Assembly: GCF_008831285.2 (NCBI RefSeq)
Contig: NC_045143.1
Span: forward strand, 1,833,503 to 1,897,502
Direction of reading: 5' to 3'
DNA from: Nymphaea colorata
Taxonomy: Eukaryota; Streptophyta; Magnoliopsida; Nymphaeales; Nymphaeaceae
DNA length: 64,000 nucleotides
The notes under the pieces are model-generated. The model was not told where the DNA came from and searched no databases. It saw only the letters and a list, made by a program, of their open reading frames with translations. The translations under genes were made by a program, and so were the position numbers. Shown here piece after piece: positions 1 to 64,000 of this stretch (positions are counted from its first letter, which is position 1; each line of letters begins with the position of its first letter).

Positions 1-992
1 GAAATCCCAAAACATGGGCACTTCCTTTACAAGTGAACATGCTACAACACTATGTACAAGGGTGGTGGCTTTACAGACATAGACACTGGGGAACACTATA
101 ATTAGATAAAGGGCAATGAGGTTAGGACCCATTACAAGTTACAAAGGTTGCATGATAAACATCAAAGTGAACACTGCACAAAAGTGTCTCAGCAAACTCC
201 CCCTGATTATGCATCTTCCATACGTAGGCCATAACTTGTTAAATTCTGGCGCAATTTTGAGCCATTGAAGTGATGAATAACATCTGTAAGAATGTTACCA
301 CCCCAATGGGAGGGAGAAATTTTTGTACTAAAAGCCAAGGCAGAAAATAAGCACATTCCATTTCCTGAATTCCTCAACTTGTTCCACTTTCTGCTTCGTT
401 TACCAGCAAATCAAAAAAGAGGGCGAGGAGACCCTTTTCCTCTACCATGATATATTCCTGTACGATGCTGAAACGTTTGATAGACGTTATCCAACTTGGG
501 ATTCAAATGTGAAGTGGGTTTCCTTACATTCTAAAAAAGCAAGAGAATAGAACAATCTAGCTCATACAAAACATATATATCTATATATATATGCAATAAA
601 CATTTCGGCATTGCTCATTGAAGTGGAATGACTCCCCTTTCCGCTTGAACAATCAAAAGAGAAATCCCAAGGCAGAGAATATTCCAAAGAGCACCTACCT
701 AAGTCTCGCCGCCATACTCCACGAAACTAATTACGTGTTCCATTGAAGGAGCTCAATTGTTTAACAGACCCCCAAGGTGCGCATACGCAGGTCCACCGTC
801 ATATTTCAAAAAATATATAAAACAAAATCAGAACCCACTTAGATGGGTAGTCCCGCACGATACTGGACTTATACAATCTAAATTTTAATCTGAACTCATG
901 TCTGCCTTAATTCCATGCAATGTTAATGTGCGTTTTAACTTTTAAGCAACCTTTTTTTGACAATATAATTACACTGAAACTTTGCAATTACA

Positions 993-1014
993 ATATATAT
1001 ATATATATATATAT

Positions 1015-1066
<52 letters not shown>
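993..1066. repeat. Compound AT/GATA/GA microsatellite
   Basis: A run of about ten AT dinucleotides passes into three GATA units and then an uninterrupted GA tract of about twenty units. It is a simple-sequence repeat expected to vary in length between individuals. Open frames read through it, such as serine/leucine runs on the minus strand, are artefacts. Confidence 0.95.
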
Positions 1067-1069
<3 letters not shown>

Positions 1070-2602
1070 GCTGCTGTCTCGTTCAAATGTGATTGAAAAT
1101 GGGATCCATGATTTTGAGTTCCTGTTTGCCTCGTCCTTCGAATGGTTGCACTTGGGGAAGACGCTTTGAGATAAGTGTACACTGTTCTTCTACTTGCCCA
1201 AAGTTTGAGAATATCGCCAGATCCAACGTTGAAGCACAAGTGAAATCAAATCCTACCATTACAGCAGCCTTGCTTCCGCTTCATTTTCTCTCTATTTCCT
1301 GCCCGGTACTTGCTTTGACACTAATAAATATAAGGTGAAACTTTCATCGCGAATCTGTATCCATTGCGACGGGAATCCTTCATATCATGTTCTTTGTGCC
1401 CCACAACCTGGTTAAAAATTCTTACAGCATGTACAACTTTACAGAAGAGATAAACAATTATCGTGATCAATGGATCAAACTTTAAATCAATTTTTGCCGA
1501 CAAAACGATGTCTTTAGAGCCATGCACTTATCTTTTTCGCGCGTAGGAAATCATACACAAGTTGAATAATATGATTTGGTTACCTACTTATGTTAACCAC
1601 ACAGACATATAGAAATCTGTTCTTAGGTCTTTTGCCAGTTGATTGAAGCCATGTGCATATATCAGATTTGAAATGGGTCCAACCAAGAACACTGGCGCCA
1701 TTGATCACACAGTTAAATGTATGTCTCAATGTCAATAAAATATTTACTGCGTACTTACACTGCAGAAGGAAATTAGAAAATTGGAACTTCCCACCCAAAT
1801 CAAACAAGTAATAATGACCTTACTTGATCTGAAGGTGATAGAAAGTCTTTCAGAGAGCACCAAAGGGTTCCATTTTTTTGACTTAGATAAACAGAGATTC
1901 AAAATTTCGAACTTCAGGTGGCTGGTCCTTGTTTGGTGGATCCAGACACTTCTGCAAAACCCGCTGCCTAGAAGTCAGGAACCAAATGTCATAATTAACT
2001 AAATAGTTAAGAAAGAAACGAGACCATCCTTTGTTACCTTAGCTATGATTAGCAGCTCGCCCCATTCATGTGATCGACAAAGTGAGTTTATACTTTATAT
2101 CATTCAGAGAACTCATTTACGCCATATTCCTCGTGTTATTTTCTTTTTTCTGGAAGAACTAAACTATAAGCCTGTAACAAATTTAAATTATGGAGTAATT
2201 TAAATACTCGGTTAACAGTGCAGTTATCAATCTATAGATGGATTTGACAGTTGAAGCAAAGGTTGAATGAATTTGGAAAAGAAGAAACCAAAAAGGAAAT
2301 AGAAAAAGAGAAAGTTGAACTCATGAGGGTGACAAGGAACCAGGTTAATGATTGTCCACCGCCATACCGCGTCGACGCATTTTTGGCTAAAATTATATAA
2401 ATATAGACAATGCTTCTTGCTCAAAAAACGCAGACACTTTTTGTTGACTGTGAAAAGAAGGTTCGGCCAAAATCATGGATGCGTGCCTGGACGTTGCATG
2501 AGAACGGGAAGCACCTCGGTGAAAGAGTTGGAACTCAACCTTTTCATGCCTCCTACTCTGCACCACCTTTTTTCTACTTCAAGCTTCTATATATGAATAA
2601 AG

Positions 2603-2622
2603 ACACACACACACACACACAG
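2603..2622. repeat. AC microsatellite
   Basis: A short pure AC repeat of about nine units follows a TATA-like stretch and precedes a short GA run. It is simple sequence with no evident function. Confidence 0.85.
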
Positions 2623-3646
2623 AAGGGGAGAGAGAGAGCACAAAGTATATAGATGCAGGAGGAAAACAATGAAAGATAATTTAGAGGCTGGTACTTGTCG
2701 AGCTGAACAGAAACAGACTCCTGCTAGAAGTCTGGCTGTACCTTGAAGACTGCATATTAGTTGTTGCAGAAGAAAAATGTTGCAGCAGCAGAGAGCCGCT
2801 GTTCCTGTTACAGCTGTTTGAATGTTCACATGGTTCCATGGGCAGAAAAAGGTGGAGGAATGAAATTCAGAGCCAACCAGCGGAAGGAAAGCAGAAGAGA
2901 AGGTATCAGGAATACTTGTAGCACAGTAGCAGTTACCTCTGCAACGATTACGAGTCCTCCAAGAGGCTATGCACCAATGGGGCTCCCCTCATGGCTCACC
3001 TTCCTCTGTTCATGATTCAAAGAGCTACAAATTTCATCTAATGTACAGCTGCTCCTCGCCCTTGCGGCGCTCAACCTCGCCCTTCTGGTTCTTACATCGC
3101 ATGAAATGTGTAGTTTAGATAATTTGATGTCTTCTGTACTCTATTTTCTTCTTATATATGTATAAGATCATATTGCATGCATGACATGCTTGGTTGCATA
3201 CATGTGGGTTTGTCTGATCTGTGATCTGAACTTTAAGCAAAACATTCCTCAAAATCCAAATTAGGGTGTCAAACACGGTCGGGTCTATTCCATTACCAAC
3301 CCAAAACCAGAGCCGATTAGTTGGCCAAGAAAACACTATAGTACTAGTTATTAGACTCAGATCTGTCACGCAGTTCCTGTCTAAATCCTAATCTCCAAAC
3401 CAAATCCAAAATGTTGTTAGGAATCCAAATTCGAATATACATAGATTCCAGATCTTGGGTATAGTCGGACTCGGATTTAGATAAAAAGATTACATTAGAT
3501 CCCGATCCATTTGCCTTCCTGGACGATCCGAAGGTATCAATAGTAGGGCGGCGTCGTCTTGCCCATAATAATTGCGTCTCCGTCTTCATCAAAACGACAT
3601 CATCACCAAGCGCGAACCGGAGGTCCGTCGCTTGGCAATCCCAAAG

Positions 3647-6450
3647 ATGACGAAACTGCCCTTTCCTCTGCTCCCTCCCCTCCTCCTCCCCCTCCTCATC
3701 TTCGGCGTCGCCGCCGCGGCGATCAGCCCACGGCCTCAGCCGATAAGCGCGTTGGAGATCCCGATGATCTCCCAGGTACGACGGTCCCGCTTTACCTTGT
3801 TTTCGCCCCCTTTTTCTTGAAATCGCGAGCTTCGGCTCCCTTCTTTTCGGGCGATCTTGTTTGGGAAGAGAGAGTGTTGCTCCGATTTTAGCTTCTGGTT
3901 CTGATTTTTCCTTTTCCGTTTTGCGATGGTGGAGAAGGGAGTAGGTGGATGTTCTTACACCGTGGTCGTGAAGACGAGCTGCTCCTCGAATAAGTTGACC
4001 AGAGACCAGATCAGCCTCGCCTTTGGAGACGCCTACGGGAACCAGGTTTGACCCCCTTTCTCCTTTCTTCCCGGCATCTCTCCTTCTCGGGATGTGCAAT
4101 CTCAGGTTATACTTTCCTAAGAAAAGCAAACGCTTTTACCGGGCGCGACTTCTTTACATGTTAGACGCAACAAAAGTGAACGCTTTACGAGGGACAAATG
4201 ATTGTGAGATTCTTTGCCAAACAGGAGATAAGAAAAACTTTCTGACCTCGAAACTGTAGGCCATGTTTGACAGCTTCGGATTTACGATTTGAGGCTGAAT
4301 TGAGATAAATCCAACTGTTTTAAACAAATGGGGGTTTAAATTTATGGTTTTCAGATTCGTTTTAGATTGAAAAACCGTGAATTGGGATCCGGAATTTTAT
4401 TTGAAAACGAATAAGTTTAAAAGGTGGTTGTTGCATGTTAGGAGCTGGCAAGTCACATGGTGCAGTTAATAGTAAGGAAATGCAGATATTTCTATCAAAA
4501 TTGCGCCAATTTTTGCGGGATAATCCACAAATGCACCTAATCTTCGAAACGATTTTACGATTTTGTTCTCCAATAATTATGTATCTTGCACACGTATCAG
4601 CTATAAGGTCTACTCCCCAATCGGTTGCTATTGGAAGAAGATTAAAAAATGACAGAAAATCACAAGTAGAATTTCCATGAATTTAATCACAAAATCATGC
4701 TCCTGCCATCACAGAACTCGATAAATCTGAAATTTCTTGAAATATTGGTGGTTTTTTTGTTTGCATTATACACAGAATTTAGACTCCCAATCATTTCCTT
4801 AGGTTTTTGCAATATACCATTCATCAGTTTGATGGCTGCAGTCAGTCATTTAAGCTCTCGGATAACTAGTTCACGGTATTGGCCATCTAAAAACAGTCTA
4901 TCTTACGTGAACCATGCATCTATTGTTTGATTGTTCGGATGATATTATCCAAGACTTTTTTTCTTACAAAATGTATCAAATATGAGGTTGATTCCGAAAG
5001 ATTCATCTACTTTATGTCCGAACGAGTTTTCCCTGATTTCAGTTCGTAATCTAGCTGGTTTTACTTTGCATTCAAGAGAACCACAAACTAGGAAACAAGG
5101 GGTGCTATAAAACTGAGGTCTATTAAACTCTTAAGAATTCTCAAATGTCCTTGATGTAAGACTATTTTAAGTTGATGCGAGAAAGATCGCGATTGAACTT
5201 AATAAGGATGATAAAAAGAAGGCCCCAGCGCAAAATATTAAAATTGCGAAAGTTAACTTTTCTCTAGGGGGATCTTTGATTCACTTGGAACCAATGGAAT
5301 TTTAGGAAACGGGAATTGCCTTCCCAAACAAAATTTTGATTCTGTAATTATTGACTCATTCTAGACTCAAAATTATGAAATTATGTTCCCATCTTATGGG
5401 GTGAAATTATGATTGTATAATTCTGGAATTTTTTCATCTATTTTTAGAGGCATAAGCCATGAAGACTCGTGAATTCTTAACTCTCATTTCATTTAACAAA
5501 TAATTTTTAATTGTAGAATCAAAATTTCATATTATCAAACTCAAAGAATAATTGAAACGAAAACTTTCATTCCAATTCCAGGTTGAGGTGGAAATTTGGT
5601 TCTGGAATTTGGATTTCAGAATTAAAATTGTAAGACATCGAATGGCCTCTAAAATATGAAAACTGCCCCTGACGAAAAAAAATAATACCATAGAATTAAG
5701 GGCAAATGCCCCGTCCTACCGAGTTCTTTCTTTCGCACGTAGAACCGACTTTGCACTATCAAACCTTAGACCAAATATTGCATTCTCCTTTGATATCAAC
5801 TGTGACAACTGATCAATCCAAGATTAACTTTATTTTTGGTCTAGCAAATTCTAAACTGCTTTATAGTTGGCTTCAATTTGCACCCAAAAGAGTAGGATAC
5901 CGAGTGAGAATTATAAACTCCTCAGGAATTAGCTAATAGCTACTTATCAATATAAACTCTTGCTTTTAGGTCCTCCCACAAAAGGTGTTACTTACACCAA
6001 CTCTGTGCTCAATATACTAATTAATCTCATCCAAGTCTACATGCAGTTCCTTTAGAATCCATGTTGCACTTGAGAATTGTCAAATTAAAGGATGTTCACT
6101 CAGTATGTCTGTGTGTGTTCGCGTGCGTGTGCATGTGTGTGTGCACATTGTAAGATGTTTAATATATGTTATCTTTAACCAAGCAGGTCTATGCACCAAG
6201 GCTGGATGACCCATCTTCAGGTACATTTGAGAGGTGCTCCACAGACACCTTCAAGATAACTGGGCCATGCACCTATGAGATCTGCTACTTCTACCTGCTA
6301 AGGATGGGGAGAGATGGCTGGAAACCAGAACAGGTCAAGGTCTACAGCCCCAACTCCAGAGCCGTAACTTTCTACTATGACATGTTCCTCCCAAATGGTG
6401 TTTGGTATGGCTTCAACTTGTGCAGCGGCAGCTCGGCCGCAGCCACGTAA
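3647..6450 (+). CDS. ATS3-like: Embryo-specific protein 3 (ATS3)-like, PLAT/LH2 domain secreted protein
   Basis: Three exons reconstruct a 167-residue protein: 3647-3775, 3935-4045 and 6187-6450 (stop TAA). All introns are GT-AG and lie between codons. Residues 1-25 form a leucine/alanine-rich signal peptide, so the product is probably secreted. Residues 44-167 match the plant PLAT/LH2 family of ATS3: GGCSYTVVVKTSCSS (47-61), RLDDPSSGTFERCSTDTFK (85-103), GPCTYEICYFYLLR (106-119) and DGWKPE (123-128). Cysteines at 49, 59, 97, 108 and 113 are placed as in disulphide-bonded family members. ATS3 proteins are linked to seed or stress biology, but their biochemical role is unsettled. The ATG at 3647 was chosen because the signal peptide starts there; an in-frame ATG at 3572 would add a non-hydrophobic leader. 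The acceptor at 3933-3934 is the only nearby AG that keeps the frame, and it has a pyrimidine-rich approach. Length and domain are complete. No other window gene belongs to its pathway. Confidence 0.9.
4046..6186 (+). other. Long intron 2 of the ATS3-like gene
   Basis: This 2.1-kb AT-rich intron begins GTTTGA and ends AAGCAG. It carries a GT-rich run near 6105-6145 close to the acceptor. The stretch from about 4260 to 5655 starts and ends with sequence containing AGGCCAT in opposite orientations, so it may be an old transposon insertion with weak terminal repeats. No coding sequence was seen inside. Confidence 0.75.
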
Positions 6451-7148
6451 TTATAACAGTTTGAGGATGTGATTATCATTGTTATTGCAAGTTTCTCAAC
6501 TGTCATGTGTTTGGAGTACTTGGACGCATCTAAGTACTCTAAGCTGGAAGCTATTTTTATATCTTTGCTTGTGTCTAGAGGCTGGGCGAAGCTTTACGTT
6601 TCTATATAATCTAAGGATGTAAATGTGAAGTGATCGGGCTGTCCTGGGGTGCATATGGGAAAAATAATAAGATTTGATTTGTATCGGACCCATAATGCAA
6701 ATAAAAATGTGAACTACCAATGCATGAGGTCTTGTTTGATTACATGTTATTTGGACTTGGACTGAGTATTCGAACATCATATTTAGTCAGTTTCCAATCC
6801 AATTAAACCGGATTCTTGAATCTCCAGGCTCTGTGTGTTTGCATCTTCGGTAGCAAGGTTCTTGCTTTCACATAAACCAACATAATGAAGTCCGAATGCA
6901 TCTCCCTTTTCTCTTCAAGTGTAATAATTTTAGCATTACCTGGTGAAATTTTCTTGATATGTTAGCTCATATAGAGTTACTTTGGGTAATAAATAGGGGA
7001 AAGAAACACTATAATTTTAAAACTAGTTCTGGCTCTTGACCAAATTTGCTCATCCTGTGGAACGGTGTAGCATTTATGTGGGCGGGGACCCAACAGAAAA
7101 GGCCTAAATAAGCTAATATATAGTCATTAAACACGGTTGTTATTCACA
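6451..7148. other. 3' flank of ATS3-like gene and spacer
   Basis: Probable 3' untranslated region and intergenic sequence. No gene, repeat family or hairpin was recognised. A TATA-like AATATATAG lies about 35 bases upstream of the first tRNA gene and may help position RNA polymerase III. Confidence 0.5.
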
Positions 7149-7221
7149 GCGCCTGTAGCTCAGTGGATAGAGCGTCTGTTTCCTAAGCAGAAAGTCGTAG
7201 GTTCGACCCCTACCTGGCGCG
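7149..7221 (+). tRNA. trnR-CCT: tRNA-Arg (anticodon CCT), copy 1
   Basis: The 73-base sequence folds as a standard cloverleaf. The acceptor arm GCGCCTG pairs with CTGGCGC with one T-T mismatch at pair 6-67. The D arm is GCTC/GAGC and the anticodon stem is TCTGT/GCAGA around loop TTCCTAA, which gives anticodon CCT decoding AGG. The T arm is GTAGG/CCTAC with loop TTCGACC. There is no intron and no encoded CCA, as expected of a nuclear gene. The internal A box (TAGCTCAGTGG) and B box (GGTTCGACC) are intact. The first T run downstream is near 7245. Confidence 0.96.
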
Positions 7222-7511
7222 TAAATTATTTCATCTTCGTTTCTCCATTTTGACATTCCCATGTGAGCGCATACTCTTTTAATCTGGAAGTTTTCTACAT
7301 GAATATAAGTGTGCTTAATGTTTCCATCTTGGTCAGGCCATACTTTTCTCAGCTTACGCGTTTTAATAATGCGGTGATCTTTGCTTTTCTCCTTTTTCCA
7401 TCTTGAGAAAGCATTTTCTCATGGGTAGACCCTTCTGTTATGAAGGGGCCGGAGCACGATTTCCTTTTGTAAAAGGTCGACAAATCTCGGAGTTCGTATT
7501 TCACATACAAT

Positions 7512-7584
7512 GCGCCTGTAGCTCAGTGGATAGAGCGTCTGTTTCCTAAGCAGAAAGTCGTAGGTTCGACCCCTACCTGGCGCG
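7512..7584 (+). tRNA. trnR-CCT: tRNA-Arg (anticodon CCT), copy 2
   Basis: This copy is identical across all 73 bases to the one at 7149, 363 bases downstream in the same orientation. The flanking sequences differ, so only the mature tRNA is conserved. A CAA motif directly upstream is typical of plant tRNA start sites, and a TTTT run near 7605 is a likely polymerase III terminator. Both copies keep complete internal promoter boxes, so both are probably functional. Confidence 0.96.
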
Positions 7585-8454
7585 ATATTTCTCCTCCGTT
7601 CAACCATTTTACGCTTTTCCAACTTCTAAATTTCAAAGCCTTTAATAGTTCTTTATCTATTCTAAGCAAAAAAAGGAAAAAAAAAATCTTTTTTTTTCTG
7701 CAAATTGGGCTGCTATTTTCTTTCCTAATGCTCACCATTCGTTGACATTTACAACTACCAAGTGACTACACCTACTAAGTGACTTCACGCTTTGAGATTT
7801 AGTTATTTTTATCGGGCTGAAAGGAATCAAATCCATCACTAGTTCTAGTTCCACCTGATTCTGATTCTCTGAGACGAAGGTTAGGTTGCTGGCGATAAAG
7901 AAAAGGTATAAACAAGGGGATGCTGGAGAACCTTCACTGAGAATCAGGCGAGTTAGTGATGACATTAAGTTCAAAGCCAAGAACCAGCCACTTGCTCTCC
8001 TTTTCGTGTAGCGGCACATTGTATTCCTGAATTATAAGAGATTGTCGTTTTCCTTTTGGTTGGTACTTGGTAGCTTGAAGGTAGCAATAAATTTTTTAAC
8101 CAAAAGTGCGGATGGCTAGAGGTGATTCCTGAGTTAACTTGTTCAAGCTGGTGCGTGTTACGAGTAGAACAGGACTCGAATGAGATATGCAGAAGCAGAA
8201 CCCCCATTCGAGCTTGAACAGCTCGATCATGGTTCTTTAAAGCTCCTAAAAAGATAGGAATCTTCCGCCATTTTCACCGTATTTGTGAAGCATTTACTGC
8301 CATTCTTCCATGACCCACCTACTTTTCATCTACCGGCTACCACTTGTCATGGAAGACCCACCTGCCATTGCTTCGACTTATTGTGGAGGCAGAAACTGCA
8401 ATTGCAGACGGAGGCTATTAAATCTCCACCGCCCTTAGAGAGCTTTCAGTTGTC
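7585..8454. other. Upstream region of the carboxylesterase gene
   Basis: Non-coding sequence between the second tRNA gene and the carboxylesterase leader. No transposon or gene was recognised. A TATA-like CTATTAAAT near 8414-8422 lies about 95 bases before the start codon and could set the transcription start. Confidence 0.4.
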
Positions 8455-8505
8455 ACCACCATCATCACCATAGCCACCATCATCACCATAGCCACCACCA
8501 TCAAC
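8455..8505 (+). repeat. Short tandem repeat in the carboxylesterase leader
   Basis: The 18-base unit CCACCATCATCACCATAG occurs nearly perfectly twice, followed by a third degenerate partial copy, just before the start codon. It lies in the probable 5' untranslated region and lacks upstream ATG codons. Confidence 0.8.
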
Positions 8506-8511
8506 GAAACT

Positions 8512-9435
8512 ATGTCTATAGTGGCAGAAATCCCGGGCTTCATACAGATCTTTTCCGACGGCACCGTCACCCGGTTCTCCCCGGAGATAGCTCAACCATC
8601 ACCGGTTGTCTCCAGAGGCTACAAATCCAAAGACATCGTCATCAATCCACTGAAACCCATCTCCGCCAGGATCTTTCTCCCACAAACGGCCGATTCCGCG
8701 CCCCTCCCCGTCGTCCTCTACTTCCACGGCGGCGGCTTCTGCTTCGGCTCCACCACCTGGCTCGGCTACCACTACTTCCTCGGCACCCTCTGCACCAAAT
8801 CCCAGTGCATTGTGCTCTCCGTGGAGTACCGGCTGGCACCGGAGCACAGGATTCCGGCGGCGTACGAGGACTGTCACGAGGCGGTCACGTGGCTGAGCTC
8901 CAAAGGAAGCGCCGGCGACGAATGGCTGTCGCAGGCGGATCTCCGGCGAGTGTTCTTAATGGGGGACAGCGCCGGCGCGAACATTGTGCACCACGTATGC
9001 CTGCGTGTTCTGTCTTCCAAAGCAGAGAAGGTGAAGATCGGGGGACTTTCCCTGATCCATCCTTACTTTGGGAGCGAGGAAAGGCTGGAGAAGGAGAGCA
9101 CAGAGGCCACGAAAGTCAGCGACGCGCTTTGGCAGCTGAGTTTGCCGGTGGGATCGAACAGAGATCACTTCGCCTGCAACTTCGAGACGGCTGAGGATGG
9201 GAAAGAAGTAGACTGGAGCAAGTTTCCTGCTACTCTGGTGCATGTAGCAGGGGAGGATCTGTTGAGCCAGAGAGGGGTGATGTATGAGGGGTTCTTGAAG
9301 AGGAAGGCGGTGAAGGAGGTGGAGCTGGTGCTGCAAGAGGGCCAGCCCCATGTTTACTTCTTATTCAGCCCAGAAGATGCCGCCACCACAAGCCTGCATG
9401 AGAAATTGTATCAGTTCATACATCGCCTTGACTGA
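8512..9435 (+). CDS. Plant carboxylesterase (CXE / GID1-like alpha/beta hydrolase)
   Basis: This intact intronless gene encodes 307 residues, close to the usual length of plant CXE hydrolases that cleave small esters. The oxyanion-hole motif is HGGGFCFGS (residues 72-80). The nucleophile serine is Ser153 in GDSAGANIVHH (151-161). The acid is probably Asp249 in HVAGEDLL, and the base His280 in EGQPHVYF. VEYRLAPEHRIPAAYED (104-120) is also characteristic of the family. Because the catalytic His is present, this is a likely active enzyme and not a gibberellin receptor, where that residue is lost. It has no signal peptide, so it is probably cytosolic. The substrate cannot be told from sequence. 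A GC-rich 5' half gives several open shadow frames. Its last 42 codons and the following 660 bases recur five times farther right in the window. AATAAAT near 9476 is a candidate polyadenylation signal. Confidence 0.95.
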   Translation: MSIVAEIPGFIQIFSDGTVTRFSPEIAQPSPVVSRGYKSKDIVINPLKPISARIFLPQTADSAPLPVVLYFHGGGFCFGSTTWLGYHYFLGTLCTKSQCIVLSVEYRLAPEHRIPAAYEDCHEAVTWLSSKGSAGDEWLSQADLRRVFLMGDSAGANIVHHVCLRVLSSKAEKVKIGGLSLIHPYFGSEERLEKESTEATKVSDALWQLSLPVGSNRDHFACNFETAEDGKEVDWSKFPATLVHVAGEDLLSQRGVMYEGFLKRKAVKEVELVLQEGQPHVYFLFSPEDAATTSLHEKLYQFIHRLD

Positions 9436-10095
9436 TTGGCGTCTGTTCCACCTAGTTTTCAATTTCAGAAGCAATAATAAATCAAATCTCTGTTTCAGTG
9501 ATTACAGACAAAGATGAACCATTATAGGTGTTTTCTATCGAAAAGAATGCTTGCTTTGGTGGTTGTAAGATTTATCATACTCTGGAAGTTGTATAATCTT
9601 ATCTAAGCAGCTAAACAAGTGAACAGAGAAGCTGCGTCTAGTTAGTGGACATTGAAGATTGAGTCCTTAATGTGCAAAAATCTAGAACTTTTGGACTTTC
9701 ATAGGACAAAAACTGATGCACTTACATTGCTTTTGTTCCTAGTTGTTTTCTCTTGATAGACGCTATACTCTTTGAGAAGGAACTCCGACCAGTTTTTGCT
9801 CCTTTGTTGCGACCAGAAATTCCTAAACTCTTTGTCGGAAAAAGTATGCAGTTTCTCACGGTCTTACCTTCTATTTTCCACTGAATCTCTTCCTTCAACG
9901 GCGACCGACATAGATTCCGTGGCGTCTCCACTGGAAATCTTCAAAATTAATGGGGAAAAGCTGCCAATTCTGCTCGAACGTAAATGGAAAATTTCCAATC
10001 CCCTTGGCCTCCTTTAGTTGCCGCTTGTGTCTTACAGGCATGCCAAAATCCTAATCCTTGACATGGTAATCTTCAATACGCGGATTTCTTTATAT
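9311..10095 (+). repeat. Source segment of the repeated CXE tail
   Basis: From codon 267 of the carboxylesterase through its 3' flank to about 10095, the sequence is shared with segments at 34659, 44378 and 54055, and in shorter form at 20187/21059 and 22230. The copies begin at the same base (TGAAGG), right after an AG that resembles a splice acceptor. The functional gene is the only locus where the rest of the enzyme precedes this segment. Confidence 0.85.
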
Positions 10096-10754
10096 ATTTC
10101 AATTGCAAACATTGAGTTAGCCTCTATGAGGTTTTATGATGTCTGCATATGTGTGGTGTGAATGGCTCTCATGTATTTGCCCAGATGCCCACAAGAGGAT
10201 TTCATGCAACAGAAGAGCACGAGATACCAAAAAACATAGCTGTCAACATAGGCTTGGTTTTTTGGCAGGATTCAATATTGTAGATAGTTTTTTTTTGCAT
10301 CGAGGTCAAGAGATAAAGAGTCCTTTGCATGTTCCAATATCAGCTCATATGAAGAATTCAGTTGAGGCAACATCATTTTTCTTGCTCTTAAAGATTGGCA
10401 TCGGATTTGGAAGAATGTTAACAACTTAATATTCACACGGGATGTTGACAACTTAACTGTATTTGTAAGCACAAGAGGTGAGGTTCATCATCAAGCACAG
10501 TTAGATCATACCAAAAAATATCCATTTCATGGTTCTAAAAATCTTCCCTCCATTAGACAAATATATATAAATAAAGTACATTTTGTAAGCTGGGTGTGTA
10601 CAATTGCGCACAACATCCGCAACCTACTAGCTTTACTTATCGGAGGAGGTGACTGTCGCCTTCTTCATGAAGCCCTCTGGTTGGACTCTCAGCAAGGAGC
10701 TGCTTCCACCTTTGTATCGATCTCCTCGGGCTGGAGAAGAGTCGTCATCAACGA
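10096..10754. other. Unassigned spacer
   Basis: AT-rich sequence after the CXE tail. A short repeated phrase (TGTTAACAACTTAA then TGTTGACAACTTAA) occurs near 10420-10455. No gene or named repeat could be supported. Confidence 0.4.
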
Positions 10755-10807
10755 ACTGAGCACTATAAGCCCGAATAAGTCTGCAACCCTGCAACCCGAT
10801 TCGGTTG

Positions 10808-11473
10808 GAACCATTGGGCACCCTGTTTCTCTCTTCTGCCTCAAACAAAGGCGGAAGGAGGAAACTTAAAAAAGCGTTTTTTTTTTCTTTTAATAGCGTT
10901 TTTTTTTCTTTTAATTCCATCAAAGCCTAAATGTGATCTACAACTATATTCAATGACATTCAGTGAACGCTTGCACATATATAGGTGACTTTTAAGTACA
11001 AGTCTAGTCCCTTTTTATGCAACTCAAGCTTGGCATGCCAAGCACATTGAAACTATAGTTCAGCCTCTGGCGACAAAGATGTACGAGTGCAAGAAGTGTT
11101 ATCGCTGGTTTCGTTGGTTTCAAGCACTAGGTAGCCATAGTAGCCGATGCAAGATGCAATGCTCTGACGTTGGTGGGCGTTTTGTTCAGAAGCGCTCGGT
11201 GACGGTGGGCCGCCATGAGTGCTCTATTTGCAGAAGGTGCATCTTGACTGGCCAAGCTTTAGGTGGACATATAACCTTGTAGAGGCAGTCGACCAAAAAT
11301 GTGGGCAGAAAGAAGCCTCTTAACCTACCACCACGTCAAGCGTTCACTCAATTCAATATCATCGTACTTTGATCATATTTAGTTTTTGATGGAATTTAAA
11401 AAAAACAAACGCTTTCCTCCTTTCGCCTCTGTTTGAGGTAGAAGGGAGAAACAAGGTGCCCAATGGTTCCAAC
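10808..11473. mobile_element. Foldback / long-TIR element carrying a zinc-finger fragment
   Basis: The left arm (about 10808-10972) and right arm (about 11338-11473) are imperfect inverted copies. Each holds a GGTTCCAA/ccattgggc segment, a purine/pyrimidine run and TTGATGGAATT-type sequence. The ZAT-like reading frame lies between the arms. This arrangement resembles a Pack-type element that has captured a gene piece. No target duplication was identified, so the superfamily is unresolved. A short copy of the inner arm sequence recurs near 36771-36855. Confidence 0.55.
11079..11335 (+). pseudogene. ZAT-like C2H2 zinc-finger fragment
   Basis: The 67-codon open frame resembles the two-finger C1-2i (ZAT) transcription repressors of plants. 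The first finger is YECKKCYRWF...FQALGSH followed by SSRC, so its last zinc ligand is Cys where His is expected. The second finger reads HECSICRRC...TGQALGGH and then stops at 11280-11282, before its final His. Just beyond the stop, KPLNLPPP can be read, which matches the DLNLPAP-type EAR repression motif of this family. It therefore looks like a truncated ZAT gene missing its N-terminus. Decayed relatives lie at 18727, 32320, 41690 and 51367. Confidence 0.7.
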
Positions 11474-11750
11474 TCGAAAACTGAGGGATATAAGACCGAA
11501 TAGAGTCCCCAACCCAATATAAGTCCAACCCAAAAACTGAGTGATATAACCCTGAATCAAGTCCGAAACCCGATATAAGTCCAACCCGAAAACTGAGCGA
11601 TATAAGCCCGAATCAAGTCCCAATATAAGTCCAACCTGAAAACTGAGTGATATGACCCCGAATGAAGTCCGAAACCCGATATAAGTCCAATGCGAAAACT
11701 GAGCGATGTAAGCCCGAATCGAGTCCGCAACCTGATTCGGTTGTTCAGCT
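11455..11750. repeat. 56-bp minisatellite, five units
   Basis: AACTGAG recurs at 11479, 11535, 11591, 11641 and 11697, a 56-base period with one 50-base unit. The units carry CCGAAAACTGAG, GATATAAGCCCGAATCAAG and CCCGATATAAGTCC segments. A single related unit lies at about 10755-10813 in the same orientation, before the zinc-finger element, so the element sits between minisatellite-type units. Long minus-strand frames across it are artefacts. Confidence 0.85.
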
Positions 11751-12024
11751 CCACTTCCTCCACTTTATGGGATCTGGGGCCTTTCCTTGCCGTCACCCAT
11801 AGATTGAACCAAATTATCGTAACAGATAAAGTATAGGAAGGGGCGTGGCTTTGGTAAGAGAGGGAGAGGTCTCCATCTTCTTCTTCTTCTTCTTCTTGTA
11901 CAAAGAAAAGGGCGACCGCATCCTAAGCTCTGGATGTGATGACGAGGGGGGAAGGGGTTGAGGGGGCCATAAAATTTGAGGTCGTGGCATCAACTTGGGA
12001 TCACTCGGTCTTTAATCAAATCTC
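11751..12024 (+). repeat. Unpaired copy of the 21.3-22.2 kb palindrome arm
   Basis: This stretch contains GATCTGGGG, CTTTCCTTGCCGT, CATAGATTGAACCAAATTAT, GGTAAGAG, a CTT repeat near 11876-11896 and TGGGATCACTCGGTC. It matches both arms of the palindrome at 21283-22229. Here only one arm is present, ending at CTCGCAAGTG. Confidence 0.8.
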
Positions 12025-12066
12025 ACTCGCAAGTGAAAAATGTTTTGTTTTATATTCAAATTTCTG

Positions 12067-12573
12067 CATAGCAGAGCTGGACTCATCTTTTTCTCTGGTA
12101 AATAAATGTGGACTTTTTTGATAATCCCATCAAGTACAGTGCGTTCACCGAGTTATGCTGCGGCTAGCTTGGTGAATTCCCGATGATTGCTTCGACCCCT
12201 TTTCAACTAGAATCACCTGAACACTTCCATTTTTCTTTTGTGTCACCCAAATGCAAAGGGATGTAAATGGTTTGGGTTCGGCCTGGATTGAACTTTGATG
12301 AAATTTGACTTAGATCGAAGGCTTTGTGATCAGATTCAGCCTCCCTTTGCGTTTCTATGTTCAAAACCAGGAAAGGAACCTGCTAACATATGATGTAACG
12401 TGTCCCAGAGTTTGCATTTTTATCACATCCCAATTGAAAAGGGGTCGAAGCAATCCCCGGGAATCCACCAAGCTAACCTCAACACAACCTAGTGAACGCG
12501 CAGTACTTGATGGGATTATCAAAAGCGTCCGCATTTATTTACCAGAGAAAAAGACAAGTCCAGCTCTGCTATG
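12067..12573. mobile_element. Small foldback element
   Basis: Arms of about 140 bases (12067-12206 and 12434-12573) are inverted copies. CATAGCAGAGCTGGAC at the left pairs with its reverse complement at the right end, and the inner ends pair through CGACCCCTTTTCAA. A 227-base spacer separates them. No coding sequence is present. It is probably a non-autonomous foldback or long-TIR element of unknown superfamily. Confidence 0.7.
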
Positions 12574-12713
12574 TAATGTTCAAGGTGCATTCCAACGCAT
12601 AGCATAAAAGTGTTCAAAACTCTCCTCCTTCCAAAATGTGCCTCGCAAACATTGAGTGGAAACAGATTAGATATAATCTGTCAGTGGATCAAAACTTCAA
12701 ACTTTATTGTAGT

Positions 12714-14410
12714 GGAGATTTCTTTTCCTTTCTGTTGAGGAAGCGCCGTGACTCTGCATTCTCGCCTGAAAGTTAATGAAACGATCATGCAAATACTGTA
12801 TTATGATAATCAATGACGAAAACTGAGATGTGGGTGTCCAAAAACAATTAGTCAGATCCTCTCCAGAAAGGGGAAGAAAGAAGAATCACCTTCATTTGGT
12901 AGCTCGCCTTAAAGTGCAACCCCATCATCTCTAGTGGGCTTCTACCTGCTACCAAGAAGATGTGGACGCCATTTTTGATCTCTCCTCCGATGCCTTCTTT
13001 TGTCTATTTTTTTTATGTTTAATTTCTTATTTTTAATGTTTTTCTCCTCTCCTTCCACTCGGTTTCCTCTGTACACGTCTTTCATTAATTACTATCACAT
13101 TCACGTATTTTAATAAGCGCTGTAAGAAGCTAAAAGCAAAGTCTCAACAAGCTAGAAGCGAGAAGTTCTGCCTCCACCATCGGCACCATCGGTTGTAGCG
13201 TTAACGAGAAACAGAAAGACAGAATCACACCGGCGAACTGGCAAAAAAGAAACAGCGAAGAATGGAACACAAAAACATCCGACCTATCGCCAACGACAGC
13301 AATTGACGACGTGCCTCCAACCCAACTCCTCCAATTCCGATCTGATTCGATCACAGATGGAGAAAGAGATAGAAAGGCAACCCGGTGTGGAGAACGAGAA
13401 ACAAGGAGTGACAGACAAGAAAATGGAGAGATGATGGAAGGGGGAGATTGGGAATTGGATTTTGGTGTGTCTTTTTGGTTTCCCTCTCAAACCCTAAACT
13501 TCTTCCTTCCCTCTCGCTGATTTCAAATCGACTGCCACGTCCCAAAAGATGCAGAGATGCAAAGAGAAATCCGCATCTCTGCATTTTTGGGACGTGGCAG
13601 TCGATTCGAAATCCGCAAGAGGGAAGGAGGAGGTTTAGGGTTTGAGAGGGACACCAAAAAGACCCCCAAAATTCAATTCCTCATAGTGAACCCTAACCCG
13701 AGTCCCCCTTCCATCATCTCTCCATTCTCTTCTCTGTCACCCGTTTCTATCTCTTTCTCCATCTGTGATCGAATCAGATCGGAATTGGAGGAGTTGGGTT
13801 GGAGGCACGTCGTCAATTGCTGCCGTTCGCCATAGGATCGCCAAAGGTTGGATGCTTTTGTTTTCCATTCTTCGCTGTTTCTTTTTTGCCAGTTCGCCGG
13901 TGTGATTCTGTTTTTTTGTTTCTCGTTAACGCTGTGGTGCCGATGGTGGAGGCAGAACTTGCCGCTTCTAGCTTATTGAGACTTTGCTTTTAGCTTCTTA
14001 CAGCGCTTATTAAAATACGTGAATGTGATAGCAATAAATGAAAGACGTGTACAGAGGAAACCGAGTGGAAGAAGAGGAGGAAAATATTAAAAATAAAGCA
14101 AATTAAACATTAAAAAATAGACAAAAGAAGGCATCGGAGGAGAGATAAAAAATGGCGTCCACATATTCTTGGTAGCAGGTAGAAGCCCACTATAGATGAT
14201 GGGGTTGCACTTTAAGGCGAGCTACCAAATGAAGGTGATTCTTCTTTCTTCCCCTTTCTGGAGAGGATCTGACTAATTGTTTTTGGAGACCCACATCTCA
14301 GTTTTCGTCATTGAAAATCATAATACAGTATTTGCATGATCGTTTCATTAACTTTCAGGCGAGCATGCAGAGTCACGGCGCTTCCTCAACAGAAAGAAAA
14401 AGAAATCTCC
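12714..14410. mobile_element. 1.7-kb near-perfect palindrome (foldback element)
   Basis: Arms of about 845 bases mirror each other from GGAGATTTCTTTTCC at the left end to its complement ending at 14410. The centre is GCAGAGATGC (13551-13560), a 12-base loop and GCATCTCTGC (13573-13582). The arms are highly similar with scattered substitutions and small indels. Each arm carries gene-leader-like sequence: an AAACCCTAA telo-box near the centre, pyrimidine tracts, and a GAATCAGATCGGAATTGG segment. Open frames here read the two arms and are not genes. A transcript could fold into a long hairpin. No target duplication was found. Confidence 0.85.
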
Positions 14411-14597
14411 AAATGCAGAAAATTCGGCTTTGCCGAATGAAAATGAAAAAGAAGAGTAGAAAAACAATGAAAAAAAAAAGCCCAAAACTTTTGGACACTG
14501 AGAAGAGGAGACCGCAATTACCGTCGCCATCTTCGTCGACAGAGTCGAAAGCCTTCTGGAACTCATCAATCTGTTCTTTGGTAAAGAAGCCCGCCAT
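14373..14597 (-). pseudogene. Orphan first exon of a calmodulin-like gene
   Basis: On the minus strand an ATG at 14597 opens MAGFFTKEQIDEFQKAF, followed by DSVDEDGDG, the start of a calmodulin/EF-hand protein with the first calcium loop beginning. After 25 codons plus one base (14522) a GTAATT donor splits the Gly codon, the same place where plant calmodulin genes carry their conserved intron. The upstream minus-strand sequence is CT-rich like a plant leader. No downstream exons were found at lower coordinates. About 110 bases into the intron the large palindrome begins. The gene is therefore truncated, or its remaining exons were separated by the palindrome. Confidence 0.65.
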
Positions 14598-15264
14598 TGA
14601 TGAGCCGCTTCCTTTGCCAGAAGAAAAAGAAAAGAAGGGAAGAGAAGAGCAAAGGAGGAGGAAGAAGGAAATGAAGGAAAGCGGGAAGAAAGAAGGGAAG
14701 AGGCTCTGAGGGAGAGAGGTCGATCTCAGCGTACTCTGTCGATCTCAGCGTCGTGCCTTTATTTGGTTGTTCGGGACGGACGGGCGTCCTAGCCATGCTG
14801 ATTATCGTTAATTAATCAAAGAAAGCTCCGGTTTAGCTTGTAGTTACGAGATTGCCTTTGTTTGATATGGAGTAACTACTGAAAGGACAACGTCTGAAGT
14901 TTTACAAAGCTGGCTGGAAGCAGATAGATCCACAGTTATAATTTTGTAATAAAATTCAATTAATTTTAAATACTGTAAATAGATCGGAGAGTGGGTTTCT
15001 TTTTGGAAGACAACAATAGTCGAAAGAATGAAACTAAAAGTTGTTTCATGTTTGCTGTTTTCTCTTCATTCCCTTTTGTTCAGCAGTTTCTTTGGGTTTT
15101 TAGTTTTTAGCGCAATCTTAACTTAGTTGTGAGTTGGGACTCGTCTTGTGTCAGTAGTTTCTTTGCTAATGATAAAGAACACCCTTTTTTGCATCTGCTT
15201 TCTGAGAGTCCTTATGAAGAAGGTGACAGTCACCACCTCCCGACCTCTGATCATGCTAGCGTTG
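14598..15264. other. Leader/promoter-like sequence of the calmodulin-like exon and spacer
   Basis: Next to the calmodulin-like exon lies purine-rich sequence (CT-rich on the minus strand) and a direct repeat GTCGATCTCAGCGT near 14719-14752. The plus-strand frame 15129-15368 starts at a GTG and runs into the following repeat; it was not recognised and is treated as chance. Confidence 0.4.
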
Positions 15265-17912
15265 GTGAAAGTTTTGTCAGCAAAAAATTTTGGAAGTTGG
15301 TCTGGTGCTTAGGTATAACTCCATTCTTATCGATGTGTTACCTTTCGAAGGCAGATAAGTCAACATAGTTTGGTCGACATTCATTGATGATTCATGCTTT
15401 TTTTTCTCTAAAATATATAAAAAAAATACATGCAACACGCTTGGATGCTGTTCAAAATACATAAAAAAAAAATAATGAAATCATGAGATTTAACATGGTT
15501 TTTCACCATGGAAGGCCACCATTGGCCTGTTTGGTTTAATATTTATACTCTTGTCTGCTCTTATATCTAGAGATCTCTTTGATATTTTTTACAACTGTGA
15601 GTCCATGAATCTCTTTGTTGATAGCGATGCAATTATTGTTTTTGTTGGTTTCTTTATTTTTAAAGATATCATTCCCTTATAGGTTGCAAAATTATCGTCA
15701 ACAATAATAACATTTCTTTAGTTAAGCAAAAACTTTAGTTGCTTTGCCTAACATCAATATTGTTAGATTTGATATTTATGCTCTCAAGAAACTTGATTTC
15801 TTTTGCAAATTTAGGTGGACGACCACCCTCGTTGATAACAATGTTATTATATTTTTATTACATCTTTTCTTTTATAGATAACGTTCTCTTATAAGTAGCC
15901 ACTTTATCTTTAACAATAATAACCTTTATCTTTAACAATAATAACGTTTCTTTTATTGAGAAGATTTTTTTTATAAAGTTAAATCATTTCCACAACACTT
16001 TCCATTTTCACCTCCAAGAGGTACGTGAAAAATCCAAGAGATCATATTTCTACCTATTTTTTTTTATTTTTGGAACGAGTCAATTCCTTGTTGATAATAA
16101 TGCTGTTATTATTTGTGTTCATCTTCACCACCTCCACAATATAATTCCCTTATGGGTCACAAAACTATTCTATATTAAAGATGACCTTCATTTTGTTGTG
16201 AAAATTTTGTTTAATAACGTTAAACACTTGCATAATTCTTTATTTTTTGGTGCAACAAATGAGGATCTACCCGCTCTAATACCATATTTAAAAAAACAAA
16301 TAAAAATCTAACGCAGTTTTTTAATATGGAAGACCAACATCAACCTTAAGGAGTGTAAGAATTAATATTTATACATTCTCTTCTTATAAGAATATCTAGG
16401 TATTCCTCTTGTCTTTTTGCAATGCCATGTTAATGAGCATACTTCTTGATAATGTCAACATTACTTTTAAAATATTATTTTTATTTAGGAAACAATGTCA
16501 ACTGATAATTTCATATAATGTTTGTACCCGTCATTCCCCTCCTATGCTTTAAGTCTCGATCCATGAAGAACAACTTTTAGAGGCGTTTGGTGATAGCAAT
16601 CCTGTGTTAATATTCTATGAATATGTCCCAGAAATCAGAAAAAATTCCTTGAAAAATTGGGTCTGATTTGTAAAACAATAGTATTCCATCAGCCTACCCT
16701 AACTTTTGGTATGCATTCAAGGAATACTAAGGCATACCAAGCAGCACCTAGGGTTCATTTCATTGTAATATATAAGATTTTGATATTTTAAATTTCAAAC
16801 ACAGATATTTGATTTAATTATTTAAAAAATTCGAAAATTGCATCATATATTCATAATTGTTGTATTTGAATTCATGTGACTTGAAGTCAGAGGAAATTGA
16901 AGCATATTTTGGATATTTACTTTTTTGCTTTGTCATTTTGTCATCTAAAACTATGAATTTTGGTCATGTTTAATTTGATAGTTTTGGACCTGAGATCTGA
17001 GGCTAGATTTCATAGGAAATCCATGTTTTGGCAATCGAACTCTACCTTAAGATGAGTTCAGCATAAGAACAGACCCTTAGAATCTAATCCGCCAAAATAA
17101 CTTTATTATAGTCGATAAGTTGAAAAGTTATTTTTGTCTTCTAATGTGCAAAATTCAATCTTCCAACATAATGATAATTGTTCTTCGGTAGTTATTTGCC
17201 TTTTGATCCATTTTAGGTCATTAAGTTAAGATTTTTTTTTCTTTCTAGTAAGACGGATAATATGCTTGAATTTAAATTTTATAGCTTGCAAATTCACAAT
17301 GCAATCCCCCAACGTAAACTCCATTGCAAGGTAGGCACATTTATGGCTTTACTCTTTTTTCCTTTATTCCTTTAAATTTTTCAATAATCCATGAACAAAC
17401 TTAAAGGGCTTCTATATTTAGTTCCTAAGCTATAGGCAACGTTAGGGATACAATTGGAATCAGATGTATGCTTACCGTGTCTGTTTTTTCAAATATCTAT
17501 ATATTTAGAATTCAAATGTGAATTTCAATGCGGATGAAAAAACAAATGATATCGTATCCAAACCCAAAATCTGAACTCATAATTCAAATCTGATCCGAAT
17601 TTGTTTTTTAAATTAACATCCAAATCCAACTTTTATATCTAATCCAAACCATATTATAGACATTCATTACAAGTTGTTTATTCAAAATAAAGCTATTATC
17701 TTGACAAAAGCTGTACCCGAATTTGGTCAACAGTTACTTACATCTGATTCTAAATCCGACCAGATGTCATTTTTTATATTGGAATGTGATGACCAAATAT
17801 CAAAGTTTTTTTCAGTATCATAATTTTTTTTTATGTGGTTCGGTCATAATGATCGGCTATCGTTGGCCCACAAAATGGAGATTTTTTTTTTTTAATGCAA
17901 AAACTGAGTTTT
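15265..17912 (-). mobile_element. LTR-retrotransposon-derived repeat R, copy 1
   Basis: An AT-rich repeat of about 2.6 kb with no coding capacity. It shows a decayed primer-binding site on the minus strand (TGGTATTAGAGC, near 16272-16286), close to the initiator-Met tRNA site TGGTATCAGAGC. Two related blocks near 15480-15600 and 16300-16420 (GGAAGGCCA or GGAAGACCA followed by an AATATTTATAC phrase) could be LTR pieces. Three imperfect units of about 240 bases lie between them, each with a GTTGATAAcAATGTTATTA phrase. Related copies occur at 23550, 37366, 47042 and 56719. Confidence 0.6.
16581..16749. mobile_element. Short MITE-like element nested in repeat R
   Basis: A segment of about 170 bases bounded by AGGCGTTTGGT and its imperfect inverted counterpart ACCAAGCAGCACCT. 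The copy at 24788-24956 has AGGTGTTTGGT and ACCAAACAGCACCT, which is a better inverted pair. It is compatible with a Tourist-like MITE, but target duplications were not resolved. Confidence 0.45.
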
Positions 17913-18726
17913 GTAGAAAGTTTATGAAAGTTTTTGGCACTTTATGAAAGTTTGAGTTGCCTACACCGCTCAGTGCACACGACAGACATATGCCAAAAGA
18001 AAAGGAGGCAATTTTGAAATTATTTAAAAAAGAATGCTTTTTTGAGTCTTTTCACTTTTTTTTAATTTCTTTTTATCTTTACAAAAAAAAAAAATCTTTT
18101 TTCTATCAAACGGAGGCATTTTCGTTGTTGACATACTGCACAAGGCTTTGTTGGAAAGCCATGGGTGCGTTATTGTTCGTTTTTATAAAACTTTAATCTT
18201 GTTTTTAAAGTTTCCCCCCAGAAAAAAAGTAGTTTTTCTTAATCAATTTACTTTCAAAAATTAACGGTAAATGCTTAAATGAAATAGGATAGATTAATTT
18301 GTTGATGCAACAGAATAGATTTGTTCACGCAATAAAGTGAGATTGCTCGGAAAAACTTTGGAAAGTAATCTTCTTTTTTATTGAGCAACTGTGTCCTAGT
18401 CATCTACAAAATATTTTACACGTGGGAGCAGAGTGCTGCACGATCTTCGCTTAAATATTAAAACTGAATGGATTAGTCAAAAAATAACTACAGAAAAAGC
18501 TTTCTTTTTTCAGTCTGGCAGAAAGGAACAATTGCAAGAAGTTTGACCTCGGTGAAATGAGCCCATGAAGATCCCCAGGGTGCTTAAATTTGCACTAAAC
18601 TATTGACTAAATTGAGACGAGTCCAAATGAGGCCAAAAGAAACGGAACGAGGTTCCAACTTCCAACTAAATAAACCGTACGACTTGAAGCACGTAGAAAG
18701 CTGCAGTTTCGCTTTTGGCGACAAGG
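17913..18726. other. AT-rich spacer
   Basis: AT-rich sequence with many T and A homopolymers. No gene, inverted repeat or named family was recognised. Confidence 0.4.
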
Positions 18727-19020
18727 ATGTATGAGTGGAAGAAGTGTCATCACTAGTTTCATTCGTTTCAAGCTAGGCGGCCCAATGTTTTGATGTTGGT
18801 GGGTGTGCATTTTAGAAACACTCGATGATAGTGGGTTGTCATGAGTGCTCTAGCTGCGGAAGGTGCTTTTCGACTGGCTAGGCTCTGGGTGAACATATGT
18901 CCTAACAGAGGCAGCTGGCTAATAATGTGAGTAGGAAGAAGTCTCTGCACATTAATTTTAACCTACCTCCACCTGCTGATGATCGTGAACAAGAGAAAGA
19001 AGCACAAGACCTGAAGTAGA
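18727..19020 (+). pseudogene. Decayed ZAT-like zinc-finger copy
   Basis: Starting at ATGTATGAG, the sequence aligns with the fragment at 11079. The first finger is broken by a stop right after its CHH segment, and further substitutions follow. The second finger CSSCGRCFSTG is partly readable, and its QALGGH helix has a stop in place of Gln. Beyond it the EAR-type motif FNLPPPADD is preserved near 18958-18985, showing the DLNLPxP tail expected of ZAT repressors. This copy retains more 3' sequence than the one at 11079. Confidence 0.65.
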
Positions 19021-19685
19021 TGAAAAAGATGGCGTTGCTGGGTATGAGAAGTGATCATGTTAAGATAAGTACAACCACATTGAACATCAGACACAAGCAC
19101 CAACACCAGAAAATTATAGTTAAGATCGCAAGTAAATGTTGTTAAGATGAGTTCTTGTCATTTTTCTTTCTTATTTGTTCATGTTGTCGGGGGTAGCAGA
19201 ACAAAAACCTTAGTTAGCCAAGGGTTCTCATGACCTTCGCTTTACCTCAAAAAAAAAAAAAATTAAGTTTACATGTAAATTTTTAAAAAATTCATTTGTT
19301 TTATATAACAATTTAAAAATTTACAAACTTTAATTCATCATGAAATTTTTTTGACTCTGCTGCCACTTATTAATCATATATAACAAGCTCCGATAACTTG
19401 CGTACGTTGTTACAAGTGCTTAGAAAAAAAATGTTATTTGTAGTCATTTTATTTTATTTATTTTCATTTTTTATTTTTATAATACTAAAAACTTGTCTTT
19501 CCTTGTGAGAAGTGCGTTTGTCACCGCTTATAAGCTGCTTTGGATGCACCTGTAGTCTTACATCAAAGCAGTTCTATATTCTATATACTTGATCCGTGTG
19601 TACTCTTCTTGTAACTCTATCTTGATGTCAACTCTGAGAGCCTAGAGTCCTCTGTCGGAGTTCCGACGGGCAGCAACCCGGTGTC

Positions 19686-19912
19686 TCAATGTCTCCGTCT
19701 AAGATTGCCTGCAATTCCGTCGTTGGACGCAAGGCTCGCCGACTTATGTGCGGAAGGAGACTTGAGGGAGTTGACAAAAGCGGACCCAGACATCCTCAAC
19801 TGTGCGGCCGCCCTCCTACTGCATGCTGCTGCACATAGCTGCTGAAGCTGGGCAGCCAGAAATCGTCCGCTACCTGCTGCAAATGAAACCTGAGCTTGCG
19901 GAAAGGACTTGA
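19686..19912 (+). pseudogene. Ankyrin-repeat gene fragment, frameshifted
   Basis: The reading LPAIPSLDARLADLCAEG, then DLRELTKADPDILN, corresponds to the N-terminus of the ankyrin frame at 27730. A small deletion after DILN shifts the frame within the LLHIAAEAGQ ankyrin motif. A further stop follows in the GLAEK region (ACTTGA, about 19908). The sequence then jumps to the 3' region shared by the membrane-domain family (from about 19935). It is a dead, internally deleted member of the ankyrin family. Confidence 0.7.
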
Positions 19913-20186
19913 GGGGATTTGTGGTACCTTCCGAGTTCATGTACCCTGCTCTGTTTCACCACCTGTGCTCGTTCCTCTCCTTCTGACTTGTTCTGTGCCG
20001 TCCCTCTGCCTTTACAGCCTTCGCAAACCGTATTCTGTGGTTCTTACTGCGTCACACATATACATGTTATGGAAGGGTTTGTCAATTCATAATTCCTGTT
20101 ACGGGCAAGTTATGTTGGATCAATATTATGAGACCTGATGTTGTTTTAGTTGTGATGGAATCCAGAAAATGATCAATTCATCTCAG

Positions 20187-20289
20187 TGAAGGAGGTGGAG
20201 CTGGTGCCGGAAGTGGAAGAGGCCCAGCCCCATGCTTGCTTCTTGTTCAGCCCAGAAGGTGCCGCCGCCACATGGCTGCATGCATGCCT
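20187..20289 (+). pseudogene. CXE tail copy T1, first part
   Basis: About 100 bases match the carboxylesterase from its codon 267, again beginning exactly after CATCTCAG. It encodes the equivalent of KEVELV and FLFSPEGAAA with substitutions. Homology stops near 20289, where a HOOKLESS1-like fragment begins, and resumes at 21059. Confidence 0.75.
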
Positions 20290-20300
20290 CTAGTGATTAG

Positions 20301-21058
20301 GACTCCAATGGGGTGACTCTCCTGGAGAGTGTGTGTCAGGTTGGGGCAAGTTGGAAAACCTCCGTGGTGGCAGATCTCATGGCTCGAATCCGCCATTCTC
20401 CTTCCTATCTCATGTTGGTACTGCTTCGCTTCAGAATTCTCTCTCTCTACCGCTTGCCCTGTAATTCTTGTGGCAACTTGACACTCCTTTCAATTTTCTT
20501 TTCATTTTTGTTCGCTCTCTCGCGCTCTTGATCATTTCACTGAAGATTGAACTGCGACTCTGCTAAAACATTACCACCATCTGTCGTTCTTTCTTCACTG
20601 AAGCAGTTTCCTGCTGTGAGTTGTTAGGTAGCCGAGTATGGAGATGACAGTGAAATCGTGGGTGTTATCAGGGGATGCATAAAAACCGTTGCCCGTGGCC
20701 CAGAGTCTCAAAGCAAGCAGCAGAACTCTGATATGCCTCTCTACGTCAAGGTTGCTTGCATTCTTGGCCTCAGAGTCTCACCGTCTCATAGGTAAAAGAA
20801 AAAGCTTTTCTCCTCTTTATCCCCAACCTCTTCTGTTCTTCACCGTATTCTTTTCTCATTACAGCCACCTTTAAGCAAACGTGCTGTGAGATTCTGTCTT
20901 CTTTCGTCATTATCTAAGCTGGCTTTTCCTGTTTCTGAGTTCACGCTTTTCATAGGTTTCAATTGGTGTCGGGGAAGAAACAGTGACATCATTAGTTTTC
21001 TCCTCTTCTTTTTTCAACTTAAGTTAACTGTCTGTTAATCTGCTGCTGCATTTACAGT
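20301..21058 (+). pseudogene. HLS1-like: Captured HOOKLESS1-like N-acetyltransferase fragment with introns
   Basis: Two consecutive exon pieces of a plant HLS1-type GNAT acetyltransferase are recognisable. Piece 1 (20301-20417) encodes LLESVCQVG, then VADLMARIRHSPSYLML, and ends at a GTACTG donor between codons. Piece 2 (20628-20791), after a TTGTTAG acceptor, encodes VAEYGDDSEIVGVIRGCIK and KVACILGLRVSPSHR, and ends at a GTAAAAG donor. Spliced together they read through without a stop and give the family's RHSPxxLMLVAE and VIRGCIKTV blocks and the start of the acetyl-CoA-binding region (LGLRVSPSHR). The next intron runs to a TTTACAG near 21056, where the third exon should begin; carboxylesterase 3'-flank sequence follows instead. 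HLS1 acts in apical hook growth, but this piece lacks both ends and cannot be functional. Confidence 0.85.
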
Positions 21059-21282
21059 TGTGTTGTAAGATTTTTCATGCTCTGGAAGTTGTAGAATCTT
21101 GTCTAAGCATCTAAACAAGTGAACGGAGAAGCAGGGTCTAGTTAGTGGACATTGAAGATTGAGTCCTTAATGTACAAAAATCTAGAACTTTTGGACTTTC
21201 ATTCCTAGTTGTTCCCTCTTTATAGACGCTTTTCTCTTTGAGAAGAAATCCCGATCAGTTTTAGCTCCTTTGTTGCGAAAAC
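21059..21282 (+). repeat. CXE tail copy T1, second part
   Basis: The sequence from TGTTGTAAGATTTTTCATG to the GAGAAG...CTTTGTTGCG phrase matches 9566-9820 downstream of the carboxylesterase. It continues copy T1 after the HOOKLESS1-like interruption, but about 120 bases of tail coding and 3' sequence between the two parts are missing. Confidence 0.75.
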
Positions 21283-22229
21283 TTCCTTCACTGAGATGCG
21301 ATCTGGGGGCTTTCCTTGCCGTAGCCCATAGATTGAACCAAATTATCATAACAGATAAGTATAGGAAGGGGCATGGCTTTGGTAAGAGCGGGAGGCTTTG
21401 GTAAGAGCGGGAGAGGTCTCCATCTTCTTCTACAAAGAAAAGAAAAGGGCGACAGCGTCCTAAGATCTGAATATGATGACGAGGGCGGAAGGGGTTGACG
21501 GCGCCATAAAATTTGAGGTCGTGGCATCAACATGGGATCACTCGGTCTTTAATCACATCTCACTCGCAAGTGCGTCTTTTTTCTACCGTACCACCATCAC
21601 GTGGTCATCTTGAACTGCCATCTCCATCCTTGGTCTTTCCCTCCTTCCTTCGTGCTTCTTCCTTCTTGCTTCCATTATTAGGAGTAAGAATACTAACTAA
21701 CCAGTGTTCTGCTACCCTTCCTCTTCGTCACTGTCAACATCCATCCTTAAAATCTTTTTCCCACTTGGCTTTCATTGCGGCCGTTGAAATTGCGGTTGGA
21801 ATGAGATGGAAGCAAAGTGGGAAAAAAGATTTTAAGAATGGATGTTGACGGCGACGGAGAGAAAGGGTAGCATAACACTGGTTAGTTAGTATTCTTACTC
21901 TTAATAATGGAAGCAAGAAGGAAGGAGGGAAAGATCAAGGACGGAGATGGCAGTTCAAGATGACCACGTGATGGTGGTACGGGAGAAAAAAGACGCACTT
22001 GCGAGTGAGATTTGATTAAAGACCGAGTGATCCCATGTTGATGCCACGACCTCAAATTTTACCAACCCCTTCCGCCCCCGTCATCATATTCAGATCTTAG
22101 GATGCGGTCGAAGAAGAAGATGGAGACCTCTCCCTCTCTTACCAAAGCCATGCCCCTTCCTATACTTTATCTGTTATGATAATTTGGTTCAATGGTGACG
22201 GCAAGGAAAGCCCCCAGATCCCATCTCAG
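21283..22229. mobile_element. 0.95-kb palindrome (foldback element)
   Basis: The left arm begins CCTTCACTGAGATG and the right arm ends CATCTCAGTG; each holds GATCTGGGGGCTTTCC or its complement. Arms of about 430-480 bases pair around a loop near 21766-21816. Internal landmarks are CTCGGTCTTTAATCA, CACGTGGTCATCTTGAACTG and TAACTAACCAGTG. The outer ends include the same CATCTCAGTG that precedes every CXE tail, so the element lies between CXE tails T1 and T2. One arm also exists alone at 11751-12024. Frames inside are arm artefacts. Confidence 0.85.
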
Positions 22230-22408
22230 TGCAGAAGTGGAGCTGGTGCAGGAAGAGGCTCAGCACCATGCTTACTTCTTGTTCGGCCCAGAAGGTGCCG
22301 CCACCACAGGGCTGCATGAGCAATTGTATGAGTTCATACATCGCCTTGATTGATTGGCGGCTGTTCCATCTAGTTTTCAATTTCAGAAGCAATAATAAAT
22401 CAAATCTC
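22230..22408 (+). pseudogene. CXE tail copy T2
   Basis: This copy starts TGCAGAAGTGG after CATCTCAG and encodes the equivalent of EVELVQEEAQHHAYFLF. It retains the His corresponding to catalytic His280, then GAATTGTATGAGTTCAT-type sequence through a stop and the AATAATAAATCAAATCTC 3' sequence. Homology ends at 22408. Nothing of the catalytic core is present. Confidence 0.75.
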
Positions 22409-22587
22409 TCCTAACAAAGCCATGCCACCTTATACCTTTGTGCATTAGAGCAGTAGGCTCTCTGCTGGTTTTGGACGGTGAACGCAAGTTTGGAGCCGTC
22501 TAAGGATGCACAATACCTAATACAGTTTCAATTTATGGAAAAAGCAGGTTTTATGTGATTTTGTAAGACTTTAGTTCTCTCTTCATG

Positions 22588-23372
22588 GAATTGAAACACG
22601 TAATTAGTGCACGGCAGCGTTGCTTTTGGCCGTGCACTACTCAACTTTAATTCTCTCTTTTCCTAACGACAGGCAATTCCGTAATTAGCAACCCCGTTAG
22701 CATGTTATCGACGATGCCGTTCGTTACGTTGCAATTTACAAGTCTGCTCCTCTTTCTCTCTCTCTCTCTAGGAGTTGTGGTTGCCGTGCTCCATCTCCCC
22801 GCTTCTCTTTCTCTTGGGGCTTGGAGCAGCTCGTCTGAGTTCAGTTCAACAAGCTAATGAGCTGCCTTGATATGACACGTTCGTTTTTTTCCATTTCAAT
22901 TCAATTTGTATTTTTATTTGTAAGTTATAGGATAAGTGTGATTTCAAGATAGGATAGATTGTATCTTTGAGAGAGTTTGTGCAATGGTAGAATAAGAGAT
23001 GGCTGTAAGAGTAAAGGCCGAAGCTCATCCCTTTCCTCTCTTCATTTCTCCATCCTTTCAGGGTCTAGAGTTGTTTTGTATCTTGGTGTAATGTCTGTTA
23101 TACTTCAACTTACATATTAGTTTGCATATTAGCTTTTCTTTTACAACACACAAGAAAAAGAGAAGCCGGGAGATGGAGTATGGCATTCCCAACTCCTAGC
23201 AAGAGAGAGAGGGGGTGGGCTGACTTGTATGGGCATCATCGATCACATGCTAACGGGATTGCTAATTACGGAATTGCCTGTCGTTAGGGAAAGGGAGAAC
23301 TAAAGTAACATAGTGCACGGCAAAAGCAACGCTGTCGTGCACTAATTAGGTGTTTCAATTCCACCGCCTTCC
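22588..23372. mobile_element. Element with 225-bp terminal inverted repeats
   Basis: The left arm (about 22588-22817) and right arm (about 23148-23372) are inverted copies. Both contain AATTAGTGCACGGC, CCTAACGACAGGCAATTCCG, GTTAGCATG and a GGAGATGG/CCATCTCC segment. The 330-base spacer carries no coding sequence. The long TIRs are compatible with a Mutator-like or foldback element, but a 9-base target duplication was not seen. Confidence 0.7.
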
Positions 23373-23549
23373 TCTTCAAGAACCCTTCAATTCACCATTT
23401 TAGTTGAATCAATCGCCAAAGAAATCGTCCATTTTTCAAACGCCGCTAAAAATGAAACTTTCACTGACAACCAGCTATAAGCATTGATAAAAAGTAATTG
23501 TGCGGACGTACATTTCACAGACGTCAATAAAAAGAAGGTAATTTTCCTA

Positions 23550-25824
23550 GTGAAATTTTTGCCAGCAAAATATTTGAGATGTTGGTCTGGTGCATTGGTA
23601 TACCTCCATTTTTATCGATGTGTTACTTTCACGAAGGCCGTTAAGCCAACATAGTTTTGCGAGCATTTCACATCCATTGATGACTCGTGTTTTTTTTTCT
23701 CTTAAAAGATATAAAAAATACATGCAACACACGTTGATGCTGTTAAAAATATTAAAAAATAATGAAAAACATGAGATTTAACGTGGTTTCCACCAGGGAA
23801 GGCCACCATGGGGCCTAAAGATCAATAGTGTGAGATTTGATATTTGTAGTCTTTGTTTACAATAATATCTAAATATCTCTTTGATTTTTTTTACATGTTT
23901 ATGTCAACTTATCTTTTTGTTGATAGCGATGCTATTATTATTTTTATTGGCTTCTTTACTCCTATAGATATCATTCCCTTATATATCTCAAAATTATTGC
24001 CAACAATAATGACATTTCTTATAAATGATAGTTACATTTCTTATAAATGATAGTTACATTGCAGAACATTCAATATTGTTAGATTTGATATTTACACTCA
24101 CAGTTTGCACAAACCTAATTTCTTTACAAATTCAGGTAGATGACCTTCCTTGTTGATAACAATTTTATTACTATTTTTATTACATCATTCCTTTTATAGA
24201 TACCATTTTCTTAAAGTCGCACATTACCTTTAACAATAATAACATTTCTTTTGTTGAGAAGATCTTGTTTGATAACGTTAACATTTGCATAACACTTTCC
24301 ATTTTCACCTCCAAGACAAACTTGAAAAATCCAAGAGACCATTTTTCTACTGATTTTGTTTTTGTTTTTGCAACCCTCTTACAATATAATTCCCTTATAG
24401 GTCACAAAATTATTTTTTTATCAATGATAACCTTATTTTTATTGTGATTTTTTTTAAAAACACTTGCATAATGCTCTTTATTTTTTCGTGCACCATAACG
24501 ATCTTCCCGCTCTAATACCATATTTAAAAAATAAATAAAAATGTAACGTCATTTTCTAACACGGCAGACCAACACCAACCTTAAGGAGTGTAAGAATTAA
24601 TATTTATACACTCTCTTTTTATAAAAATATCTAGATATTTCTCCTGTATTTTTTTCAATGCCAAATTAATGATCATACTTCTTGATAATGTCAACATTAC
24701 TTTTAAAAGCAAACAATGTCAACTGATAATTTCATATCATTCCCCTCCTATGCTTTAAGTCTCGGATCCATCAAGAACATCTTTTAGAGGTGTTTGGTGA
24801 CAGCAATCTTGTGTTAATAATCTAAGAATATGTCTCAGAAATCAGAAAAGATTTCTCCAAAAATTGGGTCTGATTTGCAAAATAATAGTATTTCATGAGT
24901 CCAACCTAATTTTTGAGATACATTCATGGAATACTAACGCATACCAAACAGCACCTAGGGGTGCATCTCATTGTAATGTTTAAGATTTTGATATCTTAAA
25001 TTTCAAATATAGATATTTGATTACTAACAAGGATTTAAAATTATTTATTTAAAATTCAAGAATTGCATCATATATTTATAATTGTTGTATTTGAATTCAT
25101 CTGACTTGAAGTCAAAGGAAAGTGAAGCGTATTTAGGATATTTGCTTTTTTCCTTTGACATTTTGTCATATAAATATGCAAATTCATTACAAGGTAGACA
25201 TGCAAATTCACAATGCAATCACCCAACGTAAACTCCATTACAAGGTAGACACATTTATAATGGCTTTACTCTTTTTTCCTTTATTCCTTTAAATTTTTCA
25301 ATAATCCATGAACAAACTTGAAGGCCTTTTGTAGTTAGTTCCTAAGCTGTAACAACACAATTGGAATCAGATGTATACCTACCATATCCGTTTTTTCAAA
25401 TATCTATATATTTAGATTCAAATATGAATTTCAATTGGGATGAAAAAAAAAATGCTATCATATCCAAACCCAAAATCGGAATTCATAATTCAAATCCAAT
25501 CCGAATGGTTTTAAATTAACATCCAAATCCAAAAATTAGATCTAATCCTAACCATATTATAGACATTCATGACAAGATATTTATTCAAATTAAAACTATT
25601 ATCCTTACCAAATCTGAATCCCAATTTGGTCAACATTTACTTAAATCTGACTCTAAACTTGATCGGATGTTGTTTCTTAGATCAGAATGTGATATGAGTT
25701 CATAATCAAATATCAAAATTTTTTTCAGTATCCAAATATTTTTTGTATGTGGTTCGGTCATAATGATTGGCTACCATTGGCCCAGAAAATGGAGATTTTT
25801 TTTGTAAAGCAAAAACTGGAGTTT
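23550..25824 (-). mobile_element. LTR-derived repeat R, copy 2
   Basis: This copy matches the repeat at 15265-17912 over most of its length, with deletions. It has the same GATTTAACGTGG and GGAAGGCCACCAT phrase and the same GTTGATAACAATTTTATTA internal units. The primer-binding-like site is near 24508-24525 on the minus strand. The nested MITE-like element at 24788-24956 is present too, and copy 2 ends with the same GTGGTTCGGTCATAATGAT block. No protein is encoded. Confidence 0.6.
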
Positions 25825-27189
25825 TGAAGACTTGTGCTTTATTGATGCTCAAGTTCATGGATCCAGCCCTTTAAAAGATGGATGAAAATTATTTTTCAAG
25901 AATAAGAAATTACATTGATATGAGCCAATACTTATAGGCCGATAGGGCATATATATATATAAACCACACCTCACAAGGATGGTGACGGTAAATATTGCAC
26001 ACTTTGAATTAATATTTCATTTTCCGTTCTATCTTTGCAAGTGAGTTCCTTTCAGTATCGTCAATCATAATTTCCATCAATCTTAAGAGATTAGATGTAT
26101 CTAATTATTGACCCGAATTTGAAATTATTTAGCCCAATAAATTTGACAAGTAAGGTGGACTTGATGATTTAAGCAGGCCCGAATTCTATATGCAGTTTCA
26201 TGGTTGTGCCCAGATCCAAACCCGAGGTCTCACATAAACTTGACACACTGATGATATTACGGTGCCAGTGGGTCCAATATATTCAACTACTGTTCGGAAC
26301 TCAAAATTGTTTAGTCCGGTTTTGGTGAAAAATATAATATTTTTTGAATTAATAATTGGATTGGTATTTAGTATGAGAGGTTTCACAACTAAATCCAAAT
26401 TCGATCTAAATTCAGTTTTAAACAATCAGGTATCAACCATAGGATGCGATGAAAGCAGATTCAGTAAAGGTAGGACCAGACCCATATCTAAATTGTCCAC
26501 GTCCTTAGGCCATGCATATGGCATATGCTAATCTTTTTTATTTTTCATTTTAAAAAAATGAGTCCAAGTCCGATTACATAGGTTATGATTAGGTCAAGTT
26601 CAATAAAGTTTGGATCCGACCCAAGTCCGAACAGTTTATACCGTTACAAGAAGAACATAAACAAACAGACTCAAGTCAATTAATTTATATTTTACCAACT
26701 CTGACCTAATCAAATCCTATCCAACTCGGGTCCAAAACCAAATTTGAAGTTGGACCTAGCTACTTTTTAAAATATTGAATCTAGTTTTGATAATGGCAAG
26801 ACTCGGTATTTTCATAAAATCGGGTTGGATCTTTTATTGAGATGTGGTCAAATCTACCGCACGCGGAATCCGTTAATAGCGCAACCATATCTTATTTTCT
26901 TCCTAAATCTAATTAAATGAATTTAGGTTGTTAGCCAGATGTATTTAAGCCATTCACAAACTTATTTACTACTACATGTGCATGCAGTTTAAGCACAAAA
27001 CAGAGATAAGCCAAGACTTAGGGCAAAACGACAACAACAATGCCTAATCAAAATAATGCAATTTGTTTTACGGGCTCGAGATTATTTACGTTTCTTCTGA
27101 GACCACAATATCATCTTGCTTGTTATAGTAATCTACTACATAAACAAGTGATTTCTGGACCTCTATCACATATATTTGTGGTCCACTCA
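25825..27189. other. Unassigned AT-rich region
   Basis: Sequence rich in phrases such as GACCCAAGTCCGAA that are common in plant retrotransposon debris. No complete element, gene or RNA could be supported. Confidence 0.35.
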
Positions 27190-27320
27190 GCAATATGAAA
27201 CCAAAAAAACTCCCCCAAACTTATATTGCTGCTCTTGTTGTTACCCTTCATTCATAAAATTATCTTTCCATTTCCTCCCCATCTATTCATTTTTGGAGAG
27301 ATTGGATTTATAATAGGAAA
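27190..27320 (-). repeat. Inverted copy of the 31.7-31.85 kb repeat
   Basis: The sequence is the reverse complement, with substitutions, of about 31720-31850, including CCATCTATTCATTTTTGGAG and TTGTTACCCTTCATTCAT. The forward copies recur at about 41085-41215 and 50760-50890. The block lies just upstream of the ankyrin gene remnant. Confidence 0.7.
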
Positions 27321-28084
27321 TCATTATATTTTCGACCATCTTCTTGCTTTTTTCTTTGTACTTAAAACACAGTTTCTACCTTTTATTTTTTTAGTCTTTC
27401 TGTTAGTAAGTCATCCAAATACAGGAAAAACATTTTCTTTGCCTTTTTTTTTTCTACTCTCCCTTCATCCAAACAACAAAGAGATAGGAGCGTAGGTGTA
27501 TGTGCAAAACCAGGGCGGGGAAAGAAGTCGCCTCCAGAAAAAGGTTAAACGTCCCTCTAAAACTGTCATTCTCATAAGCCCGAAAGAAGCTCTCTAAGTA
27601 TCATCTTCTTCTAACTCTATCTCTATGACTCTGCTCAGAGCCTGCAGTCCTGATGGGCGTGGCGGAGTTCCGACGGGCGTTAACCTGACGACTCATTGTT
27701 TCCATCTAACATTGCCTGCAATTCCGCCGATGGACGCAAGGTTCGCCGACTTATATGTGAAAGGAGGCTTGAGCGAGTTGAAGCGGCGGGCAAATGCCGA
27801 CCCGGGCATCCTCAACCGTGTGTGGCCGCCCTCCTGCGGCACGCTGCTGCACATAGCTGCCGAAGCGGGGCAGCTAGAAATGATCCGCTACCTGCTGCAA
27901 ATGCAACCTGGGCTTGCAGAAAAGAATTTGACCTTTACATCTCGCAACGGCAGGACGGAGGTCATATTTGCCATTCTTGATAAGAAACCTAATGCAATAG
28001 AACAAATTACGAGTGCTCGTGAGAACACCATTCATTTAATGGCGACAAATGGTCAGTACGTGGCCTTTATGCTTACGTTCCTGG

Positions 28085-29951
28085 GGGCCCGTTTGATGGG
28101 CGGTTGAAATCCACTCTGAGCTGGGAGCTCGAACTTTTGAGCGGGTGAAAATTTCACCCGTTGGTTGTTTCGGGCGCTCGACCTCCCTCCTCAGCGCACG
28201 ACCTCCTTCGGCAGCTCACATCACACCTCTGCTCCTCCTCCCTCGACCCTTCTCACATCGCACCAGAGTGGTCGCACCGCCGTCGCCGCTGCCTCTCCCC
28301 TCCACCGCCGGTAAATTTTTTCTCTTTCTCCCTCTGATTCCCTCTCTTTCTCCCTTCTTCTGATGCCCTAAATGGAGGAGGAGGACCGATATTCTCCTTT
28401 CCCCATCGTGCAGCTTCTTCCTTTTCCCCTTTCCTTCTTACTCACCAACATCATCTCATTCTTATTCTTCCGCATTTCCTGCTGTTTTGCTTTGGGGATC
28501 ATGCACTTTGTATGAGTGGGCATTGGGCAACCGCTCATTCGATTCCCTCGCCTTTTCTTCCTTCTTCTCGATCGTCCGCTCCCCAGGATTCCATTCGAGT
28601 CAAGCAGAGAGAGAAAAAGTGTTGTGCGAGTTGACATTGCCGACTTGCCGTTTGCCATCCGACATCCACTGTCGCTGCACGGTCGGTCCGCCACCACCAC
28701 CGCCATCGCTTCACAAAACGGTGCATGCCCTGTAGCTGCGAGCCACCACAGTCCACCATCGTTCGACATCCACGGTCTTTTTTGGTTAGAAAATGGTGAT
28801 CTAGGTCTTTTTAAGGACGGAATTTGCTGGTTGACTCTATTGTTTGGCTGTTTAGTGCATGAATTTTGTTCTTAGTTTATGGAGATCGATCAAAATCGTA
28901 AACTTTTTTTTGTGATTGCTTGTCGAATAGATCAACTTGGGTTCTGTTTATGGAGCTTCTTCATGGATGTAGTGATTTACTTCGTCTTCATTTTTTGCTT
29001 CATTTAGATTGCTGAGATGTGCAATTTAGTAGATGTATTGGTGTTTTGCATGAATTTTGTTCTTAGTTTATGGAGATCGATCAAAATCGTAAACTTTTTT
29101 TTGTGATTGCTTGTCGAATAGATCAACTTGGGTTCTGTTTATGGAGCTTCTTCATGGATGTAGTGATTTACTTCGTCTTCATTTTTTGCTTCATTTAGAT
29201 TGCTGAGATGTGCAATTTAGTAGATGTATTGGTGTTTTTTTTGGCTGGATTTTGTCTCCATTTTGATGGTTTTCTCGCTTGCTTAGTTACTGGAATTGAG
29301 AAGCTTGTTATTCTAGGCGAGTTGTGTTGTGCTCGTAGGTGATTGTGGGCAAGTGGTGCTCGTATGATAGGAAAGCTTGATTGGGTAATAAATTTGATAT
29401 ATGTTGTCATTCTTTTTTAGTTGTCTTTTTGGTGTAAATTAAACGTGCTCTCTTGATCTCTCTTAGCCTAATAAACGAGTCCATTTGTTTGAGATTTTCC
29501 TCCGCTGAGCTCGTTATATTTGCCAGTTTGTGAATTGTATGTTCAGTTAATTTTGATGGTCTAGGTTGAAGAATTACTGTTTCTGGACTTTGATTCATGA
29601 ATGAATATGTATTCTACATTAACGTTCAACAAAGGATCTTGATTCTCTGGAAATTGGTTTAGAATATGCTCCAAGTCTGAAACTGTGTAGGATGTTATGG
29701 TTTTAACTGTGTTTTGGAAGATCATCTTTCAATTTCTTTGCACGTCATATTTGGCGAGGAGAAGACACAAAAAAAACAACATTTACCAAGTTCAATTCTT
29801 CTTGTGCATCAAACAGGGTTAAATTTACCACGGTAAATTCTTCCTGTGCATCAAACACGACTTCAAATTGGAAGAGGGAGAAATTTCAAACTGTAAATTT
29901 TTCACGGTAAATTTACCGCGTTAAATTTTCACCCGCCCATCAAACGGGCCC
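28085..29951. mobile_element. TIR DNA transposon (PIF/Harbinger-like), non-autonomous
   Basis: The ends are perfect 19-base inverted repeats GGGCCCGTTTGATGGGCGG, flanked by TGG at 28082-28084 and 29952-29954, a 3-base target duplication. The terminal sequence and duplication length fit PIF/Harbinger-type elements, although their target is usually TWA. The 1.87-kb interior has no transposase. It contains GC-rich leader-like sequence, a short ATG frame MEEEDRYSPFPIVQ at 28372, and a 191-bp tandem duplication, which suggests captured host promoter/leader DNA. Confidence 0.8.
28856..29237. repeat. 191-bp tandem duplication inside the transposon
   Basis: The block beginning GCATGAATTTTGTTCTTAG at 28857 is repeated without visible change from 29048, giving two adjacent 191-base units. 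The near-identity indicates a recent event. The content resembles a plant 5' untranslated intron: T-rich, with GATCGATCAAAATCG. Confidence 0.9.
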
Positions 29952-30170
29952 TGGAGTATAGCTTGCGGCGACTTGGTAAGGACACGGATGAAGAAGGGAA
30001 AAAAATCAACAGAGGCGTAGAACAATGCTTTATTACTTAGAAAAAAATGGTTTCTGTAATTATTTTATTTTTTTATTTTATTTTTTATTTTTGTCCTAAA
30101 ACCTTGTTTTTCTTGTGAGTAGTGCATTAGTCATTTTGTGCACATATATTAGAGCTTATAACCCACTTTG

Positions 30171-30845
30171 GACAAAGGTGGGCACCCAACGGCCCACAGA
30201 CTCGAAAAACAGACTAGGGCCCTGGGCTGATGGGCCAGTCCAGATTGGCCCGACGAAAGCTTGATTGGATCCCATAACTTTTAAAAAATATTTTATTATT
30301 ATTTTAGAGGTAGGCTACTCTTCGAGAGTCACCCGGGCCGGGCTGCCGGCGGGTACCCAATTCCCAGCCCGACTAGGGTTCGAACCAGAAAAAGGGGCAC
30401 CGGGCAATCGAGTTGGGCCCAATAAGCTCGATTGAACCTGATAATGTTTTTTTCATATTAAATTTATTAATATGAATATAATATTTTATTATGATTAATT
30501 ATATTTATATATTATTTTATACTAAAAATATATTTTTTAATTTAATCGGCATGAGAATGGGCTCAGGTTTAAATGGTGGGCTCAGGCCCTAGCTCCAGTT
30601 TTCAAATCTATATCTCAGAAGCATTTTTATTGAGAAAAAGCAAAATAGATGAGAAAAGGTTAAGGAGAAGTTCAAAGTTTGATTTTCCAAAATGGTCAAT
30701 CTGATTAATGGCATTGATGGAGAAGGAAAGCACGATTTTGCTTTCTTTCTATCGGGCTTAGGGGAAGTGGACATTTGCGCTGGCTAGCGGGTGTCTAGCT
30801 GGCTCCTTATTGGGTCGGTTTGGCCCAGTGCTCCATTGTCACATA
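30171..30845. mobile_element. hAT-like GC-rich-ended repeat, copy 1
   Basis: It begins GGTGGGCACCCAACGGCCC and contains GGGCCGGGCTG-type sequence, an AT-rich middle of ATTTATTATTA type, and a right end near GGTTTGGCCCAGTG. Such GGGCCCGG/AT-rich/GGCCCG organisation is common in non-autonomous hAT-like elements of plants. A clean 8-base target duplication was not found, so the class is tentative. Confidence 0.4.
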
Positions 30846-31132
30846 AAATGCATATTATTTGAAAAAAACATGTATAATACCTGAAAGATAAGTCAATTGT
30901 ATAAAACGCCAATTAGACTTTTTTAAAAAAATTGCTAGAAAATAAAAAACTTGAAAAACATGTATTATTCGTGTTTTTTTCGTAGTTTTAATTATTTTTT
31001 ACATTTTTATAATTTTTAAGATTTATTAAATGTTTTAAATTTTAAAAAATTTGTGAAAACTTTACTTAGATATACAACTTTGCCGTATTATACCCAAAAA
31101 ATTGTTCACTGTATAATACTTGTACGTCTATT

Positions 31133-31440
31133 GCAGCCTTTTCTCTCGAGGCAGCCTTTTCTCTCGCCGTCTATTGCCTGTTTCTACTCTTCAAAGCTTT
31201 CATCCTCTACACTTAATCCCTACGAAATGAAGGATTGGAGAAGAAGAAATAGAGCTTGTATGTAGTGGTCTCCCTTCTGCATCATTGGCCTTGCCTTCTT
31301 CCCACGCATCTAATGGCATTGTCCCTCGACCAGCCACCTTCTCATGGCACCTTGGTTGCTCCCAATATCTGCTATCCTCGCGTTCTACTTTATCTACCTC
31401 TGAATCCTCTCATCGGCCTGGGTCGTTGCAGTGTCATGCT
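31133..31440 (+). pseudogene. Membrane-domain (4-TM family) fragment M1
   Basis: It matches the second half of the intact frame at 62376 from AAFSLAVYCLFLLF onward. Reading frames are broken: TAA replaces the codon after ILY, and frameshifts follow. It lies 1.1 kb after the interrupted ankyrin exon in the same orientation, so it may have been that gene's C-terminal exon. Confidence 0.65.
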
Positions 31441-31619
31441 TAAAGCTAAAGGGTTGTGGTAGGTAATCCAATAGCAGTGTGATCTATCGAGGTAATTCTC
31501 TCCACGATGCTCTACCTCATAGAAAAGATGTGTGCATACGTAGATTGATATGAAACAACTGATTTGTGGTCTCCATAAGAAGCCAAACAATTGCGGATTG
31601 CCTACAACTTTAGAAAGAT

Positions 31620-31710
31620 AAAGAAGAAAGAGAGAAGAGAGAGAGAGAAAGAAAGAAGGAGATGACACAAGAAAGAAAGAAAAAAAGTGTGTGTGTGTGT
31701 TTTGTACACT
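31620..31710. repeat. GA-rich and GT microsatellite stretch
   Basis: Purine-rich AAGAAAGAGAGAAG sequence is followed by a (GT)n run, then the small hairpin GGAGAGATT...AATCTCTCC at 31714-31740. The same block is present at about 40980-41110 and 50660-50790. Confidence 0.8.
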
Positions 31711-32319
31711 TTTTGGAGAGATTGTAAATCCAATCTCTCCAAAAATGAATAGATTGGGAGGAAATGGAAAGATCATTGTATGAATGAAGGGTAATAACAA
31801 AAGCAGCAATACATGGCTGGGGGAGTTCTTTTGGTTTCATGTTGGTGAGTGGGAGTGCTTTCTTTTACAGGTTTTACGGGGTAAAATAATGATTTTCATG
31901 AGGAAAAGTGGACTGATCGCTCAGTGATGTTTTGTAGTAATGCTTCGTGAGCCCTAACTTAAGCACCAAAGCAACTGTAGACCTTAAGGTGGACCTTTGG
32001 CTTCCTTCTTAGGTGGTATAAGGAGTATTCCTCATACTCATCATCCAAAAATAATCTCTTATAACTTGCTGCCAAACTTAGTGTCTGAATTCTTAAGAAA
32101 GAAAAAGCAACCACACAGACATAATGACAAACACTTAAAGATAGAAACGGAAGAACATTCGTTGCCCTTCAAGCTGCCAAATATGGTCGATCAGCGGTTT
32201 TAGCCCCCACTATCATTTGGGCATAGCTTCCGTTTGCACGTAATTTCTCAAGAGAACATCAGTGCCATAAAATATACTCTCGTTTCTTTTCTCATATCTG
32301 CAGTTGTGCCTCCGGTAGT

Positions 32320-32510
32320 GAGGATTTACAAAATGCCTTTCGTTCGTTTCAAGCACTCGGCGGCCATAATAGTCGGTGTAAGATGCAGTGCTTTGAAGTT
32401 AGTAGCCGTGCAGTTCAGAAGCGCCCGATGACGGTAGGCCGCTATGAGTGCTTTATCTATAGAAGGTACTTAATTATTAACCTACCTCCACCTGTTGATG
32501 ATTGAAGAAG
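32320..32510 (+). pseudogene. Decayed ZAT-like zinc-finger copy
   Basis: TTCAAGCACTCGGCGGCCAT (the QALGGH helix region), the CAGTTCAGAAGCGC linker and GGCCGCTATGAGTGCT align to the fragment at 11079. The second finger runs directly into INLPPPVDD and a stop, so most of that finger is deleted while the EAR-type tail remains. No intact finger survives. Confidence 0.6.
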
Positions 32511-32715
32511 AAGAAAGTGTACAAAAGTGTAGGAGAAAATCAATAGAGGTGTAGAACAATGTTTTATTACTTAGAAAAAACTCGTTTTTTATAGTTATTT
32601 TATTTTTGTATTTACATTTTTTATTTTTATCTTACTAAAAACTTGGTTTTTCCTTATGAGAAGTGCGTCTATTATTTCGTGTACACTATGTACTTGCGCT
32701 TATAACCAGCTTTGG

Positions 32716-32986
32716 ATATAGGAGGGCACTGGGCCAGGCCGCTAGCGGGTAGCTGGTACTGGCCAGGTATGGGCTCTAGTGCGGGCCTGAAAAACCCGGC
32801 CTAGGCCCGATGGGCTAGCCCGAATTGACTCGATAACTTAAAAAAATATTTTTTAATTATTAATAATATATATTTTATTATTTAAAATATATTTTATATT
32901 CAAAAAGTTTTTTATAATTTAAAAGATATTTTTTATATATAACCAGGGCAGGGCCCAAGTTTCAGGTATCGGGGTCGGGTCGAGGT
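32716..32986. mobile_element. hAT-like repeat, copy 2
   Basis: A block of about 270 bases. The left end has GGGCACTGGGCCAGGCCGC, the middle is AT-only sequence, and the right end is GGTATCGGGGTCGGGTCGAG. The same element lies at the equivalent place in the later copies (41973, 51650). Confidence 0.45.
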
Positions 32987-33036
32987 GCTGTGAATGCACT
33001 TATACTCTTGCATTCAACTCTAAAGGCAGGCTAATC

Positions 33037-33657
33037 TTGGAGAGGCACTCCGCTTTCTGTGCACAAATTTCACATATTCTTTTGTCCACTTTGACGTTGG
33101 GTCACCTGGAATTGATCGCACCTCAAGCGGCCTCCTCCGATCTTACATGGTCTGTTGTGGATTACACCTGGTTTTGCACGAGGAGGCAAGTGTTTTACGA
33201 AGGCACCTTTAGTCAGGTGATTTCAAACTCTGCCAACCGCCTCATTCGGCTGGCCACTCTTCTTTTCCCCTACACCACCTATTTGTCGATGGAAAGGGGG
33301 GGCAACCCTCTCGGGGCAGCCTTTTCTCTCACCGTCTACTTTTTGTTTTTGCTCTCCATAGCTTTCATCCTCTACGCTTAATCTCTACGAAATGAAGGTT
33401 TGGAGGTGAAAAAAGAAACAAGGCTTGTATGTAGTGATCTTTCTCTTCTGCGTCATCGGCCTCGCCTTCTTCGCGTGTCATTCTCCCTTGACTGGCCTAC
33501 TGCCTTCTCATGGCACCTTGGTTGCTCCTAATATCTTTCATTCTCGCGTTCTACTTCATCTGGAATCCTCTTATCGACCCTCGTCACTGCAGTGGCGGCT
33601 TATTAGGTACCCACTTCTCAATCCTTCGGCGGAGGGGGAGATAGGAATTTCCAAGTA
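33037..33657 (+). pseudogene. Membrane-domain (4-TM family) pseudogene M2
   Basis: A 114-codon frame includes EGTFSQVISNSANRLIRLA and FSLTVYFLFLLSIAFILYA, matching residues 47-111 of the intact frame at 62376. It stops (TAA) where that frame has His112 (AHSLRNEG). The remaining helices can be read in other frames up to about 33600, so both a nonsense change and frameshifts are present. Confidence 0.7.
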
Positions 33658-34658
33658 AGAGCGGCCGTGTCACGGGCTGACTTCTTCAGCCTGTGCGGCA
33701 CGGCAAGAACCTGATTGTCCTAAGCCTTCAAACCACCAAAAGGAGCACAAAGGTAGTTTTAGAAAACAAGTGCATAAAGAACGATTTGTGAATAAAGAAA
33801 TCTCGCAATGTATTTAACTTGAAAAATTTGAACATCACGAAAAAGGTAAGCAAGGAAAATGATCTCAACTTTACTTACATAGGATGGCCGAAGCCGCTTA
33901 CATGATTCTAAAGCCGACTACCCAAAATTAAGAATTCCAATATATGACACTTAAACAAGTGGGAGAGTACCCCCTTACAAGCAAACAAACATAAGCAAAT
34001 GAAACAGTCGCAAAGGAAGTACAGTGTCAAACAAAACAAATGACTGTACACACTCTTAGACATAGGAGAACCAGTCGAAACATAACTTTTTATAATAAAA
34101 AAAAGCACTGAAATGTAATTTTTCAAATTTTTTTTTGACAAACTTTTTTTAAAATTAGCCAAATTTGAGGGCCAGGCCATGAGCCCTTACAGTCTTTGGC
34201 TCTGCACCTGCTTATGTCTAATTAATCCACCAATAATGTAAATGCCCATTTGAGACTTGCGTTTTTCGATTTTAATTTGAAATTTGAGTGGTGAAATATA
34301 TGGCTCAATCTCCATTTTTCTCGTGCAGGTGGTTTGAGTTTCCGAGTATTGTTTTCAGGTGATTGCCCAGCCATGTTCATGTCCCCTGCTCTGTTTCACC
34401 ACCTGCGCTCGTTGCTCTCCTTCTGACTTGTTCTGTGCGGTCCGTCTGCCATTACAGCCTTCGCAAAACTTATTATGTGGTTCTTACTGCGTCGTACTGT
34501 AATACGTATACATATACATAGTTATGTTCCCATCAATGGGAAGGCAGGGTTTGTCAATTCAAAATTCCTGTTACGGGCAAGTTATGTTGCATCAATATTA
34601 TGAGACCTGATGTTGTTTTAGTTGTGATGGAATCTACAAAATGATCGATTCATCTCAG

Positions 34659-35433
34659 TGAAGGAGGTGGAGATCGTGCTGGAAGAGGCCCAGCCCTATG
34701 TTTACTCCTTGTTCAGCCCAGAAGGTGCCGCCACCACAAGGCTGCATGATAAATTGTATCGGTTCATGCATCGCTTGATTGATTGGCGGCTGTTCCACCT
34801 AATTTCAGAAGCAATAATAAATCAAATCTCTGTTTCAGTGATTACAGACAAAGATGAACCATTCTAGGTGTTTTTTGTCGAAAAGAATGCTTGCTTTGGT
34901 GGTTGTAAGATTTATCAGACTCTGAAAGTTCTAGAATCTTATCTATGCATCTAAACAAGTGAACGGAGATGCTGCGTCTAGTTAGTGGACATTGAAGATT
35001 GAGTCCTAATGTACAAAAATCTAGAACTTTTGGACTTTCATAGGACAAGAACTGATGCACTTACATTGCTTTTGTTCCTAGTTGTTCTCTCTGGATAGAC
35101 GCTATCCTCTTTGAGAAGAAACACCGACCAGTTTTTGCTCCTTTGTTGCGACCAAAAATTCCTAAACTCTTTTGTGGGAAAAAGTACGTAGTTTCTCATG
35201 GTCTTACTTTCTATTTTCAACTGAATCTCTTCCTTCATCGGCGACCGACATAGATTCCGTGCCGTCTCCACTGGAAGTCTTCAAAATTAATGGGGAAAAG
35301 CTGCCGATTCTGCTCGAAAGTATATCGAAAATTTCCAATCCCCTTTGGCTCCGTTAGTTGCCTCTAGTTTCTCACAGGCATGCCAAAATCCTAATCCTTG
35401 ACATGGGTACCTTCAATACGCGGATTTCTTTAT
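34659..35433 (+). pseudogene. CXE tail copy T3
   Basis: About 775 bases correspond to 9311-10095 with substitutions. The coding part reads KEVEIVLEEAQPYVYSLF; Tyr replaces catalytic His280, and one base is lost in the HRLD codons. The normal stop is therefore bypassed and the frame runs 28 codons farther to 34867. The rest of the enzyme is absent; the preceding sequence is unrelated and ends in CATCTCAG. Confidence 0.8.
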
Positions 35434-35709
35434 CCGTTCCAATGCCTCTATCTCTCACAGGCCTTTTTACTGCATGCATGTGTGATAGACCGGATGTATG
35501 GATAGACAGAAGATCTCAGCTCATATAATATATAAATGTATATCCTTTCTAGAATGACCGTAGACTGAGTGCTTCTCCCCCATCTTCGTTCTTGCATTCT
35601 CTTCATCCATGCTTACTTTCAAACGTGTCATTCTTGCCATTACTGAACTCTGGATTGGAAAAGCTCATTGTAGGTCATTGTCAAATATTGATGTTGGATT
35701 TGGATACTC

Positions 35710-36730
35710 GTAGATCCAAACCAAACCCAACCCGTCTAATGAAAATTCTCGGTCAGAACATGCACAAGGCAGATGAGACCGGATTGAGTCCTGCATCTCC
35801 AACCTCAGGTCTGAAACCAATGCCAAGCCAACCAGAGAACTTGAAAGTGGCCCATAGGCACTGAGTTTTAGCAAAGCCTAGATCCACACCAAAAGATATA
35901 ACCGAGACCGGCCTCAGCCGAAACCTCTGGGCATCTCTCTCGCTCTCTCTCCCACCAACACACACGTACAGAAGCAACTTCTTAGAGCACACCGAATGTC
36001 TTTCTGCCCAATGAGGAGAAGAAGAAAGACCAGAACACCAAGTTTTCCGTCGACATATAAGTAAACCAGGAGAAACCACCACCCAAATGCATTCAATCAA
36101 AGAATATAGCCTCTTCCTATACTTTTAAGCAAGAGGAAGATGAACAAGAAGAACCCACCTTTCAAGAAGTATGGAAGGAGCGGGACGTGGTCGCCGGAAT
36201 CCTTCGCCGCGGCAGCCGGAATCCTTCACCGCGGCAGCCGAAACCCTAAACTCTGAACTCCGAAGGACCACCGCCTCAGCCCGCGCTTATCCCCCACTGT
36301 TCTCCGGCTGCCGCGGCGAAGGATTCCGGCGACCACGTCCCGCTCCTTCCATACTTCTTGAAAGGTGGGTTCTTCTTGTTCTTCTTCCTCTGGCTTAAAA
36401 GTATAGGAAGAGGCTATATTCTTTGATTGAATGCATTTGGGTGGTGGTTTCTCCTGGTTTACTTATATGTCGACGGAAAAGTTGGTGTTCTGGTCTTCCT
36501 CCTTCTCCTCATTGGGTAGAAAGACATTCGGTGTGAGATGCCCAGAGGTTTCGGCTGAGGCCGGCCTCCGTTATATCTTTTGGACGTGAACGGGTCGTGT
36601 GGATCTAGGTTTTGCCAAAACCCAGTGCCAATGAGGTTGGAGATGCAGGACTCAACCCGGTCTCATCTGCTTTGTGCATGTACTGACCCCGAATTTTCAT
36701 TAGATGGGTTGGGTTGGGTTTGGATCTATG
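35710..36730. mobile_element. Foldback element F6, oldest copy
   Basis: The arms, about 35710-36240 and 36301-36730, are inverted copies sharing GATCCAAACC, GAGATGCAGGACTCAA, CCGGCCTCAGCCGAAACCTC and GGAGCGGGACGTGGTCGCC. The centre contains a CGCCGCGGCAGCCGGAATCCTTC tandem pair and an AAACCCTAAACT telo-box. The right arm lacks about 67 bases present in later copies. Frames seen here are palindrome artefacts. Confidence 0.8.
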
Positions 36731-36770
36731 GGTCAGACCGGAAACAATTCACCGAATGTCATTGATTATC

Positions 36771-36855
36771 ATTATACTTTGACCACATTTAGCTTGTGAA
36801 TGGAATTAAAAATAAATATTTAATTCCATCAAAAGCTAAATGTGATCAAAGTACA
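36771..36855. repeat. Short hairpin (MITE-like) repeat
   Basis: Arms of about 37 bases (ACTTTGACCACATTTAGCTT paired with AAGCTAAATGTGATCAAAGT) surround an AT-rich loop. The same sequence forms the inner arms of the zinc-finger element at 10.9 and 11.35 kb. Copies lie at +9,676 and +19,353. Confidence 0.75.
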
Positions 36856-37365
36856 ATTGAACACTTGTATCCGGGTCAAAATCTGGATTCAAATCTGCTC
36901 TTTCCATAAATACAAAAGACATGTACTTGTAACCGCATAATGCCATAAGTGTTAATGTAAAAAGTATAAAAAGTATAAGATGAATTGGAAAAATAAATAT
37001 AAAAGAATGAAGGGAGAAATATAGTTTTACAAAATCACATAAAGTTTTATAAAGCTGGTCCAAACCTGCTTTTCCAATAAATTGAAACTGTATTTGACAT
37101 TGTGCCTCCTAAGACAGGATCCAAACTTGCGTTCCCTGTCCAAAACCAGCAGAGAGTTGATGGTCAGCCTACTGTTCTAGTGCACAAAGGTACAAGGTGG
37201 GTATTTTTTTTTTCTTGAACAGATCTAAACACTGAAAAATCATTTTCTTATTATGGGAGATTTAAATTTCATGGATGACGACTGTTCTCCAGCTCACGTT
37301 TATTTCACAGATGACAATAAAACAAGGTAATTTTTCCGACCTCAGACCTTGGATTGGTGCAGCTG

Positions 37366-38548
37366 TATAACTCCATTTTTATCGATGTGTTACCTTCATG
37401 AAGACCGGTAAGTCACATAGTTTTGCCAGCATTTTACATTCATTGATGGCTCATGTTTTTCTTCTCCCTAAAAGATATAAAAAATACATGCAACACACTT
37501 GGATGCTGTTAAAAATACATAAAAAAAATAATGAAATCATGAGATTTAACGTGGTTTTCCACCACGAAAGGCGACCATTGGCCATAAGAATTATAATGTT
37601 TGATTTGATATTTATACTTTCTGTGTGCTATAATCTATGGATCTCTCTTTGGTTTTTTTTACAACTCTGGGTCGACGAATCTCTTTGTTGATAGCGATAA
37701 AGTTATTATTTTTGTTGGTTTTTTTATTTTTATAGATATCATTTCCTTATATAGGTTGGAACATTATCGTCAGTGACTCAACAATGATAACATTTCTTTT
37801 GTTGAGCAAAAATGTTAGTTGCTTTGCCTAACATGAATATTGTTAGATTTGATATTTATACCTGGTCAAAAAACTTTTTTTTTTGCAAGTTCAAATGGAT
37901 GACCACCCTCCTTGATAATAATGTTATTATTATTTTTATTACATCTTTGCTTTTATAGTTGTTGTTCTCTTATAACTCAACTTTTTCTTTAATAATAATA
38001 ACATTTTTTTTATTGAAAAGATTTTTTTTTATAACGTTAAATCATTGCATAACACCTTCCATTTTCACCTCCAAGACATACTTGAAAAATCTAAGAGATC
38101 ATATTTCTGCCAATATTTTTTCTTTTATTTTTGCAATGAGTCAACGACCCCCCTTGTTGATAATAATGTTATTATTATTTATCTCCATCTTCACCTCCAC
38201 AATATAATTCCTTATAGGTAGCAAAATTATATTTTTATCAATGATGACCTTCAATTTGTTGTGAAATTTTTATTTAATAACTTTAAAGTTTAAACACTTG
38301 CATAATGCTCTTTATTTTATCGTGCACCATATGGGGATCTTCCTGCTCTAATAACATATTTAAAAAAGAAAATAAAAATCTAACGCCGTTTTTAAATATG
38401 GAAAACCAACATCAACCTTAAGGAGTGTAAGAATTAATATTTCTACGTTCTCTTTTTATATGAATATTTAGATATTTCTCCTGTCTTTTTTTCAATGCAA
38501 AGTTAATGATCAAACTTATTGATAATGTCAACATTACTTTTAAAATAT
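37366..38548 (-). mobile_element. LTR-derived repeat R, copy 3
   Basis: A 1.2-kb relative of 15265-16450: GATTTAACGTGG and GGCGACCATTGGCC phrase, three internal GATAATAATGTTATTA units, and a degenerate primer-binding-like site (CTGCTCTAATAACAT) near 38342. It is cut off at a GC-rich segment at about 38549. Copies are at 47042-48225 and 56719-57902. Confidence 0.6.
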
Positions 38549-38740
38549 ATGTTATTCACGGGGTTCCGAACACGGCCGCTGTATCTGCCGTTCTCATTAC
38601 TCGACGTTGATCAAACCTGCCGGGCGGTGTATACCAACAGGGTCTTCCGACAGTCAGAGCCGCCTTGAGCAGCCACCCTCTCGTCCGCGCCTTCTTGGCC
38701 TTTAACGTGGTTGAGTTGCTCAGCCAAAAATTTTTCACGA
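38549..38740. other. GC-rich island of unknown origin
   Basis: About 180 bases are clearly GC-richer than the surrounding AT-rich repeat. On the minus strand a 60-codon frame reads KARTRGWLLKAALTVGR and GRFDQRRVMRTADTAAVFG. It is not recognised. The frame is kept in all three tandem copies with a few substitutions, but that follows from their recent origin and is not evidence of function. Confidence 0.35.
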
Positions 38741-39300
38741 AAATGATAAATTAAAATTTTTAAATTTTGATACTAGTCAAAATATCATTTTTCAAAATTT
38801 TTATATATGACAAGCAAACTTTTTTAAAATTACATGTAATTTAAAAAAAAAAAATTGAGGTGGGATCAAAGCCCCTCTGCCCCTGGTTGCAAAGGTTCCT
38901 TTTCGTTATCCAAACACAGTCCAGCTCGGTGGAGCCGGGACCAGCTCATCTGTCGGTGGATTGTTCTCAAGACATTCTACTGCCTGCATGTTGATTGATT
39001 ACCTGACTACTAGTGGGATGATCCTATTGTTTCGGAAGTAAAAAAAAAAACTCCATTAATGGTTGCTCTCTGTAGTTGTTGGGGGTTCATCTCCACGACT
39101 ACCGCGAATTACTTTCTTTCCAAGTAGGGGATCAGCAGGAAGCTCAACACGACTAGAGGATAGTGTGGATGACAAAGAAGGCTCCCTCAAGTCGTGGCAC
39201 ATGGCAGATGCTGGAACGAGGGGTTCAAACATGGAGAAGTTGCTTTACCCGGCTCGAGTTTATTATGTAATTTTTTTTATCTTTTGTTTCTATTGGAAAA

Positions 39301-39500
39301 GGATTGGCTTGTTTCATTCTAAAAGGACAAGAACTTAATTATAGTCCTAGGCAAATTTCATAGAGATAATATTATGGACTGTTTTTATTAGCCATGACTA
39401 GGATTGGCTTGTTTCATTCTAAAAGGACAAGAACTGAATTATAGTCTTGGGCAAATTTCATAGAGATAATATTATGAACTGTTTTTATTAGCCATGGCTA
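39301..39500. repeat. 100-bp tandem duplication
   Basis: The block starting GGATTGGCTTGTTTCATTC occurs at 39301 and again at 39401 with a few substitutions. Both are present in the later tandem copies. Confidence 0.9.
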
Positions 39501-40466
39501 GACAACATAGTTATGCCTTCAAACTAAGATATGCGTTCTATTGTAAATGAATTTTTGGGTCTGTCTTAGAAAGGCTTTTTTTTTTCAAGCATTTTTTGAC
39601 AAGTAATGAACCTTTTTATTACCTTTGGCTTTGGCTTAAGTTAGACAGGATGTTAATATATTGGATTTGGATTACACATCGAGCCAAACTACTGTTTTGA
39701 AAAAGGTCAGACATTAAAAAAAAAGTTAATGTGCGATTTTTTAATCAGATGAAATTTGAATTTAAGAAATGACATCCAATCAAATTTGGATTTTGATATG
39801 TCTAAATATTGGAATGGAGTCAAATCAACTTTATTTTTAAACAAATATCATCTATCTAATACTCTTACATTTTGAAAATACTCAAATCATGTTCAAAATT
39901 TAAATTTATATCCAGATATGATTGTAAAAATCAGATTCCACAAACTAGGGTTGTGAAATATGATTTTTGATTGAGAGATATGACTTTTCTCAGTTCAAAT
40001 CCTAATATATAAATATCTGAAAAAACGAATACGATTGAGAGCATATGTGAATCGAATCCTATCCATATATAAATATCCGTGAAAAAACAAATACAATGAA
40101 ATGCGTAGTATCCGAATGAAATCAGATTTATTAACATCCCCACTAAAAGCATTGCAACAGAAATGCATCCACTGGCTAATTGAAAGTCCAGTCTCTTATA
40201 AATTATTCTGTGTGTGGAACTTATCTTATAAAGCTTTGCAACATCAAGTTTGCAAGGCAAGCAGGGGCATAGGAAGGATTTCTTTCCAAGCGACTCGGGC
40301 AGCGCAGAAGAGTTCAGCGACTCCATAAATAATATTTCCGAAAGTTTTTTATGAAGGTTAACATTGTAAGTTTTCTAGGTTTACAAAGGGCAAACCAAAG
40401 TTTTCTGAAATTTTTATATGTGAATTTTAATTGACAAACTGTTAAAGGGGAGGGAAGGGGACATGG

Positions 40467-40585
40467 CTCAGGGTGGGCATCGGGCCGGCCAAACCCGGTA
40501 AGAATCGGTTCCGGCAGGCTCAATGTACAAAACTCGGGTTCTGCTCGGTTATAATAAGAAAACTATTTTTAAAAATATAAAATGG
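40467..40585. mobile_element. hAT-like end, truncated
   Basis: CAGGGTGGGCATCGGGCCGG resembles the terminal sequence of plant hAT elements (CAGGGGTGGGC type). It is cut off after about 120 bases by the start of the older duplicated block. Copy at 50144. Confidence 0.4.
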
Positions 40586-41689
40586 AGGATGAAGGATCCC
40601 TACGAAATGAAGGATTGAAGAAGAAGAAATAGGTCTTGTATGTAGTGGTCTCCCTTTTGTGTCATTGGCATTGCCTTTTTCCCACACGTCTAATGGCGTT
40701 CTCCCTCGACCAGCCGCCTTCTAATGGCGTTCTCCCTCACGTTCTACTTTTTCCACCTCTAAATCCTCTCATCGGCCTGGGTCGCTGCAGTGTCAACCGT
40801 CATGCTTAAAGCTAAAGGGTTGTGGTAGGTAATCCAACAGCAGCGTGATCTACCCAGGTAATTCTCTCCATGATGCTCTACCTCATAGAAAAGATGTTGT
40901 GTGCATACGTAGATTGATATGAAACAACTGATTTGTGGTCTCCATAAGAAGCCAAACAATTGCAAAATGCCCACAATTTTAGAAAGATAAAGAAGAAAGA
41001 GAGAAGAGAGAGAGAGAAAGAAAGAAAGGGATGGCACAAGAAAGATTGAAAAAAAGTGTGTGTGTGTGTGTTTTGTATACTTTTTAGAGATATTGTAAAT
41101 CCAATATCTCCAAAAATGAATAGATTGGGAGGAAATGGAAAGATCATTGTATGAATGAAGGGTAATAACAAGAGCAGCAATATATGGCTCGGGGAGTTCT
41201 TTTGTTTCATGTTGCTGAGTGGGAGTGCTTTGTTTTACAGGTTTTGTACGGGGTAAAATAATGATTTTCGTGAGGAAAAGTGGATTGATCGCTCAGTGAT
41301 GTTTTGTAGTTACTTAGGCACCAAAGCAGCAGTAGACCTTAAGGTGGACCTTTGGCTTCCTTCTTAGGTGGTATAAGGAGTATTCCTCCTAATCGTCATC
41401 CAAAAATAATCTCTTATACCTTGCTGCCAAACTTAGTGCCTGAATTCTTAAGAAAGAAAAAGCAACCACACAAACAAAATGAAAAACACTCAAAGATAGA
41501 AACGGAAGAACATTCGGTGCCCTTCAAGCTGCCAAATATGGTGGATCAGCGGTTTTCGCCTCCACTATCTTTCTCGCCTTTGGGCTTAGCTTCCGTTTGC
41601 ACGTAATTTCTCACGAGAACATTAGTGCCATAAAATATACTCTCTTCTCTTTTCTCATCTATTTCCGTGCAACTCGAGCATGCATGCCA

Positions 41690-41790
41690 AACACAATGAC
41701 GGTAGTTCAGAAGCGCCTGTTGACGGTAGGCTGCTATGAGTACTCTGTCTGCGGAAGACACTTAATTATTAACCTACCTCCACAGTGTGG
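41690..41790 (+). pseudogene. Decayed ZAT-like remnant
   Basis: Only a linker (GTAGTTCAGAAGCGCC), YEYSVCGRHLI and the start of the NLPP tail remain of the zinc-finger family. It is shorter than the equivalent copy at 32320. Identical remnant at 51367. Confidence 0.55.
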
Positions 41791-41972
41791 GAAAAAATCA
41801 GCAGAGGTGTAGAACATGTTTTATTACTTAGAAAAAACTTGTTTTTTATAGTTATTTTATTTTTGTATTTACTTTTTTATTTTTATCTTACTAAAAACTT
41901 GTTTTTTCCTTATGAGAAGTGTGTCTATTATTTCGTGTACACTATGTACTGGCGCTTATAACCAGCTTTGGA

Positions 41973-42248
41973 TATGGGTGGGCGTTGGGTCGGGTCGCTA
42001 GCGGGTAGCTGGTACTGGCCAGGTATGGGCTCTAGTGCGGGCCTGAAAAACCCGGCCCAGACCCGATGGGCTAGCCCGAATTGACCTGATAACTTAAAAA
42101 ATATATTTTTTAATTATTCATCATATATATTTTATAATTAAAAATATATTTTATATTCAAAAAAATATTTTATATTTAAAAAATAATTTTTGTTATAACC
42201 GGGGCAGGACCCAAGTTTCAGGTATCGGGGTCGGGTCGAGGTGCTGTG
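41973..42248. mobile_element. hAT-like repeat, copy 3
   Basis: Matches 32716-32986: GGGTGGGCGTTGGGTCGGG at the left, an AT-rich middle, and GGTATCGGGGTCGGGTCGAG at the right. The copy at 51650-51925 belongs to tandem unit U2. Confidence 0.45.
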
Positions 42249-42403
42249 AATGCACTTATACTCTTACATTCAAATCTAAAGGCAGGGTAATCTTGGAGAG
42301 GCACTCCGCATTCTGTGCACAAATTTCACAATTTCTTTCGCCCATTTTGGCATTGGGTGGCCTCTAACATTACTAACAAGAATCCTGGTTCGTAAGCTAC
42401 ACT

Positions 42404-42912
42404 TTGATGGCACCTCAAGCGGCCTCCTCCGATCTTACATGGCCTGTTGTGGATTACACCTGGTTTTGCACGAGGAGGCAAGTGTTTTACGAAGGCACCT
42501 TCAGCCGGGTGATTTCAAGCGCTGCCAACCGCCTCATTCGGCTGGCCACTCTTCTTTTCGCCTACACCACTATTTGTCGATGGAAATGGGGGGCAACCCT
42601 GTTGGGGCAGCCCTTTCTCTCACTGTCTAATGCTTGTTTTTGCTCTCCATAGCTTTCATCCTCTACGCTTAATCCCTACGAAATGAAGGTTTGGAGGCGA
42701 AAAAAGAAACAGGGCTTGTTTGTAGTGATCTTTCTCCTCTACATGTCATTCTCCCTCGACTAGCCTATTGCCTTCTCATGGCACCTTGGTTGCTCCCAAT
42801 ATCTGTCATTCTCGCATTCTACTTCATCCAGAATCCTCTAATCGGCCCTCGTCACTGCAGTGGCGGCTTATTAGGAACCCACTTCTCAATCCTTCGGCGG
42901 AGGGGGAGATAG
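42404..42912 (+). pseudogene. Membrane-domain (4-TM family) pseudogene M3
   Basis: It carries EGTFSRVISSAANRLIRLA and then a frameshift in the segment after FAYTT; the later helices are in another frame (ILPRLAYCLLMAPWLLPIS at about 42747-42805). An in-frame TAA again replaces the His codon after ILYA. Copy at 52081-52589. Confidence 0.7.
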
Positions 42913-43223
42913 GAATTTCCAAGTAGGAGCGGCGGAATCATAACTTTTTATAATTAAAAAAAAAAGAGCACTGAAATGTAATTTTTCAAAAAAAAAATTG
43001 ACAAACCTTTTTTAAAATTAGCTAAATTTGAGGGCCAGGCCATGAGCCCTTACTGACCTTTGGCTCTGCACCTGCTTATGTCTAATTAATCCACCAATAA
43101 TGTAAATGCCCATTTGAGACTTGCGTGATTCGATTTTAATTTGAAATTTGAGTGGTTAAATATATGTCTCAATCTCCATTTTTCTGGTGCAGGTGATTTG
43201 AGTTTCCAAGTATAGTTTTCAGG

Positions 43224-44069
43224 TAACAGAAAAAGGATAGGGGATTAACTTGGAACACATTTTCTTTACCCACGGAAGGCCATCCGCCTTAAGATTGACA
43301 AAGTATGTTAATCTCTTATATAGGCATTACAGATGAGATAACTCCTTATTTTAAGGAGCTGTTACAAGATATTCGTTATCGATAAAACCGTTCCATGATT
43401 TTTGCTTTAACTGTTTCCATAATCCATCGTTTTGATTTTTGCCATGATCCTTTCCAAAGGATCCTTACCATGATGTTGGCATCCTTATCATATGTGTGTG
43501 TCGTTAACCATCATTCTTTTCATCTTCCTTTAAATTGGGCGGCGTTTCACAAAGTCCAAATTTGCCATGGAGATTTTGTGGAGGCAGATTATGCTCTGGC
43601 AGCAATTCAGAAATCTTAAGCTTGATTCTTGAAGATTTTGTTCAAATGATCGAGTGCTCGCTTTGGTGAAGAAGACAACGATCTCTTTGATCGTCTGCGT
43701 GCCATCTTTGGGCATTGATCTTCTTCTTCAAGCATCATTCTCTGATACTATGTTGAAAAACATAAAGCAATAACAGAAAAAGCTTAGGGGATTAATGTGG
43801 AGTATATTTTCTTTACCCACAGATGGCCATCCGCCTTAAGATTGACAAAGAATGCCAATCTCTTATATAGGCATTACAGATGAGATAACTCATTATTTTG
43901 AGGAGCTGTTACAAGATATTCATTATCAACAAAACCGTTCCTTGATTTTTGTTGTTACTATTTCCATAATCTATTGTCTTTATTTTTGCCATAATCCATT
44001 TCAAAGGATCCTTACCATGATGTTGGAATCAATATCATATGTGTGTGCCGTTAACCATCATTCTTTTCA
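43224..44069 (-). mobile_element. TRIM-like miniature LTR retrotransposon
   Basis: On the minus strand a 5' LTR (44069-43751, about 319 bases) begins TGAAAAGAATGATGG and ends TTTTTCAACA. It is followed directly by a primer-binding-like site TAGTATCAGAG, one mismatch from the initiator-Met tRNA site. The internal region is only about 228 bases and ends in a purine tract (AAAGGAAGA). The 3' LTR (43522-43224) follows and lacks its last 20 or so bases. The LTRs differ by many substitutions, so the insertion is old. There is no coding sequence. It is absent from the older copy at 34350 and present again at 52901-53746. Confidence 0.75.
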
Positions 44070-44377
44070 ATGTTCATGTCCCCTGCTCTGTTTCACCACC
44101 TGCGCTCGTTGCTCTCCTTCTGACTTGTTCTGTGCGGTCCCTCTGCCATTACAGCCTTCGCAAAACTTATTCTATGGTTCTTACTGCATCCTACTGACTG
44201 TAATACGTATACATATACGTAATACGAATACATATACATAGTTATGTTCCCATCCATGGAAGGCAGGGTTTGTCAATTCATAATTCCTGTTACGGGCAAG
44301 TTATGTTGCATCAATATTATGAGACCTGATGTTGTTTTAGTTGTGATGGAATCTACAAAATGATCGATTCATCTCAG

Positions 44378-45138
44378 TGAAGGAGGTGGAGCTCGTGCTG
44401 GAAGAGGCCCAGCCCTATGTTTACTCCTTGTTCAGCAGAGAAGGTGCCGCCACCACAAGGCTGCATGATAAATTGTATCGGTTCATACATCGCTTGATTG
44501 ATTGGCGGCTGTTCCACCTAATTTCAGAAGCAATAATAAATCAAATCTCTGTTTCAGTGATTACAGACAAAGATGAACCATTCTAGGTGTTTTTTGTCGA
44601 AAAGAATGCTTGATTTGGTGGTTGTAAGATTTATCAGACTCTGGAAGTTGTAGAATCTTATCTAAGCATCTAAACAAGTGAACGGAGAAGCTGCGTCTAG
44701 TTAGTGGACATTGAAGATTGAGTCCTTAATGTACAAAAATCTAGAACTTTTGGACTTTCATAGGACAAGACCTGATGCACTTACATTGCTTTTGTTCCTA
44801 GTTGTTCTCCCTGGATAGACGCTATCCTCTTTGAGAAGAAACTCTGACCAGTTTTTGCTCCTTTGTTGCAACCAGAAATTCCTAAACTCTTTTGTGGGAA
44901 AAAGTATGTAGTTTCTCATGGTCTTACTTTCTATTTTCAACTGAATCTCTTCCTTCATCGGCGACCGACATAGATTCCGCGCCATCTCGATTGGAAGTCT
45001 TCAAAATTAATGGGGAAGAGCTGCCAATTCTGGTCGAAAGTATATCGAAAATTTCCAATCCCCTTTGGCTCCGTTAGTTGCCTCTAGTTTCTCACAGGCA
45101 TGCCAAAATCCTACCTTCTACACGCGGATTTCTTTATC
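44378..45138 (+). pseudogene. CXE tail copy T4
   Basis: Same structure as T3: it starts after CATCTCAG, encodes KEVELVLEEAQPYVYSLF with Tyr in place of the catalytic His, and has lost the stop through a one-base deletion. The 3' flank homology ends near 45138 after a short deletion. Identical copy in U2 at 54055. Confidence 0.8.
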
Positions 45139-45419
45139 CGTTCCAATGCCTCTATCTCTCACAGGCCTTTCTACTGCATGTGTGATAGACCGGATGGATG
45201 GATAGACAGAAGATCTCAGCTCATATAATATATAAATGTATATCCTTTCTAGAACGACCATAGACTAAGTGCTTCTCCCCATCTTCGTTTTTGCATTCTC
45301 TTCATCCATGCTTACTTTCAAACGTGTCATTCTTGCAATTACTGAACTCTGCATTGGAAAACCTCATTGTAGGTCATTGTCAAATATTGATGTAGGATTC
45401 GGATACTCGTAGATCCAAA

Positions 45420-46406
45420 CCAAACCCAACCCGTCTAATGGAAATTCTGGGTCAGGACATGCACAAGGCAGATGAGACCGGATTGAGTCCTGCATCTCCA
45501 ACCTCAGGTATGAAACCAATGCCAAGCCAACCAGAGAACTTGAAAGTGGCCCATAGGCACTGAGTTTTAGCAAAGCCTAGATCCACACCAAAAGATATAA
45601 CCGAGACCGGCCTCAGCCGAAACCTCTGGGCATCTCTCTGGCTCTCTCTCCCACCAACACACACATACAGAAGCAACTTCTTAGAGCACACCGAATGTCT
45701 TTCTGCCCAATGAGGGGAAGAAGAAAGACCAGAACACCAAGTTTTCGGTTGACATATAAGCAAACCAGGAGAAACCACCACCCAAATGCACTCAATCAAA
45801 GAATATTGCATCTTGCTATACTTTTAAGCCAGAGGAAGAAGAACAAGAAAAACCCACCTTTCAAGAAGTATGGAAGGAGCGGGACGTGGTCGCCAGAATC
45901 CTTCGGAGTTTAGAGTTTAGGGTTTCCGGCTGCCGCGGCGAAGGATTCCGGTGACCACGTCCCGCTCCTTCCATACTTCTTGAAAGGTGGGTTCTTCTTG
46001 TTCTTCTTCCTCTTGCTTAAAAGTATAGGAAGAGGCCATATTCTTTGATTGAATGCATTTGGGTGGTGGTTTCTGCTGCTGGTTTACTTATATGTCGACG
46101 GAAAACTTGGTGTTCTGGTCTTTCTTTTTCTCCTCATTGGGCAGAAAGACATTCGGTGTGGTCTAAGAAGTTGCTTCTGTATGTGTGTGTTGGTGGGAGA
46201 GAGAGCGAGAGAGATGCCCAGAGGTTTCGGCTGAGGCCGGCCTCCGTTATATCTTTTGGACGTGAACGGGTCGTGTGGATCTAGGTTTTGCCAAAACCCA
46301 GTGCCAATGAGGTTGGAGATGCAGGACTCAACCCGGTCTCATCTGCTTTGTGCATGTACTGACCCCGAATTTTCATTAGATGGGTTGGGTTGGGTTTGGA
46401 TCTATG
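45420..46406. mobile_element. Foldback element F6', spanning the U1/U2 junction
   Basis: Inverted arms meet near 45905-45930, at GAATCCTTCGGAGTTTAGAG and a TTTAGGGTTT telo-box. The right arm crosses the boundary between tandem units. Unlike the copy at 35710, it keeps the GTCTAAGAAGTTGCTTCTG segment in the right arm. Equivalent element at 55097-56083. Confidence 0.8.
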
Positions 46407-49400
46407 GGTCAGACCGGAAACAATTCACCGAATGTCATTGATTATCATTATACTTTGACCACATTTAGCTTGTGAATGGAATTAAAAATAAATATTTAAT
46501 TCCATCAAAAGCTAAATGTGATCAAAGTACAATTGAACACTTGTATCCGGGTCAAAATCTGGATTCAAATCTGCTCTTTCCATAAATACAAAAGACATGT
46601 ACTTGTAACCGCATAATGCCATAAGTGTTAATGTAAAAAGTATAAAAAGTATAAGATGAATTGGAAAAATAAATATAAAAGAATGAAGGGAGAAATATAG
46701 TTTTACAAAATCACATAAAGTTTTATAAAGCTGGTCCAAACCTGCTTTTCCAATAAATTGAAACTGTATTTGACATTGTGCCTCCTAAGACAGGATCCAA
46801 ACTTGCGTTCCCTGTCCAAAACCAGCAGAGAGTTGATGGTCAGCCTACTGTTCTAGTGCACAAAGGTACAAGGTGGGTATTTTTTTTTTCTTGAACAGAT
46901 CTAAACACTGAAAAATCATTTTCTTATTATGGGAGATTTAAATTTCATGGATGACGACTGTTCTCCAGCTCACGTTTATTTCACAGATGACAATAAAACA
47001 AGGTAATTTTTCCGACCTCAGACCTTGGATTGGTGCAGCTGTATAACTCCATTTTTATCGATGTGTTACCTTCATGAAGACCGGTAAGTCACATAGTTTT
47101 GCCAGCATTTTACATTCATTGATGGCTCATGTTTTTCTTCTCCCTAAAAGATATAAAAAATACATGCAACACACTTGGATGCTGTTAAAAATACATAAAA
47201 AAAATAATGAAATCATGAGATTTAACGTGGTTTTCCACCACGAAAGGCGACCATTGGCCATAAGAATTATAATGTTTGATTTGATATTTATACTTTCTGT
47301 GTGCTATAATCTATGGATCTCTCTTTGGTTTTTTTTACAACTCTGGGTCGACGAATCTCTTTGTTGATAGCGATAAAGTTATTATTTTTGTTGGTTTTTT
47401 TATTTTTATAGATATCATTTCCTTATATAGGTTGGAACATTATCGTCAGTGACTCAACAATGATAACATTTCTTTTGTTGAGCAAAAATGTTAGTTGCTT
47501 TGCCTAACATGAATATTGTTAGATTTGATATTTATACCTGGTCAAAAAACTTTTTTTTTTTGCAAGTTCAAATGGATGACCACCCTCCTTGATAATAATG
47601 TTATTATTATTTTTATTACATCTTTGCTTTTATAGTTGTTGTTCTCTTATAACTCAACTTTTTCTTTAATAATAATAACATTTTTTTTATTGAAAAGATT
47701 TTTTTTTATAACGTTAAATCATTGCATAACACCTTCCATTTTCACCTCCAAGACATACTTGAAAAATCTAAGAGATCATATTTCTGCCAATATTTTTTCT
47801 TTTATTTTTGCAATGAGTCAACGACCCCCCTTGTTGATAATAATGTTATTATTATTTATCTCCATCTTCACCTCCACAATATAATTCCTTATAGGTAGCA
47901 AAATTATATTTTTATCAATGATGACCTTCAATTTGTTGTGAAATTTTTATTTAATAACTTTAAAGTTTAAACACTTGCATAATGCTCTTTATTTTATCGT
48001 GCACCATATGGGGATCTTCCTGCTCTAATAACATATTTAAAAAAGAAAATAAAAATCTAACGCCGTTTTTAAATATGGAAAACCAACATCAACCTTAAGG
48101 AGTGTAAGAATTAATATTTCTACGTTCTCTTTTTATATGAATATTTAGATATTTCTCCTGTCTTTTTTTCAATGCAAAGTTAATGATCAAACTTATTGAT
48201 AATGTCAACATTACTTTTAAAATATATGTTATTCACGGGGTTCCGAACACGGCCGCTGTATCTGCCGTTCTCATTACTCGACGTTGGTCAAACCTGCCGG
48301 GCGGTGTATACCAACAGGGTCTTCCGACAGTCAGAGCCGCCTTGAGCAGCCACCCTCTCGTCCGCGCCTTCTTGGCCTTTAACGTGGTTGAGTTGCTCAG
48401 CCAAAAATTTTTCACGAAAATGATAAATTAAAATTTTTAAATTTTGATACTAGTCAAAATATCATTTTTCAAAATTTTTATATATGACAAGCAAACTTTT
48501 TTAAAATTACATGTAATTTAAAAAAAAAAAATTGAGGTGGGATCAAAGCCCCTCTGCCCCTGGTTGCAAAGGTTCCTTTTCGTTATCCAAACACAGTCCA
48601 GCTCGGTGGAGCCGGGACCAGCTCATCTGTCGGTGGATTGTTCTCAAGACATTCTACTGCCTGCATGTTGATTGATTACCTGACTACTAGTGGGATGATC
48701 CTATTGTTTCGGAAGTAAAAAAAAAAACTCCATTAATGGTTGCTCTCTGTAGTTGTTGGGGGTTCATCTCCACGACTACCGCGAATTACTTTCTTTCCAA
48801 GTAGGGGATCAGCAGGAAGCTCAACACGACTAGAGGATAGTGTGGATGACAAAGAAGGCTCCCTCAAGTCGTGGCACATGGCAGATGCTGGAACGAGGGG
48901 TTCAAACATGGAGAAGTTGCTTTACCCGGCTCGAGTTTATTATGTAATTTTTTTTATCTTTTGTTTCTATTGGAAAAGGATTGGCTTGTTTCATTCTAAA
49001 AGGACAAGAACTTAATTATAGTCCTAGGCAAATTTCATAGAGATAATATTATGGACTGTTTTTATTAGCCATGACTAGGATTGGCTTGTTTCATTCTAAA
49101 AGGACAAGAACTGAATTATAGTCTTGGGCAAATTTCATAGAGATAATATTATGAACTGTTTTTATTAGCCATGGCTAGACAACATAGTTATGCCTTCAAA
49201 CTAAGATATGCGTTCTATTGTAAATGAATTTTTGGGTCTGTCTTAGAAAGGCTTTTTTTTTTCAAGCATTTTTTGACAAGTAATGAACCTTTTTATTACC
49301 TTTGGCTTTGGCTTAAGTTAGACAGGATGTTAATATATTGGATTTGGATTACACATCGAGCCAAACTACTGTTTTGAAAAAGGTCAGACATTAAAAAAAA

Positions 49401-52400
49401 AGTTAATGTGCGATTTTTTAATCAGATGAAATTTGAATTTAAGAAATGACATCCAATCAAATTTGGATTTTGATATGTCTAAATATTGGAATGGAGTCAA
49501 ATCAACTTTATTTTTAAACAAATATCATCTATCTAATACTCTTACATTTTGAAAATACTCAAATCATGTTCAAAATTTAAATTTATATCCAGATATGATT
49601 GTAAAAATCAGATTCCACAAACTAGGGTTGTGAAATATGATTTTTGATTGAGAGATATGACTTTTCTCAGTTCAAATCCTAATATATAAATATCTGAAAA
49701 AACGAATACGATTGAGAGCATATGTGAATCGAATCCTATCCATATATAAATATCCGTGAAAAAACAAATACAATGAAATGCGTAGTATCCGAATGAAATC
49801 AGATTTATTAACATCCCCACTAAAAGCATTGCAACAGAAATGCATCCACTGGCTAATTGAAAGTCCAGTCTCTTATAAATTATTCTGTGTGTGGAACTTA
49901 TCTTATAAAGCTTTGCAACATCAAGTTTGCAAGGCAAGCAGGGGCATAGGAAGGATTTCTTTCCAAGCGACTCGGGCAGCGCAGAAGAGTTCAGCGACTC
50001 CATAAATAATATTTCCGAAAGTTTTTTATGAAGGTTAACATTGTAAGTTTTCTAGGTTTACAAAGGGCAAACCAAAGTTTTCTGAAATTTTTATATGTGA
50101 ATTTTAATTGACAAACTGTTAAAGGGGAGGGAAGGGGACATGGCTCAGGGTGGGCATCGGGCCGGCCAAACCCGGTAAGAATCGGTTCCGGCAGGCTCAA
50201 TGTACAAAACTCGGGTTCTGCTCGGTTATAATAAGAAAACTATTTTTAAAAATATAAAATGGAGGATGAAGGATCCCTACGAAATGAAGGATTGAAGAAG
50301 AAGAAATAGGTCTTGTATGTAGTGGTCTCCCTTTTGTGTCATTGGCATTGCCTTTTTCCCACACGTCTAATGGCGTTCTCCCTCGACCAGCCGCCTTCTA
50401 ATGGCGTTCTCCCTCACGTTCTACTTTTTCCACCTCTAAATCCTCTCATCGGCCTGGGTCGCTGCAGTGTCAACCGTCATGCTTAAAGCTAAAGGGTTGT
50501 GGTAGGTAATCCAACAGCAGCGTGATCTACCCAGGTAATTCTCTCCATGATGCTCTACCTCATAGAAAAGATGTTGTGTGCATACGTAGATTGATATGAA
50601 ACAACTGATTTGTGGTCTCCATAAGAAGCCAAACAATTGCAAAATGCCCACAATTTTAGAAAGATAAAGAAGAAAGAGAGAAGAGAGAGAGAGAAAGAAA
50701 GAAAGGGATGGCACAAGAAAGATTGAAAAAAAGTGTGTGTGTGTGTGTTTTGTATACTTTTTAGAGATATTGTAAATCCAATATCTCCAAAAATGAATAG
50801 ATTGGGAGGAAATGGAAAGATCATTGTATGAATGAAGGGTAATAACAAGAGCAGCAATATATGGCTCGGGGAGTTCTTTTGTTTCATGTTGCTGAGTGGG
50901 AGTGCTTTGTTTTACAGGTTTTGTACGGGGTAAAATAATGATTTTCGTGAGGAAAAGTGGATTGATCGCTCAGTGATGTTTTGTAGTTACTTAGGCACCA
51001 AAGCAGCAGTAGACCTTAAGGTGGACCTTTGGCTTCCTTCTTAGGTGGTATAAGGAGTATTCCTCCTAATCGTCATCCAAAAATAATCTCTTATACCTTG
51101 CTGCCAAACTTAGTGCCTGAATTCTTAAGAAAGAAAAAGCAACCACACAAACAAAATGAAAAACACTCAAAGATAGAAACGGAAGAACATTCGGTGCCCT
51201 TCAAGCTGCCAAATATGGTGGATCAGCGGTTTTCGCCTCCACTATCTTTCTCGCCTTTGGGCTTAGCTTCCGTTTGCACGTAATTTCTCACGAGAACATT
51301 AGTGCCATAAAATATACTCTCTTCTCTTTTCTCATCTATTTCCGTGCAACTCGAGCATGCATGCCAAACACAATGACGGTAGTTCAGAAGCGCCTGTTGA
51401 CGGTAGGCTGCTATGAGTACTCTGTCTGCGGAAGACACTTAATTATTAACCTACCTCCACAGTGTGGGAAAAAATCAGCAGAGGTGTAGAACATGTTTTA
51501 TTACTTAGAAAAAACTTGTTTTTTATAGTTATTTTATTTTTGTATTTACTTTTTTATTTTTATCTTACTAAAAACTTGTTTTTTCCTTATGAGAAGTGTG
51601 TCTATTATTTCGTGTACACTATGTACTGGCGCTTATAACCAGCTTTGGATATGGGTGGGCGTTGGGTCGGGTCGCTAGCGGGTAGCTGGTACTGGCCAGG
51701 TATGGGCTCTAGTGCGGGCCTGAAAAACCCGGCCCAGACCCGATGGGCTAGCCCGAATTGACCTGATAACTTAAAAAATATATTTTTTAATTATTCATCA
51801 TATATATTTTATAATTAAAAATATATTTTATATTCAAAAAAATATTTTATATTTAAAAAATAATTTTTGTTATAACCGGGGCAGGACCCAAGTTTCAGGT
51901 ATCGGGGTCGGGTCGAGGTGCTGTGAATGCACTTATACTCTTACATTCAAATCTAAAGGCAGGGTAATCTTGGAGAGGCACTCCGCATTCTGTGCACAAA
52001 TTTCACAATTTCTTTCGCCCATTTTGGCATTGGGTGGCCTCTAACATTACTAACAAGAATCCTGGTTCGTAAGCTACACTTTGATGGCACCTCAAGCGGC
52101 CTCCTCCGATCTTACATGGCCTGTTGTGGATTACACCTGGTTTTGCACGAGGAGGCAAGTGTTTTACGAAGGCACCTTCAGCCGGGTGATTTCAAGCGCT
52201 GCCAACCGCCTCATTCGGCTGGCCACTCTTCTTTTCGCCTACACCACTATTTGTCGATGGAAATGGGGGGCAACCCTGTTGGGGCAGCCCTTTCTCTCAC
52301 TGTCTAATGCTTGTTTTTGCTCTCCATAGCTTTCATCCTCTACGCTTAATCCCTACGAAATGAAGGTTTGGAGGCGAAAAAAGAAACAGGGCTTGTTTGT

Positions 52401-52900
52401 AGTGATCTTTCTCCTCTACATGTCATTCTCCCTCGACTAGCCTATTGCCTTCTCATGGCACCTTGGTTGCTCCCAATATCTGTCATTCTCGCATTCTACT
52501 TCATCCAGAATCCTCTAATCGGCCCTCGTCACTGCAGTGGCGGCTTATTAGGAACCCACTTCTCAATCCTTCGGCGGAGGGGGAGATAGGAATTTCCAAG
52601 TAGGAGCGGCGGAATCATAACTTTTTATAATTAAAAAAAAAAGAGCACTGAAATGTAATTTTTCAAAAAAAAAATTGACAAACCTTTTTTAAAATTAGCT
52701 AAATTTGAGGGCCAGGCCATGAGCCCTTACTGACCTTTGGCTCTGCACCTGCTTATGTCTAATTAATCCACCAATAATGTAAATGCCCATTTGAGACTTG
52801 CGTGATTCGATTTTAATTTGAAATTTGAGTGGTTAAATATATGTCTCAATCTCCATTTTTCTGGTGCAGGTGATTTGAGTTTCCAAGTATAGTTTTCAGG

Positions 52901-53746
52901 TAACAGAAAAAGGATAGGGGATTAACTTGGAACACATTTTCTTTACCCACGGAAGGCCATCCGCCTTAAGATTGACAAAGTATGTTAATCTCTTATATAG
53001 GCATTACAGATGAGATAACTCCTTATTTTAAGGAGCTGTTACAAGATATTCGTTATCGATAAAACCGTTCCATGATTTTTGCTTTAACTGTTTCCATAAT
53101 CCATCGTTTTGATTTTTGCCATGATCCTTTCCAAAGGATCCTTACCATGATGTTGGCATCCTTATCATATGTGTGTGTCGTTAACCATCATTCTTTTCAT
53201 CTTCCTTTAAATTGGGCGGCGTTTCACAAAGTCCAAATTTGCCATGGAGATTTTGTGGAGGCAGATTATGCTCTGGCAGCAATTCAGAAATCTTAAGCTT
53301 GATTCTTGAAGATTTTGTTCAAATGATCGAGTGCTCGCTTTGGTGAAGAAGACAACGATCTCTTTGATCGTCTGCGTGCCATCTTTGGGCATTGATCTTC
53401 TTCTTCAAGCATCATTCTCTGATACTATGTTGAAAAACATAAAGCAATAACAGAAAAAGCTTAGGGGATTAATGTGGAGTATATTTTCTTTACCCACAGA
53501 TGGCCATCCGCCTTAAGATTGACAAAGAATGCCAATCTCTTATATAGGCATTACAGATGAGATAACTCATTATTTTGAGGAGCTGTTACAAGATATTCAT
53601 TATCAACAAAACCGTTCCTTGATTTTTGTTGTTACTATTTCCATAATCTATTGTCTTTATTTTTGCCATAATCCATTTCAAAGGATCCTTACCATGATGT
53701 TGGAATCAATATCATATGTGTGTGCCGTTAACCATCATTCTTTTCA
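52901..53746 (-). mobile_element. TRIM-like element, U2 copy
   Basis: Same sequence as 43224-44069 at an offset of 9,677, with the same LTR boundaries and the same truncated 3' LTR. It was copied as part of the tandem unit and did not insert independently. Confidence 0.75.
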
Positions 53747-54054
53747 ATGTTCATGTCCCCTGCTCTGTTTCACCACCTGCGCTCGTTGCTCTCCTTCTGA
53801 CTTGTTCTGTGCGGTCCCTCTGCCATTACAGCCTTCGCAAAACTTATTCTATGGTTCTTACTGCATCCTACTGACTGTAATACGTATACATATACGTAAT
53901 ACGAATACATATACATAGTTATGTTCCCATCCATGGAAGGCAGGGTTTGTCAATTCATAATTCCTGTTACGGGCAAGTTATGTTGCATCAATATTATGAG
54001 ACCTGATGTTGTTTTAGTTGTGATGGAATCTACAAAATGATCGATTCATCTCAG

Positions 54055-54815
54055 TGAAGGAGGTGGAGCTCGTGCTGGAAGAGGCCCAGCCCTATGTTTA
54101 CTCCTTGTTCAGCAGAGAAGGTGCCGCCACCACAAGGCTGCATGATAAATTGTATCGGTTCATACATCGCTTGATTGATTGGCGGCTGTTCCACCTAATT
54201 TCAGAAGCAATAATAAATCAAATCTCTGTTTCAGTGATTACAGACAAAGATGAACCATTCTAGGTGTTTTTTGTCGAAAAGAATGCTTGATTTGGTGGTT
54301 GTAAGATTTATCAGACTCTGGAAGTTGTAGAATCTTATCTAAGCATCTAAACAAGTGAACGGAGAAGCTGCGTCTAGTTAGTGGACATTGAAGATTGAGT
54401 CCTTAATGTACAAAAATCTAGAACTTTTGGACTTTCATAGGACAAGACCTGATGCACTTACATTGCTTTTGTTCCTAGTTGTTCTCCCTGGATAGACGCT
54501 ATCCTCTTTGAGAAGAAACTCTGACCAGTTTTTGCTCCTTTGTTGCAACCAGAAATTCCTAAACTCTTTTGTGGGAAAAAGTATGTAGTTTCTCATGGTC
54601 TTACTTTCTATTTTCAACTGAATCTCTTCCTTCATCGGCGACCGACATAGATTCCGCGCCATCTCGATTGGAAGTCTTCAAAATTAATGGGGAAGAGCTG
54701 CCAATTCTGGTCGAAAGTATATCGAAAATTTCCAATCCCCTTTGGCTCCGTTAGTTGCCTCTAGTTTCTCACAGGCATGCCAAAATCCTACCTTCTACAC
54801 GCGGATTTCTTTATC
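54055..54815 (+). pseudogene. CXE tail copy T5
   Basis: Copy of T4 carried in tandem unit U2. The encoded stretch from KEVELVLEEAQ to the displaced stop at 54261-54263 matches T4 throughout. Confidence 0.8.
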
Positions 54816-55887
54816 CGTTCCAATGCCTCTATCTCTCACAGGCCTTTCTACTGCATGTGTGATAGACCGGATGGATGGATAGACAGAAGATCTCAGCTCA
54901 TATAATATATAAATGTATATCCTTTCTAGAACGACCATAGACTAAGTGCTTCTCCCCATCTTCGTTTTTGCATTCTCTTCATCCATGCTTACTTTCAAAC
55001 GTGTCATTCTTGCAATTACTGAACTCTGCATTGGAAAACCTCATTGTAGGTCATTGTCAAATATTGATGTAGGATTCGGATACTCGTAGATCCAAACCAA
55101 ACCCAACCCGTCTAATGGAAATTCTGGGTCAGGACATGCACAAGGCAGATGAGACCGGATTGAGTCCTGCATCTCCAACCTCAGGTATGAAACCAATGCC
55201 AAGCCAACCAGAGAACTTGAAAGTGGCCCATAGGCACTGAGTTTTAGCAAAGCCTAGATCCACACCAAAAGATATAACCGAGACCGGCCTCAGCCGAAAC
55301 CTCTGGGCATCTCTCTGGCTCTCTCTCCCACCAACACACACATACAGAAGCAACTTCTTAGAGCACACCGAATGTCTTTCTGCCCAATGAGGGGAAGAAG
55401 AAAGACCAGAACACCAAGTTTTCGGTTGACATATAAGCAAACCAGGAGAAACCACCACCCAAATGCACTCAATCAAAGAATATTGCATCTTGCTATACTT
55501 TTAAGCCAGAGGAAGAAGAACAAGAAAAACCCACCTTTCAAGAAGTATGGAAGGAGCGGGACGTGGTCGCCAGAATCCTTCGGAGTTTAGAGTTTAGGGT
55601 TTCCGGCTGCCGCGGCGAAGGATTCCGGTGACCACGTCCCGCTCCTTCCATACTTCTTGAAAGGTGGGTTCTTCTTGTTCTTCTTCCTCTTGCTTAAAAG
55701 TATAGGAAGAGGCCATATTCTTTGATTGAATGCATTTGGGTGGTGGTTTCTGCTGCTGGTTTACTTATATGTCGACGGAAAACTTGGTGTTCTGGTCTTT
55801 CTTTTTCTCCTCATTGGGCAGAAAGACATTCGGTGTGGTCTAAGAAGTTGCTTCTGTATGTGTGTGTTGGTGGGAGAGAGAGCGAGA

Positions 55888-58800
55888 GAGATGCCCAGAG
55901 GTTTCGGCTGAGGCCGGCCTCCGTTATATCTTTTGGACGTGAACGGGTCGTGTGGATCTAGGTTTTGCCAAAACCCAGTGCCAATGAGGTTGGAGATGCA
56001 GGACTCAACCCGGTCTCATCTGCTTTGTGCATGTACTGACCCCGAATTTTCATTAGATGGGTTGGGTTGGGTTTGGATCTATGGGTCAGACCGGAAACAA
56101 TTCACCGAATGTCATTGATTATCATTATACTTTGACCACATTTAGCTTGTGAATGGAATTAAAAATAAATATTTAATTCCATCAAAAGCTAAATGTGATC
56201 AAAGTACAATTGAACACTTGTATCCGGGTCAAAATCTGGATTCAAATCTGCTCTTTCCATAAATACAAAAGACATGTACTTGTAACCGCATAATGCCATA
56301 AGTGTTAATGTAAAAAGTATAAAAAGTATAAGATGAATTGGAAAAATAAATATAAAAGAATGAAGGGAGAAATATAGTTTTACAAAATCACATAAAGTTT
56401 TATAAAGCTGGTCCAAACCTGCTTTTCCAATAAATTGAAACTGTATTTGACATTGTGCCTCCTAAGACAGGATCCAAACTTGCGTTCCCTGTCCAAAACC
56501 AGCAGAGAGTTGATGGTCAGCCTACTGTTCTAGTGCACAAAGGTACAAGGTGGGTATTTTTTTTTTCTTGAACAGATCTAAACACTGAAAAATCATTTTC
56601 TTATTATGGGAGATTTAAATTTCATGGATGACGACTGTTCTCCAGCTCACGTTTATTTCACAGATGACAATAAAACAAGGTAATTTTTCCGACCTCAGAC
56701 CTTGGATTGGTGCAGCTGTATAACTCCATTTTTATCGATGTGTTACCTTCATGAAGACCGGTAAGTCACATAGTTTTGCCAGCATTTTACATTCATTGAT
56801 GGCTCATGTTTTTCTTCTCCCTAAAAGATATAAAAAATACATGCAACACACTTGGATGCTGTTAAAAATACATAAAAAAAATAATGAAATCATGAGATTT
56901 AACGTGGTTTTCCACCACGAAAGGCGACCATTGGCCATAAGAATTATAATGTTTGATTTGATATTTATACTTTCTGTGTGCTATAATCTATGGATCTCTC
57001 TTTGGTTTTTTTTACAACTCTGGGTCGACGAATCTCTTTGTTGATAGCGATAAAGTTATTATTTTTGTTGGTTTTTTTATTTTTATAGATATCATTTCCT
57101 TATATAGGTTGGAACATTATCGTCAGTGACTCAACAATGATAACATTTCTTTTGTTGAGCAAAAATGTTAGTTGCTTTGCCTAACATGAATATTGTTAGA
57201 TTTGATATTTATACCTGGTCAAAAAACTTTTTTTTTTTGCAAGTTCAAATGGATGACCACCCTCCTTGATAATAATGTTATTATTATTTTTATTACATCT
57301 TTGCTTTTATAGTTGTTGTTCTCTTATAACTCAACTTTTTCTTTAATAATAATAACATTTTTTTTATTGAAAAGATTTTTTTTTATAACGTTAAATCATT
57401 GCATAACACCTTCCATTTTCACCTCCAAGACATACTTGAAAAATCTAAGAGATCATATTTCTGCCAATATTTTTTCTTTTATTTTTGCAATGAGTCAACG
57501 ACCCCCCTTGTTGATAATAATGTTATTATTATTTATCTCCTTCTTCACCTCCACAATATAATTCCTTATAGGTAGCAAAATTATATTTTTATCAATGATG
57601 ACCTTCAATTTGTTGTGAAATTTTTATTTAATAACTTTAAAGTTTAAACACTTGCATAATGCTCTTTATTTTATCGTGCACCGTATGGGGATCTTCCTGC
57701 TCTAATAACATATTTAAAAAAGAAAATAAAAATCTAACGCCGTTTTTAAATATGGAAAACCAACATCAACCTTAAGGAGTGTAAGAATTAATATTTCTAC
57801 GTTCTCTTTTTATATGAATATTTAGATATTTCTCCTGTCTTTTTTTCAATGCAAAGTTAATGATCATACTTATTGATAATGTCAACATAACTTTTAAAAT
57901 ATATGTTATTCACGGGGTTCCGAACACGGCCGCTGTATCTGCCGTTCTCATTACTCGACGTTGATCAAACCTACCGGGCGGTGTATACCAACAGGGTCTT
58001 CTGACAGTCAGAGCCGCCTTGAGCACCCACCCTCTCGTCCGTGCCTTCTTGGCCTTTAACGTGGTTGAGTTGCTCAGCCAAAAATTTTTCACGAAAATGA
58101 TAAATTAAAATTTTTAAATTTTGATACTAGTCAAATTATCATTTTTCAAAATTTTTATATATGACAAGCAAACTTTTTTAAAATTACATGTAATTTAAAA
58201 AAAAAAATTGAGGTGGGATCAAAGCCCCTCTGCCCCTGGTTGCAAAGGTTCCTCTTCGTTATCCAAACACAGTCCAGCTCGGTGGAGCCGGGACCAGCTC
58301 ATCTGTCGGTGGATTGTTCTCAAGACACTCTACTGCCTGCATGTTGATTGATTACCTAACTACTACTGGGATGATCCTACTGTTTCGGAAGTAAAAAAAA
58401 AAACTCCATTAATGGTTGCTCTCTGTAGTTGTTGGGGGTTCATCTCCACGACTACCGCGAATTACTTTCTTTCCAAGTAGGGGATCAGCAGGAAGCTCAA
58501 CACGACTAGAGGATAGTGTGGATGACAAAGAAGGCTCCCTCAAGTCGTGGCACATGGCAGATGCTGGAACGAGGGGTTCAAACATGGAGAAGTTGCTTTA
58601 CCCGGCTCGAGTTTATTATGTAATTTTTTTTATCTTTTGTTTCTATTGGAAAAGGATTGGCTTGTTTCATTCTAAAAGGACAAGAACTTAATTATAGTCC
58701 TAGGCAAATTTCATAGAGATAATATTATGAACTGTTTTTATTAGCCATGACTAGGATTGGCTTGTTTCATTCTAAAAGGACAAGAACTTAATTATAGTCT

Positions 58801-59505
58801 TGGGCAAATTTCATAGAGATAATATTATGAACTGTTTTTATTAGCCATGGCTAGACAACATAGTTATGCCTTCAAACTAAGATATGCGTTCTATTGTAAA
58901 TGAATTTTTGGGTCTGTCTTAGAAAGGCTTTTTTTTTTCAAGCATTTTTTGACAAGTAATGAACCTTTTTATTACCTTTGGCTTTGGCTTAAGTTAGACA
59001 GGATGTTAATATATTGGATTTGGATTACACATCGAGCCAAACTACTGTTTTGAAAAAGGTCAGACATTAAAAAAAAAGTTAATGTGTGATTTTTTAATCA
59101 GATGAAATTTGAATTTAAGAAATGACATCCAATCAAATTTGGATTTTGATATGTCTAAATATTGGAATGGAGTCAAATCAACTTTATTTTTAAACAAATA
59201 TCATCTATCTAATACTCTTACATTTTGAAAATACTCAAATCATGTTCAAAATTTAAATTTATATCCAGATATGATTGTAAAAATCAGATTCCACAAACTA
59301 GGGTTGTGAAATATGATTTTTGATTGAGAGATATGACTTTTCTCAGTTCAAATCCTAATATATAAATATCTGAAAAAACGAATACGATTGAGAGCATATG
59401 TGAATCGAATCCTATCCATATATAAATATCCGTGAAAAAACAAATACAATGAAATGCATATCCGAATGAAACCAGATTTATTAACATCCCTACTAAAAGC
59501 ATTGC
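55888..59505 (+). repeat. Truncated tandem unit U3
   Basis: The first 1.65 kb is indistinguishable from U2 on reading. From about 57541 onward scattered substitutions and small indels appear, for example in the GC island (57903-58094) and at 59455. Homology ends at 59505 after CTAAAAGCATTGC, equivalent to 40155 in U1. An hAT-like end follows directly. Confidence 0.9.
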
Positions 59506-59935
59506 CCGAGCACAAGCCGGGTTTTTCAGGCCCGAGGCACATACCGGGTTGAGTATCGGGTACCCATCGGCGGCCTGGCCCGACCCCCACCCTTACACAT
59601 GGCCCTGCTGGCCCCTGAGCTTCCCCTAATTTTGGGTACCAGATCCGAGTACTTGGGTCTGAAAAGTTGAGCCCAGGCTGGCCTTATCGAGTCGGCACGA
59701 GTAGGTCAGATGGGGATCGATTTGGTCGATTTATTTTTTATATTATATTTATTTAATTATATGTTTTATTATTAAAAATATATTTTACATTTAAAAAAAT
59801 TAATCTTTTTGTTTTAACCCGACCGAGCTGTGTTGTGCCCAGGCTCGGATGTCAGGGATCGAGCTGGGCCCGGACTCAATATTTAGGTGCCGGGCCTAAC
59901 CCGATGCCCATGCCTATCTCGGCCCTTAAATAACT
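59506..59935. mobile_element. hAT-like repeat at the end of the tandem array
   Basis: GC-rich GCCCGAGGCACATACCGGG-type sequence, an AT-rich middle of ATTTATTTAATTA type, and further GGGCCCGG-type sequence. The segment GGCCCGACCCCCACCCTTAC is the inverted form of a GGGTGGG...GGGCC end. The abrupt switch from U3 suggests that this insertion or its excision cut the array. Confidence 0.4.
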
Positions 59936-59968
59936 GGTACAGGGATGTCTGAAAGGTTGTATCTAGCT

Positions 59969-60077
59969 TGTTTATCCGATTACAAACGTGAAAAAATATA
60001 ATGGTTCTTGTTAATGATAATTGTTTATTTGATTACAAAAGTGAAAAAATACAATGGTTCTTGTTAATGATAATTCC
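59969..60077. repeat. Short tandem duplication
   Basis: A unit of about 56 bases (GTTTATCCGATTACAAACGT then ATGGTTCTTGTTAATGATAA) occurs twice in a row with a few changes. Confidence 0.8.
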
Positions 60078-61228
60078 CAGTTTGTTTCTTATTTTTCAAT
60101 TGGTTTTTCATTTAAATTCAAGTTTTTTTATATTTAAAAAATCAAAATTTTTTAGTTTGGTCATACTCATCACTCTTCTTAACTTGATCTACAAACTGTT
60201 TGGTAAAAAAAATTTTGACTTCACCCTTAGCTAGGAGGGGTCAGTTGATGTTTTGAGCCGTTATTGCATCAATCCTATATTCCCAAGTGATAGGAGAGAT
60301 GTAAGCTGAGACACAACCCCAAAATTTGAGACAACAATTGGATGAAGGCTTCAGTCTTCGTTCATAAATACATACCCACTTAAAAAAAAAATAGGAGATC
60401 AATGTATTATATTTTTTTATAAAAAAATAAGTTTTAAAATTTTAATATTTTAATACCATTTTTTAAAAGTTTATTCTTGATTGACCCGGTGTACTTTCGC
60501 ACTGCCGTCATTACTGCCATTACTGATACCCTTTTGACTCAAGACGGATTAAGTTTAACCGATCTTAATCCGTCCGGACTCACCAGTAAACTAACATTGC
60601 ACTACAAACTAATTAAAACCCAAGTAAACAGTTGGACTAAAGGAAGAGAAAAACAACAAACAACTTCTATTTTCGTTTTTTTCACGACTGTTGCCTTTCG
60701 AAAAGAAACCCACTCCCCTTTATGAAAAGAAAGGGACGGACTGTGGATCTAAATCCATTTAGAGTATTTGAAATTAAGTCGATCTCGTTACAACAATATA
60801 GATCTGGAAGGAATGGATTGTGGATCTAAATCCATTTAAAATATTTGAAATTTAGCAGGATCTTGCTACAAAAACATAGATCTGGATTTATCTGCTTCCA
60901 GCTCTGCATCAATCACACGCCGCCATTCATCACTTTGCATACATCAGTGATATGTGAACAAGCATTAACAGTAGAAGGACCTCTTTGTTCATTTTCCTTT
61001 TTGTGGGTGAGTCAGAAGTTTATAAATGGAGGGTGAGTGATTTTTATGACAGAAGAGAGACACTAATTAAAGTAAATAGAAAAAGATATTGCCCGCCGAT
61101 GATCACATGGGTTTAAGATAAAAGAATGACAAGTTGGGGCATAACGCAGCTTAGGTTTTGCTAGCAGAATGAATAAAATTTCCTCCCTTGCAGTCTCTCC
61201 ACCTCCAGGTTTTAAATGAAAAATGGAC
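60078..61228. other. Unassigned spacer with a tandem duplication
   Basis: AT-rich sequence with an imperfect tandem pair at about 60739-60888 (TGTGGATCTAAATCCATTTA repeated after some 75 bases). Short frames, such as 60477-60725, were not recognised and have no supporting features. Confidence 0.4.
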
Positions 61229-61515
61229 TGTTGGTGTATGGAAGTTGATCCATACTGAACACTCATATGTAATAAGGGCATATATATCATTTTGTACAAA
61301 TGCGGGTTTGCCCTAATCCTTATGTTTTGATGATGGCCGCCGTTCGAGAGTGTCTGTTCTGTGTATTCATAGAGAGAGAGAATACAAGTGATCTGTGTGA
61401 CCGTGGACGTAGGAGATTGTTGCTCCGAACCACGTAAATCGGTTGTCTTCTTCCTTGTTGCTTCTAACCCCTTCTTGAGAGTGTGAGAAGAGTGTTTATT
61501 GTGTTGTTCCTAACA
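61229..61515. mobile_element. Copia-like solo LTR
   Basis: A 287-base element starting TGTTGGTGTATGG and ending TTCCTAACA, flanked on both sides by the 5-base target duplication TGGAC (61224-61228 and 61516-61520). Inside is a CGTGGACGTAGG...CCGAACCACGTAAATC phrase typical of plant Copia LTRs. No internal domain is attached, so it is a recombined solo LTR. Confidence 0.85.
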
Positions 61516-61520
61516 TGGAC

Positions 61521-62375
61521 TTGGGTCTTGAGTCCATCCACATGCGCTGTTGGCATTAGAGAGCTGCTGGGATTAGACCTAGGTGTGTTTTAGTGTGTCC
61601 ATCAACGAGAAATTTCTTATCGGTGCTGTACACACAAGGAAGTTGCATGCTTGGACTTGCATGTCCAGAGATCGTTTGACCCGTTAACAAGGAAAATCTG
61701 GCTTCAGCCATATGCCCGGTAATGGAGGATAAGACGTTGGATAGAAGGTTCTGTTTTCTGTCAGACAATGGAAAACCCCGCTCATCTTAGAAATACAATC
61801 GTTAAATTAGTTTGGAAAGCAAAGATTGAGTTGCATGCAAAGCTTGTGCACACAAAAAGAAGAGTATTAAAAATGTTTTATAAAAAAAATGTACGTTTGA
61901 GATTTTTAATATTTTAGTAATGTTCATTCTATGAAGTTTCCTTTATCATCATCCTACGCGGTTGTCCACAAGTGCGAGCCTATGACCGGAGTTGCTTTCA
62001 CAACTCGCCTCCATTACTTGTAACCTGCTATGCATTTTCTTGTTGTCAATCCATCCCATTTCATGCTTGACCCCAGAGAAAGGCTGTCGCCTTCTCTGCG
62101 ATTCCTTCACAGGAAGGGCAGGTGTAGCAATTTTTTATTCACTGAATCAAACTGTACTTTCAAAATCTTAAAAGGGTCCACAGCGTCAAATTTTCTTTGA
62201 ATGTTGCGTGGCAGCTGGGTTAATGGACCCAATGGTTGCGTGCATTGTAGTTTAAGGTACTGGCGCTCTTTTCGAGAGTCACTTTTTGCAGTCTGTGCAC
62301 CAATTTCAAAAATTCTTGTGTTTGCGTTCCCTGGCAAGAATTCTCCGTTCGTAAGCTGGTCTCTTCCCATCTCAC
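61521..62375. other. Upstream region of the membrane-protein frame
   Basis: No ankyrin exon was found here. The part from about 62250 (GAGAGTCAC, TCTGTGCACCAATTTCA) is related to the sequence preceding the pseudogenes at 33037 and 42404, so it belongs to the ancestral gene or its intron. Confidence 0.45.
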
Positions 62376-62948
62376 ATGGCGTCTCACGGATCACACTTGG
62401 CTTCGCTCGGCAAGGAAAGTGTTTATCTTCTTCCGATATGTCTTAGTAGCTCCGGCCAACCGTCTTCTCGCCCGGGCTGCTTCGACACGAGGACCACCAA
62501 AGGAGGCGTCCACGAAGGCACCTTCAGCCAGGTGAGTTCAAGCACCGCAGACCGCCTCTTTCGGCTGGCCACCCCCCTGCTGGCCACTCTTCTTTTCGCC
62601 TACACCACCTATTTGTCGATGGAAATGGAAGGCGACCCTCTCACTGTATCTTTTTCTCTTGCGCTCTACTGTGTGTTTTTGCTCTCCACAGCTTCCATCC
62701 TCTACGCTCATTCCCTACGAAATGAAGGATCACAGGAGAAGAGGAAAAAGGGCTTGTACATAGTGATCTCTCTCTTTTGTGTCATCGGCCTTGCTTTCTT
62801 CACACGCGTCTATGTCATTCTCCCTCGACCGGCTTACTGCCTTCTCATGTTACCTTGGTTGCTGCCAATATCTGCCATCCTTGCGTTCTACTTCATCCGC
62901 CTTCGAATCCTCTCATCTGCCCGTGTAGTTGCAACGGCGGCTTACTAG
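62376..62948 (+). CDS. Four-helix membrane protein, PGG-like C-terminal domain of ankyrin family (tentative)
   Basis: The only intact member of a family seen broken at 31133, 33037, 42404 and 52081. It encodes 190 residues. Four hydrophobic segments are at about 61-80 (LATPLLATLLFAYTTYL), 90-111, 127-148 and 153-174. A basic cytosolic-type loop, LRNEGSQEKRKK, lies between helices 2 and 3. The layout of four helices in two pairs resembles the PGG domain at the C-terminus of plant ACD6-like ankyrin proteins, and ankyrin fragments with the same 3' flank occur at 19686 and 27730. The match is by pattern only, and the PGG triplet itself is not obvious. The N-terminal 45 residues are not conserved in the pseudogenes, so the true start may be a splice junction. 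It may be a C-terminal exon, a stand-alone protein or a young pseudogene. Confidence 0.5.
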   Translation: MASHGSHLASLGKESVYLLPICLSSSGQPSSRPGCFDTRTTKGGVHEGTFSQVSSSTADRLFRLATPLLATLLFAYTTYLSMEMEGDPLTVSFSLALYCVFLLSTASILYAHSLRNEGSQEKRKKGLYIVISLFCVIGLAFFTRVYVILPRPAYCLLMLPWLLPISAILAFYFIRLRILSSARVVATAAY

Positions 62949-63716
62949 GTACCCACCACTTCTCAATCTTTGGGCGGGAGGAGGAATTAGGAGCTGCCAA
63001 AACATAACTTTTTATCATAACAAGAAAAAGAGCAGCACTGAAATATAAATTTTCAAGATTTTTTGACAAACTTTTTTTTAAAAACTAGCTAAATTTGAGG
63101 AGCCCTTCCAGACTTTTGGCTCCACCCCTGCTTGTGTCTAATTAATCCTAAATGCCCATTTGGGACTTGCGTGATTCGATTTGAATTTGAAATTTGAGTG
63201 GTGAAATATATGTATGGCTCAATCTCCATTTTTCTCTGCGCAGGTGATTTGAGTTTCCGAGTTCATGTACCCTGCTCTGTTTCACCTCGTTCCTCTCCTT
63301 CAGGCTTGTTCCGTGCCGTCCCTCTGCCTTCACAGCCTTCGCAAACCGTATTCTGTGGTTCTTACTGCGTCCTATCGTAATAAATTGTTAAAATTAGTTG
63401 TCATATTGATGTTGTACAAAGCTTTATTGTGTTTCTGATAAATAATGTATGGTTGTATTTAGATGTATTGGATCTACCATTGTCAATTGGATTAGAAATG
63501 GGATCTTAACTTCATTATTAAATGCATGGTCACCCCTCAAAAACAACTGGTGTTTTCAGGGAGGGGGGGCCGCTTCGACCCGCGGACTGTTTGGTCTGCC
63601 CTTAAAAAAAAACTTGGCTCCGCTCCTGAGTGTTTCTGATACCTAATTGACAAACAGATCCAATCGATCCACTTGTAACAGATATATATTTCCCATGTAG
63701 GATTGATATGTTCAGA
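62949..63716. other. 3' flank shared by the ankyrin/membrane family
   Basis: The segment at about 63244-63375 (GTACCCTGCTCTGTTTCACC, then CCTTCGCAAACCGTATTCTG) recurs after the ankyrin fragment (19937) and after the membrane-domain pseudogenes (34372, 44074, 53751). It is probably the last exon or 3' untranslated region of the ancestral gene, introduced by an intron ending GCGCAG or TGCAG. The remainder is unassigned AT-rich sequence. Confidence 0.5.
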
Positions 63717-63995
63717 CCTAAAAAAAAAATAAGGGTATGAGATAGATCGTCAAACCCGCCAATTGAGGTTGGGTAAGAGGGAGTCCGATCTCAAATCCTC
63801 GGATACCGGATTCTCAGATAGACTTAACAGGTTTCATATGGAGAGAAACTCTCCCACATAAATGAGTTGCTCAAAAAAGCACTTCTTCTCAGAGGTGACA
63901 TGGTGACTCTTGAGGGATCAAAGGCTCTGATTCGAACATGCGACACCTTCTCTGCACCAACGACGAGCTACACCTGAGCCCATGCGTGCGACTGA
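63717..63995 (-). mobile_element. Probable tRNA-derived SINE
   Basis: Read on the minus strand, an A-box-like TGGGCTCAGGTG (63982-63971) and a B-box-like TGTTCGAATCA (63938-63928) are spaced about as in tRNA genes. About 200 bases of non-coding sequence follow and end in a T run (63728-63720 on the complement). This is the layout of plant SINEs with oligo-T tails. Its 5' end is at or beyond the window edge, so a target duplication cannot be checked. Confidence 0.45.
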
Positions 63996-64000
63996 TGGAA

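Follow-up and report, generated by a model that had tools for sequence, protein, structure and literature searches.

A HOOKLESS1-like gene fragment with retained introns inside a duplicated carboxylesterase 3′ end in Nymphaea colorata

Introduction

How does the 5′ part of a plant growth gene come to lie, introns included, within the 3′ end of an unrelated gene? The question is raised by a stretch of 64,000 nucleotides from Nymphaea colorata (NC_045143.1, positions 1,833,503 to 1,897,502), referred to below as the window, whose own numbering is used throughout. Sequence comparison confirms the interval from 20283 to about 21061 as the 5′ part of a HOOKLESS1-like (HLS1-like) gene lying inside a duplicated carboxylesterase (CXE) 3′ end (Table 1). 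In our reading the piece is probably a non-processed, DNA-copied pseudogene fragment that entered as filler during break repair, decayed afterwards and most likely has no function.

Such debris is not rare in plants. One survey of plant pseudogenes finds the intron-bearing kind about tenfold commoner than the processed kind in four of its five plants, all but grapevine, and it also discusses copying as filler DNA (PMC7935947).

Table 1. Coordinates of the fragment and of the features around it in the window
Feature	Position	Strand	Basis
Intact CXE (alpha/beta hydrolase) reading frame	8422..9435	+	stop-to-stop frame; Pfam Abhydrolase_3 E 8.5e-54
Broken ankyrin-gene 5′ fragment	19604..19910	+	blastn to 27604-27928, 79.3%
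X segment	19935..20185	+	matches 34375-34657 at 235/251 aligned bases, gaps excluded
CXE tail copy A, left part (CXE coding-sequence end)	20186..20282	+	aligns to CXE 9310-9400
HLS1-like exon 1 remnant	20283..20417	+	tblastn E 1.7e-6; translations
HLS1-like intron 1, GT...AG	20418..20627	+	sequence; frame carried across
HLS1-like exon 2, open over 54 codons	20628..20791	+	tblastn E 3.6e-11
HLS1-like intron 2	20792..21057	+	donor AG/GTAAAA; acceptor at 21057 a candidate only; five YAG sites in the stretch
CXE tail copy A, right part (3′ flank)	21062..21280	+	21062-21278 aligns to CXE 9562-9812, 198/217 identical, gaps left out
Long palindrome abutting copy A, about 1 kb	21281..22238	.	opposite-strand self-match
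CXE tail copy B, continuing the right palindrome arm	22222..22409	+	22234-22409: 159/176 aligned bases identical to CXE 9316-9491

Identity of the fragment

The window was searched by tblastn with a provisional Arabidopsis HLS1 sequence, and the identity of the fragment rests on this provisional query. Exon 1 matched at 20301-20420 with 41.6 bits and exon 2 at 20598-20792 with 56.6 bits, both above all 100 shuffles of the query's first 113 residues (best, 31.6 bits; mean, 20.7). Similarity to HLS1 protein thus covers both exons, and the HLS1 match on which the original prediction of an HLS1-type acetyltransferase depended is present.

Support from family libraries appears weak. Neither exon taken singly matched Pfam, and the spliced 92 aa reached Acetyltransf_1 at E 0.097 with 13.4 bits, below the cut-off of 20.7. 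The GNAT domain is accordingly incomplete within the window: exon 3, where we take the RRxGIG acetyl-CoA motif to lie, was not found there by tblastn, the best match having E 0.59 and 27% identity. No other part of the window matched 20283-21061 when the window was compared with itself by blastn (E up to 1e-6).

Searches for relatives of the spliced fragment gave 48 pattern matches in bacterial and archaeal genome contigs and two in viral contigs, with 0 confirmed in either set, as expected for a plant gene. Two solved structures matched the fragment at E up to 1. One, the designed repeat protein 7ue2_A (E 6.5e-8), was judged a repeat artefact, its alignment unviewed, with 0 stretches passing on their own; the second had E 0.51. 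A literature text search for HOOKLESS1 with pseudogene returned papers that, by their titles and abstract openings, concern other subjects, and one combining HOOKLESS1, GNAT, acetyl-CoA and motif returned nothing.

Gene structure and loss of coding capacity

The borders of intron 1 read TTG/GTACTG and TTGTTAG/GTAGCC, and exon 2 ends in CATAG/GTAAAA. For the wax gourd gene BhHLS1 the structure reported has three exons and two introns (PMC10570438); two exons and two introns are seen here, in a comparison that covers their counts. The piece looks as though it spans the gene from its start to about the end of intron 2.

Its reading frame is broken. A candidate start codon at 20284 opens a frame beginning MPLVIR, which breaks near 20301-20303 and, read from that ATG, meets a stop after 10 codons. 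Compared with the HLS1 query, exon 1 also lacks four codons in front of RIRHSP. The frameshift, the missing codons and the lack of exon 3 in the window are disabling lesions of the kind expected in a non-processed pseudogene, as is intron retention, seen in a GT...AG intron 1 between exons that share a frame and in the preserved intron-2 donor. Because introns are kept, the piece was copied from DNA and not from a processed transcript, which upholds the predicted capture at DNA level and rules out a processed retrocopy.

In its kept introns, its partial extent, its disabled frame and a donor that does not lie alongside it in the window, the fragment resembles the non-processed plant pseudogenes of the survey. 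It differs from those described there in being nested in the tail of another duplicated gene and is otherwise unremarkable (PMC7935947).

Nesting within a duplicated CXE tail

By alignment, the intact CXE reading frame is the relative whose 3′ end recurs in the tail copies. This 3′ end, from 9310 to about 10053-10093, reappears at 34658, 44377 and 54054 with 91.3-91.6% identity, and in each of these three repeat units it is preceded by the X segment. Our guess is that X derives from the 3′ flank of an ankyrin gene. Pfam does not support the guess, since neither 62355-62945 nor 32923-33378, two frames close to related copies, matched an ankyrin or PGG family. The stretch at 27604-27928, to which the broken ankyrin-gene fragment upstream of X aligns, does carry ankyrin repeats (Pfam Ank_3 E 4.6e-6).

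The interval 19935-21280 is a damaged version of the same X-plus-CXE arrangement, interrupted by 779 foreign bases (20283-21061). The predicted nesting in a CXE tail follows from the alignment of the two flanks to separate parts of the intact gene; the left part is identical to it at 76 of 85 aligned bases. Between the two aligned parts, CXE 9401-9561 (about 161 bp) is missing from copy A, and the HLS1-like piece stands in its place.

Four CXE tails in the window span both junction points, namely that of the intact gene (9310-10053) and those starting at 34658, 44377 and 54054, and all four are uninterrupted; of these, the 44377 and 54054 copies go back to a recent duplication, lie in stretches identical over 500-base blocks and do not count as independent. 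Copy B likewise runs uninterrupted through the left junction point. Since the sister tails are uninterrupted, the HLS1 insertion is the derived state.

Ends of the insert and mode of capture

The ends of the insert (20283/21061) carry no terminal repeats above chance. They scored 5.0 for inverted and 6.0 for direct repeats, both below the 95% level of 8.0 that 500 shuffles gave for the inverted comparison. The longest word common to both flanks is GCTGCAT (7 nt), after which the expected CXE bases do not follow, and no fitting target-site duplication was found at the insert ends. Target bases were thus lost and replaced without such a duplication, as in filler DNA. Four more joins between unrelated sequences lie within 3 kb: ankyrin/X, X/CXE, CXE/palindrome and palindrome/CXE copy B.

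These features lead us to favour break repair with copied filler DNA over transposon capture, because target bases were lost, the insert ends show neither above-chance repeats nor a fitting duplication, and several other joins are close by. In the scenario that we propose, a stretch of an HLS1-like gene running from about the start codon through intron 2 would have been copied into the duplicated CXE 3′ end in place of about 161 bp of tail sequence. The most likely route would be double-strand-break repair with filler DNA, through synthesis-dependent strand annealing or template switching, in the setting of a much-rearranged cluster of ankyrin and CXE pieces, and the HLS1 fragment would have decayed afterwards.

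A partial parallel is the maize p2/p1 chimeric gene, which holds filler DNA. There, as here, foreign copied DNA replaces deleted target bases in a tandem cluster; the maize fillers quoted are 1-131 bp long and are said to derive from nearby, whereas the HLS1-like piece is about 779 bp long and has no donor in the window, which speaks against filler repair (PMC2686159). Gene copying of the filler type is also described for wheat (PMC3445842).

The main competitor, which we consider unlikely, is that an element of the Pack-MULE, CACTA or Helitron type carried the HLS1-like piece and the CXE tail here together. In plants, elements of these types are well known to capture gene fragments (PMC13317346), several long inverted repeats occur in the window, and an 18-nt inverted repeat, complementary at 17 of 18 positions, exactly bounds copy A with the HLS1-like piece (20179-20196 / 21281-21298). 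Its left half, however, is partly CXE coding sequence (GTGAAGGAGGT) that is present in the intact gene as well, and the same half also begins the tails of the three repeat units, which extend far beyond the end of copy A. At the insert itself, the terminal inverted repeats and target-site duplication of a Pack-MULE or other TIR element are lacking. A scan for Helitron ends, made as CTRRT on the + strand in 20900-21300, found two such words, both in CXE-derived sequence.

The soybean CACTA element Tgm-Express1 offers a similar picture in that unrelated gene fragments with exon/intron structure are united, and differs in that the locus studied here has no convincing element ends or target-site duplication and its HLS1/CXE chimera is described at the level of DNA (PMC1947982). 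A clean transposon insertion is ruled out by the loss of target bases together with the lack of a fitting duplication. The clean insertion of an element, followed by a deletion, could also mimic the replacement of CXE bases.

The 3′ junction and a possible chimeric RNA

The 3′ junction had been placed just after the acceptor TTTACAG, and the join does lie within about 5 nt of the AG at 21057. CXE homology begins at about 21062; its leftward extension into the HLS1 intron is at the level of chance, being reached by 455 of 2000 shuffles, which places the right junction no more closely than about 21057-21062. As 29 of the 270 positions in 20792-21061 lie 0-5 nt after a YAG, a join this close to one would be expected about once in nine by coincidence.

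Could the arrangement be a young chimeric gene, in which HLS1 exon 2 is spliced to CXE 3′ sequence and the RNA yields a short HLS1-derived peptide or acts as a regulatory RNA? A chimeric RNA of this kind is speculative. It is possible inasmuch as captured gene fragments are spliced as extra exons in soybean Tgm-Express1 (PMC1947982). The intact borders of intron 1 and the open exon 2 are in its favour, and a hypothetical splice from 20791 to 21058 would give a longest ATG frame of 79 aa, the last 12 residues of it new.

The acceptor at 21057 has competitors, however. Compared by pyrimidine fraction alone, the candidate acceptors at 20864 (0.75) and 20955 (0.70) have more pyrimidine-rich upstream sequence than 21057 (0.65), and a splice from 20791 to 20865 would give a frame of 70 aa from the same ATG. 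Both hypothetical products would be without the exon-3 part of the GNAT domain, and the frame opened by the candidate start codon at 20284 ends after 10 codons. These data therefore give no support for regarding a spliced chimeric RNA as likely or meaningful, and we consider a young chimeric gene very improbable. An HLS1/CXE fusion protein was also considered and rejected: a stop at 20291-20293 closes the CXE frame, the frame from the ATG ends as described above, and the frame that matches HLS1 is the third.

Still less probable is an assembly error that misplaced the third exon of a complete HLS1 gene. Assemblers can fail in surroundings as rich in repeats as these, where 9,677-bp units agree completely over many blocks of 500 bases. 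Yet no displaced third exon was found within the window, exon 1 carries damage already, and the two flanks belong to one CXE tail, stand in the right order and have diverged to a similar degree from the intact gene (76/85 and 198/217).

The palindrome and other neighbours

The palindrome beside copy A is an odder neighbour than the HLS1 scrap. Outside gaps its arms share 385 of 406 aligned bases (80.7% when gaps are counted), and as RNA it is predicted to fold into a very stable hairpin of -758 kcal/mol, whereas 20 shuffles average -286. With gaps left out of both comparisons, the arms are closer to each other than the right part of copy A is to the intact CXE; the palindrome may be younger, or gene conversion may have preserved the likeness of its arms.

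The start of the CXE tail is present at the ends of both arms, in opposite directions. The outer end of the right arm continues into copy B, and short inverted pieces of the tail start are borne by the left-arm end and by a solo half at 11753-12035. Whether it follows X or the palindrome arm, the tail comes after a GATC..CAT word and opens, with GTGAAGG or a variant of it, at roughly the same base, as seen at 34651, at 22222 and, inverted, at 21281-21298 and 11753. It is as if one earlier join had been reused.

Several further features were recorded in the window. Tandem units of 9,677 bp occupy 36535-57900, where comparison at that offset gives 499 or 500 identical bases in each 500-base block, for block starts from 38000 to 47500; either very recent amplification or assembly duplication may account for them. 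On the minus strand, 14376-14744, which we take to resemble calmodulin exon 1, is a possible calmodulin-like exon-1 fragment (MAGFFTKEQIDEFQKAFDSVDEDGDG), with an EF-hand match of E 0.067, below the cut-off; it adjoins one arm of a 332-nt inverted repeat (12713-13044 / 14080-14411). Two tRNA genes lie at 7149-7221 and 7512-7584 (Rfam, 66.4 bits each), their starts 363 bp apart, and a tandem duplication of about 200 bp with 98.5% identity is found at 28844-29047 / 29038-29238.

The most far-reaching possibility is a transcribed regulatory chimera, in which transcription would read through from the ankyrin remnant over the HLS1-like piece into the 1-kb palindrome and produce a very long hairpin RNA. 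If small RNAs then spread into the HLS1-like piece, they could silence the genuine HLS1 gene of the plant in trans. We consider this combination, read-through and silencing together, extremely improbable.

Implications

The HLS1-like fragment, in our reading a piece of filler DNA left by break repair, most likely does nothing, and any transcription of it would be incidental. It is plant gene debris of an ordinary sort, one more intron-bearing pseudogene. The chimera that it forms with the CXE tail would matter more only if its expression were seen in RNA or small-RNA data. The value of the locus lies in its resolution: uninterrupted sister CXE tails define the bases lost and gained to within a few bases, which makes it a clear, small case of the DNA-level mixing of gene pieces in plant genomes.
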